This document shows positions 1 to 64,000 of a stretch of 64,000 nt of DNA, piece after piece (positions within the stretch are counted from its first letter, which is position 1; every line of letters starts with the position of its first letter). The position numbers and the translations under genes are program-made. This stretch comes from Bryoerythrophyllum caledonicum (Eukaryota > Streptophyta > Bryopsida > Pottiales > Pottiaceae): positions 12,588,501 to 12,652,500 of the forward strand of contig OZ020517.1 in NCBI GenBank assembly GCA_963971425.1. The letters are read 5' to 3'. Under the pieces are notes generated by a model. It saw nothing but the letters and a program-made list of their open reading frames with translations, was not told the origin of the DNA and did no database searches.

Positions 1-2207
1 ACAAGATGGTCCACATTCATCCATAGATCCAAATCACAAGCATGCTTACGTTGGAATTCATATTCTGAGGATCTATCCTTCCAGATTGAACTGTAGAAAA
101 TTCATACATGATGATAGGATGGTGTGGGAGTAGAGCGTAAGTTTAGCAAAGGCCTTGCGGGTGTACTTTGCAAGTACGACAATGGAGGAATACTGTGATG
201 TTCCTGAATGATGGCAATTTGGCAAATGGCTCCTCCGCTGCTCTCAAGCTTAGGACAACCCAAAACGTCCAGAGACACAATACCTCGCCCTTTTGTACCT
301 TTCCTAGACATCATGGAGAAAATGTAGCTAGTCTTTACATGACTTACACATTGATGGATGAATTTATGAGCGACAAGTAGAACCCCGTCATCCCCGACAG
401 AGCATGGCCAGTGACATGATATCCATGTCCCTGTAAAGGATATGCCCCGTGGATATACATGATGTAATACCCCCATGACATGACACCTCCGTGGATGAAT
501 AAGTGACGCGTCATTTACTTTTGATACCTAGGTTAGTATATCCCATAGTTTCATCAAAATAATTTTATTTTCAACCAAATAAGTTCATGCAACATATTTT
601 GGCGCATAATTGTTGGAGATCTCCATACAAATGGTATTCCTTTATTATAAGAGAAGAGGAGATGTAATGAATGGCAACATTCCCTCCCTTGAATCTAGGG
701 AGGGTATTTAAGGGAGTAGTATTGGGTTGCTGGTCAGTTTTGGGTTGTCCTACCGTATCTACTAAATGAAAAAAGTCCCAAGGTGGGCTTTTGCAAATCT
801 CGGGCACATTCCCATGGTTGCAATCTATATTTACAATCCTTGAAATTTTGTACAGAGATGTAAGAAGACAAGAGGTACGTGGGAGTATAATTTTAATTCT
901 CATCAGACTTATTAAAAAAAAATTATGCCATCTTAAAGAAAAATTTGTCCAATGCTAGCACGTTAGGCAACTCCAAAAACTTTTGGTAGGACATTCTGGT
1001 AAATTTGAGATTTTCAATATTAGCAAGTAATATTATTTCTTTTCATATTGTCAAAAGACTTTTCTTGTCTTTGGTGAAAAAATGCATTTTATCCCAAGTC
1101 AAAGATTTTCACACCAAGCCACACATTATTGGGCAAGGAACCAAAAAAAACTTCTTTTCCACATAAAACTTAGAGATCTTCATATTTATTTATTTATTTA
1201 TTTTTTTCTCTATTACAAGATGTGGTGTAAGCCTTCTTATTGACTGTTCACATTTTCATTCTAAAACAAATTTTGTTCCCAAAAAATTAAAACATGAATT
1301 GGCACTTTTTGAACCTTCACTCCTTGCACAATTTTTTTGAATATACTATTGTACACCTTCTCTACCTCTAAAAATTAGTGTACAAGGAGTTAATATCATG
1401 ATCAACATGGTGGTACAAAATTTAGACCTTGTGTGGTGCAAAACTTTGACACCAAGTGAAGTCAAAGTCTGTTGATCCACTCAACGTAGCTATGAAATTG
1501 AACGATTTTTTCTACTTCAAATATTGTAATCTTCCAATTTGTGCGATCAAAGTTGATGAAATCTTGTGAGTATGTTATTTATTGAGTGTGAAATGAGATC
1601 CTACACTTAAAACTAGAATTAGATTTTTTTGTTTCTTTCCGTACTCATTGCACTAGAATCAACAGTTTTGAAGTGTTTTTGGTACTCATTGCACTAGAAT
1701 CAACAGTTTTGAATATGCTGAATCATAATTTTGTTGATTGATGAAAAAATTCTGAAAGCACTAGCAAAACCTATTCAATCATTTCTTGTGATCCTATTCC
1801 AAATTTTGCATTCCCCCATCATAGCAAACAAACACACATGAGCCTTGTTCTTTTATCCGTCATGTCTACATTAACGTGATTTCTACACAGTAACTGTTCT
1901 ATTGAAACATAGGGCATGTACTTCAGAAGAATGATTGGAATGACATGTGAACCGCATGGCTTGTAGATTCATGAATGGAAAATCACAACTGCCAAGGTGC
2001 AGGTAAGAACCTACAAGTATGTAGACTTGATGTTATGTTACCCTCTTCAAATGGGCAAGTTGCTTCTAGTTACAACTCACACACAACATTTTTCAGACAC
2101 GTAGGAAGTTCCGAGGAGCGTCAAATTTGCTTGCTTCTAGTCACCTCAAGTCACACTACTTTTGTTTTTCGCACATCACACATCACGAGGAGCATCAAGT
2201 TGGAACA
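1..2207. other. AT-rich intergenic DNA upstream of the S1/P1 nuclease
   Basis: I see no credible gene here; the open frames are short and lack family signatures. The stretch about 770-1740 is one copy of a dispersed repeat whose partner lies near 56.3-57.2 kb (listed separately). Within it, about 1642-1712, a segment of about 32 bases (GTACTCATTGCACTAGAATC and onward) occurs twice in tandem. The last 200 bases presumably hold the promoter and 5' leader of the nuclease gene; I could not pick a convincing TATA box. Confidence 0.6.
770..1740. repeat. Dispersed AT-rich repeat, copy 1
   Basis: This segment aligns by eye, in the same orientation and order, with about 56,305-57,220. Shared blocks include the run around 781-935 (against 56,309-56,470) and the run around 1436-1570 (against 56,940-57,085), for example the common core TAATCTTCCAATTTGTG. 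Substitutions and small indels are many, so the copies are old. No coding potential, terminal inverted repeats or target duplication were found. It could be a decayed non-autonomous element or old LTR material. Confidence 0.6.
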
Positions 2208-5200
2208 ATGGCAGCTACATGGATAGTTGGCATCACAGTATTGCTGCTCCAGTTCCATGTCAAACAGGCAGTGGCTTGGGGCACCGCTGGCCACACCATC
2301 ACTTGCCTTATCGCTGAGGTGAGCCCTGGATGAGTATGTGAACTTGTGCAATCTGGAGTATTACAGCCTCGTACATGCTCAACCAAATTCCCGACCACTA
2401 TTTCTTATTCAACGGGCTAAGATAAGTTTATTGGCTAGCTTTTCCGCTGACAAGTTGTGCTTTGTTTGCGGGAAGCCTCTGTTGTATGAGCCGGCAGAAA
2501 ATGCCATTGCCAAACTGCTCCCTGAAGCAGCTAATGGCAATTTCGCCAGCTTCTGCAATTGGGCGGACCAGGTGCGATGGATGTCCAAGTACAAGTGGAC
2601 ACGCGAACTCCACTGGGTAAACACGCCAGATCTGGAATGCAAGTATGACTACAATAGTAAGGCACTACCGATTTGTACTTCCTCTGTTTGATTTCCCCGC
2701 ACATGAAAGGTTAAAGCTAAGATGCCCCATCCACAACTTGTTACCATAGCATTTTACAACTTTGCATAGACAAATTGCTCTATTTTCTATCTTTAGATTT
2801 AACAATTTGAGATTTTTCTAAAAATTGTTTAATTAGTGCCGAAGTGGTAATGGTACTTTCGTATTCATTTTTTCTAATGTATTTTCTTTCATGGCAGGGG
2901 ATTGCCATGACTCCTTGGGAAGAAAGAATGTATGCATTTCAGGGGCAATCAATAAGTTTACTCAGCAGTTGTTGGACTACACCAAAAACCAAACACAAAA
3001 AAACCGTAAGATGTCATTGTGTTCACAGCTAACTACCGTAACCAAGGGATGGTGTTAGCAAAAATTATTTTTTTGAATAGCTACCACAACTATTGGAAAT
3101 TGTTTTGCTAGAAGCTTAGTTTTTTCCTATACAAAAGACGAATTTCCAAAATATTCATTTCCCCCAAATATCTATTACATTCATGCCGAATCTGACCCTC
3201 GGATACGGTAACTGCACAAACAAAACACGAAACTCTGTTTGAAGACAACACATAACAGAAGCATTTCAATCCGTCTTCAGATTTTTTTATTATCTGGATA
3301 CTCATTTTGGCTGACCTGGTATTTAAATGGCAGAGAACATGACAGAGGCACTCTTGTTCCTAGCTCATTTTGTGGGCGACATTCACCAGGTACTTGTGTT
3401 ATGGTTGAATTGTAATCACATGTACAGAGTTTCCACCAGTTTGTATCTGTATCTACCATTGAGTGAGAAGAAATGCTAGCAATATGGTTCATTCATTTCT
3501 GAGAAGTACACTGAAAATGATATCAAGTATCACGTGCACTAGTTTGAATAGAAATTAACATAAATTTCTATTGTTTGATGAAAAAAATTATGAAGTTTAT
3601 ACTCAAATATTCTCTTACATGAGTTGAATTGCTATCAATTGAGTTGGTAAAATATTCATTGTAAGAAATATTAGTTTAAACCCCAAAAAGATAAAATGTC
3701 TCAAAATCAACTTTTTGAAGGCTTGGTTATGGTGTCAATTTATATCATTATTCTTTAAAGCAATTACAAAAAATTTGAGGGAGTTTAATTTTCTTCCAAA
3801 ACCCGTTATGTAATGAAAAAATTATGTTGTCCAAAGCAGTTTAGTAGGGGGGCGGGCAGGGTATATAGAGTTGAATAGTACTACTGTAAAGTTAAGAGTA
3901 CCACTCCAAAGTTGAACAGTACTACTGTAAAGCTAAATAGTGTGCTTTTTAAACCCCTAAAGGACCAAGTGTCTATTAGGGGGGGGACAAACTTTTTCAC
4001 TTTGACTTCAATCTGTATTGGCAAAACTCACAAATTTGACCACATCATGTCTTATAAGTTCAAAGAAGATCCTAAGATTACGTTCTCAAGAGTTCATCTT
4101 GGTAGTTTTTGATTAATTGAGTATAGATTCCTCTAGATCGCCTTGATCTTTTAGAGGTTAAGGCTCACAGTAGTGAAAGAAAATTCTTGACAATCCTCAT
4201 TGATAAACTTTAAAACACGTGGAAATTAAGGTTTTTATTTTTTTCAAAAAATTTCCTCCCAATAGAGGAAAGCATAATAATTCTATCCACTATTTAGATT
4301 TTAGATCCAACAAAAAGAATTGAGTAAAAAATAATATTGCTTACCTATGTAAATGGCTATTTAAAGTACCTCTTGTCATTGCAAGTCCATTTCTCTTATC
4401 TGAAACACCTCCGTTAGTTGTCTTTTTTGGCGTACAATGACCCAACACAAGGTAAAACGTAGATCCATAAAATTTATGCAATGTGTATTGGAAAAGATGT
4501 CGTTATCTTGAGCCAAAGTATGCTCACCTTGTCCGCCCAAGGAAGAAAAAAACCACACTATACTCTTTAGATGCATGTATCTTACAAACTGTGGAGTCAA
4601 AGTTTACAAAAATGTTAAGTGTCTTCTTGTAGTAGTTCACTTGCAAATCCTATAGTTCAAAACAGTAAAAAAAGTTTTGATTAATCTTGCAACATCTCTT
4701 CTTAGAGAAGCGGTTTTGGGATGCTTTTGGTGAAACATAGTCTACGTCCTTTAGGGGTTAAACACTAAGTATTGGTGGCACTAGTTATAATTTTAGTATA
4801 GTTATTACTTTCCTTGCTTCTAATTCTTAAAGATAGATAAATTTTCAATGAGATTTGACCTCGTATTCAAAATTTGATGTGAGGGTATTTTTATTTTATG
4901 GAGTTCATTATAACAAGAACGTCAATGGCTTAAACAAATAGGAATAGTGTCCTCTACCTTCTTCAAGGTAATTACCATCATTAGCTTAAGCTAAAAAGTT
5001 ATTACACAAGCCACTAAGGCTCTAGATTGAGAATGGTGAATGTTTGATGGCAGCCATTGCATATGGGCTTCCGATCAGATGGAGGAGGCAACAATGTTAG
5101 TGTCAATTGGTACCAAAGGAAAACCAACCTTCACAACGTAAGTATCACAACCTCGTTCTGCTCATCATAATAAGAAATAGAGGGAGCTCCTGATGATTTA

Positions 5201-6832
5201 ATTCTATACTATTGATGCATAGTTTTATTTATTTATTGTCAATTGATGAGAAAGTTTCCATGAACAGGAATAGAATTCAATTTTGCATGGCTTAATAAGA
5301 GGTTGGATGGTATTTGAGATACCTAGTGATAAATTGGCTGCAAGTTTGATTGGATATTAATGGTGTTTGTTGGTCTTCATAAGGTAAAATTACACTATAC
5401 TCAAGACATTGTCAATATGTTTAGTAGAGTTGATGGTCCATGAATCGCAAAATTTATCACCTGGAAACAAAACTCTTGATGATTGTCCCCTAATCCCTAA
5501 GCAATAAGGATATCTTTGTTGTATACCAGGTGTGGGACACTGAGTTTGTGGAGAAAGCACTAAAAGAAAAGTTTAACTCAGATCCAACGGTCATGGCTGA
5601 CAGCATACTTAACAATATCACGGTAAGACAAGTAACATAATTATCTACAACAAATTTTAACTAATTAAGATTTGGTTATTTTGATTGTTGTTTGAAAAAG
5701 ATACTTTCATCACTACTGAAAAGATGGTATGGATGACCAATGAGTGTATCAAATACTAACTAACTCTTATATAAATTGTCGTTATTTGGTATACTCAAAA
5801 GTCATCTACGTACCACTGATGCATCAACCACAATTCAACCTTTTATCAAGATATTGGTAATTTTGGTCTCCAAAATTACCAATATCTTGATAAAAGGCTG
5901 AATTACCAAAATTACCAATATATTGATAAAAGGCTGAATTACCAAAATTACCAATATCTTGATGAAAATTATGAACATTGGACATTTTTGTCCGCCAAGA
6001 TTATACCACCAAGATTAAGAATATAGAGAGAATATGTTGGCCACACTTCTCTGGATTTACTTGTATGCTGATGCAGAACGAATGGGCAAGTGAAGTCAAT
6101 GGTTGGGGTCTTTGCCGCAACCACAAACTTGCATGTCCTGATACGTAAGTTTGCTCCCCAAAAGCTCCACAGTTTGTATGGTTGAAATAAAATTGTTTCC
6201 ATAGTTTACGCTCAAAAACAGTATAAATATATGTAAAGTTCAAATACAAAATCTTCTTTTGGGACATGAAGATAGTAAAGGCATATTGAAGTAATATGTA
6301 ATAGCTTTGCCAACATTGGGGTATCTAAAATGTGCAAAATAATAAGGACTCCAGTCTCCGACGGACGTCAACGTGAATAAAGTGTATGTTCATTTCACCT
6401 CTAAGCCAATGTCCAACCATGTGCAGATATGCAAGCGAGGGGATAAATGTGGCTTGCAAGTGGGCATACAAGGGTGCAACTCCAGGAACATCACTAGGAG
6501 GTAAGGCAGCTACAACTAAGTTATGGCGTGTTATCCATATGATTCAAATGCCAATGCCTTCTCTGTGTATAAATATTTTTTATCTTTTTAAAGAAAATAC
6601 ATGGAATACATCCATTGCATTTGGACCATGATAGTTGATATTTAATTCAAAGTATGTCATTACTAATGTGTTTGTGGTTTCTTTTGTAGACTCATACTAT
6701 ACGTCAAGGTTTCCTATAGTTGAAAGGAGCTTGGCAAGAGGAGGCGTGAGGCTTGCAACAATTTTGAATAACATTTTTGATTCTAATGCTCCACAGCACA
6801 GTTTAGAGGAACTTCCCACAAACATCCCATAA
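2208..6832 (+). CDS. S1/P1-type endonuclease (plant ENDO/BFN1 family), nine exons
   Basis: Predicted zinc-dependent secreted nuclease that cuts single-stranded nucleic acids; plant relatives act in senescence and cell death. Exons: 2208-2318, 2476-2656, 2898-3005, 3334-3389, 5054-5137, 5530-5622, 6077-6144, 6427-6500, 6690-6832. All introns are GT-AG and the join is 918 nt, giving 305 aa, the usual length of plant ENDO proteins. Residues 1-23 form a signal peptide ending AVA, so the mature protein starts at Trp24, which in this family is itself a zinc ligand. His29, Asp68 and His83 follow at exactly the P1-nuclease spacing. LAHFVGDIHQ supplies His/Asp/His, and NLHN plus VWD supply the last His and Asp. 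Asn glycosylation sequons NQT, NMT and NIT are visible. The C-terminal GGVRLATILNNIF block is typical. Intron 4 is large (1,664 bp) and intron 6 carries a hairpin and minisatellite. The gene looks intact and functional. Confidence 0.93.
5832..5960. repeat. Long hairpin with tandemly repeated right arm in nuclease intron 6
   Basis: Positions 5832-5866 and 5870-5904 are inverted copies of about 35 bases with a 3-base loop (TCT); I see one mismatch in the stem. The right-arm unit (core AATTACCAATATCTTGATAA) is then repeated, giving about two and a half units of roughly 42 bases up to 5960. All of it lies inside intron 6 of the nuclease. It may be a fold-back MITE remnant or simply a slippage product. 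The transcript would form a strong stem. Confidence 0.85.
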
Positions 6833-7294
6833 TTACAAGAGAGATTTCAACGAGATGCTAATAGATATGGCACAAAGCAATCAATGGTGGGATTGACAAG
6901 CAAAGAGTGTTTCTTCATTTATCATATGTAGAGTAAGTTTTAACAAAAGTATTAGAGTGAGTTTACTTGTAAGATCATTTCATGAACGTACTTGTAAACA
7001 AATAAAAGATGGATACAATAAAGCATCACCTTTCACCCTATGAAAAATTTAAATAGAAATTGATGCAATAGTTCAAACATCTTTGAATTTGAAGAAAACA
7101 TGAAACAATGAATGCAAGTTTGTTATAATTGAGATTTTATATAGTCCAACTTAGATATATGACATTACTACAGATAAATTACCGCTTAATAATGTACTTG
7201 ATTTTTAAATCTAAAATTTAAAATGTGAACAATGAATTTTCTCAACCATCATTGTCAATTGGATGACCCTTTAAAACCATCATCTACTTTTATA
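6833..7294. other. 3' flank of the nuclease gene, AT-rich
   Basis: Presumed 3' untranslated region and downstream DNA. It is AT-rich, with no open frame or motif that I can support. Confidence 0.5.
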
Positions 7295-7668
7295 TCTATA
7301 TCTATAAAAGAATACAAGATGACAAACGCGTCAAATGGATGAATGCATCGATGAAAAACGCTTTTGGATGAAAAGTTAAAAGTAAGGGTTTTGGATAAAA
7401 TGAAAAGCTAAAAGTTAGGGTTTTGGATAAAATGAAAAGCTAAAAGTTAGGGTTTTGGATAAAAGGACGGGGCGGGGACGGAGACGGGGACGGGGGACAA
7501 GGGGACAAGGAGGGGGGGACGATGGATTAGAGGGAAAGGGCTAGGGGACGGGGGATAAGGGGACAAAGAAGGGGGGATGATGGATTGGAGGGAAAGGGCT
7601 AGGGGACGGGGAGGTGGGGACTCAATACAAAAAAATGTTGTGTCCGGAGGACACGGGTAACACTCCAG
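7295..7668 (+). mobile_element. Helitron-like short non-autonomous element, G-rich
   Basis: The left end TCTATATCTATAAAAG resembles plant Helitron 5' ends. Near the right end a perfect hairpin (6-bp stem GTGTCC/GGACAC, 3-base loop, 7640-7654) is followed by GGGTAACACTCCAG and then T, the arrangement of a Helitron 3' end, although the last bases are not a canonical CTRR. Inside are three tandem copies of a unit containing TTAGGGTTTTGGATAAAA (about 7371-7460), then a strongly G-rich strand with an imperfect duplication of about 65 bp (about 7490-7615). No coding capacity. The call rests on end structure alone. Confidence 0.4.
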
Positions 7669-10600
7669 TCAACTCATAATAGGCTAGGTTACTATAGTAC
7701 TAGAAATATGCCGAACACCCCCATGTTTATCTTCAACATGATCATGATGTTTGCTTGATTTCTTCTGCTTGGTCTTACAATTGTAGAGTGTAGCATCATG
7801 TATGTATTCATTAGGCTAAATAAATCAACCAAATTTTGATTCATGATTATTTGAATGTCCTTTGACGAGGAAATTATCGTTGTACTGAGACTTTTGTTAA
7901 GCATGGCGGCTACATCTCCACCTTGGCAAGAATATAGTTGAGGTGGGAAGTGTCACGGGAAGTGGCGTGGAGGGCCTCTCCGTATTGTAGTGTTCTAGCG
8001 TAGAATAGTTTGAGGAATCTACGAATTTAGGGACGTACGGCAACACACCGCATTCATTTGTAGATGATTACAATCCACTTAGGGTTGTGCGTGCGTATAG
8101 CGCCGCACATGTCCTTAACTTGACTTTTTGTCAAGTCAAGCTATGTGAGTGAGTTTGAGAGTGTTTAGTGATTACCTTTACTTGTAAGTGATTGTTTATC
8201 ATTAGTAATGGCTTCGCATTCTCTCATACAACTTGCACTCGTTGATTCTCCCTTTGTGGAGTGCGAGACGCTTGACTACTCTTGTGATTTACTAGTAATT
8301 CACTTGACAAATATCCTCCCACGTTCCTCTCTTTAGTTCTAGAATTTAAGCTTGGGTGAGTTTAGAAAAAAATTGAGTGCTTAGATTGATGTTGTAGAGC
8401 GCGTCAAGATGAAGCCAGCGCAAAAAAACATACTTGAATCGGACAATTTTTGAGCAAGATGTGACCGGCACAAGAATTGGAAGAAGATGAGGAGGTGTTG
8501 GACCTGATGTTGCAATTTTTCAACCACTACGCAATTATCATCCGCAAGGAAATTTCATCTGGCGGTCAATTTGCATCATTTTTTGGTGAATTCATCCGTT
8601 GTAGGTATTTTTCATCCACTATAGATGAAACTATAATTTGGGCAGAATTCACTTAACTATGAGTTAATATCTCGCAATATATATATTTTTTGGATTTCAA
8701 CTTTGGATTTGAGCTCTCCATAGGGGTTTCTATCTAGCGAAAACAATTTTTTTTTCTCTCCAAAACCACATTTTTATGGATTGTTAAAAATAGTAAAAAC
8801 GTTTAGAATCTAAACCTTTGGAGGTATGTAACTGGGGCAATTTAACTGGGTTTTGAGTGAAATTTGTGCCTATATTTAGGATGTTTCACCGTTAGTCTAA
8901 TTTTGGTATTGAATTGGTATTGGGCGCGTTTGTCATCCAATGTGTGATTTTCATTGGGGGGACTTGTGTTTGTAAACACTGCGATCACATTAGCTTGCTA
9001 CCTTCTTACTCTTAGACTTGGAAATGACACCTTTGGGTGTTTCCCTTGTGTTATTGCAACTTTTTGCAACACGTGACCATCCATTGCAGGCGGGTGCTGG
9101 TGGCTCAGGTCATTTTCAATTTCTGCTTTTATGTTGTTGGAGGAGAGGATCTGGTTTGATTTCTTGATTCTTGAGCGGTACCTCCCCCGTGTTGCGGGCT
9201 TGTTGTTGGTGATTTCCAGTGGCTCCATTTCTTATTGTCTATAGATTGTGATAGGGTACCATAGGGGTGAAGTCCGGTTCATTGCCGGCAAGGCCTTTTT
9301 ATGTGGACAGTTGTGGTTGGATCTATGATAGTTGGAGGTGATGACTGATGAATCACAGAGTTTGGTGGTTTTGCAAGTGCAAGTTGTCCGTTCGTACTCT
9401 TATCTATTCGACATTACCCGTAGATAGATTCCGAGGTGGTTTTTGTTATAGTAAGTATACGGAGTTGGTATTACTTCTTTTCCTTACTTAACCACTTGGA
9501 GAGTGCTTCCACCGCAGATTTTGAGCCTAGGTTGGATCCGGTGGTACTTTTCATGTATCTTTAGGTACATCCAATCTACCGGTGGATACTCCCAATCCAC
9601 CGATAGACCTCCTGGTTGAGACTTCCAATCTTCAGGTGAATTCTCTTGACCATGTACTCGCGGGTACTTCCAATCTTCTAGTCAATCCCCCCTATGGATT
9701 AATCAAGAGATAATTCCACTCTTCTGGAGGGGTCTTCTGGTTGAACCTTTGTTATATGTTATGTGTTATTATTGATTTATCCCACCGGTTGGTGGAATGT
9801 TATTAAAGTTGCTAGATTTAAACACTAGGGTGAGAGTAGTGATGTCGATGGGGCTCCATTGTGCATCCGGTCGCTTCCACTTGAGTGATTTGTCCGGCTA
9901 CTTACTTTTGTTAGGAAATGCTTTACCAGTCTCGGACCGAGGGTCTTCCGGTTTACCGGTCTAACCAGTAATCCGCCGGTGACTAGGTTGCGCTAGATTT
10001 TAGGAGCTAGATGACGTTTTGTCCTTTTGTGGATCTAGTTTTTTGGAGGATAGCTATTGACTTTTGTGCACTCTCTAGGAGCTAGATGCCGTTTTCCACC
10101 TTTTGAGGATCTAGTTTTAGAGGGTAGCTAGTGACCTTTATGTGCTTAAAGAGCCTTGGGCTTTTGGTTTAAATTCTCTTCTCTTTGTTTCTTTGCTTAT
10201 GTCTTGCCTTCATTGCTTGTGTCTAAAGTCTTTGTTGAGCTTGTGTGAGTAGAGAGGGAGAGGGCTCAGTCCTCCTAGTGAGTCTTTGCTAGGATGTACA
10301 AGGTTGTGGTTTGTTGAATGTTATGTGATTGAATGTGAGTTGAGGCTTTCGGAGGGAGTAGGATATCCAAGTTAGATAGGTGGAGTAAGATCCGGGATCT
10401 ATTCCAAACCCTTGATCGGTTGGACCCGGAAGAGTTGCTTACCACATGGGATCCGGAAAGCCCACGGCTATTTATGATAGCCTCTCTTAAGTGGGAAGTG
10501 TTTGGATTGGTGGGGAGGAGGGGTGATATCCCCCTTCTTGGTATACCCGGAGAGTTCCCGGCTAAGCCTGAGTCCGGAGTATTCCGGGCTTTCTATCCTT

Positions 10601-11050
10601 ATAGTGGATGACGTCCCTTGATCCCCGTGGAAGGTTGTCTTGCTTATGTGATTTGCTTAGCATTAGACTATTGTGATTCTAGTACCTTCTTGTTTAATTT
10701 ATTGGGTGTGGTTGTAGTTGAAACCCGGCTTTGAGTGATCGGTTTACCGGGACTATTTTTTGGTAGATTGTGAAGGTCGGTAAACTAGTTGCATCCTTTT
10801 AACTCTTTCAAGGTGTAGAGTTAGATTGTGGATATTATAGCCTCTGGACTGTGAGAATGGAGCGCAGTGACTTTCCGGGCACTGTAAAAACTTACCGGAA
10901 AACTACTCTGACGTTCAACAGAGTCTAAACTAAACAATTGTGGTTACTTGTTTTCAGTCACTGAGGTATTGAGGAAGCCATCCTCCGGGATGTGCTGACA
11001 TATTGAGTGTAAGCTGTCCATAGATTTAGTCACTTTGAAACACGATAGAA
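7669..11050. other. Anonymous DNA, possible 5' part of the Ty3/gypsy fossil
   Basis: No gene is supported. From about 7,940 the base composition is more even than in the flanks, and phrases such as TGTCACGGG near 7,951 could belong to an LTR or leader, but I found no matching second LTR. Around 9,560-9,740 short phrases (CTTCCAATCTTC and variants) recur. At about 9,997-10,153 a unit of about 75 bp is tandemly duplicated. The element order makes leader and gag remains likely, but I could not recognise a capsid or zinc knuckle. Confidence 0.35.
9997..10153. repeat. Tandem duplication, unit of about 75 bp
   Basis: Two adjacent imperfect copies each start AGGAGCTAGATG and run through GGATCTAGTTTT to a TGTGC end. 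The copies differ by scattered substitutions and small indels. It lies in the presumed leader of the Ty3/gypsy fossil. Confidence 0.75.
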
Positions 11051-12109
11051 ATCCTTGAAAATGATACGGTTTGGTGGGCTTGCTTAAGGTTAATTTTGGT
11101 TAACTTTGAGAATTACGAATTACTAGACTACGACATATAGGCCAATCACTTGCGAGACGAAGTCACACTCGTATCTCATGTCCATGTCGAAGAAGTTGTT
11201 TGATGCAGTAGACCACGCTAGAGTATTTTGTGTTCTAGATTTACGGTCTAGTTACCATTAATGGTGGATGACCAGGTGAAGACTGCATTCTACGGAGTTG
11301 ATTAGGATGAGAGAGATCAACTCTACCATTGGAAGTTTCTCCCATTTAGCCTCAAAAACGCACCCGCTGAGTTTTAGGGGGTGATGTACTAGGTGTTGAC
11401 CGGTTTACCGTTTGTCCAATGCTACATTGATGATGTTGTTATTTTTAGTAGCAGCCCACATGAGCATGTGAGGCATCCTCAAGCGGTATTCAAGAGGATA
11501 CAATAGTGGAGATTGCACTTGCTCCATGGCAATTGCAAGTTCTTCTACAACCGGTTGCCATATTTGGGACAATGATTGTTCCATGAGGTTTTGGCGTGCC
11601 GCAGGCCACGGTGGATGCGTTGCAGCAGATTACTGCCCCAACCGACGTGTCAAGACTTTGAGCTATTTTTTACTTGGCAAATTACTATTGCGGATTTGTC
11701 AAAAACTTTAGCTTGATTGTTGAGCCGTTGACTATTCTCACGGAAAATGATCAACCATGGACTTAGGGATGGGAGCAGGAATAGACGTTTGCTACATTGA
11801 AGCTAAAGCTCAATGTAGCGCCTATATTGCGGCGTCAGATGCTACACAATTCTTTCAGTTGCACAGAAAGTGGAAAATAGTGGGATTGGAACAAGGTTGA
11901 CTCGGAAGGATACTATCGAACGGTAGTACATTGCGGCATTTGTTTATGGGAGCAACAACAACGCAAAGTCCAACTATTCGTTCATAAGGGGGAGACTTTG
12001 GCCACGGATTGGGCCATAGCCCATTTCAGTTTTACGTTGGTGGGTCTTTGCTCAACTAAGCTAGTATGAAAAATCTGTCACAAATGGTGTAGGGACAAGT
12101 CACGATCCT

Positions 12110-12889
12110 TTGTTTGCTACCTAGTGCCAATGTAGGTTTGATTTTGGAATTCTTGTGATGGAATGTAATTTCTTACTTTAATAGCAATATGAGAATCCAA
12201 AAAAATTAGAGTTTCGGCTCATGGTTTGGCGAGTAGAAGTATATCTTTCATTACTACATACTTGTCACATGTATCTCAAATCAGACAAATATGCTTTTTT
12301 GGAGAGTTTCAGGAGCTAAAATACTTCAAATGTTTTCGAAGACATTCATACCATAATGTGCTCCTACCTTATAATTAAAAATTCTAGATCCAAAACTTAA
12401 TTTTACTTTTATTGGTAAAAAATAAGTTATTTTTTCAAGAAGCCTAAATAAGAAATTAATGTTGATTTTTGCTCCAAATTCTTATCCAACTTTCTTTAGT
12501 ATACAAAAATCTATTTTGATACATAAAGTGTTTCCCAAAAAACTTTTTTTTTCCATTATTTTCTTCAAAACCTAATTTTTAGTGCCTTCAACATATATAT
12601 TGCGTACTATAGTTGGTATATTTTCAGTCTCTGCAATATGCTATATACTCATCTCGGGAAAAGATTTGGCCACCTATAGAACAACATGTATTATAACAAC
12701 ACAAAGTCCAAAAAATCAACACCTTCTTCAAGATACTTTCTGTTCACCTAACATTTTATTGGCCATGATTTCTTCACACCTAATCAATGGACGGTTGGCA
12801 TTCAACAACAATTTTAACAAAGGGCTCAAAAACAAATATACTACAGAGTATATGTTTTTTGCCTAAAAGTGAGTATCCTTAGTGGACTT
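12110..12889. other. AT-rich block separating the two RNase H parts of the fossil
   Basis: Strongly AT-rich with no recognisable coding sequence. Its position between two parts of one RNase H domain suggests an insertion, but I did not find terminal repeats or a target duplication. Confidence 0.4.
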
Positions 12890-13614
12890 CTACCCTAGTG
12901 ACCAACCATTGGCCTTTGAAGTAGCTCATGGAGTCTGACAAGCTTACTAGCAAGCTCGCCAAGTGAGCTTTGTTGCTTTAGGATTATGACTTTGATGTTG
13001 TATATTAGGCGGGCATCACGAACTTGGATGCGGATGGTCTGTCTCGGAATCCAAGCCGTTTGGAGGAGGATTTGACTGGTGTCACGTAGCATGGGGTCTG
13101 TGATTGGGAGTCAGTCTCGGGTGACATGCAGCGGCTTACCTTACGTTGATGTCTGGCTTCACATCAACGTTGGTTGATTCGGTAACGGATGAGAAATTAG
13201 ATAGGGCCCAAATTATTAGCGATGTGTGGGAAGAAGGTCAAATCTTGAATAAGCTAAAATATGAGATACTTTCTTCAGCTCTTTTTATAATAGAGCGTGA
13301 TCCAATTGGGCATCAAATATCAAGGTTCTATTGGGAGAACGGCCTTTTATTCCGAGTGTAGCTAGATGGGACTAGGAGGATACTTTCTAAGCTAGATCAG
13401 AAAGCTTCCTTGATAGAGCAGGTACGCGAAGACCTAGGATATTTTGGTGTGCGACACGCTCATTTGATGTTGCGCAACCAGTACTCGTAGACCGACATGT
13501 ATCAACAGATCGCCACGTATGTTTCTCGACCTGAAGTATGTCGTCGAGTTAGATCCAACTTCAACACTTTGTCATTATAATTGGAGCCGTTGCCCATTAT
13601 GAAGCTAGGATATT

Positions 13615-15615
13615 GGTGTCGGATAGAGAGGAGTGCGTTTTGGGAATATTCAAGGCATCTAGTTGTGACTTGGAATAGTCTGCTATGAAGTTCTATCAAA
13701 TCTTGTTGTCTTCAGTCTTTATTCTTCAGTCTTCACACTTCAATCCCCATCCCGATGGTCTATCCTAGGGTGGCTCTAATGGGTGAAGAGTAAGGGTGGG
13801 TGATAAGAAACCATGGCCTCAAACGCGTAAAATGAAATGGCCAAATCACGAGCCGATCGTTCGAAAGATTGGCTCCTAAACTTCAAACCAATGGTAATTA
13901 GCAGTCGTGCCTCACAGATGGGAATAACATAAAAGATCGACCATGTGATTGATCAATCCTACTTTGTCGCCACAAACATAAAAAATCGAGCCAATAGAGA
14001 ATAATCACATAACCGGCAACACTGTCCACGATGCAAAAATGAAAGTAACAAGCCTCCAAAACCGCCTAGAAATAACAATAATAATACAACAAGCCTCCAA
14101 AATCAACTAAGAATAATAAAGCCAAAAGCCACAACATACGAGTCTTGAATCTTCATATCTTTAAGTCTTCAAAGTCTTCAAAGTCTTCAAAGTTTTCAAA
14201 ATTGAGAAGAAACCTCATTTCACACATCTTAACTACATTCTACAGGAAATAAAAAGGCAAGATACCTTCTTTTGTTTAACAACTCATAACATTTGCAAAA
14301 AATTTCAAATTAAAAAGTTAGTAGCTTTCTAGAAATCCAACAAAAATTTTTATTTTCTCCTAGAATTTCACCTCCAACTAGTTTTCCAAGAAATACAAAT
14401 AACTCTATAAAATCACAGATTTCAAAAGATAAAGGCAACAGACCTACCTCTAATCAAGAACCCATAACTTTTGCTAAAAACTCCAATTGGTTTGAGTAAT
14501 GAGTTTTTGGAGAGCTAAAAAATATTTCTATAATTCCTGAAAATTTCAAAGAGAGAAGCAAAAACTACAAACTTAGGTGGTCGCCCGAATCTCTGCTCCT
14601 CTTTGTTCGGTGGCAGGAGACCCTCCTCCACTCACACGGTTATAACTTTTTATTAACAATCATAAATCAAGCAAAATATATTCCAATAGAAGCGCATTAC
14701 AAAGAGAAAGTGACATTCAAAATTTCATTTCAAAATATTGCTTACAACAAGAGTTATGGCCGATCAAACTCATGGCTTTTTACACCCACACACACTTCAC
14801 TCCCAAAAAACACACTAATATCTTTCCCACTAGAAGATCTGACGAAGAAGGGAAGAGAAGATGCCTATAAATTCTCTAGACCCATAAAGTGGGTGGAATC
14901 AGCCCATGTGCACCTCACATGGCTCTCAAAACATCCATTGGCTCAATGAAAACACCTAAAAATAAGTTTATATATATCTTTTTAAAGTCAACAAACCTCT
15001 AGAGTTCTAATTAGGACGTGAATTACCCTCTACATATCATCTTTTAAACTTTAACATTGAAATAACTTACTAAAATTCTTGTATTAAGTACAAAGCTTCA
15101 ATAAAATGAAGTAGAGGTTAAAACTAAAGTCAAAGAAGAGTGCTACTCCATCTGCAAGAACTTGAGAATGCGCTTGATAGTAATTGCGATGTAATCTACA
15201 CATTGAATCATTGTCAAAGGATTTACTGGCCCTTGTAATCAATGATGGCGACCAACGCTTACCTTGATTGGCCTAGATATGGAAAAATAATGATCTTCGT
15301 TCAGGCCCTCAAATCTATCTTTGAATTCTACCTCCGATTCAGACTCTTGATCTTGTGACTCCATAAAAACCTTCTAATTCAACATTTTACAGTTCGAACT
15401 TCAGATCCAAATACAAATTCTAAGAACTTAAAAGTATGCTTCGAATTTATGAATATTGTTTAGGGCTTTTGCCTTTTAAACAATTCCATGAGCAAGAAGC
15501 GTCACCTTAAAGCTGTTGGAAGCTTCACCAATAAGTTTTGTTCTCATAATCAAAGATTTTTTCAAAATATAAACAAGTATAAGTTTTACACACTATAGAT
15601 ATTAACATCAAGACA
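13615..15615. other. Probable 2-kb insertion in the integrase region of the fossil
   Basis: The integrase zinc-binding region ends just before this block and the integrase core starts just after it, so the block most likely inserted between them. Its content is AT-rich. Around 14,160-14,205 the 9-base unit AAGTCTTCA is repeated about four times in tandem. I could not assign it to a transposon family and saw no clear terminal repeats. Confidence 0.45.
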
Positions 15616-16429
15616 TCGGTGGTCTTTGGACTTTGATTCTCCACTTGTCGTGACTCCATGTGGAGCCAAGTATGTCTTGGTGATGGTGGAGCATTTCTGC
15701 ATTTCGATTGAGCTGGTAGCATTCCTCAAAACTCTTCAGAATTGGCGGCTATGGCATTCCTGGATCAGGTGTTGGCTTCTTGGTTTTGGACCCTCAGCTG
15801 AGGTTTTAACTAACGAAGAGCGTGAGTTCCTTGGAGCTTTCAAAGCTTTGTGTACCAAGGCTTTAATTGACCGCGGTACCACTTTGCGAGATCACCCGGA
15901 AGCCGACCGTTTTGTTGAGCATATAATTCAGACCGTAAAGCGGAGCCTACGGAGGTATGAATTACTTCATGGTGTCCACTATGATTGAGATCTGATGATA
16001 CCATGGATCGCCATGGATTACCGATTTAGCCGATAAGCTTCACTGGCTCTTTTCAGTCCGATCAGTTGTTATATAGGAGAAAGCCAATTTTACTAAGTTT
16101 TATTTGGGAAAAGTTGGCTCCGGTTGTAAACTTGGACGATCCGGAGGTGTGGATCCAATATCTACGAGATTGAGCAATTTCTTCAAGAGGGCCATGTTTA
16201 TGGCTATAGTGAACTTATCAATTGCTCAACATTGTGACACCTTACGGTACGCTCGTATTTGTAGCGGTGCCTACCAACCTCAACTGCAACGTTTCTCGAT
16301 GGGGATTATGTTTATGTACAACGTAAGGCGCCTACAACGTTGGATGTCAAGGAGGGCGCACTATTCTTTGCGTGAAGAATGTCTTGCCTTGTGGCATCTT
16401 GTTGCTGGAAGGCAAAGATGATTGGGAGT

Positions 16430-16680
16430 GTCGGGAACACTCTGAGAATTGTGCTCCCTATCATTTATCCATTGATGGCTCCATTCATTCAAAGTTGGCC
16501 GTTGTGCTAGACAACCTTCCGTGTTTTGTGTGTGGTCAGAAGAAGGGCGTGACTACCATGTTGCTTTTATGACCATTGCTAGCATGGTTGGCATATGGCT
16601 TGTTTGATGCCGCCTCTTTCTATTCTACCATCCGGAGATTGGACTTACCCTCGTTGTCGGAGGTTTTCGAGCCACAGTTC
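16430..16680 (+). pseudogene. PHD-finger-like 3' end of the Ty3/gypsy fossil
   Basis: Downstream of the integrase of this fossil sits a Cys/His-rich block with PHD-finger spacing: a Cys-X2-Cys pair (CFVC), a later Cys pair, the GWH phrase and a Pro-rich C-terminal part ending in a further Cys. The copy is broken. The same arrangement follows the integrase at 49,085-49,345 on the minus strand, which argues that the finger belonged to the element family and is not chance host sequence. Confidence 0.6.
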
Positions 16681-16690
16681 ACCCAATGAA

Positions 16691-17579
16691 ACGGCTTGAA
16701 TTCTTCCTGGACTTGTCACTATGTGGTGTGTTGCCATCTAGTTGGAGTTCCTGATTTTGATTTAAGGATAGGCAACGTGAAGATTGATCAAGGGATTGTC
16801 AACAAAGTTGCCTTTGGCAAATAAAGATGGGGCTCACATTGCACCCGACCTACCTTTTCTTTATTACTTCTCCATATGCTTATTAATTCAGCAGTGGATG
16901 ACATCTTTGATTGAATGAGTACAATTGTTGCACTGACATCACCGTGTGTGAATTCTTCTTAGTGTTGCTTGGTCCTAGCTGGATAGAGGGTCTCTTTATC
17001 CCCTAAGAAGGCCATTTGAGGGTATACTACATATATTTGTTTCAGTGTATGTTTTTTGTTTATTTGATGTTGGTTAGGACTATCAATCCTTTGTGGTTAT
17101 CGATCATTCTTTGCATGACAAAAGACTTCATGGAATTCTAAATTTTTAAAAAAGGAATGGTTGTAAAAATGTTGCAAAAATTGATAGCTCTTTTTTGCAT
17201 GACAAACTTCCATTCTTTTTTGTAGTTTGTACAGTACTGTACATATATTTTTTAAATGGAATTGGAGTGCATTTCTAAACTTCTTTTCATCTTTCCAATG
17301 TTGATGATTCAATTTGCATTCAATCAATCATGAATTTAATTGAATGCATTCAATCAGCATTGCTAATGATATTTTTGATGTTTAGTTGTATATAGAAGTG
17401 CTATTCAAAAACTTCCTTCATTTAAATAATTAAAAAGGCTTCAATAATTTAATTATTTAATTATTTAAATCATCACATTTATAAATATTTCAATGATGGA
17501 AGATAATTTGTTTGGTAATAGTGATGATAGAATGACACAATTGTAATAGAATATTTTACAATGGGTTGAATTGGTTCTA
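16691..17579. other. AT-rich intergenic DNA
   Basis: Downstream flank of the Ty3/gypsy fossil. No gene or terminal repeat is supported. Confidence 0.5.
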
Positions 17580-18545
17580 AATCATGTAGTGCCCGCAAGA
17601 CCCAAAATGGAACTCTAGAGGTGTTAAAACTCAATTCGTATGAAATCTATGAGGAATTAGGTTGTGAAACTTCAAGTTTAGATTTGCGCACACATTACAT
17701 GAACATTTTGCAAAAATCGAATTATGATTTGGAGTAATAGAACTCATAGAGAAACTATGAATACAAGGCAAAATACATCAAATACACTAAAATACAATGA
17801 ATACCATGCCATATACTTTGTTGTATTTCATACACATGCAAAATGATTTTGGTCTTAAATTTTAATCAAAATTTGTCATTAACACATTCTTCATTTTTTT
17901 GTGATTGTTGATCTCTTTCATTGCATATAAAAATCTGTTTTAATTTGCATAAGTTTGGAACATTTTTGAATACAATAAAGTGGATAAAAGTAAAAAATTT
18001 ACCAGTAATCATGTGTTAATGTTTTCTTTGCATATGATATGTCAATACAAAGCAATCGACCTAGTGCACATATCAACCTCTTTCATATAAAGTACAAAAA
18101 TTATTGCAAGAACTATTGATGTATAAAGTAGTATACTTTCCAAAGTTCACAATTTTATTTACCAATATATGATAACTATTGACACTATAATCTATTGTAT
18201 CAACCACCTTGTTACTTGGTTTCTTGTTATGTTTTACATAGTATCTATCCTTGGGAGGGGAAGTAGTTCCATAGTACTACTAATCTATGTCATGTGGACA
18301 TAGACTTTGTGGTGGATCAAACAAACACTTTATACATGCCAGCCTCCTTTGGGAACCAGAGTTCTTCTCTCTCTCTTTCATCAACCGTTGGATTTTGTAC
18401 AAATTTTCTCCAAAGTTGAGGTCATAGTTAAAGTTCAAATTTGTGAGGTTGGATACTAAAATTAGGCATTATTTTTCCATCACAGTTAGTTGAAAGAAAA
18501 ATAAATCAGGTATCTTAGTTTTGGAAAAACATGATCTAAGAACTA
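17580..18545 (+). repeat. Non-coding dispersed repeat, copy A (interior insertion)
   Basis: Aligns by eye with copies at 38,440-39,130 and 39,230-39,920. All three start with a variant of GAGACCCAAAATGGA...GAGGTGTTA, continue through ATTTGGAGTTATAGAACTCA and GTGATTGTTGAT, and end near an ATGGTTTT...AACATGA phrase. Copy A is longer, with an extra segment around 18,190-18,360. No coding sequence and no clear terminal repeats were found. Confidence 0.75.
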
Positions 18546-21446
18546 AAGGATTAATATAAATATTATTACTACTTTACTTTTAAGTCCTTAGAAATATTGC
18601 ATAATTATTTTGACATTCAATTAGATGTCTGAATTTCTAGATTGAACATTTAAAAAAATAGATAGGACTTCCATTGTATATTAGACAAGCCGTTTTTTTA
18701 AATCATTCAAATTATAGAGCTATATATTCTCCGATTTTAATCTAGAATAAATAGAGTAATAAAAAAGAGATTGCAATACATAAAATGTCTCCCTTATGGC
18801 TTCTATGAGCACAAACATTAGATACGGCATAATCTCAAGAACAATGAGAAAGACTTAGTGTGTTAACAACTAAAGGACTATGACTATGTTTCACTAAAAC
18901 CACCTCAAAGCTGTCTCTTTACAATGAAATATTATGAATCTTACTTAACCAAATTTTTACCATTTTCAACCAAAGGATCTTGAATTTTAGTACTACATAA
19001 AAGATTTAATGTTTAATTGTAAACTTTGTCTACGTGGATTGTAAAATACATGCACATGAGGGTGCAATATAGTTTTTTTCCGTCATTGCCTAGACACGGT
19101 CGATGAACTTTGACTCAAATAATAGCATATCTCTCCACTACACATTGAGTCAATTTTATAGAACTTTGATCTACCGTATGTCACGCCATTGCACACCAAA
19201 ACTACAACCAATGGAAGGGTCTAAGATAAGGAAAGAGGTTCAACTATGAGTAGGGGTAAAGAAGAAGAAGAACTCCGGTCCTGAGAGGGGACCGGTGTGA
19301 GTAAAGTGTCTGTTCATTCCACTACCAAGACCATGTCCACCGGAAGAGTAGGGGTATTTCACGTTGCCATATCCTTATCAAACAATTTGATCTCATATTT
19401 AAAAAAATAACAACTTGATCTAAAATCCCAACGGTAGATAATGTCATTATGCCTTCCAAAAACTTTCCTTCACTACCACCAGCCACATAAGATTGTACTA
19501 TTCAGTTCTATTGTACCTTATCTTGCCCAATTGCCCTAACATCCCTTAGATTATCCAACTGCCTCTAAGTCCTCACCATATGTCAGAGACACGGAAATAA
19601 CCAACAAGTGATTTAAGGCTAGAAGAGAGTTCAAGACAAGAACTGACAAGAACATGGATTAACAAGATGGGTACACAAAGAACACCAAGACAGGTGAGCA
19701 AGAACTCCAAAAAGTTCCTATAACTTATTCTTAGAAGGTTCTATAAACTTGCTAGAAGGTTCTAGAGGCCATGTCTCTAATACCATAATTTTTTTCCTAC
19801 AAGTTCCAAAAAAATATTAAAACAAAAATTCCTCCAAAAATAAACCGTTATTGTGAAGGAATTTGGTAGATATTATAAAAAGACAGATTCATGAAGAAAA
19901 GTGGGGAAAGTGAATGGTTAAGGTCCAAGGTGAAGACATGACCAACAGATTTATCTTCAACTACCTAGTCGTACTTCACCAAACAACATTCTTATTTTAA
20001 AGGGTGTTTATTGCATTTTGTCACTAGTTTAGGGAGTAGAAAAGTCCACTAGCTCATTTCCTACTGATTCGAGCAACCCTCAGACCATATGTGTGTCAGC
20101 CGCTCTAACAAGTAAAGGAATTGAACTCGAACCGGCTAGGTGTGACAAAATGTTTTGTTAGCTGAACTGAGTTGCGGTCGATGACAGTACTTGGACTCTA
20201 ATGACATTTAAGCCATTACTTAAGTCTTCAAAGATAAAAAACATAAACAAAGTGCTATGGTGTTTTAATTTGTGATAAAAATAAGAAATGTTAGTGTTTG
20301 GAATCAAGTTAGAGGGAGAAAAATAGGACCATCTATTAGTAGAAGTAATAGATAAGATGTAGGAGGGAATCTAGGCTTATTTGGAAAGATATGGGCAAAG
20401 ATTTGAAGGTAAATTGATTTAGATGACCAATGTATGGTAAGAAATGGAAGGTTCAAGGGCATGGGCTAATGTAGGTCCTTGATTTTCTTCCCTTCCTCTC
20501 TCGCTTTAACCCTTTTCCCGAGACTACAAACAGCATTTGAATTTATGAGTGTGAGAACAAAAGTTTTTATAGTTTGATTAACTAATTTTAAAGTGTTGTT
20601 TTTTGTATTGTTAACTCTGAAGGGATGTATCACATGCTCAATTAAAGTTGTGATGAAGCTGTGGTGTTGTTTTGAGTAATAAGGTTTTCAGAAAGCGTGG
20701 TAGTAGACCACATAGAGTTTGAAAGGGTGCTTCTCGGCAATCATTGTGAATTTGGTAGTAAAATTTTGAATGTAATATTGGAAATGTCTTAAAAAATATT
20801 GTGTCAAAATTTTGAATGCATAGGTTCTTTAAGCTGAAAGTTGTGAGTGAATTTGAAAACAGAGTTTTGAGGGTTAAAATAAGGTAAAATTTGAGATAGG
20901 AATTCTAGTCTATAGGGAAAGATTGAAGAAGTCAGTTTGTTTCATCTTTTGTAGAAGTGTTCTATGTCATATTAGTATTGTGTATACAAATTTTTGATGT
21001 GCTTACAAATAATTGTTTAAGAGTAATGAAGGAGGAAGTTGAAGGGGGTCTAGATTAGAGGCAATATACTTTGAGAGAGTGTATCTTAGTGGTTATTAAG
21101 CCAATAGTTATAAAATTCAATAGATAACTTTTAATAAGGATGATAAATCTTTTGCCTAAATTTTAGAATCATCATATCTTTAAAGTAAAAGTTATAAGTC
21201 AATTTGTACTTGGGTTTTTGGAGGCAGAGTTTGAAAATAAAAAGTTTTAATTTTAAAGTTTAGTAGAGAAGGATTAGAGGGATAAAAAAGCATATATACA
21301 TGATTTGATCATTTTTAGACTATGAACACAAGACAAGTCTTGCACTTAACCAATTAAATGCAAAAAAGACCCAAAGTTTTGTAAAGCAAAAATATCTTTT
21401 ACAACACCATATGCCCATCTCTTCTCTTTCTCTCTATAATATCTGC
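18546..21446. other. AT-rich intergenic DNA
   Basis: Nothing that I can assign: no long open frame, no protein signature, no RNA gene. A stretch of about 47 bases near 19,298-19,345 resembles one near 6,371-6,418 in intron 7 of the nuclease gene, possibly a tiny shared repeat. Confidence 0.5.
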
Positions 21447-21809
21447 TCTATATTATAAAAGAGCGAGGTCAATAAACAGACCGAAACCTAGGCATTTCAG
21501 AATGTGCCACATGGCAATATCTGGATCACTTTTGCTTTATTTATGTAGGAAATCCGAGTGTCTAAACAATGAGGATATATTTTTTTTATTGAGGATTATC
21601 ATTGGTTTGTTGGCGACAACGGGGGATCTACTAATCTCTTCTCTTTATGTAATAAAATGCCTATGGGTATCACTCAAGTATCACGCCATAGGACACGGCA
21701 ACATATGACATTTATTTTTATTATATTGAATTTTACCTTTAATTTTACAATTTTAATTACTTTACCTAAACTTGCACTACCAATTGAGGACAACAAGTGG
21801 GTATACTAG
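21447..21809 (+). mobile_element. Possible short Helitron-type element
   Basis: The left end TCTATATTATAAAAGAGCGA closely resembles plant Helitron 5' ends. The right end GGGTATACTAG followed by T fits a CTAG terminus inserted before a T. The 363-bp interior is non-coding. A short stem (ACTTG/CAAGT) precedes the 3' end but is weaker than the usual compact GC-rich hairpin, so this remains tentative. Confidence 0.4.
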
Positions 21810-22640
21810 TTTTCAATAAAATGATTTAAAACTTGATTTTTTAGGAACTTGCCCAAACTGGAAATGTATCCAACAAGCTCACAATGTTGCTCTTGAGAGG
21901 TTGAAGAAACTCGGAAAAAAACCAAGAAGTGCAAAAAAATGGGAGCGGAGGATAGAATAGATGGATAGTTCTAGGCTCCACATGATATGACAAAGATAAG
22001 GAACACTAGGTATACGTACATGACGACTATGTCGGGCTTCATTTCTTAGATATGGTCCCTAAAAGCCCGGGTTGGGCTCCTCATACCCACACCAATTTTA
22101 TGGTAAAATCTGATATGGTTCCTAACCGAACCATTTGGTTACCCTCTTCTGATTTCCTGTATTCTTTTTTTGACCATATTAGTAGTTCATCCATGATCCA
22201 TTCTTCACATTGAGTTTTGAATGAGTTCTACACTATTCCCATCTCGTTCCCGTTGTGTTCATGGAGCATTCCTGTGGAATTCCCAACCCGTTCTCATCAA
22301 GTTCCCAGTGCATTTCCGATTATTACCACAACGTTCCCAATGCCTTCCTGATGAGTTCCCATGTTGTTCCCCAGAGTTCCTCAATGTGTTCCCCAGCACG
22401 TCCCCAACATTCCCCATTGGTCCTAATGCGTTCCCCGTTCCCAAAGAGTTCCCAACGCATATACACTTGAGAACCAATTTATACTTTTAAAATTACATCC
22501 AAATTTACTTTTGTTAGGTGGGGCCCACCACCAGTCGTTGGGCCACAACGCAGGCTCATCCGCACACATGTGCGTGAGCTTTCTGTGGGAGACCAAAGTC
22601 TGACGACGCAGCCAAGCAACGTCCCGTAGCGTCTGTTGCA
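21810..22640. other. Intergenic DNA with a periodic TTCCC-rich tract
   Basis: No gene supported. From about 22,230 to 22,465 the plus strand carries about twenty degenerate (G)TTCCC units spaced at roughly multiples of six bases. This gives open frames in several registers that are artefacts of the periodicity. The tract ends about 180 bp before the GC-rich 5' region of PIE1. Confidence 0.6.
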
Positions 22641-22754
22641 AACTAAAATCGCAGATTCGCCACCACCAAGGCTATGGAGCGTCATCGTCGCTAGCAACAA
22701 GCCGAGTCGCTGCGAGGATCCTCGCACTCAGGCCGAGGCCGCGAGCTTCCACGA

Positions 22755-22965
22755 ATCAGCCCTAGGGTTTCATCTCCTCACGCGTGCCAACTTCACCGCG
22801 ATTCGCTATCCACCGCCATGCGCTTCGTTAGACCTCGGCGCTGCTAGGGTTTCCTCTTCTGGCGGGCTTTGTCTCTTCCTGCTCCGGAGATTCTCGCTCT
22901 CGATCGTTGCAGGTGCGTTGCTAGGGTTTTCTGGTTTGATCAAGAACGGGTGAAACCCTAGGTGT
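22755..22965 (+). promoter_or_regulatory. Telo-box-like cluster in the PIE1 5' region
   Basis: Four copies of CTAGGGTTT or its complement AAACCCTAG lie at about 22,762, 22,844, 22,921 and 22,953, in GC-rich DNA 180-390 bp upstream of the PIE1 start codon. In plants such telo-box (AAACCCTA) motifs near transcription starts are bound by Myb-type telobox factors and are linked to Polycomb recruitment and to growth genes. Use here is inferred. Confidence 0.5.
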
Positions 22966-23146
22966 GGACTGGAGAGCTCTTGTGGTTGCCGTTGTTGATT
23001 GGACAGGGCGTGGTGTGCTCGGGCGCGGGAATTTTGGTGTTGGCGCTGGAGGGATTGGGGTGATTGGCCGGGGAGGGAGTTTTTAGGGCATGCTCGTTTC
23101 GTGCATTGGGAGTGCATGAAGCGAGAATGTTAAAAGAAGGTAAGAG

Positions 23147-26100
23147 ATGCAACAGACTTCGTCACAGCAACTGAAATGCTATGGGAGGCGAAACCGACCG
23201 AAGCCCGAGCCCACTAGCCAGGAGGTCGCCCCGCACGAGGGCAAGGATGTGAGCGTAGAGGCTGTGCCCGTGCCTGTGACTGTGCCCGAGGCTGCAGCGA
23301 GCGTCGAGGCGGCGGTCGCGCAGGCGAAGGCGCCACATGCGGGCAGGGGGAGGCCCAGGAAGGTCGTGGGCGCGCCCAAGCAGCTTGAGAAGGCGCCCGG
23401 CGATGTGGCCAGCAAGAAGGTACCGGCGACAAGAAGCTCCGTTGGCAGAGCCGGGGCGCCCGACGCTCGGGAGGCTGCGAGGGAGCCGACGACCCCCGGG
23501 GAGGAGGCGGCCCCGACCTTGAAGCCTGCCCAGGACAGGGTGCCGGTGCGCGTGCGGATCGTGGGTCCGTTCAGCAATGGGGGCTCCAAGCATGGCCGGG
23601 GCAAGGCGTTTGGGTCCTCGTCCCCTGGCTCTCAGAAGACGAGGGGCCAGATTGCGCGGCAGGAAGCCCAGCGAGCGGAGGCGGGTGACGTCGCTCAGGG
23701 CTCTGTGGCGATTAGCCAAGGGCAGGCGGGCTCCGGGCAGGGAGTCATGGAGGGAAATGCAGGCGCTGGGCGGAGGGATGGAGCGGAGGAGGCTGCGGGT
23801 GATGCCGAGACGGGAGTGGGTGGGAAGCATCGTCGCGAGAAGGGAGAGGGCGGGGACGGGGTGGTTGAGCGGAGGGCTGAGGGGCAGGCAGCAATTGAGG
23901 ACAGGGTGGGTGCGATGTCTCATCGTGAGGGGAGTGATGCAGCGGAGCAGGCCGTGGACAGGGCGGAGGAGGGGCTGCAGGCTGCGATCGAGAAAAGAGC
24001 GGGTGGAAAGTCCCATCGCGAGAGGAAAGATGCAGGGGCGGTGGCCGTCGGGAGGAGGGACGGGGCGAAGTCGGTCGCGGAGAAGAGAGTGGCCGGCAAA
24101 TCCCGCCGCGAGAAGGCGGATGGGGGCAATGTAGGTGAGGATCGGGAGGCCTCGTCTGCTGCGCAGGGTACGTTGGCATCTCGTCGGCGGCTGCTGGCCC
24201 TGCAGAAGCGCCAGCGCGATGACGCGGTGCTCGCTCGAGCCGACGATGTTCTTCTGAAGCACGAGGTGCGAATCTTTTCCATGAGCTCCTATTGCAGTAT
24301 CACTGGTCGTGGGCGGCCTCGCATGTAGAGAGTGGAGGTTTGTCAATGTGTATGATAAGTGATGCTAGGAAGTGACGCCCTTTTGTGTGGAAGCTGCGTT
24401 AGCTCGTAATCGTGGAGTGAGCGCTAGTATTTGTCTTGTGTATTGCCTCAGACGGTGCTGGCGATGATCATCGTGGGTTGCCTTTCCACTGTGATCCCAT
24501 TCTTAGTTCAAGACGCTAGACGATATTGGTTGGCTGTCGGAATGAGCAACTTGTAGGGTGTGTGCGAGTGAGGTGGCTACGGTTGGAATTGAGGAACGAG
24601 CGTGTATGGCGAGGGTCTGAAGAACCTTTTTGAGTGAGGCGAATGGCCGCGGTGGTGCAGTGGCATCAGGATGCATAGTTTTGGAACTAGCTGTGGACGT
24701 GGTTGTAAGGTCAGTAAAGGCTGACGCGTTGGGTTCCATTTTTCGTGTCGTCTCTGCAGTACTTGGAAGCGAACCGGGACAAGAAGGGGCTGCCGAAAAG
24801 CAAGGAGCCGGCGCGACCCAAGACTCATTGGGATTTCGTGCTGGAGGAAATGGCCTGGCTGGCCAAGGTGAGGAAGCACTAACGCTCACTTCGTCCGGAA
24901 TAATTGTTATGGTTTCGTGTCGGTCCAAGTAGTGTCTGCCAGCACTTATTTTTTCCGGTGGGCTTTTCTGTCTAAGATTGTCCAACGTGGGGATGTTGTA
25001 TGTGATATGGAGATGATGGTCAGGCTTGGGGTGAAGTAGGCTTTACGGAGATGTCGTTGGTGATGGGCAGGATTTTGAGAGGGAGCGGAAATGGAAGTTG
25101 AGCCAGGCGAAGAAGGTGGCATGGCGTGTTAACAGAAGTAAGCTGGATGTGGTAGCGAGGGAGAACCGGCGGTTGAAGGTGTGGTGCTCCTTTCATTTTC
25201 CTTGCCGTTTGAGTGTTGATGAATGTGCGGCATTTGTCTGGATTGCATATGATGCCGGAGGTACATATACCAGTGGGTCCGTGTATGAATGAGAGCGTTG
25301 GAACGGTGATGGTCGACCAGGAAGAGGAGCAGCGGATGCGGAGAGTGGCGAGTAACATTGCGAAAGACGTGAAGAAGTTCTGGTTAAAAGTCGACAAGCT
25401 GGTAAGGAACTACAGCCTACAAGTGGGGTCTTTTTGACGTGTGCTGCGAGGCGATTGCTCATTTGAGAGCAATTTAACATGGCCATGACTGTGTTAAACG
25501 TGACTTGATTCGTGCGGGAGCACGGTTTTTCAAAGAGGAACGTAGCACTGCGTTGGAGTGATGGACGTAGCGAGGGCTGAGGATTTTGTTATGCTGAATT
25601 GTGGCTCCGTTTTTGCTTGGGCAGGTGTCGTACAAACAACAGTTAATTGTGGAGGAAAGGAAGAAGAAGGCTCTAGACAAGCACCTGGACTTCCTGTTGG
25701 GGCAGACGGAGAGGTAAGCCTGTTACTGGTGGTTGGCATGCGGATTCGGATGTTTTGTGAGTTGAGTGTCTGTCAGGTGCTGTTGGAGATCGTGTTGGTG
25801 CAGTGGTTTGGTCACAGCTGGAATCTGTCGACAGAATAGTAGAGTGGGTAATAGATGCACGCTACCTGGAACCAGGGGTGGCAATGCCCAGGCAGCGGTG
25901 CCAGTGATGAGACATTGTAAGGGGACGGAGAGGTTTTGGGTTTGCAAGCCGATTGCGGGGGCGGTGGAAGTGCGCGATTGGATTCATGTGAGGCTGCGTT
26001 TGTGGGCTATTTGGCGCAGGTATTCGACAATGTTGGCGGAAAATCTTGCAGATACGACACCTGCACATGAGCCCCAGAACCTTCCGCTATTGCCTCCAGT

Positions 26101-29100
26101 GCCGAAGGATGTGTCTGGCACTGATGGAGGAGGGCCGGCAGCTGTGTCGGAAGCAGTAGATGGTGGCGAAGGTGATGACTTGGAAGAGGCCGTGAGAATG
26201 GAGATCGAGGGGGGTGGTGACGGCGATTTCATGGTAGAGGACGAGGCAGAACAAGTAAGCAATGGGTCGAATTTTGTTTGCTCTTCCGTTATTGTTGAAG
26301 GGCATGGCAAGCTGCTGGGGTTGGAATGGAATCGATGATCAGCGTGTCTAAGTTTCGGTAGTGCTTTGATAGGAACTGTGAGTCTGACGCACATTATGTC
26401 GCCATTCTCAGGAGGACGATGAAGGGACATTACAAGCGGATGAAGCATTGATAACGGAAGAGGAAAGAGAAGAGGAACTGAATGCACTGCAAAGAGAGAG
26501 CGAGCTGCCGCTGGAAGATCTTTTGAAGGCGTACAAACTGATGAAAGGTTGGTCTTTATTGAGGGACGTTGCAACGCTTTTTAGGTAGCTCAGCATGAGG
26601 TCCTTGAGCGTGGTCACATGGATAGGACAGGGAGGGTTAGCTTGATCATTTCCTCTCTTTGGAATAGCAGGTTGATGAGTGTCTAGTTTATGAAGGCCGG
26701 GTAAGGTTTTAGCGCTGGGCCAATGTGTGCGTTGAACAGGTGGTAGATCCACGTGAGAGAACGGGGTCCTTTCCAGAAATTTGTGTTGCGGTGTAGGGTT
26801 CAATGTGTGTGGTTTTTGGACTACAGAAGGGAGACCTGGCCGAGAGATGGAGGAGCGAGACAGGAGTCTGGAATTGAATGGGTTTTTTTGATATTTTTGC
26901 AGGAGGTTCTGGCAGTGAGGAGGATGATGATGAGGATGACAGTGGGGAAACCGACGAGGATGATGATAGCGTAGATGGGGAGGAGGGACCGACGGACGGC
27001 ATTGGTGGGGTTAGTGAGAATGTAGTGGTTACCTCTGAGTCCAAACAGAGTCATGGCGAGGGGACTGTTGATGATTTCCGGGAAGTGTTGAGGGACGAGG
27101 GAATGGTGAGGCAGCCTGGTCCGGTGGAGATTGGAGAAGCAGCTATCGGCGGGTCCGTTTCCTCCGCCAGAGTTGTTGGCCCTTCTTTAGAAAGGGAGGC
27201 GTCCGGAAACCGGACGAAGCTGGTGGTTGAGCTGACCGATGGGGGTTCAGAACCCGATGGTGGGCCGTCAGGGGTGGTGAAGTCCGAGGGACGGCGACAT
27301 GCAAGCCCGAAGCGTCTGATTGAGCGAACTGGAGACTTACAGGTATGTGCTGCCCATGAAGCCAGTTTGCGGGCGAGCATACAACTTCCATGTTACATAG
27401 CTACTTTTTGAATGCAGTTTGATTTAATGTCAGGCGTGTCTTGGGCAGGATGACATGGAGTATATGCCGGCAGCAGTGGCAGATGAGAATGACGAGGTAG
27501 GCCATTATGTAGCGTCTTGTCCTTTGACGTTTCTGTGTCGCAGGGGAAGCGGTAAGTGTGATTTCCATGCAGCTGCGGTGCAGTCATATACGCTGGAGTC
27601 GTGTGTGGACTTGTACATGCTGTGCATGGTGGTGTGGTCGTGTTTTTCTGTCAGTGGTGCTCTGGGGTGTGAACTTGTTGTGTCTGGTTGCTTTTCATGG
27701 TCGTGTTACAGTTGAAGGTATTCTTGGAAGGGTCTATGCCTCAAATTCTGTACCTTTGATTGGCTCCGTTGAAGCACAGAACCTGATGTTCACCGGCCGT
27801 AGTTGACAAGGACTGTTCGGTTTTAGAGGATGAAGCGACTGGCTCCGTGAAGCATGTGAGTCGAAATGCCAGCTGATAGTTGGGTGTGTATTGGCTCAGG
27901 ATGACGATGAGGGGACCCTGGAGGAAGAAGAACGATTCGCTGAAGAGGAGGGTGACGAGAATGCCGACGAGGTGAGTGATGCTTGTGTGTCGTGATTGTG
28001 ATGCTTGTCGGAACTCTGGTTTTGGTAAGGACACTGGGTTCTGGTCAAATATATGGTCACTTACCGGTCGGTAACTGGCAGGCAAGAGATAGTTGATTAG
28101 AGGTTCTTGGATTGGGCGTTATTTTTTGGCATGGGGTATTTGTGCTGTTGGGGGCGATGAGTTGATGCATGGTCGTGTGGTGGTGGTTTGGTGTAGATCG
28201 ATGACCTGGTGTTGGAGAGCGAGATGCCATTGGAAGAGCTGTTGGCGAAGTACAGATCTGTAAGTGATACCAAGCGGCTTCTGTGCTTGATACACGTTTG
28301 CAAGATTCGCACGTGATGTTTAGTAATGGAGGTCGAAAGAGATTGGAGAACTTGAGTTGTCATGAGGTGGCCCTGTTGCGTGGTCATGTCCGATGTACTA
28401 GGGCAGGATGCTTGTCTACAAGACATGGTTTGTCAGGGAAGCCCGCCATGATATGGGAGGAGGTGCTATGTTGTGAATTATGTGAGGTTTTGTGGGAATG
28501 GATGTCTTCGTGACTCCAGTGCGTAGTTGGACTGTGGGGCGTGATGCTGCGGGCGGTGATGTAATAATCTGTTGTGGGCAGGGTGTGAACGATGATGGAG
28601 AAGATAGTGACGATTTTTCAGTGGATCGGCGAGACCGGACCAGTGAAGCTGGCACGAGTGGGAGTAGTAGCGACGAGGACGATGTGGATGAGGAAGAACC
28701 TCAGCTTTTGGACGCAAGGGAGAGGATGGGGGAGCCGAGCACAAGCGGGCGGGAGCAGGAACCGGTGTTGTTGAGCGGAGCGGGTGTGTCTCGGGTGATA
28801 AACACAGTGGAGGTGAAGCATGAGATCGTGGAGGAAAAATTGGTGAGCAAGCCCGTCGGGGTGTGAGAGAGCGTGGCCTGTGTTGAGAGCGGGTGACGCT
28901 GTTGTAGGGGTGGTCGAAGAATTGGTGTTTGGGAGAACTGATCTAGGCTGCTACTATTGTTTGTTGGGTAATGTGTGTGTATGGGATGCTTTCGGGTCAG
29001 TCTGGTGATGGTGTGTGGGTGGATGGTGTTGTGCAATGGTGCAGATGGACGTACAGGGAAGGATATTGTGTTCGGAGGCCCAGAATTTGAGGAGGAACGG

Positions 29101-32100
29101 GTTCTTGGGAGCAGGGTCTTCGAAAAGTGTGTCGTCATCAACATCGCTTCTGTTAGAAGGGGATAGTGTGGTAGATGCCGAGACAGCTGCAGCTGTTGCA
29201 AAGGTGAGTGAGGCCGTGAGGCGGCGGGGTGATCGTATGATGAGGAGGTCAGCAAATGCGAGCAGAGGGGTTGAGGTTGGTAGCAGATCAGAGGCGAGGA
29301 CGATTCCTGAAACGGGAGGAGCAGAGGTGAGCCGAGCAGGTGATGGTAGCCTTCCCCTGCGGGTCGTTTCACTTGCAGTGGAAGGTGATGGGAGCGGTCG
29401 TACAACCGATGCGGTGAGGGACGACAGCATGGTGGCGAACGGAGTTGTGGCAGGCGAGTTGGAGAATGTGGGTGGCGGAGCGTTGGCGGAGTCAGACGAT
29501 GTTATAGGAGGCAAAATAGAGGACGTTGTGGGCGTTAACCGACGTCCAGGTCCCGGAAAAGGTGGGAACGCAGATGGCGTGGATGAAGCGGAGAACGTGG
29601 AGGTGGGGGAGGAAAAGAACAGCGAGGAGAGGCTGGCCGATTTTGCTGCAGCTGCTCAGTCAGCGCAACCCACGGGGTACACATTCTCGACGACCAAAGT
29701 GAAGACGAAGCTGCCATTTCTGCTGAAGCACTCTCTGCGGGAGTACCAGCACATCGGGCTTGATTGGCTGGTGACGATGTACGAGAAGCGGCTGAACGGG
29801 ATCCTGGCCGACGAGATGGGGCTGGGGAAAACGATCATGACGATAGCTCTGCTGGCACACCTGGCTTGCGAGAAGGGCATTTGGGGTCCGCATCTGATCG
29901 TGGTGCCGACAAGTGTGATGTTGAACTGGGAGACGGAGTTCATGAAATGGTGCCCGGCGTTCAAGATATTGACGTACTTCGGTAGCGCCAAGGAGAGGAA
30001 GGTGAAGCGGCAGGGATGGTCGAGGGCGAACTCGTTTCACGTGTGCATCACGACGTACCGGCTGGTGATACAGGACGCGAAAGCATTTAAGCGGAAGAAG
30101 TGGAAGTACCTGATACTGGACGAAGCGCATCTGATCAAGAATTGGAAGTCTCAGAGATGGCAGACGCTGCTGAACTTCAACTCGAAGCGGCGGATCCTCC
30201 TGACCGGGACTCCTCTGCAGAACGATCTGATGGAGCTGTGGTCTCTGATGCACTTCCTGATGCCCCACGTGTTCCAGTCTCATCAGGAGTTCCGCGACTG
30301 GTTCTCAAATCCGATTACGGGGATGGTGGAGGGCGAGGACCAGGTACTGACTTGGAAGTGTTAGGGGTGTTGAGGGTTAACGACATCAGAGATGTGATTG
30401 CGTGTGATTCGACGTTGGCGAGGATGGAATCTGAGGGTGTATTTTTTTGCAGATGAACAAGGAGCTGGTGGATCGGCTGCACAACGTGCTGCGGCCTTTC
30501 CTGCTACGGCGGTTGAAGAAGGACGTGGAGAAGCAGCTGCCGGGGAAGTTCGAGCACGTGATACGGTGCCGTCTGTCGAAGCGGCAGCGGAATCTGTATG
30601 AGGACTTCATGGCAAGCTCAGACACGCAGGCGACCCTGTCGAGTGGCAATTTTTTGGGCTTGATCAATGTGCTGATGCAGCTGCGGAAGGTGTGCAATCA
30701 TCCGGACCTTTTCGAAGGTCGGCCCATCGTGTCTTCATTTGACATGCCGGGGATGGAGGTGCACATGAGCTCTGCTGCGTGCTCGGCGATGTCTCGGGGT
30801 CCATTGGAAGGGGTGGACATGGAGACGCTGAACCTGCAATTCAGCCGGCTGAATGGGGCGATGAGTTGTTGGGAGGCGGAGGAGGTGGCAAAGATGAAGA
30901 CCCCGGGTCCAGTGATTGTGGAACTGGCGAGCACGGGCGAGGATACGTGGAAGCAGCATGAGTTGAAGCAGAAGCCGAGCAAGGAGGTTCGGAGCGTGAT
31001 GGAGGAGATCCATTTGGCGCTGAAGGAGGAGCGGGAGAGGCGGAGGAGAGAGAGGGTGGTGGCGATGTGGATGCTGAACGAGTTGCGTTGTGGGCGGCAG
31101 CCGGTGTACGGGGCGGACTTTATGAAGAGCGTGCAGGTGCTGCATCCCGTTTACGACGTGCACAGGGTGAAGGGCGATCCAAGGCGGTACCTGGAGTTCT
31201 CGAGCATCTTGTCGGATATCGTGCAGCTGCCTCTGACACGATGCGAGCACGTGATGGATGTGGTGACCTCGTTCATGTTCGCGATTCCGGCTGCCCGGGC
31301 CCCGCTGCCCGTGGCATGGTGCAGCCAAGCGGTAGCTGGGGTTCCGGCGCTGAGGCAGTCGATCTCGGAGAACGTGCTGCAGGAAGCTAGCAGCATGCTT
31401 GTGCCTCTCCGGCCGGTGGTAGTGAGACGGCAGTTGTTCTTCCCCGATCGGAGGCTGTTGCAGTTCGACTGTGGAAAGCTTCAGGAGCTGGCGGTGCTGC
31501 TCCGAAAGTTGAAGTCGGAGGGTCACAGAGCGCTGATCTTTACACAGATGACGAAGATGCTGGATGTGTTGGAGTCATTCATCAACCTGTACGGGTATAC
31601 GTACATGCGACTTGACGGGTCGACGAAGCCGGAGCAGCGGCAGATCCTGATGCAGCGGTTCAACACGAACCCAAAGATATTTCTGTTTATTCTGTCGACT
31701 CGGAGCGGAGGCGTGGGGATCAACCTGGTGGGCGCGGACACGGTGATCTTCTACGACAGCGATTGGAATCCTGCGATGGACTTGCAAGCCCAGGACAGAT
31801 GCCATCGGATAGGGCAGACTCGAGAGGTGCACATATACCGGCTGATCAGCGAGAGCACGATCGAGGAGAACATCCTGAAGAAGGCGAACCAGAAGCGGAT
31901 TCTGGACGATCTGGTGATCCAGAGCGGGAGCTACAACACGGAGTTCTTCAAGAAGCTGGACCCGATGGAATTGTTCTCGGGGCTGAAGGGGGTGAGGGTG
32001 GGTGCATCCACGAGCAGCAGGGGTTCTGGAGCGATCGGCGCGGCGGGTTCTGGCGCTGGGAGCCCAGACACAGCGTCGGTGAAGGAGCTGTCGAGTGCGG

Positions 32101-35100
32101 AAGTGGAAGCCGCGCTGAAGAATGCAGAGGACGAGGCGGACTACATGGCGATGAAGCGAGTGGAACAGGAAGAAGCCGCAGAAAATCAAGAGTTCACGGA
32201 GGAGGTGTTCGTCGGGAATTTGGACGACGAAGATCTGGCGGACGAGGTGGACGAGAACGGGAGAAGTGGGAGGCCTGTGGGTGCGGGTGAGGTTGCAGTG
32301 GTGGGCGGTACTGTGGCAGGGGAGAGAGTTGCGGAAGAGGGTGGGGCGGTGGTTGTAACAGACGAGCTTCCGTTCGCAGAGTCTTCGATCCTGGCCGCCG
32401 ATGCAGACGAAGAGATGGACATGCTGGCGGACGTGCGGCAGATGGCAGCTGCGGCAGCAGCATCCGGAGGAGGGAGCGTGTCGTTCGAGGACCAGCTACG
32501 TCCAGTGGAGCGTTATGCCATGCGGTTCTTGGAGCTGTGGGATCCCCGGGTGGACAACTTGGCCGTGGTTGCACAGGTACTGCGTGGGACGTTCGGAAGC
32601 CTGGTGATTGCAGTCTGTGTGATGGGTGGTGTGTGGAAGTCCATGATCCGTTCAGATTGGTGGAATTGTACTGGCTGCACGAGTGGGTCGTCTGTGGTTT
32701 GTGTCCTGGCGAAGGGGTCGTGAAGGGTGTGAGCTGACGACATGGTAGGTTGTGTGAAATCAGCGGATTGGGACTGTTTAGGATCGGTTGTCCATGTGGT
32801 TGCAAGGCAGCCGGCTGCATTTTTGATCATGCTCTGACAGAGGGCTGTGGGAAGGAGAATACGATAACTTCGTGTACTGCAATGCTGGTGTGAATTGGGT
32901 ATATTCATGGAGTGGTGACAGGTTTTGACAGTTGTTTCTGGTGGTGTTTCCATACGATGTGTACATTTGGTCGTGGAAATTTTCCCTGGCTCGGTTGCTC
33001 GAAGTTGGAGTCGCAGGCGACAGTATATACTTGTCGCTGGATGGATCCGTGGATTACAGCAGGCAGAGGCGACACACTGAGCGTTGGGTGGACAGTTTAC
33101 TGAGATGTATGTGTGTGAATGCAGGTGGCATTCGAGGAGAAAGAGTGGGAACTGGATCAACTGGAGAAGCTGAAGGAGGAGCAGGAAGCAGAGATTGACG
33201 AGGATAATGAACCTTTGTTTTACGAGAGTACGTTTTGAGCACTTCTTTGTGCAATTTGATGTTGCTTGGGTGGGAAGGGGCAGTTTGTTGATGATGGTGA
33301 TGCGCGTGGGTGACTTCAGAGCGTATAAGCTGTGTGTCGAGAGCTTCGAGACTTGTGTCCATATTTTTGTGACGTTGTTGGGATGCAACGATTGGAGTGA
33401 CGGGGCCTTTCTTTTGTGATCCGTCGGTGGTGCTGGATGAATATGTCTGTTCTCTGCGTGAGAATATCTGAGAATGCGTGGGGTTATACGTTTCAGTCGA
33501 AAGTAGTTTTCGTTGGTAAGGTCGAATTGTTATGCATTGGTGGTGGATTGAAGCATGGGGAAGTAACCGTGGGTCTCTTGAATATATTGCAGCTTGGGAC
33601 ACAGCTTTAGCTGATGAGGCTTATCGCCAGCAAGTGGATATCCTCGCTCAGCAACAGGTTTGCACTGCAACTTTTGGAGGCTGAGTAGGATGTCTTCAGA
33701 GTGTTTAGCGAGGGTTGTTGTGTTTATGTGTGGGTCATTTAATCTGGAACGGGTGGTTGGAGAATTGTGGTTTCATATTGTCATTACTAAGCGAGATACG
33801 TTTGATTATATAGACCTGAGATGGTCCCGAAAGATTTGAGCAGGTCATGGACGTGACGTAGTGGATGGTTTTGTCTCATGTTTTTTGGAGGGATTCAAGT
33901 AGATGTTGCAGTGGTTCTGAGGCAGTGTGCGTTGAACAGGAACAGAAGCAGTTGGAATGGGAGGCAATGGAGGAAGAGATGCGTGATGCTGACAGGTGGG
34001 TTCCTTTATGAGATGCTCTATTTGAGTTTCGTTGAGTATTTTCGGCAGACTATAAGCTGGGCGGGGATGGAAGGTGCCGTGAATATTGGTGTGTTCTGAA
34101 CTAGAGGCGGCGGTTGAGGCATGTGGGTGCGGTCTGAAGATCCGATAGTAGTGTGTGGCGGCTCTTGTCGGATGGGATGGTGTGGTTGTGGGCTGTAGAA
34201 TTTGGAGTCGTGATTTGAGGAATGGTGCGTAAGTAATGTGCGAAGCACGTTTATGATGATAACTGTGAATTTGCTGGAGCAGGGCTCTGGCTGAAGCTGC
34301 CGCGACAGTGAGGGGTTCAGAGAACTTCTCGCTGAAGTCGAAGGGAAAGAAGAAGTCGAAGAAGGCGAAGTTCAAATCTCTGGCAGAGGGCTCGCTGATG
34401 TCCGATACCGAGGATAATTCCGATTACCAAGCGGAAGCGGATGGCGGCCCTTCGTACAGGGATGGGGATTTGGAGATGATGCATTTGCCTCATCGGAGCC
34501 CATCCCAGAGAAAGCGAAAGGCACCGAGGTTACTGGAGGAAGAGATGTCGGCGGAGAAGCATTCGAAGAAGCTGAAGAGGGATCAGTTGGTGAGAGAGAA
34601 GGGAGTGGGCGTGGATAAGGTTTGCATACGAAACTGGTGGCTGGATAGTGTGGATTTGGCTATGAGTTTCGCAGTAGGGTGGTGTTGTGGGGGTTGGGAG
34701 TAGCGTAGAAGGACACTGCACATTTGTGAGGCGTAGGTGTAGACATGCATGAGCGTCCGTGAAGCGGAGGTGTGGAGCTCGGTGTTAGTTCAGGTCCATT
34801 GGCGTGGCATCCTCCACGGATGTGGCACTGACTTGTTTTGAAAACATGTTTTTGCAGGGTAAGGGGAGGACCTTCGAAGACAACCTGTTCAGAACAATCT
34901 TTGGCATTTCCAGTGACCACAAATCGTCAGGTGGCGGGCGGCAGGAACGCGGTGGGACGTCGAGCGGTGACCGACATGGCGGGGGTGCAAGCAGTGGGAA
35001 GGAGAAGGGGGGGAAATTGTCGATCTCGGGAATGGCGGGGAAGAAGGGGCCGTTGGTGATGCTGGAGAAGGAACGGAAGAAGGACAGTTTGAGGTCCGTG

Positions 35101-37951
35101 GAGCAGCTCCCTCCCGCGTCGCCATGGACGCACGCTGAGGATGCCGTGCTGTGTGCAGTGGTCCACGAGTACGGAGGGAACTGGCAGCTGGCGAGCGATG
35201 CACTGGCAGGGGGACCCGATGGTGGTGTTTACAGAGGGCGACACCGTCATCCGATTCACTGCAGAGAGCGATTCCGGCAGCTGCTGGCTCAGAATGCGGC
35301 TGCAGCGAGCGGGGACCCAACGAGTGAGAAGAGTGCCCAGAACGCGGCCACGAATGCGCAACTGAGAGTGACAGAGGTAGGCATGGGTGGAATGGAGATG
35401 GCGTTGACGGTGCAGCATGTGGGATGGAGGTTGGAATTATGGTGGTGGATGGGGAGGGTTAGGGTAGCTGATGGTTGTTGCGTGGGTGTTTCAGGAACAC
35501 ACGAAGCGGCTACTGGATGCAGTGCTGCAGCTGCCAGATCAAGAGCTTCTGCTGCAGCGCCATTTTGTGGCCGTGTCAGCTGCTGTAGAAAATTTTGGGA
35601 AGGTGGGACCGCAGGATGGGTCGGAGAGGACGGGCGAAGCTGGTGCTGCGAACTCACCAAGCGGGCGGACGTTCATCTCGCTGAAAGCTCTGTCGGAGCC
35701 GGATGCGGCGGCGAGCAAGATCGGTGCCAGGAAATTGTCAGTGTCGGCTGCGCTGGTGGAGGCGGAAAAAGAGGATAAACGTGTTGGTAATGAAGCCTCG
35801 GTGATCCCGCATGCGAAGAGGCCGGTTCCAAAGGATCCGGTCGTGAACAAGGACTTCAATGTGGCGCAGTTTCTGGTGGGGTCTCCCGTGCAAGGCGAGT
35901 CCGGCGAAAAGGTTTCGCAGGCACAGAGCGTGGGTGCGACACTGACTCTGGAGGATCTGCTGGGGTTTTCTCCACCAGAGCGATCACCCTGTGTGAGTGC
36001 GAAGGCCGTGCGGCATCTGGCGGACATGTTGGTGGAGAATCGGTTCAGGTCGAATATCCTTCCCCTTTTGCATGTGAAGGGCGTTGTCGTAGTTAGGTAG
36101 TGGGCGAAGGGATGTGGTCGTGGAGTGGACGTTGGCATTCGTAGAAAAAGAACATGTTTTCATGGTATAAACTGGTTCCACGACTTGTAGGAGGTTCGGA
36201 GCGTGCTTGGTGCATCTTGTGCCGATAATCGCATTTTGTGCCGATAATGCCATTTTGTGCCATTATGTACTGTTTGGAATTCATGGTGATGCTCGGGTAC
36301 ACACTCTAACGGGTGGTATGGTGCCGAGAATTGCAGGTTTGCCACAAAGATTGGGTGGGACGGAGCCACCCGTGACTGGGCTTCGGCCGGGGGCTCTGGC
36401 ACAGGCGTGCTGGGGCTCCACATTCCTTCGAAGGGGAAAGGGGTTCCGAAGAAGAGGCCTGCCCCGGACCCAAGTAAACCCCCAAAAGCAAAAGCGGCTA
36501 AGACGTCTAAGTTGGAGGCGAAGAAGGGTTCTGCAGATGCGACGCGCGAGGCAGCTCTGGTATCGGCAGTGGCAGGAGAAGATTCGAGTGTGCCTGGAGG
36601 CCGAGGCGGAGCTGAGTCAAACGGGAAGGAGATCGTGGCGGCTAAAAAGTCCGGCATCAAGAAGCTGAAGATCAAGGCTCCGCATCCTGCTGTGTCGATG
36701 TCACCGTCCGGTTCCGGGGGGTTGGACCTGAACGTCCAGCAGCCCGACCTTCCGGTTTCGGATGGTAGGGGTTGGAAGAGTGGGAAGAAGGGCAGCCCCG
36801 GAGGTGGAACAGTGGGAGCTCCTAAGTTTGGGCAGAGGACGGAGAAGGAGAAGTCGAATAAGAAGTCGACCTCGCAATCCGGTCAGGCCAGGGATTCGGA
36901 GGCCGGGTCTGGACCTCGAGTGGGGTCGGGCAACTCAGGGGGTGCTTCGGTGGCAGGCCGAGACTTGAACGGCGGAAGCAGCCGTGGCGATCCTTTGGTA
37001 GCGAGGGGAATAGATCTGAACGGGTCCAGCGACGACGACGTGACGATCGTGGGGGTGTTAACTGGCACCCGATTCGGTCGATCGGAGTCCCCTGCAGCTC
37101 GGAGGCCGAAGGTGTCTCGGCATGCGCTCGAGAAATCGGAGGCGGCAGAGGCAAACCTGGCGCAGTACCGAGGGGTCGAGGAGGAGCTGGGGTTCCCAGC
37201 GTCGAAGGCGGGTTTCGGAGTCCTTCACGTTGAGGATTCGGGCTTAGCCTCGCACTTGATGAGCAGGCTGTCAGGGTCTTCAGGTCCGGACCTGCTGGCG
37301 CTGGGTGTGACCGAGGGGCTGTCGCAAGCGCACTGGCCTCCCGAAGCAGGGTCATGGCCTCCCGTTCCGTCCCTGAACGATCGGGACTTCGGAGCAGAGG
37401 TCCCGTCGCTGTCGTTTGCGGTGGCCAAACAGAAGGTTTCGGGGGCGGGGTCACCATTGAGGAACTCTCCCCCGAGTCAGGAAGCAGGGCGAAGGGGTTC
37501 CTCCCCTAGGTTGGCACGGTTGCAAACGTCAGAGCGGTCATCGAGAGACCACTTGCAGGAGGACGCGCCGGTGAGACCACCGAGGAGCGCTCCCAGCATC
37601 CAGAGGCAGGGAGTGAGTCAAAGCAGCGTTGCAAGCGGGAGCAATGTTACGAGAGTTATGCTCCCGTCGAGCCCAGCGCCCGGTGCGTTGACCTCACAGC
37701 AACCCCATCCCCGAGCCTATCAATCCCCAGGCCGTGGGGCGTCGGTGGCGGGCAGAAGACCCCCTCCTCTGGGCCAGCAGATTCGCCAGCCTGGAGCATT
37801 TCCAGGAGTGGCATCGCAGCCATCGTCGGGCGCACAGTCGCCAGTGGACACGGGGCTGGCGCTGGCGCTGGGATCGGGCGCGCAGCAGAAACGCGCGAGT
37901 CCAAGAGCAGCACGGGATGATGTGCAGCCGCACCCGTCGACCGGTCGTTAG
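23147..37951 (+). CDS. PIE1: PIE1, Snf2-family ATPase of the SWR1 complex (H2A.Z exchange)
   Basis: Predicted catalytic subunit that replaces H2A with H2A.Z in nucleosomes. Coding exons: 23147-24265, 24760-24867, 25071-25178, 25321-25401, 25625-25713, 26020-26254, 26412-26547, 26903-27342, 27449-27496, 27900-27971, 28197-28259, 28582-28842, 29045-30343, 30453-32576, 33125-33227, 33593-33657, 33940-33995, 34283-34589, 34858-35376, 35495-36048, 36337-37951. The join is 9,402 nt (3,133 aa); Arabidopsis PIE1 is about 2,050. Order: basic Ala/Gly-rich N-terminus (1-373), HSA domain (about 375-470; HWDFVLEEMAWLAK), QTERYSTMLAENL, acidic blocks, Snf2 lobe 1 (DEMGLGKT near 1176, LDEAH near 1278, LTGTPLQND), a long insert, lobe 2 (FTQMTKMLDVLE near 1716, DRCHRIGQ near 1801), SANT domain (WTHAEDAV near 2328), and a Ser/Gly/Pro-rich tail with LDLNV near 2725. 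The insert between lobes is typical of the SWR1/INO80 class. The start is the first ATG after an in-frame stop. The exon 18 donor could also be 30 nt later. Confidence 0.93.
36205..36265 (+). repeat. Short tandem repeat in the last PIE1 intron
   Basis: The phrase TTTTGTGCCGATAATG and close variants occur about three times in a row in the intron between exons 20 and 21. No function is apparent. Confidence 0.7.
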
Positions 37952-38439
37952 GGTGCAGAGCGGGGTGTTGTATTTTTGCCGGGAGCTGAGTTGCGATGGC
38001 TCGTGCAGTGAGCGTGGGTGGTTGGAGGTCTATGACGATAAATTTTCCGGGAGTAGCAAAATTTTGGGCTGGAATGCTCGTGTAGGAATACATGAAGGTA
38101 CCGAAAAGTTCTCGTTTAAATTCTTTCTTCTTTATATTTTTTTTCCTTTAAAAGTGAATTTTATTTTTGATTCATCTGGTTTGGTGCGGCGTTGCGTCCC
38201 TGGAGCGTGGGTTGTAGCAGAGGTTGGGGTTGGATATGCCAGTGCAATGGAGAAGTGTTGTGCGGGTGGTTGGTGAATGTTGCGTTTTGGGGTTCGTTTT
38301 TCATTTTGCAAAGTGCTGTAGCATTCGCCTTGGCTGCGTCTTGACATTGAACTTTGTTCGAGTGATACTGTAAAAGAGTTTGTGCAGTATCATCTGCCCC
38401 ATGACGAATATTATCTTAGTTGGTATTGGGGATTTGATG
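37952..38439. other. PIE1 3' flank
   Basis: Presumed 3' untranslated region and downstream DNA. A T-rich stretch sits at about 38,125-38,170. No further gene is supported. Confidence 0.5.
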
Positions 38440-39130
38440 GGGGTAATATCCAAAATGAGACTCTGGAGGTGTTAGAACTCAATTTGCATGAAAGCCATGA
38501 GGAATTTGATTGTGAAATTTGAAGTTCAGCTTTGCACACATTCCGTGAACACTCTACAAAAATCAGAACATGATTTGGAGTTATAGAACTCATGGAAAAG
38601 CAAGGAGTACAACACAAATTTTGATTCAAATTTTTCTTTAAGAGATTCTTCATTGTTTTGTGATTGTTGATGATTCTCTCTCATTGCATACAAAACTTCC
38701 GTTTTAAGTCGTATAAGTTTGGAACATTTTTTTATACAATTAAGTAGACAAAAGTAAAACAAATTATCAATAATCATGTATAAATGTTTTCTTCACATAT
38801 GATATGTCAATGCGAAGCTATCAACCTAGTGCACATGTGAACCTCTTTTAATCAAAGTACAATTTTTTTGACAAGAATCTATTGATGGATAAAGTAGTAT
38901 ACCCTTCGAAGTCCACAATTTTCATTACCAATACACGGTAACTTTGAACACTATAATCTATTCCATCAACCGTTGGATGTTGTGTAAATTTTCTCCAAAG
39001 TTCAAATCATGGTTTGAGTTCAATTTTGTAAGTTTGGATACTAAAATTAGGAGTTTTATTTCCGTCGAAGTTAGTTTAAGGAAAAAAATCAACACATATC
39101 ATGGTTTTATAGAAACATGACCTGGGCGCT
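38440..39130 (+). repeat. Non-coding dispersed repeat, copy B
   Basis: Same family as copies at 17,580 and 39,230. It ends in the phrase CTGGGCGCTAAAAGG (about 39,122), which matches the end of copy C (CTGGGCGCCAAAGGG, about 39,911). Copies B and C are in direct orientation about 100 bp apart, so they may come from tandem insertion or from LTR-like flanks of a very small element. Confidence 0.75.
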
Positions 39131-39229
39131 AAAAGGCGCTAAGAGGTACTTATGGGGAGTTGATGAAGAGAGCTCCTAGGGTTGTGATCCGAAGGAGAGG
39201 TGAAGGCAATTTAACCTTCAATCCTTTGG

Positions 39230-39925
39230 AGCCCATGAGACCCAAATGTGGATTGTGGAGGTGCTAAATCTCAATCTGCATGACATCTATGAGGAATTAG
39301 GTGTTGAATTTCGAAGTTCAGATTTGTGCACACATTACATGAACACTTTGCAAAAATCAGATCATGAATTGGAGTTGTATTTCATACACATGCAAAATGA
39401 TCTGGTCTTAAATTTTGATTGAAATTTGTCTTTAAGAGATTCTTCCTTGTTTTGTGATTGTTGATATCTTTCATTGCATACAAAACTTCTGTTTTAATCT
39501 GTATAATTTTGGAATATTTCCGTATACAATCAAGTAGACAAAAGTAAAAAATTCATTAACAACCATGTATAAATATTTTCTTCACATATGATATATCATT
39601 GCCAAGCTATCAACCTAGTGCACATGTGAACCTCTTTTATTCAAAGTACAAAAATTTGTGCAGGAATCTATTGATGGATAAAGTAGTACACCCTCCAAAT
39701 TTCACAATTTTCACTCCCATTATATAGTAACTTCACACACTATAATTTATTCCATCAATCGTTTGGATATTGTGCAAATTTTCCCAAAGTTTAGGTCATG
39801 GTTTGAGTTCAATTTTGTATGGTTAGATACTAGAATTAGGCATTATATTCTCATGAAAGTGAGTTCAAAGAAAAAATCAAACACATTTCTTGATTTTGCA
39901 TGAACATGAACTGGGCGCCAAAGGG
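39230..39925 (+). repeat. Non-coding dispersed repeat, copy C
   Basis: Same family as copies A and B. It shares with copy A a segment around 39,375-39,420 (TTTCATACACATGCAAAATG) that copy B lacks, so C is nearer to A there. No coding sequence. Confidence 0.75.
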
Positions 39926-41153
39926 TTAAGATGTAAAGATTTGTCGGGGACCACATACACGGATACATATTTTACACTTAGAATACAAAAAATGAATTAA
40001 TATCTAGCAAGACATGCATCTTTGAATTGAAGATTCTTCAACTAACAACTTTCATTTGGAGGTCATTTCAATATCTGAAGCTTATCATGTTCAAATACAA
40101 CACCATTTTGCAACTTCCCTAACATGTAGTAGAAATCCCACTATTGCTCTGCTTGCTCGCCATTAGCATCATTCCTGGGTTCGTTGGCGTCAAATACCAT
40201 GCGCTCAATACGCAGGGCTTCTCTTTGGTCAAGTTCAAGCTAAGTCGAGGTACGGGACGGGCATCCTCACCTGATGCAAGTTACCAGGCTCCTGTAGAAC
40301 GCGTGCTCTGATCCAACGGAACAAAGGTAGGTGAGAAAATGATGTACCATTTGGTCCCCGCGACCACCTCCGAAATGGCTTTCTCGAGGGGTTGAGCATG
40401 CATTCTTTGCTGTAGATGTTGTGATGGCTGTCATGGTGTGGGGGAGTTGTGTTTGTGAGGTGTAAGGCGATTGTTGAGCGCTAGTTGTGATGGTTGTTGA
40501 GTGCTTGCTTGGCTTGAGTGCCTATGTGCATGAACGGTGCCGATTTCCTACAGCAAAGGGTGAAGGGTGGATGTCTTCGAGATCCCCTCGCCCACGCTGA
40601 CTATTTACGCTCTAATTCAGCATTCAGAAAGTTTGAGCACCCGCACACGTTGCTTTATGGAGTTGTCTGTACCGAAATGAACACGTATTATTAGGAGTTG
40701 GAGAGGCCACCGACTCACAACACCGGGGTAGCGGGGGATCACTTGTCTCCACGAAGTCTAGTTCTAAGTTTTACACAGAGATCGGTATCCCAGTGAAATA
40801 CCCAGGTGCACTTCTTCATATATCAATCACATACTCTGCGGTTGCATGTGTTCCCGTTGCATATGGTTCCGCAGATAAAATGCCGCTCGGATTATTTGAA
40901 GTGCACATCCGCCGGGTAACCGTAAGAGGGAGTGTAGAGGCCGCGCGCGCTAGTTCATACACTACATTCGATTTTTCTTTATATAGTATCCCTGTGCTAC
41001 ATGTGCTTTGTAAACTTCACTGAAGCGCTAGCCCACATGTGGTAGTGCACCCTGTAACTAACTTGGTTCGCTTCTCTTTTTTGTCCAGGAAACGTCGATT
41101 GGCCACCAACCTTAGATTGGCAATAGACCAGGCCAATCGACCAGGCCAATCAC
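39926..41153. other. Intergenic DNA between repeats and the Copia element
   Basis: Mixed composition. From about 40,140 the sequence is more GC-balanced than the flanks, but I recognise no protein or RNA. Just outside the Copia LTR the phrase GACCAGGCCAATC occurs twice in tandem (about 41,127-41,152). Confidence 0.45.
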
Positions 41154-41293
41154 AGATAGATTGTGCAATAGAGAAGATATTGTAAGTAGGAAGGCGAAGT
41201 TCTTAAGTACACAATGAAAGATCTAGATCTAATTCTAACACAATGAATGTGTTTACTGTACGATGATAGCCCAAGGATTTTGTATTACCAACA
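41154..41293 (-). repeat. Copia 3' LTR
   Basis: A 140-bp direct repeat of 47,979-48,118. On the element strand it opens TGTTGGTAATAC just after a purine-rich stretch (CAGGGAGGG). Confidence 0.92.
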
Positions 41294-44200
41294 CCCTCCC
41301 TGAATCTGGGGAAGGGTATTTGTATAGTTTGTCGTAAAATGACAGTTTTTAAGGATCAATAATGTTTGTATGGCTGAAATTTAGAAGTTGCTTGCATGAC
41401 GTGAATTTAAGACGGCCTAGAGCTTTTGTAAGCATGTCGGCCGGTTGGCGATCGGTAGGGGTGTAAAAAATGGTGACGAAGCCTCTTTCAACCATGTCCC
41501 GAACAAAGTTGAGATGGATCTCAAAGTGTTTGGTTTTGAAATGAAATTGTGGATTTTCGGAAATCTTAATTGCGCTTTGGTTATCACACATGAGCTAAAT
41601 GGGTATTTTTTTCTATCAAGTCCCAACTCTTGAAATAAAGTTTGAATCCATCTTGCCTCTTTTGTAGCCTCGACAAGAGAACGAAACTCGGATTCAATAG
41701 ATGACAATGCAATGCATGTTTGCTTCTTCGTGTTCCAAGTAATTGTGGTATTGTTGATCGTGAAAATATAGGCTCCTGTGGACTTACGTTGGTCTAAATC
41801 TCCCCCTCAATCATCGTCATTGTATCCAAGGAGGGAAAAAGTTTCGGATCGGGAATAGAAAAGGCCCTAAGATGTGGTCCCCCGTACATATCTTAGAATT
41901 TGTTTCGCTGCCTGAAGATGTGTCGTTTGTGGAGCAGAATTGTATCTTGATAACAGGTTGACAGCAATAGTGAGATCATGACGTGTAGTGGTAAGGAAGG
42001 ACAATTTACCGATAAGGGATCTGTAGCTAGTGGGATCAACATTGGAAGTTTCGGTTTGAGCAGAAGTTGTAAGTCCAACAGGTAAAGGCGTCTGGGTCGG
42101 ATTGCAGTCTTGCATTCCATATTCGATAAGTATGGATTTTGCGTATTCGGTTTGATGGATGTTGATTCCTTGTGGAGATAATGTGTACTCAATACCGAGA
42201 AACTTGGAAACGAGACGGAGATAGGTCATCTTCCATCGGGAATGGAACCTTTCTCAAAGCCATGATATTTTGATCGTGAAATTGCCAGTAATAAAGACAT
42301 CATCAACATATAGAATGAGGAGGATATATAGGTGCCCACGGCGTAGAAAATATAGGTTGTTGTGAGCATGAGTCGGTTGAAGGCCGTGTTTGAGAAGCCA
42401 CCGATTAATCTTGCGATTCCAGTTCCTTGCGGATTGTTTGAGGCCATATAACGATCGGTGTAGTTCACATACCAAGTGCTCTTGTCCTTTAACAATGTGC
42501 CCATGTGATTGACGCATATATACTTTCTCTTCTAAGTGACTCTTGAAGTAGGCGCTTTTGACATCCATGTGATGGATATCCCAACCCGTAGTTCCTGTGA
42601 GAGCGGTGACTATCTTGATGGTGTTGTATTTGGCTACTGATACAAAGGTTTCATGATAGTCTATACCTTCTAATTGTTGAAAACCTCTGGCAACTAGACG
42701 TGCTTTATATCTTTCAGGGATGTTGTCCTAGGCATGTTTCAACTTGAACACCCATTTGGATGAGATGGCATGATGCCCAGGAGGTAATTTTGTGAGTGTG
42801 CATGTCTTCATATCCTGCAAGCTGTCAATTTCCTTGTGCATTGCCTGGACCCAATTGGGGTCGTCTAATGCTACTTTATAGGTGGGATTTGAATTCTCCG
42901 TATTGCCAAGGAAACCTTCGGGTCTCACTGAAGGTCATTTTATACGATTGAAGCGACGGAGGGGTACTGGTGGTGGGTGACTTGGTGATGGATCCTCGGT
43001 CGATGAGTGCCACGGTGTGTTGGGATGAGGTGCGGACTCCGTTGTAGTCATGTGGGGTGAAGATGGAGGCGGCAAGGATAAATGTGTCACGTCTTGAGGT
43101 TGAGTACTATTAATGGAAGGAATGGTATCTTGTCTAAGGACCATCTGAGGAATCACAAGTCTGAAATGACCTTGTCTAGCTTCAGGTAGGGATGGAATGT
43201 CCGGGGGGGTGTGACATGAGTTTTTCTCATCGATCTTAATATCCCTGGAAATGATAATGCAATGTGTGTATGGACAATAACATCTACATTCTTTAGTGGA
43301 TTCATCTAAACCAAGAGGAATACAACTAGAGGCTTTGGGAGACATTTTGTACTTTTTTTCTTTTGGAATGTGGACAAAGACTTGTGTGCCGAATACATGA
43401 AGCTGGGATAAATCACGTTTCATACCAGAAAAAGCTTTGTCTGGTGTCGTGTTGGGTAAAACGCGAGTAGAGACTCAATTAATAATATAAGTGGCGGTCT
43501 TGATAGCCTCGGGCCATAAGTAAGATGGAATGTTGTGTTGAAAGCAAAGACATCAAGCCATCTCGACTATAGATCTGTTTTTGCGCTCCGAAACACCATT
43601 GCTTTGAGGAGTGTAATACTGTGAGCGTTCATGGTGAATGCCGGAATCAATGAGGAGTTGTTGGAAGGCTAAAGACATATATTCGGTGCCGTTGTCCGTA
43701 CGGAGTGTAGTAATCTTCTTTCCTGTCCGATTTTCTATGCGGTTTAAATTTTTTTTGAATTCGTCAATAACTTTGTCCTTGGTTTTGATAAGTGAATCGT
43801 CGATAAAAGTAACAAAATATCTTGCGCCATTTAATGATGGTTTCTTGATAGGACCACAAACATCACTATGAATAACTTAAAGGCTATCGGTAGTCTGTGA
43901 AGTACTTGGAGAAAAAGGAAAACGCGCTTGTTTGCCTTGTTGACATGTTTCACAAACTATGTCTACATAAGGTAACTTAGGTAAACCTTTCACAATGCTT
44001 TGATGAGACATGGTGTGTAATGTCTTGAAGTTAATATGACCTAGCCTTTGGTGCAAGAGAAGTACAGTGGGGTACCAATCAAAATGTCGTTTTTGAATTC
44101 GTAGTGAGAAAAATTTCAGTACTGCCAACTTTGAAAGCCTCCTGAGAGCTCAAAAATTGGTATTTTACCACGAAAGTCTTACCAAAGAATTATCTTTAAG

Positions 44201-44608
44201 TTAATTACATGTATGCCAAATTTCAAGGCCAAAAGATTAATAAAAAAAAGAAATCCACAATCTACCAACATGTGTAGTTGTGGGAAACAATGGGGGAAAC
44301 CATTTCATTGCTACCAACTTTGACACCCTCCCAACGGTTGAGAAATTTTCTATTTACGATGAAATTTTTGGCACAACATGATCTTTATGATAAAAACATT
44401 CATGCCAAATTTCAAGGTCAAAAAATTTATACAAAAAAAGCATTTACAATCTACCAATGTGTGTAGTTGTGAGATACCTTTTATTAAAGACATTGAAATT
44501 GTTGAAGTATGTCAAACAATCATGCTTCTAGATTGAAATTCTCCAAATGATGCAATCTCTAATCATAAATGATTCTCAAAAAAATCAAGGATAGCCAAAT
44601 TTAGTTGT

Positions 44609-44977
44609 GTGCACTTGTCACATCTCAAAGACTTGTTTCATTTTATGAGTAGAGTGCCACAGGAATTGCTCATGGAAGATGGCGCACCTGTCCATCGTAG
44701 CAAAGTATGTGAAGAATGGAGACAAACACACCTTTTGGAGAAGCTCGATTGGCCTGCAAATTCTCCCGATCTCAATCCAATTGAGAACCTTTGGAAGATT
44801 TTGAAAGATGCTGTGCAACATGGCCTAATATGTCCAAAAAATTTAGATGACTTGAAGGTAGTTATTGAAAGAGAGTGGAGGTTAATCAATGGTACAAAGC
44901 TCCTTCAACCATATCATTCTATGCCCTCTAGGTTACAAGCACTGATTGAGGCAAATGGAGGACATACACGTTGGTAG
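44609..44977 (+). pseudogene. Tc1/mariner transposase, C-terminal remnant (DD34E)
   Basis: The reading frame gives the C-terminal part of a Tc1/mariner DDE transposase: LLMEDGAPVHRS carries the second catalytic Asp and WPANSPDLNPIENLW carries the final Glu, with 34 residues between them (DD34E). The helix-turn-helix DNA-binding domain and the first catalytic Asp are absent; only about 140 bp separate this frame from the left inverted repeat, so the 5' part of the gene is deleted. There is no ATG at the start of the preserved frame. The element is therefore non-autonomous. Confidence 0.88.
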
Positions 44978-45152
44978 ATTGTAAATATTTTTTTGTATAA
45001 ATTTTTTGACCTTGAAATTTGGCATGAATGTTTTTATCATAAAGATCATGTTGTGCCAAAAATTCCATCGTAAATAGAAAATTTCTCAACCGTTGGGAGG
45101 GTGTCAAAGTTGGTAGCAATGAAATGGTTTCCCCCATTGTTTCCCACAACTA

Positions 45153-45787
45153 CACCAATAATGTTCATTAGTGTTCGCAACACTATTTACGAACGTAAAC
45201 GCTAAATGTCAATTACCCTACAATTGTAACTACATTATATGTCAATTTAAACACTAATTGCCAATTTCTCTAACTTTTGCCCTTGTTACATTTTAACATA
45301 TTGACATTTAGTGTTGGTTATGTAACAATTCATTGCAAGTCACCCAAATCTTGCCACATGCCAAATGATGATTTCGGGGGCAATTTTTGTCCAATTTGAG
45401 ATTTTTCTGTGCCTATCTGAACTGATTTGAAAAGACGCTTCCAATGGCACCTTACCCATCTTCAAATTCGTCTTAAATAAAAAGTTATAGCGAATATTTT
45501 TGGGCAGATTTCTAGAGTTTTGGTTGAAAGTTTGAGGAGGCATATCTTTATCAGTTTCGCACCAATTCTATCGAGTGAGGTGACTAGCTTATGTGTTTTT
45601 TCAAGGAGATTCCATCGGTATATGGTACATCTTCAAATTCGTTGTGATGCAAAAGTTATGAGCAATTTTGTTAGGCAGATTTTTTTGACATTGAACACTA
45701 AATGTAAACAAATTGACATTTAGTGAAGGTCAGGTCATAGGGGTAGTTACACTATTGGTGCCATAACACTAATGAACATTACTGGTG
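45153..45787. mobile_element. 635-bp TA-flanked MITE inside the Tc1/mariner arm
   Basis: The ends are inverted repeats CACCAATAATGTTCATTAGT and, at the right, the complement with one mismatch in the first 20 bases. TA lies on both sides (45,151-45,152 and 45,788-45,789). If the MITE is taken out with one TA, the flanks join into the phrase CACAACTACACATGTTGG, which matches the uninterrupted left arm of the host transposon near 44,270 on the opposite strand. That shows the exact insertion. The interior has no coding sequence. Confidence 0.9.
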
Positions 45788-47978
45788 TACACATGTTGGT
45801 AGATTGTGGATTTCTTTTTTTTAATTAATCTTTTGGCCTTGAAATTTTTATCATATGTTATTAACATAAAGAGGTTTTTGTTCCAAGAATTTCATGGCAA
45901 AAAAAAATAATTCAATCTTTGGGAGGCTGTCAAAGTTGGTAGCAGTGAAACAATTTCCACAGCTACCAATGTTGGTAGATTTTGGATAACTTTTTTTGGT
46001 GAATCTTTTGGCCTTGAAATTTGGCATACATGTAATTAACTTAAAGATAATTCTTTGGTAAGACTTTCGTGGTAAAATACCAATTTTTGAGCTCTCAGGA
46101 GGCTTTCAAAGCTGGCAGTACTAAAATTTTTCTCACTGCAAATTCAAAAACGACATTTTGATTGGTACCCCACTGTACTTTGGATCGCATCCGATCACTA
46201 ACTTGTACAAAATGGGCCTCACGAACTGGTGAGAGGTCTTACTGATATAAGCCTTTGTGCATCCTAGTTCCATGACCAATGATGTCTTGTTTATGTTCAT
46301 ATGTGATTAACACCTCCTTGCGGTTAAATTGGATATTGCACCCCTCATCCGCACTACGCCCAACCAATAATAAATTGCGAGGAATACCAGGCACATAAAG
46401 AACGTTCTTAAATTGCTTGTATTTCCCACTAGGGAAATTAATGCTTACATTTCCCTTTCCTGTGATTTTATGTGCCTCTCCACCGGCGGTTAACATAGAG
46501 GTGCTGCTGGTACATGCTTGGAAATCTTGCACTAGGTTTGAAATCCCAGTTACATGGTGTGTGGCTCCTCAATCTAGCACCCATGCCAGTCCCTCTTGAC
46601 CCATAGTGGTGTTTGCTTCAATCTCGTTGAGCTCACATAGATATGTTTCTAATACGCTTCCCGCACTCTCACTGCCACTTTTATATGAGTCGGAGTTGAG
46701 TTTTGAGTTTTTACCTTTAGATATGTTGTTTGCTTGCGCTTTATGCCGAGGTTGTTGATATTTGATCTTGCCCTCCAATGTCTTTACTCAGTCAATAGCC
46801 TTCTTAATGCAATCTCGGGCAAAATGTCTAGGTTCACCACAGTAGTGACACTCCTGCCCTTCTTTGCTGAGTCGCGGTGTTATTCACGGTCATAGGGCCT
46901 ACTTTGTCCGCAATCATAGGTGCGACCTTTGTTAGGGTTTCTGGAGGTAGGGGGGAGCCGCGTTGTCGGCCGTTGTTCGCTTCTTTGCGCGTTCTTTCTC
47001 CGCCCCCGTTCTGTCCGCCGCCGCCGCCTTGTATTTGCGCGCTGCCGCCTTGTGTTCGCGCGCCGCCGCCTTGTGCCCGCTGTCTATTGTTGGGTTTTCA
47101 CCGTTTCTAGCTGCTGCCGCCTCGCTCGTAGGAGTGGCGTTGAGTGCACCCCGATCTTGTGATCTCTTGATTCTCTCCATATCGATTCGTTGCTTGACCT
47201 CCTTGACGTCGCGATTGTTTCTTGAATACCAGTGCTTGTGCATCTTCTTCTTTATCTGCGTCCATCCTCAACTGCATCTCTTCATCAAGCAAACGTGACT
47301 CTATCTCTAGAAAAGATGATAAGGTGTCTCTTCCTCTTTGTGTCCCGCAGAATAACTTGTATTCCGATGACAAAGAGTTTAGTAGTAACAAGGTGCATAG
47401 ATCTTCACGGATTTCTACCTCCATACCCTTAAGCTGGTCCATGATGTCCTTGACCTCAATGATGTATTGTTCCGTGCTTGTGTTGTCTTCCTTCCGCAGT
47501 GACACTAATTTCCGCAACAACATGAGCCTCCGAGATCCAGACTTGGATTGATAGCGGTCTTCAAGCGCCTTCCACATGAGATGCAGATCTTCAAATCTCC
47601 ATACAACAGGTATCACGGAGTCTTTGACTGAGTCTGTAATTGCCTGCAAGGCGATCTTTCTCCCTTCTCTTTGAGCTGTAGCTACGTTTCTAGATCTAGG
47701 TTTGGTGCAGTAGATCCACACATTGTTCTTCTCTAGCAAATGCTTTAGCCTATAAGACCACACCTGATAGTTCACTTGTCCATCTAACCTACTGGTCTCT
47801 GAAATCATGATCTCTATGTCTCTCCTAGGAGTGGTGCGTGGTGGGGCGTTAGTGCCTAGCCCAGACGACACTTCACCAACCATGTTGCTCTCGTCAGAGT
47901 TTGCCATGCTAGATGTGCACTACAGATCTAGATCTAATTACACACTAGGTGAGAGCTAGAACCTACACTCTGATACCA

Positions 47979-48118
47979 TGATAGATTGTGCAATAGAGAA
48001 GATATTATAAGCAGGACGGCGAAGCCCTTAAGTACACAATATAAGATCTAGATCTAAGTCTAACACAATGAATGTGTTTACTGTACGATGATAGCCGAAG
48101 GATATTGTATTATCAACA
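47979..48118 (-). repeat. Copia 5' LTR
   Basis: A 140-bp LTR bounded TG...CA on the element strand, immediately followed by the Met-type primer-binding site at 47,966-47,978. LTRs this short are at the low end for Copia elements. Confidence 0.92.
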
Positions 48119-49084
48119 GCCTGGCGCAAGCACACTTGGAGACAAGAGAGCTCTAGACTAGTTGGCTTGCACGATGGTACTCTTAACCTCACCCTTGCCC
48201 CTCGCCTTCCAGGTACTGACTAGAACAAGATACTGAAGAACAAATGTACTAACCTTCTATTTGCTACACGATGCTTCTTTGGGCACCTGGAAGCCGGCAA
48301 GTGTGCATCTCTCACATTTCTGGATGCCGTACGTGCTGAGATATTTTACTTGTTATGGATTTGCAGAGAGTTTGTAGGCTTCCCTTGATCAGTAGGATGG
48401 GCTTGCATCAACTTTATGCCTCTTCGTATCTTATGTCCTTACACTCCTCCCTTGAGGAGCTAGAGGATACTTTCGTTTCGTGCCTATCAACTAATTTCAG
48501 CATTTCTCAGCGCCTCTGTATATGCCATGCCATATGAATGTATCATGGAGGAGGGAAGATAGATACTTGTAGAAGAAAAAACGCTTGTGTAAACTGCATA
48601 AGCAGCTCTACTTTTCATTTGTCGTGCACAAACACGTTGTGCAAAGATAACATTGTGCCAACACGTGAGGGCGCACAATTAGAGACAAATGCGGAGCAAT
48701 GGTGACTAAACATCACCGTTGCCTCCATATACAACAAAAATTATGGTTTACAGAAGAAATTATCAACCACTTAGCAACTTAGGTTGGAGGAAAAGAAATA
48801 AATACTGAGACAACAAAGTTAGGTAATTGGTCTACAAGGACCCCTTTACTCGCCCTCTTTGCCCGTGATGAAGTCCTTTTCACACCAGCAAACCACACAA
48901 TTATAGTAAACTGGAGGAACAAACGATAATTAAAACCTCTCAAGTCCAAAAAAATCAACTCAATCTACAGAAAAGACACTAAAAGACCTTATAGACAAAG
49001 GATAGGCGGAGCCCCATGGTTGATTGCCTCCAACACATTTTAATGGCTAGACCTTGTCTACGTAGACTTTTAATGTTCTAAACA
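48119..49084. other. Spacer between the Copia and Ty3/gypsy fossils
   Basis: No gene supported. If the Ty3/gypsy fossil kept a 3' LTR it should lie here, but I found no match to sequence beyond its other side. Confidence 0.45.
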
Positions 49085-49345
49085 CTATGGACACGACCAT
49101 TGAGCCATTGATACTTCTAAAAGAGGTCGAGTTAGGCATTCTAGATGCCATCCCACAGAATATAGGTCACAAATGACCATTGTGGTTGTCCGTTTGGCAC
49201 TACCACACAAATGACACCGTAATCCAACAAAAATGTGAGAAAGTCCGGGGTGTACCATCCTATCAATGTGTGGCAAGTGGCAAGGTGCACAGTTATCCGT
49301 GTGATCCTTTAGCAACTTACCATCACAAGCGTCCAATAGTAACAC
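49085..49345 (-). pseudogene. PHD finger at the 3' end of the Ty3/gypsy fossil
   Basis: One frame reads CHLCGS, then TTMVICD, GWHLECL, and ends WSCP, the Cys4-His-Cys3 layout of a PHD finger. PHD fingers usually bind histone H3 tails. Many Ty3/gypsy integrases end in a chromodomain that steers insertion; here a PHD finger takes that place. It belongs to a dead element copy. Its twin follows the integrase of the fossil at 11-16.7 kb. Confidence 0.75.
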
Positions 49346-50360
49346 AACCGAATCCTTTGCTCACGAACTCGCAAGATTATCCGTCATATTGTCACATCCA
49401 AGGTGGTGGGCGCTAGTTGGTGCAAATACAGATAATCTCCAAGAGTAAAATGCCGTACTTGTGGTTGGTAGCCTCCTCCCTGTACTATAGCATAGCGCAA
49501 CGTAACTGGTGTTGGGAGATGGAGAGGTTTTCTGATGCCATTGGTATCACCTGCTTACACAACTTTGCTCGTTGCTCATACACTTGAGCCCATGTGTCCG
49601 AGTTGTCCATGTTAGCCAACACCATGTCAGCATCTACTTGAATGGCCTTTGGTAGAATCAAATGCCGTCCAAACGACAAAAAGTAAGGAGAAATGGATGC
49701 CACTGGCGCTTGCTTGTTAAACCAAAAGCCAATGGCTATCTATCGTAATTGCAAGTTTCAATCCCGGTGATGTCCCTTCTACAAACTATACTTCTGAAGC
49801 CCCCTCTTGCCGGTCTGCACCATGTGCTCTGCCTATCCATCCTCTTTGGAGTGATCTCTTGAAGTAGTGCAATGCTCACTGATCGCTTGCTCACACAATA
49901 TTTGAAACTCACCTAAGAACTCATGTCTTTGGTTTGTAAGCACTTCCGTTGGAGCTCCAAAGCAACTCATTACACAATCAAGGAAAAAGTAAGCGGCTAC
50001 TTCATTGAACTTGTTAGGCAAGGCTACCAACTCTATCCATTTTGAAAAGTGTTCAATGATCACTAACACATACTTGTTGTGTCGAGGTGTCACTCGTAAT
50101 GAGCCTCTAAAGTCCAAGTTGTACTTGTATCCCAAGCCCCTAACTGGCAATGATTGTAATTGTAGCATTTGAGCGTAAAAAGACGCTTGCACACAATCAC
50201 ACACCACGTACCAGGCTACCACAGCTTGAACTTGTGATTGCATTCCTTGCCACCAAAAATGAATATGAAGCAAGCTATAAGTCATCCGCACTCCAAAGTG
50301 CCCAAGGTCTTCCTATGTATTCTTGATTAGCTTCACTTTCCCCGATGGAGCGGGTACCAA

Positions 50361-50666
50361 GGTTGTCACGTACGTCCAAAATCCAAGCCCTTGGACGTCT
50401 TGGATGTCACGTTCGTCCAGAAGCGTCTGTCCCAATGTCCGGATGTAGATAAATTGGCGGTTGCCCAATTTACCTCCAATCGCGGCCTGGTCGCTGAACG
50501 ATCGCACACCGACCGGGCCCCGACCACACTGACCATCTAGCAACTAGGCTGGAACTGTGGTGACCGGCTATAAAAGAGGTAAAAAAGTTTTTTTTTAAAA
50601 ACTCGAAGTTACAAACATCCCGCGGAGCTCCCGGACTGACATCCCGTCCCGTCCGTCGAAACAACC
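50361..50666 (+). repeat. Small repeat with GGTTGT...ACAACC ends, copy 1
   Basis: It starts GGTTGTCACGTACGTCC and ends GAAACAACC. An inverted copy lies at 53,888-54,130. Shared blocks include ATAAAAGAGGTAAAAAA and GGAGCTCCCGGAC, and both are rich in GTCC/GGAC words. It interrupts the pol region of the Ty3/gypsy fossil between RNase H and integrase. It looks like a MITE with short (6-7 bp) inverted ends; the target duplication is unclear. Confidence 0.65.
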
Positions 50667-52689
50667 TAGGCCGGTACAACCTTTTTTGGTACCATCCGAT
50701 CACACCCTCTAAAAGGTGAGTCTTCTCCAACGCAAATCGCAAGCCGTACAAGTAGCATCTGCTTGATTTTGATTTTGATTGCGGCTATGGCTGTTGGCAT
50801 CCATATTCACCAATCCCGCTACATGCATCACCTTGAAGTCGTACTCCATCAACGTCAAGGCCCATCCCGCTAGTTACCTTGTCAGTTTGTCTAATTCCAT
50901 CAATCACTTCAAAGGTTGATGATCTGTAACCAGCAGAAACTAGTTACCATAAAGTTAACACCGAAAATGAACAATTGCCCATATAGCGGCCAAACACTCC
51001 CCTTTATATAAACTATATAGAGCCTCCGCATTGTTGTTGCACGAACAGGCGTACGCAATCAACAAACTCCATCCCATCGTCATCCATTTGCATCAATTCC
51101 GTGCCGATTTCCAACGCGCTCCAATCCATATGTAATTGGTCTATTCTTCCTGCTATCGGCCTTCAAAGTACAAGTGCTATTGCTAAGCGGTCCTTCAACC
51201 GCTACAAGGCCGCCTCTTGCTCATCTCTCTAGATCCAAGGTTGATCATTCTTTGCCAACATGGTCAATGGTTTTGCAATAGCACTGAAAGTCTTTACAAA
51301 CTTTCTATAGTAGATACATATTCCTAAGAAATTAAGAATGCCCGTAGCCTACCTACATCTTATGCTCTAGGAATAGACATCACTACTTTGACTTTGCTAG
51401 CTACCACACCCAATCCAGTTGAGTATATGATGTGGCCTAAGTACTAAATGCGATTAAAGTAGAATTTGCATTTATCAAGATGCACCTTCAAACCGCGGAG
51501 CCTTAATCTAGCAAACACCTCCATCAAGTGTAGCCTATGTTGCCTTTGATTTTTGCTAATGACAGTGATGTTGTCATTGTAGCATCTTACAGAGACCAAG
51601 CCCAACAATACTCGGTCCATAATCCTTTGGAATTTGGCAGGCGCATTCTTCAATTCAAATGGTAAGAACTTCCATTGGAACAACCGGTCCTTCCCTTCTT
51701 TGTCAATGCCCCAGAACGTGGTCTTCTCCTTGTCTTCCTCTTTCAGTCCAATCTGGTCGTATTTAGAGCGCAAGTTCACCGTATTGAACACTTTAATGTG
51801 TTCAATGGCCTCAATTTATCCTCTGGTGTTGACATGGCATGACGGTCCGACTTGATAATTTATTAATTTTCCTGTAATCTCCGCACATCCTCTTCTCGGT
51901 GCAATTATCATAGATATCCTTCCTAGTTGGCATGAGCGTTACAGATGCATACTTATAATCCGGTGGAGCCAACTCCACTAGCCCTGTAGCAACCAACTCC
52001 TCCGCACGAGCGCAAACCATCTTCCGCATTACATCATTGTACTTGTATGGCTTGCGGTAAATTAGTACTTTGTCCGTCGAGTTGATACGCAATTCTTACC
52101 CCTTCAACACTCCGAGATCTTCTAGACTAAAGGCAAAACAATCCATGTAATCCTTGAAGAACTCATGGTCTTCTCCCTCAACTGCTCCATCTGTGAGGCC
52201 TACTATTGATTTCCAAGTATCCTTGGTCACTGCCTCCATTGGTTCCTCTCGAGTAGGATTATCCATCTTTCGTTGCTATTGAATGCCAGATGGAGTAAGC
52301 GCTTCTTCCTCCATCTCCATCATGCTCCCAAGTCCTTCCAACTGGCTTAGTTTGTCAATCTCTTCCATTTGATGAGCTCTATGTTCTTCCACAAACATCT
52401 TCTCTACAACTTCTTCCAAATCTATCATCTGGTGGATTAATCCCCTTCTTTGGTTCTAATCATCCACTCCATGGTAAAGATCCTCAGCCCGAGGCATCAC
52501 AAGAAGATTTGCAGTGTTCCACATGTTCCATGGATGAGGTGCCAAGGCACTCTTGCCCGGAACCACTTTGTCTGCCACCCTGACGAAGACACATTGTTCT
52601 ACAGAAGCCTGCAATTCATAATATCCTATGTAGCTTGTCAAACTAGAAGCTAATCGTATATGGTTGGCGACCATCATCAAGACAATCTA

Positions 52690-53576
52690 AGCCAAACAAT
52701 TTAAATCCATTGGTTGCTCAAGTAAAAATTGTCGTTGTTGCTTCAAAATGCTAGGCATTTGGTGGTGCCAGTGGAAAAGCCCATGGCTCTCTCCCACTCA
52801 TATGCGTTTGGCTTCACCATCTCTTGAGACAAGGAATCCCAAACAAAGACAAGACCGTTGTCTTTAAAGGCATACGACCGAGCAAAACTAACCAATATCG
52901 GCAGTGCCCTACGCGGTTCTCCCTTGTGGTTAATTATTGCTAAAGGTGCTTGATTGTCATGATAAATACGCTGAGGCTTTCTATGAGGATCCAAAATATC
53001 ACTCACATAGGCATCCGGCCGTTTGATACGACCCACCGCGGACTGTAGCAACTCCTGAGGTGCCATATTGATTCACCCCAAACAAAGGCAATGTGCTCGC
53101 GATCCCATAATTGCAATAGTGTCTAAGAATAGTGGCAAACCCAGAGTCTAGTATATGCAGCGCATGCCCTTCAAGGTCCTTAACCTAGAGTTGCTCACCA
53201 CATGTATGTTCTCCACAATATAGCTTGTTTGTTGCTTCTAAGATGGCTGAAGCAATTGTAATACTTGGATCATGTCGTAAAATTGGGCAGAACGAGTGTT
53301 TTTAAACCCGTTCTGATGTCCTGCCATAGACATGCATTGACAAGGCCAACCCCCAATGACAAGGTCCACATGGCCAACACAATGAATGTTCTTGGCTGAA
53401 AGCAAGACAATATTAGTTGATACCAACAAACGTGGAAAATGAAGTCTTGATGGCACTAGTGGCCAACAAGTCCTCAATTGCCGTGAATGCCATTTGACTT
53501 TGTACCTTGCAGCTTCAATAACATCTACATAGATAGAGCATTTGACCTTGATTCCCACTTGGAATACTGCCGCCAA
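52690..53576 (-). pseudogene. Cytosine-5 DNA methyltransferase part of the Ty3/gypsy fossil
   Basis: Two neighbouring blocks carry C5-methyltransferase features in the right order. The first (53,576-53,238) contains IYVDVIEAARY, in the position of the cofactor-binding region, and VDLVIGGWPCQ, the catalytic Pro-Cys motif IV, followed by AGHQNG and a RSAQFYDMI segment. The second (53,066-52,743) contains LPILVSFARSYAF and WERAMGF, typical of the target-recognition and late conserved region, and just beyond it PMDLN at about 52,700, corresponding to the last conserved motif. The domain is broken like the rest of the element. Subfamily (Dnmt3/DRM-like, Dnmt1/CMT-like or bacterial-like) is not decided. 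Position directly upstream of RT on the same strand argues that it was part of the element. Confidence 0.8.
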
Positions 53577-53580
53577 GTCA

Positions 53581-56304
53581 CTTCAAATCCCCTCGAATAA
53601 TTCCAACAAGACAATACCATCGTCCGGTGCCTTCAAGTGAATGGTAGAAGTGTCCAGAGATGGTCCTAAGACTTGGTCCTCTCTAGGATCCTCTTTCACT
53701 TGTGGGAGCATTGAATGCTACCAAGCATCTTCTATTACTTGCTCAACATTCTTCTCAAGCTGAGCCATGGTGCTTCACGTTGCTTCGATTCCAGATTCCA
53801 ACACTTGTGTGATCCATATGGGCATCCACCTCATCAAGTGTGGAAGTAGCCATAGGAAAATCGTCAATACCCGCTTGAAACATATTAGGTTGTTTGGACG
53901 GGACAAGACGTTTGTCCGGGAGCTCCACGGGACGTCTATAACTTGGAGAAAAAAAATTAACTTTTTTTACCTCTTTTATCACCAGTCGCCACGACCGTTG
54001 CTTGGTCGTCAGGCAATCGGAGGAAAATTGGCCGATCGCCGATTTACGTGCGTCAGGACGTTGGAACGGACATGTCGAGACGGACAAGATGTCTAGGACG
54101 TCCGAGAGCTTTTGGACATATGTGACAACCTAGCTTGAAACCATGGTGGTTTCACATCCTTACCTCCCAAGCACACAAACACATTCGCAAGGTTACCAGT
54201 CACAACTTGAACAAATAAAGTTGGCAGTGGGATCTACTGCTCATCTCCCACTTCTCATTGTAGTCTATAGCTTGTTGTTTTCTCTCAAAAATCCAAGGTG
54301 AAGTCCATTGCATATAGCACTGCCAAATCCACTACCTAAGACATCATTTGCTGGCTTCCGTGACAATAGCCTTCACCTTCATAAAGCTTGCATCCTCAAC
54401 ATCATCTTCATTGATTTTAATATCAACTCTGTTTTTGTAATGCTCTTAGCGTGCTCTATACCTTGCATAGACGTGCTAATTGTCTATGAACACTTCTTTG
54501 AAGTGTCCCCAGTCGAGGCCAATCCTTCAATGGCAGAAGTTCCAAGCATCAATGGTTGAGCTTTTGAATCGGAAAGCACACGTTGAGGTACAAAAAACTT
54601 CCCCTTTGGCCCAACAAATTGGAAAATGCCTTGGAAGTTGCCAACCACTTCCCATGGTCAAAAGGTCCACCACTTCCCATGGTCTTAGACACTGACACAT
54701 ACTTTGCCACACATCCGGCCCCTGCAATTTCACGTCGTGTTGTCAACAGAGCCGGATTCGATGCTCTTCAAACTTCGTATTACGCAAACAGCAAGATCAT
54801 CTGAATATCCTCCAATTACCTTTGATCCATCCCTAGAGCAAGGGTTTCACCAAACAATCGTATCTAGCGTTGAAACAAGTTGCTTCAAGAACAGAGCTTC
54901 TCCACGGCTATAACCTTTGGATCATTATCCGTTCCCTTGTGCTTGCCTTTGCTCCAGCACTCTAGCCAAGTTTGTAGGGGATACGGACCAACACAGCTAA
55001 GACAAGAAAAAATGGACACACTTCCCATGTCACGCACGGTATCCACTGTTGTTTGACCTTGTGGTAATCATCGTTGCATGCTCGACAACGCTGACCCTGG
55101 AAGTGTGAGTGTCACCGTTGCTCGACTTCCACTTCACTAGTGTAGTCACTCACCTTTTGCAGACCAATTCCATTACCCTTGCTAGAACATACACTTGCGC
55201 CTTCTACATCCAAATTAAAAACAACTGGAACACTAATGTATAACCACAATTACTAAGCAACGTCCTCTTAATCTCATTAGGTGTACTATAATGTCACGAT
55301 TACACCCATCTTCGTGACATGATCTTTCTCAAATAACAAATAAGAAAAACTCACTTATACCACATAACAAGTCAAGTCCATGTTATTCTTAAAGAATGCT
55401 AGCATGATCACGATGTGGCTAATGGTGTGGAAACAGACACTCACCTCATCACGTGGGAGACTCAACTTGAGAAAGATGAGTCTTCCTCAATCACACGTGG
55501 GGATCATTTGGGCTCCAAGTTCCAAATCAGATGTCAAAAGACACCTCCATTTTTAATTAATTTGTAAATCTTTTAATCTCTTAAACATGGTTTTAATACG
55601 TCGTTTATAGTTTTCCAATGTATGTGAAGTTAATAAAAAAGCTTATAATATTGAAAAATACAAAGTATATAAATAATTACATAATTTATCAATTGTATTT
55701 AAAGTTTGATATTTTGAAATATACCAATATAAATTGATATATATTTGAAATGGTTTATCAATTTGATTTATTTTACTACCAAGATCTGATTTGGAAAAAC
55801 TCAATAAATACCTTTTTAAGAAAATCACAAAATATACTATTAGATAAATAAATAATTTAAGCTTTAATTGTAGAATTTCATTTTACCTTTTAAATTGGAC
55901 TTATATGTACACTTTAAAATTACCTTTGCAATATTCAAGATATATTTGTTGATTAAATTTTGTATCTACAAATATCCTCCAAATTTTCCTACTATGCACA
56001 TTATCACGCTTTGAAAAATGTTTCAAAACCTATCAAATATTCTATTAATATTCTATCAAGTTTTTTTTAAGTTCTAGTTATTCTTGCATCTTTATATTCT
56101 TGATAAATGTTTTATGATAGAATATCTAAAACCTACAAATATTGAATTTAGAATATGATATGTCCAGGCATGAGCACAAGGCACACTAAATATCCTTAAA
56201 AGCATCAAATATATAGGTTTTAATTCAAGTCAACTCCAATATAGATATCAAAAGTGGTTTTTAAAAATTAATTCAATTATTAATTAATTCCTAAAATTTG
56301 AAGA
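53581..56304. other. Possible leader of the Ty3/gypsy fossil, then AT-rich DNA
   Basis: From 53,581 to about 55,540 the composition resembles the adjacent fossil and may include its gag or LTR, but I recognise no domain. A candidate terminus is TGTCACGAA on the minus strand at about 55,319, unsupported by a partner. The phrase CCACTTCCCATGGTC occurs twice near 54,640-54,685. From about 55,540 the DNA becomes very AT-rich with nothing assignable. Confidence 0.4.
53888..54130 (-). repeat. Small repeat with GGTTGT...ACAACC ends, copy 2
   Basis: Reverse-orientation copy of the repeat at 50,361-50,666, about 60 bp shorter. It lies just upstream, on the element strand, of the methyltransferase part of the Ty3/gypsy fossil. 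Confidence 0.65.
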
Positions 56305-57220
56305 TTCCAAGTTGGGCTTTACAAATCTTAGGCATGTATTGACAAATGCAATTTATATTTTGGATTCTTGGAATTTCATATAATGATGCAAGAAGGTAAG
56401 ACCTATATATTATTATGGTTTAGACTCTCATTGAACCTATTAAAAAAACTTCATGTCATCGTAAATAATTTTTTTCAAAGGGTAGACAAATTCCAACAAT
56501 TTGCTACACTCTTTTATAAAATGCAAGATTTTTTCAAAGAGGTAAATAACATGATTTTATTTGAGATTCTAAAAATGGTAAACTTCCACATTATAAAACT
56601 TTCACTCCAAGAGGAGTCAAAGTTTTCTCACCTTGATTGACAAGGTGTAAAGAAAGCTTTTTCATTTTCACATAGAAATTCAAGATCGTGGCTTTACTTT
56701 TCATTTGTTTTTTCTACTTCACAAATAAGTACAAACCTTTGTTTTAGACAATTGAATTTTAAGATTATAAAGAGATGAGCTTATTAAAAGTCATAATGTG
56801 TTTGGACAAAAAAATTAACCTCCCTTTGATACATATTTATTTTGAGAATGCTTCATTTTTCCTCTACCTGTTAAAAATTGGTTTACAAGGATTAACACCA
56901 TGTACACTATTATTAATGGTATAAAATTTAAAGTTTTGAAGTGCAAAAATGTGACATCAAGTTGAGTCAAAATTTGCCAATCCACTTAACACGAGAAAGT
57001 CAGAAAAACAATTTTCTTCACTTCAAACACTATAATCTTCCAATTTGTGTGGTCAATTGTTATAAAAATTTGTAAGCATGTTTTTGGATAATACAGATTC
57101 ATAAAGTTCTTGTAGTTCCAGATGGACATTATTTTTATTTTATTTTTATTCTTTGCTTAAGAATGAACAATTTTGAAGTGATTTTGGTGAAATTTTGACA
57201 AGGATGATTAAGGGAGAGCC
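56305..57220. repeat. Dispersed AT-rich repeat, copy 2
   Basis: Partner of 770-1740 in the same orientation; see that entry. Shared order of blocks over about 900 bp makes chance similarity of AT-rich DNA unlikely. Confidence 0.6.
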
Positions 57221-58126
57221 AAATATCCTATCAAGCCGATATCCTATGAAACCAACACCCTATCCTAGTGCAAGACCATGTTAAGTGATACTTGGATAGG
57301 TGATACTTGGATATATGTTTACTTATTGGACTCCACCTTTGCTCCTCAAGGATCTACACCTCTGAACATATCATAAAGATAATAATATTGCTCACATATT
57401 CACCAACACTACCGTAGCTTAACCTCAAATTTGGCTTTGATTAATTAAAAAAAGGCATGCCAAAATAATCAGGAAATCATCAAGCGAAGATGTTGAAATT
57501 GAAAAAAAAATTAGTAAACAAGATTTGCAACCTTGAGAGATGTCAAAGGCAATTGGCGCTTGGAAAAGCCTTTTATCTTTCATGAAACCCACATGTAGAA
57601 TCCAAGTTGAAGCCCCAAGGTGTTGGGTTCAAACCCTTTTGTCGTCAAAGTATACCAAACGTAGTAATCTATGATCTTTTGCCACAATTGCTAAATTGTT
57701 ACTTTGAAGGCCAAACGGCCGTTGAACCTAAGGTTAGACTAAGGTACCTCTTAGTAGAATCCAATACCCTACCCTTCCCAGGACCCCCAAAGTTGACCAT
57801 AAGGAAATGATCACTTTTCAAAACACACCCGAAAAGAAAGGTAGAAAAGTGGATGATCCATAAATTTACGCCAGGTGTAGATTATGAAGAATAACATGAA
57901 GGCCTGTGGTACATTTTACTTTCGTCCAGTCGCCGGTCTGAAGTGCAAGAAGCAGACCTCCGCCTTTGACTTGTCGCCGCGCATCCCACCGAGTAAATCA
58001 TGCACACTCGCTTCTGCACCAGTTCATGCGCAATCGCCCCATTGAGCTCGCATTTCGTCACTCAAATGACGATGCAGTGCCTCAAACTCCATCGCTCACC
58101 GTGCCCCTGATCAGGCACCTGCTTGG
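57221..58126. other. Upstream region of the SIRT7-type gene
   Basis: AT-rich to about 57,890, then GC-richer toward the gene, consistent with a promoter and 5' leader. No TATA box is convincing. Confidence 0.45.
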
Positions 58127-60328
58127 ATGAGAAGGCGAGGCGGTGATGAGATGAATTGTGAGAATGGGGCGAGCAGGCGGAGCTCCCGGGGCTGCGGAGA
58201 GACGGAGGAGGAAGAGGGCGGCGCGGCGTTGCGGGCCAAAGTGAGGCAGCTCGCGGCTTTTGTGCGCGAGGCCAAGTATGCTGTGGTAAGATTTTCTAGG
58301 AATCAACGTAATCTGCAGTTAGGGGAGAGTGAAGGATTGAAGTGTGACATTTGAATTTTAGGGTTAGCTTGCTCTGTTTTGGGAGGTTTGGAAAGTTGGA
58401 TGATTTGCTTTCGGATTATTGTGATTCTTCGGTTATTGATGTCTAATCGTATCTTTTGTTGAAGTCTGGACCCATCTGAGAAAGTTGGGTCGAAGTTAGG
58501 TTTTGTCTTGCTCTGTTTTGGGGACTTGGAAGTTGGATGCTTTGCTTTCGGATCATCGTGTTGCCTGGTACAAATTTTTCATGGTGTCGATCTCCGTCTG
58601 AGCTTGTTGAAGCCTGGAGTCTCTGAAGTTTGAATTTCAGGGCTAGGTTGTTCTGTTTCCGGGGTTTTGGATGTTGGATCAATTCGTCGAAGGTGATTGT
58701 GTTATTATATCAGGGTTTGAACTGACATGGTCCATTGCAGGCGTACACAGGAGCAGGCATTTCGACAGCAGCCGGGATTCCTGATTTTCGTGGACCATCT
58801 GGCGTCTGGACCCTTCAAGCCAAGGGCAAAACAGTGGCCGAGCCGGACTTCACCAAGGTTTGATCGTCTTTGGAATTGTGTAGTGCGCAAAACCTGCAAA
58901 TTTTACGCTTGGTGTTGGTGTTGATGTTTTTGATGTATTAGAGTTTTTTGTCAAGTCACTTCAAGTTTCATTACTAGATCCATTAATAGAAGAGCTTCGT
59001 TGGTGGTCCTTCGAATAAGCATGGGAGAGTTTGGTGGTCTCTGAACTAGTCGCAAGTTGCATGAGATACCATGAATATTAGCCGCCTTTCTTTCCTTGGA
59101 GCTGATTTTAGACAGTGATAACTCAAAAAGAGGGGGTATCTCTGGGTGAGAACTCTACTATTGTTCGGACCTCCTGGTCATGCACTCTTCATTCTCCCTC
59201 TGTTTCGACGTATGCAGTTAAGTCCAACATTGACTCACGATCTCCTGAGGACTCTACTAGAGAGGGGCCACCTCCACCACATCGTCACACAGAACATCGA
59301 CAGCTTGCATCTGCGGAGCGGTGTGCCGCAGGAGAATCAAAGCGAGCTCCACGGGAACTATTCTCTGGAGACATGCCCGGTGTGTGACGCTCGCTACTTC
59401 CGACCGCATGCCGTGTGGAAGGGGCTGACGACCCCCACCACAAACCCTGCAACTGATGCCAGATCTGGCAGAAGGCGAGTGCGCAGTGTCGATCACCGAA
59501 CCGGCCGCTTGTGTGCAAAAGAGGGCTGCTCTGGAGAGCTTGAGAATTCCGTAGTGCTCTTTGGTGAAAGCTTGCCAGCAAAGGTACATTTTGTAAAGTC
59601 AAAGTTTGAAAAGGATACCCTTCTTTTTCTCTATAATTCTACGATGAATAGCTATTAAATATAGTAGTCTCTCAACTAGAAGTCTTTGATCAAGTGTGGA
59701 AGAGCTTGGTGGTCTGCAAATCAACAGGAATAGTGTCCTCTACTTTATTTGTTTGAATGGGGTCACATTCGTCTGTCTTTGGAAAGCAGGCGTCGCCTTC
59801 GTTTCAGAATTAACGACAATCATCATTTGCGTTGCAGGAAGTGAACTCAGCTTGGGAACATACAGATCGGGCGGATTTCGCCCTTGTTCTGGGCTCTAGT
59901 TTGAAAGTAGGACCCGCTTGTGACATGCCTGCACAAGTAGCTAAGAGTGGTGGCAAGCTTGTCATTGTTAATTTGCAGCGCACTTCTTTTGACGGACGGG
60001 GCTCCCTGGTACGCATGTGTTTCGTTTCATGATATTCCAATTGCTGTTTGTACTTTTACCTGCAAGTCAAGTCAAGGTCATCTTTTTCCGGATTGTGCAG
60101 GTAATTCACGCGCGTTGCGATGAGGTGATGCGCTTGCTTGCAGAGGAACTCGATCTCGAGTTACGATCAAGTATCTCGGAGGGAGAAAAATCTTCTCTGA
60201 GGCAACTTTCAAAACATGATGGCCAATCAGTACATGAAGATATGTCGACTGAGTACAATGACCAGAAGCTCCAAGAATTTGAGCGGAGTTTTATGATTCA
60301 AATGTCAGGTTCTGCTCCTCCTATTTGA
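58127..60328 (+). CDS. SIRT7: SIRT7-type NAD-dependent sirtuin, five exons
   Basis: Predicted NAD-dependent protein deacylase; animal SIRT7 is a nuclear/nucleolar enzyme acting on histone H3. Exons: 58127-58285, 58741-58857, 59218-59583, 59838-60008, 60101-60328, all GT-AG, giving 346 aa. The NAD-binding [20 protein letters not shown] starts at residue 57. [12 protein letters not shown] precedes catalytic His137 (SELHG). Zinc Cys are 145, 148, 191 and 196 (CPVC, CAKEGC). GSSLKV and VNLQRT complete the NAD site. SIRT7-like marks are [19 protein letters not shown] before the core and [18 protein letters not shown] after it, both close to animal SIRT7 and unlike the plant SIRT6-like SRT1. The spacing between the Cys pairs is long (42 residues), with a basic insert. 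The start is the first ATG; nothing upstream in frame is better. The gene appears intact. Confidence 0.9.
58345..58705 (+). repeat. Three diverged tandem copies in sirtuin intron 1
   Basis: Units at about 58,351-58,425, 58,493-58,560 and 58,629-58,702 share GTTAGCTTGCTCTGTTTT, GGAAGTTGGATG and TTTGCTTTCGGAT phrases, with increasing divergence in the third. Together they make up most of the first intron. Confidence 0.65.
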
Positions 60329-60832
60329 GGACTCGTATGGTGAGCTGCCTACTAAAAATCAACAGCTTATTACACCTTGGTAATGTAGATTAATAGGTAT
60401 ATTAGTCACGCAGCCAGTCAAATTTGGCTTGCAGTTGTACCCTACATTCACATCAGGTACTAATTTTAATGGTATTGTAATGGACATGCAACACAAAGTT
60501 CCAAAGGCTTCTTTCTATTTAGTTCAATTTTCTTAGTAGTTTTCAAAACTACCGGCAGATGGCGTGGCAGGTAGACATTCAAACAATTTTACGGTTTTCA
60601 CATCAGAATGCCGACATAACTAACTGTCTGGATGAGACTGGGGCAAAGTAGATAGTATAAGAGATGCTCATGTATGTTACATCATGCAAACATAATTGTT
60701 TTGCAAGCTAAAAGAGCACTATTTCAATGGCCATACGTGGGTCAAGAACTGCAACATCCTATTCTTCCGTTGTGAATACCACAGCCTCAGCCTATTGTAC
60801 AAACACTTCTCTAAACGAGTTGAAGGTGATCA
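60329..60832. other. Convergent 3' spacer
   Basis: About 500 bp between the stop codons of the sirtuin (+) and the Rdx-like gene (-). It presumably holds both 3' ends. No separate gene is seen. Confidence 0.5.
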
Positions 60833-62227
60833 TTATGCGCTTGCAGACTGGGGCTCAATGTCACACTTGGATGGAAGCTCACTGATTCCATCAAGGACGT
60901 CCTCAAATCGAGGTAGGCGACCCTTCTGAAACCCCGGCATAAAATAAATGTGATATTAATATTTTGGGCTCGTAAACTGCACAAATCAAAGCTCCAGGAA
61001 TAGATATCACACGTCCTAGCAACAATAACTTGAAGGAACTTGATGCTTCCAACTTCAGCACTAAAGCTTTCCAGGTATAAGAAGTGCAAAAATATCAAAG
61101 TACTGTTCAGTAAGCTCACCTTCAGCTTTGACCAAATAACATGACCGTCGCAAGTTATCTCAAATGACCCCTTCCTGCCACATGGGAAGCTCTGATTGTT
61201 AGTACTTTGATTCTCAATGAATAGTTGCTAGTTTTGAGAAGAAGAAAAATTTATTCATGAAGAGTTGTTTGTCTCACATAACATACTCCATTGTGCAATA
61301 GATTTGAGTATATGTTTCACTACGAAGAGGGACAGATTAAAACACATGATCACTAAAATGACCAGCTTAAAAGGTTTCATACCGTGCTTCCATGTTGCCT
61401 GGGCTCACGAGAACTGCCAATTCCGGGTGTGCAGCCTCTGCAATTATCATAAAGCCGATAAACATAAACTTATGATCACAAAATGCATTTGGACCTGCAA
61501 ATCACCTTCTCTACAAAAGGACTCTCGTACAAACAACAAGCTCCAGCAATTGATCTGAAACATGCAACCGAATTGATCAACTTGGAAGGCTGTACTTACC
61601 AACTTTGTCAGCGATTTCGATGAAGTAATCGGTGTATTCACTGTCTTCATCGTACTCCACAATGATCTGCATCCAACAATATTTTACATAAAAGTGGGAG
61701 ACATGGTGTTCACTCGAGACCCTTCTTCATTTGACCTTCTCCCTACACATCAGGTGATCCGGCTCTTGCATGCAAATTCAAGCACTCATCTTCAACCCCT
61801 TGTAATTCATGCTTTGAATTATAATATAGCTCACAAAAGCACCGAGAACTTCTATCTGTGCCTTCAGAATAATAATAACTCCATCGCCTTAAAGAATTCA
61901 ACGCCAGAATGCACCAAATTCCCAGCATACAACCAAGTCGGTCTCCAAAGTCAAGAAAATCTCAAAGCCCAACAAATGCAAGGGAAAATCATTTACCTCC
62001 CGAGGAGGCGGGTTGCCCAAATTGGCGCAGCACGACATGTGGTGCGCCTGGATCATCTTCCGCCAGTGGAATCCCGGCTCGAACGTCGCCGTGCTCGCCT
62101 CCCGCACGGACACCCGAGCGCGCTCCCCCGGCGCCGCTCGCCGAGGCGCCTCCGCCACCGCCGAGCACACAACCCTAGCCACGTTCCGCATCCACCCCGA
62201 CCGCCGCACCACACCCGCCATCGCCAT
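60833..62227 (-). CDS. Rdx/SelW-like (thioredoxin-fold) protein lacking the CxxC motif, five exons
   Basis: Exons on the minus strand: 62227-61997, 61666-61600, 61437-61383, 61174-61120, 60925-60833; all introns GT-AG, 501 nt, 166 aa. Residues 78-147 match the Rdx fold of the SelW/MIEN1 group: IIVEYDEDSEYTDYFIEIAD (strand and helix), VEAAHPELAVLVSP, KGSFEITCDGHVIWSKLK (paired strands) and GRLPRFEDVLDGI (last helix). Rdx proteins usually carry CxxC or CxxU right after the first strand; here that place reads DEDS, so thiol redox chemistry of the usual kind is not expected. The first 77 residues are Arg/Ala-rich, compatible with an organelle transit peptide, and end in HHMSCCANLGNPPPRE. Function is unknown; a binding role is possible. 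The start is the first ATG (MAMAGVV). The gene is convergent with the sirtuin. Confidence 0.8.
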
Positions 62228-62736
62228 AACGATCTCGCCCCGCGTCACTCCCAATCAACAAACAAGAACTCCGGAATTTCACAAGTTGGGTAGGATCCCA
62301 ACAGCATGGCCAACACCAAAAAAAAGGGCAATTTCGTGTGAAATCTAGTCGCGGAGTAGATAGTGTGTGGATTTTTGTGGGGGAGGGATGGAAAAGGAGT
62401 TGGTGGTTGGAAATGGGTGGCAGAATCATGGGTTTTCCTTTGTAGAAAGTCGTGGTTCAGACCGTTGTCACTTGGCTCCTTTGGCGCGGTGAGCACCACC
62501 ACGAAGATCCATTGGTCCAAGTAAGAGGGGGTGAGTTCTAAATACAAACATAAACAAAGAACTAAGGTAAGCCCCCCTAAAACCGACGAGTTAAGGAATG
62601 TGCACATACGGAGAGAGGAGATAATTATGGTATTATTTTTCAGTGATAGCCGATAGAATTACAATTCCAACCCAAGTGATTTCATATTTTTTCGATGAAA
62701 ATTGAATTACTTATGAATTTTCAAACTGTGCAGCCA
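62228..62736. other. Upstream region of the Rdx-like gene
   Basis: Presumed promoter and 5' leader of the minus-strand gene, up to the presumed LTR of the following Copia element. No other feature is supported. Confidence 0.45.
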
Positions 62737-64000
62737 TGTTTAGTGGGTAGGTACCCCATAACCAACGACCAAAAGTAAGGGTCTTGACTAATAGCAAACC
62801 TCCATTTGGAGCTAAGTTGGTGGTAACTGTCCACTTGGACTATCTCTCATGTATATCATCAGTCTCTATCTAATACAATTAAGCGCACTAGCGCAGACCT
62901 TGCGTTACTTAAGTTGCGACATCTTTGTACTTCAACATGGTATCAGAGCGACGAGTAGAGTAGAAGCATAATACTGTTAATCTAGAGAGAGCATTGAGAT
63001 AGAAGCATTCAGCAGTGCACCGCACTTGATATCACAGTAGCTTTTCAAAAGCAGTCGGAGGGGCGTTGCACCCAACTTTAAGACAGGCTTGCATCATGAC
63101 AGAAACTGCCGCAGTCAAAGAGGGTGAGCAACTGAGAAGGATAGACAACTTCCACATATGGAGCTTGAGAACAAAGAGATTACTGAGGGCCGAGAGCGCG
63201 TGGTATATCACCGAGGAAGAGAGAAAGCCAGACACGTTTCCAATCACTATGGAAAACGAGAGCATATCAGAGGTCGTCTTTATCAAGCAAAAACCTCTAG
63301 TGTGTCAATTGATAGCTAACTCTGTGAGTGATGATATTGTAGATCTCATTGAAGATCACACATATCCAGCTGTCATTTGGAAGGAACTCAGAGCATTGTA
63401 CGCAGCTGGAGACAAGTCGCATGTCCTGATGTTGAAGGCCCAGCTAAACTTGTTCAAGATGGAGGAAGGAGGCTCGGTGGATGAGTATTTGGAAAAACCT
63501 CATGAACTGCGGAATCACCTCACAGCTATGGAAGAGAAGATAACCGACAACGACCTCAACGGCATTGTGCTGAATGGCCTTCCGATGTCATTCAAAAGCT
63601 TGGTTATTACACTGGCACAACTTGACCCCGACAAATCATTCGCACGACTCAGCTCCAAGTTGCTCACTGAACAAAACAAGCGCGAGCATCGAATTACACT
63701 TCACGGAGATGCAGAAGCACTAACAACAAGTTTTGACAAAAAAGCATCAATCAACAACAACCAACAACATACTGAGAGAGGCAGAGGACGTGGGTGTTGG
63801 GGACGCCCTCCACCTTGGTGGCGCATGCCATCACCCTGGGACGAGGACCTTCCAAACCTCCAGGCCGAGGCTACTCCAGGGATCGTGGCCCACCATGGTG
63901 ACCACCTGCAGCAGGACATGTCACGACAAACAGATCAACTATAATTTTCTACAACTGCGACAAGAGCCGCCACATTGCACGAGAATGCAAAGAGCCTCCA
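62737..64000 (+). mobile_element. Ty1/copia element, 5' part, truncated by the window end
   Basis: A Met-type primer-binding site TGGTATCAGAGC lies at 62,938-62,949, directly after a CAACA end at 62,937, marking the end of a 5' LTR. A TGTT at 62,737 is a plausible LTR start (about 200 bp) but cannot be checked without the 3' LTR. The gag region runs from ATG 63,096 with the IDNFHIWSLRTKRLL block and a long helix-rich capsid-like region of the retrotransposon gag family, then basic, Gly/Arg-rich sequence and a CCHC-knuckle-like segment at about 63,960-63,990. It shows about one break in the visible part. It is a different family from the Copia at 41-48 kb, judged by LTR sequence. Confidence 0.8.
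62938..62949 (+). promoter_or_regulatory. Primer-binding site of the right-hand Copia element
   Basis: TGGTATCAGAGC, the usual plant retrotransposon match to the 3' end of initiator tRNA-Met, placed exactly after the presumed LTR end. Confidence 0.88.

Follow-up and report, generated by a model that had tools for sequence, protein, structure and literature searches.

The 64,000-nucleotide stretch of DNA analysed here (the window) carries on its minus strand, between positions 53640 and 49082, a decayed retroelement whose coding regions follow one another in the order C5-cytosine methyltransferase, Ty3/gypsy reverse transcriptase (RT), RNase H, integrase and PHD finger. The first four of these had been recognized in a preliminary description of the locus, which overlooked the PHD finger and two short nested insertions.

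The methyltransferase (52745-53640, minus strand) could be followed from motif I to a presumed motif IX in a single frame without an intron, and gave matches to PF00145, TIGR00675 and plant DRM. Over its 298 codons this frame is interrupted by 4 stops, the other two by 14 and 13, and a number as low was reached by 2 of 1000 dinucleotide shuffles. Motifs I, IV (PC) and VI (EN) were found in the canonical, unrearranged order: motif I (53612-53586) lies just outside the range 49085-53580 proposed earlier; motif IV (GGWPCQ, 53354-53337) is part of the stretch VDLVIGGWPCQ (53369-53337); and motif VI (53216-53205) reads VENI in place of ENV. The fragments matched PF00145, with an E-value of 1.2e-9 for the ORF 53582-53238, where the alignment covered 43 residues around motif IV, and of 1.6e-8 for the longer frame with X written at the stops. 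The TIGR00675 match had an E-value of 8.4e-12, but its 45 bits were below the curated cut-off of 100.65. The statistical support from PF00145, TIGR00675 and the DRM alignment was confined to motifs I to VI, while the presumed motifs VIII to X had the expected place and pattern with scores not above those of shuffles. Motif VIII (53105-53085) was placed by position only, and the stretch from motif VI onward, which includes the presumed motif IX WERAMGF (52796-52776), aligned no better than shuffles with any of five reference enzymes. The presumed motif X, QPMDLN (52716-52699), likewise identified by position only, lies together with a linker at 52456-52724 and shares its frame with the presumed N-terminal part of the RT. 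All motifs quoted in the preliminary description were thus present, WERAMGF and PMDLN being assignable by position and pattern only. The predicted structure of the methyltransferase frame had a mean pLDDT of only 30.8, and no further copy of the methyltransferase was found elsewhere in the window.

Downstream on the same strand, the presumed N-terminal part of the RT (51811-52400, with MCGDYRKIN at 51888-51862) aligned, where this would be expected, with the N-terminal end of a gypsy-type RT from a Wolbachia plasmid record (L006), 5 of 1000 shuffles being as good. For this piece, Pfam gave nothing up to an E-value of 10, and neither the solved structures nor plasmids yielded an RT counterpart; its identity appears only moderately supported. 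The RT palm (51444-51818), in a frame different from that of its N-terminus, was recognized by RVT_1 (5.5e-18 and 7.1e-19), and RNase H (50751-51312), with frame changes, by RT_RNaseH (5.1e-16) and by alignment with a second gypsy relic described below. The same alignment and the Pfam matches delimited the integrase (49485-50339), comprising an H2C2 zinc-binding domain, a catalytic core and a C-terminal tail; Integrase_H2C2 gave 1.9e-8 for the ORF and 1.4e-7 for the longer frame, and rve gave 2.2e-6 and 4.2e-5, both under Pfam's cut-off. The claim of a methyltransferase upstream of RT, RNase H and integrase on one strand was therefore borne out by these profiles, and the order RT, RNase H and then integrase is that of a Ty3/gypsy pol, with rve itself remaining under the cut-off.

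The PHD finger lies C-terminal to the integrase at 49082-49360 on the minus strand. PF00628 matched it at 49085-49360 with 3.2e-5, just above the cut-off, and in the longer frame with 3.5e-4, under the cut-off; the solved PHD chains that matched were those of PHF12 (2.8e-5), UHRF1 (3.2e-5), KDM5B (9.4e-5) and ATXR5 (2.2e-4), and a counterpart segment is present in the second gypsy relic, so that PHD follows integrase in both relics of the window. Chromoviruses are gypsy elements with a chromodomain C-terminal to the integrase; the element described here resembles them in having a histone-reader-type domain at this place and differs in that the domain is a PHD finger. PHD domains were reportedly found by Kapitonov and Jurka in 2003 in CR1-like LINEs, which share with the present element a PHD finger in a retrotransposon but are non-LTR elements. 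A gypsy Pol with a PHD finger was not met in the parts of the literature examined, which is no proof of absence.

The second relic, related to the methyltransferase-bearing element by a collinear alignment, occupies 11187-16657 on the plus strand; its RT, RNase H, integrase and PHD follow the order seen in the first element, and both RNase H and integrase are interrupted. The two were 42% identical in RT over 102 residues, 45% in integrase over 98 and 41% in PHD over 56, and RVT_1 matched the second relic at 5.9e-12 (region 7500-12000). Its detectable homology to the methyltransferase-bearing element starts only inside RT; its 5' part is gone, and no PF00145 match at E up to 1 was obtained upstream of it in 7500-12000.

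The limits of the methyltransferase-bearing element are blurred by decay. No LTRs were found in 46000-58000, in which a copia element lies downstream, and no Pfam match to gag or aspartic protease at E up to 1 was obtained upstream to 56000, the 5' part perhaps having decayed past recognition. A possible 5' continuation on the minus strand may extend over 54137-55500, its boundary being set at about 55500, where the GC content changes from 0.39 to 0.22; no domain was recognized in it, and its three frames contained from 21 to 31 stops per 454 codons. One short nested insertion with the ends AGGTTGT/ACAACCT sits inside the element between RNase H and integrase (50360-50668), and a second, inverted copy lies directly upstream of the methyltransferase (53886-54131). 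The inverted pair 50557-50668/53886-53992 was considered as DIRS-like repeats and rejected, because both copies end in AGGTTGT/ACAACCT and are placed in the manner of nested insertions, one between RNase H and integrase and the other upstream of the methyltransferase; beyond this one pair, no DIRS-like repeats were found. The copy is dead, as follows from the stops in the methyltransferase and linker, from the frame changes in the methyltransferase, in the RT, in RNase H and ahead of the PHD finger, and from the insertions. The window also contains copia, a DDE-transposase piece and inverted-repeat elements, and it had no Rfam match at the gathering score and no tRNA.

Precedents from charophytes and dinoflagellates, named in the preliminary description, were confirmed in PMC5890265. 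In the charophyte Klebsormidium nitens, the Pol ORF of the gypsy element KnitGypsy-Dnmt3 includes a Dnmt3, under purifying selection (de Mendoza 2018, PMC5890265). As far as that description allows a comparison, the likeness extends to the gypsy Pol domains, a DNMT domain that in the relic, too, was most likely in the Pol ORF, an unrearranged DNMT and the lack of introns, while the relic is dead and the DIRS-like repeats reported for KnitGypsy-Dnmt3 were not found in it; a PHD finger, present in the relic, is mentioned 0 times in the main text of PMC5890265. SymbioDIRS-Dnmt3 and SymbioLINE-Dnmt of Symbiodinium are likewise described there as retroelements with a C5 methyltransferase, but they belong to DIRS (with a tyrosine recombinase) or LINE, in contrast to the rve-type integrase of the present element. 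In viral_contigs, protein searches for relatives started from the methyltransferase ORF, from the integrase ORF and from a two-row alignment of RT; they left 0 confirmed from 11, 12 and 77 pattern matches, respectively. Patterns at the DNA level, one for the ERAMGF region and one for MGF..MDLN, each matching the window once, had 0 matches in viral_contigs; the NCAPCHLP pattern had two chance matches there (L001, L002), and MGF..MDLN had three in genome_contigs (L003-L005). When six element fragments were compared with L001-L005 by tblastn, no element was found, the sole E-value under 0.01 belonging to the 12-residue pattern stretch itself. Plasmids yielded one record, that of Wolbachia (L006), with an RT 37% identical to the element RT, and phages yielded no such RT. 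We conclude that the element is probably a decayed Ty3/gypsy LTR-type retrotransposon, of the same kind as KnitGypsy-Dnmt3, whose Pol once had, on the N-terminal side of RT-RNase H-integrase, a C5-cytosine methyltransferase, and at its end a PHD finger. Against this count the single copy, the second relic, in which no methyltransferase was seen although its 5' part is also lost, and the negative results for LTRs, protease and gag. This kind of element, a gypsy with a DNA methyltransferase, is rare and already described from an alga, and the relic is probably a new instance of it; the added interest is that one Pol would combine the writing of DNA methylation with the reading of histones.

The methyltransferase might lie beside the gypsy pol by chance, as a host gene or retrocopy in decay or as a fragment inserted separately, since insertions lie nested in the window, the methyltransferase was seen in one copy only, and the adjoining RT N-terminal piece has its moderate support. 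Against such a neighbourhood, which we regard as quite improbable, methyltransferase and pol lie on the same strand, the GC content is continuous over the junction, staying at 0.38-0.51 when read in 250-base steps between 49001 and 55500, and between the presumed motif X and the beginning of the RT palm one frame contains 5 stops in 304 codons, compared with 24 and 18 in the others, with 0 of 1000 dinucleotide shuffles having as few. One frame change lies inside the methyltransferase and another inside the RT, and the near-open shared frame spans the junction between them. A gypsy element with a DNMT inside its Pol ORF, whatever its domain order, is moreover already published (PMC5890265). Judged from this near-open frame, the methyltransferase was most likely part of Pol in the intact element, and the shared strand and order also uphold the earlier view of a Ty3/gypsy fossil with a methyltransferase most likely its own. 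The source of the enzyme is a separate matter. Among solved structures, the short methyltransferase ORF was best matched by bacterial HhaI (4.8e-5; DRM 0.0035), which came second for the whole frame (1.4e-4) and, in Z against shuffles, stood above DNMT3A (14.5 and 11.6); motif IV reads PCQ as in HhaI, DNMT1 and DNMT2 instead of PCN as in DNMT3A and DRM, and a small unrooted tree, undecided on the family, placed the fossil outside the DNMT3A+DRM pair. An acquisition from a bacterial or viral C5 enzyme is nevertheless unlikely, as the whole frame, compared with solved structures, matched plant DRM best (5.6e-6 over 137 residues; Z 20.0), DLVIGG was shared only with DRM and DNMT3A among the five references, and the 393 phage records that matched the methyltransferase ORF with E no higher than 0.01, each less than 60% identical, are weak matches and represent the ordinary C5-enzyme signal, with a best E of 3e-5 among the 20 listed. 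The fossil resembles plant DRM/DNMT3 in the DLVIGG..PC signature and differs in having PCQ, in lacking the DRM-type rearrangement (VI-X before I-IV), motifs I and IV preceding VI, and in being located beside, and probably fused to, Pol.

With the methyltransferase as a part of Pol, an intact element would make the enzyme within its polyprotein, and for this reason the enzyme would travel with the cDNA and integrase; it would methylate the new cDNA or the fresh insertion de novo, which would then pass as already-marked self DNA, while the PHD finger would guide the integrase according to histone H3 state. We infer that the enzyme may have been active and methylated its own element. For the known enzymes, PMC5890265 reports de novo CG methylation in yeast by those of SymbioDIRS and no methylation by that of KnitGypsy, a test called inconclusive by the authors. 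CpG depletion was considered as a trace of self-methylation and rejected as non-specific, the observed/expected ratio being 0.65 in the element and 0.68 in the neighbouring copia element. The same element might have put its methyltransferase to another use than the hiding of cDNA, namely to lower transposition and spare the host, or to act against DNA viruses; both uses have been proposed in print (in the discussion of PMC5890265 and in PMC6338049), but the CpG depletion is like that of the copia element, and we hold this reading to be rather unlikely. Returning to the marking of cDNA, the fullest version of it is put forward as doubtful and tentative: a gypsy lineage with Pol as chromatin writer and reader, in which the N-terminal methyltransferase would mark the cDNA or new insertion and the PHD finger at the C-terminus, whose likenesses include readers of unmodified H3K4, would direct the integrase to silent chromatin; the host lineage, possibly one of land plants, would be one from which such elements have been described as missing.

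Transposons are normally silenced by cytosine methylation, and one that brings along a methyltransferase is a paradox for which few lineages have provided reports. If the host lies outside Klebsormidium, the phenomenon would be wider in range, or older. The PHD finger on the same Pol, if true, would make the element a natural test case for the idea that retrotransposons select the chromatin state of the sites where they land and also write it.

Three-frame reading of the minus strand from ~53640 to 49082 recovered a decayed Ty3/gypsy element with the order C5-cytosine methyltransferase, gypsy reverse transcriptase (RT), RNase H, integrase and PHD finger, so that the preliminary description of a methyltransferase upstream of RT, RNase H and integrase on one strand was borne out by Pfam and the frame reading, including a match of the methyltransferase ORF to PF00145. 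Pfam was run on ten ORFs and on whole frames with X at stops, giving E-values, respectively, of 1.2e-9 and 1.6e-8 for PF00145, 5.5e-18 and 7.1e-19 for RVT_1, 1.9e-8 and 1.4e-7 for Integrase_H2C2, 2.2e-6 and 4.2e-5 for rve (both below the Pfam cut-off), and 3.2e-5 (barely above the cut-off) and 3.5e-4 (below it) for PHD; RT_RNaseH matched in the frames with 5.1e-16. Neither gag nor protease was recognised by Pfam in the frames upstream of the methyltransferase, and no terminal repeats were found within 46000–58000; a GC drop from 0.39 to 0.22 at 55500 may mark the 5' limit. The best reading is a gypsy element bearing a methyltransferase.

Stop codons were counted per frame, and those in the best frame were compared with 1000 dinucleotide shuffles. 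The methyltransferase segment (52745–53640) contained 4 stops per 298 codons in one frame against 14 and 13 in the others, with four or fewer in the best frame of 2 of 1000 shuffles. Between presumed motif X and the RT palm (52724–51811), one frame had 5 stops per 304 codons against 24 and 18, a count reached by none of 1000 shuffles; therefore, the linker separating enzyme and palm was formerly a single open frame. Frame changes occurred between presumed motif IX and motif X and between the RT N-terminus and palm. The RT-side end of this linker, with MCGDYRKIN at 51888–51862, resembles a gypsy RT N-terminus. This identity is only moderately supported, since Pfam did not match the piece even with E relaxed to 10 and its solved-structure matches included no RT, while it aligned just before the palm, as expected, with the gypsy-type RT of a Wolbachia plasmid record (5 of 1000 shuffles as high).

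Among solved chains, the whole methyltransferase frame (X at stops) matched best 4onj_A (5.6e-6, spanning motifs I–IV), listed merely as a DNA methyltransferase, which we take to be tobacco DRM; with a typed plant DRM as query it came first, ahead of chains named DRM2. Next came HhaI (1.4e-4), DRM2 (1.6e-3), HaeIII (0.03), DNMT3B (0.036) and DNMT3A (0.059), with no chain named DNMT1 or DNMT2 among the 51 sequences at E ≤10; the short ORF alone matched HhaI best (4.8e-5; 4onj_A 0.0035). Local alignment with five reference enzymes (300 shuffles each) gave Z of 20.0 for DRM, 14.5 for HhaI, 11.6 for DNMT3A, 6.3 for DNMT2 and 3.8 for DNMT1 before motif VI, and no signal from motif VI onward (Z -0.7 to 0.9); TIGR00675 extended across motif VI with 8.4e-12, yet far below its curated cut-off. 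Identity as a DRM is excluded by the motif order I, IV, VI, which differs from that of DRM; the catalytic motif is PCQ, whereas DNMT3A and DRM have PCN. An unrooted tree of the fossil and the same five enzymes (114 columns) paired DNMT3A with DRM (92.8/90) and placed the fossil between this pair and DNMT1, DNMT2 and HhaI (87/76), a position that speaks neither for nor against a DNMT3 origin.

The PHD finger following the integrase (49082–49360) was absent from the preliminary description. Its ORF (49360–49085) matched solved PHD chains of PHF12 (2.8e-5), UHRF1 (3.2e-5), KDM5B (9.4e-5), DPF3 (1.2e-4), WSTF (1.5e-4) and ATXR5 (2.2e-4), among 38 sequences at E ≤0.01. Several of the matches (UHRF1, KDM5B PHD1, ATXR5, PHF21A) are readers of H3 unmodified at K4, and others are not; a similar preference of the element's finger would be a guess. 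A counterpart finger is present at 16.4–16.66 kb in a second, related gypsy relic (plus strand, 11187–16657), which carries RT, integrase and PHD in matching order, with identities to the first of 42% over 102, 45% over 98 and 41% over 56 residues, respectively, and is broken within RNase H (12045–12895) and integrase (13613–15614). The enzyme is present in one of the two gypsy-PHD relics of the window, the 5' part of the other being undetectable. No methyltransferase was found near the second relic by Pfam in 7500–12000 or by tblastn in positions 1–47000, nor any further copy in the window, positions 1–47000 being searched more finely. Because its homology starts inside RT and the RT N-terminus is likewise missing, the second relic is uninformative on methyltransferase presence.

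A short element with AGGTTGT/ACAACCT ends lies in two inverted copies inside the fossil (50360–50668) and just upstream (53886–54131). Downstream is a copia element (41155–48129; gag, RVT_2) with 92% identical terminal repeats (41155–41297 and 47980–48122), enclosing a repeat-flanked DDE_3 transposase piece (44573–44977), presumably Tc1/mariner-like. CpG observed/expected was 0.65 across the gypsy element vs 0.68 in copia, reflecting only decay like that of another element here. The GC-rich part (22000–38000; 0.52–0.61) of the otherwise AT-rich DNA harbors, on the plus strand at 29–36 kb, an SWR1/SRCAP-type remodeller (SRCAP 3.1e-143) followed by a Myb-domain ORF, an arrangement resembling plant PIE1. 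A repeat family of ~0.7–1 kb (~80% identical) has three copies, two adjacent (17580–18557, 38450–39148, 39220–39935). A SIR2-family deacetylase ORF (59122–59658) and the gag ORF of a separate copia-type element (63030–63944) were also present.

Only chance matches, checked as such, were obtained in collections of viral, bacterial and archaeal contigs; given this composition, the missing relatives carry little weight. The precedent in charophytes and dinoflagellates named in the preliminary description agrees with the available text of PMC5890265 and PMC12344493, the latter describing DNMT3s inside retrotransposons of streptophytes and dinoflagellates, with LTR Copia and DIRS named. KnitGypsy-Dnmt3 of Klebsormidium nitens has Dnmt3-related DNMTs within the gypsy Pol ORF, without introns, under purifying selection and with DIRS-like repeats (PMC5890265). 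It combines DNMT with gypsy Pol, as the relic probably did; the relic has a PHD finger, a term with no occurrence in the main text of PMC5890265. The available text of PMC12730594, PMC11244446 and PMC10538959 contained no additional DNMT-bearing gypsy case. In yeast, SymbioDIRS enzymes performed de novo CG methylation; the KnitGypsy enzyme produced none, a result labeled inconclusive by its authors, who proposed cDNA methylation as self-marking or protection for DIRS elements and also weighed slowed transposition (PMC5890265). The relic most likely belongs to an already known kind, the DNMT-bearing gypsy elements. It may represent the family already described, a separate capture or an occurrence in another host lineage, and its methyltransferase may, by analogy, have functioned as in the published systems.
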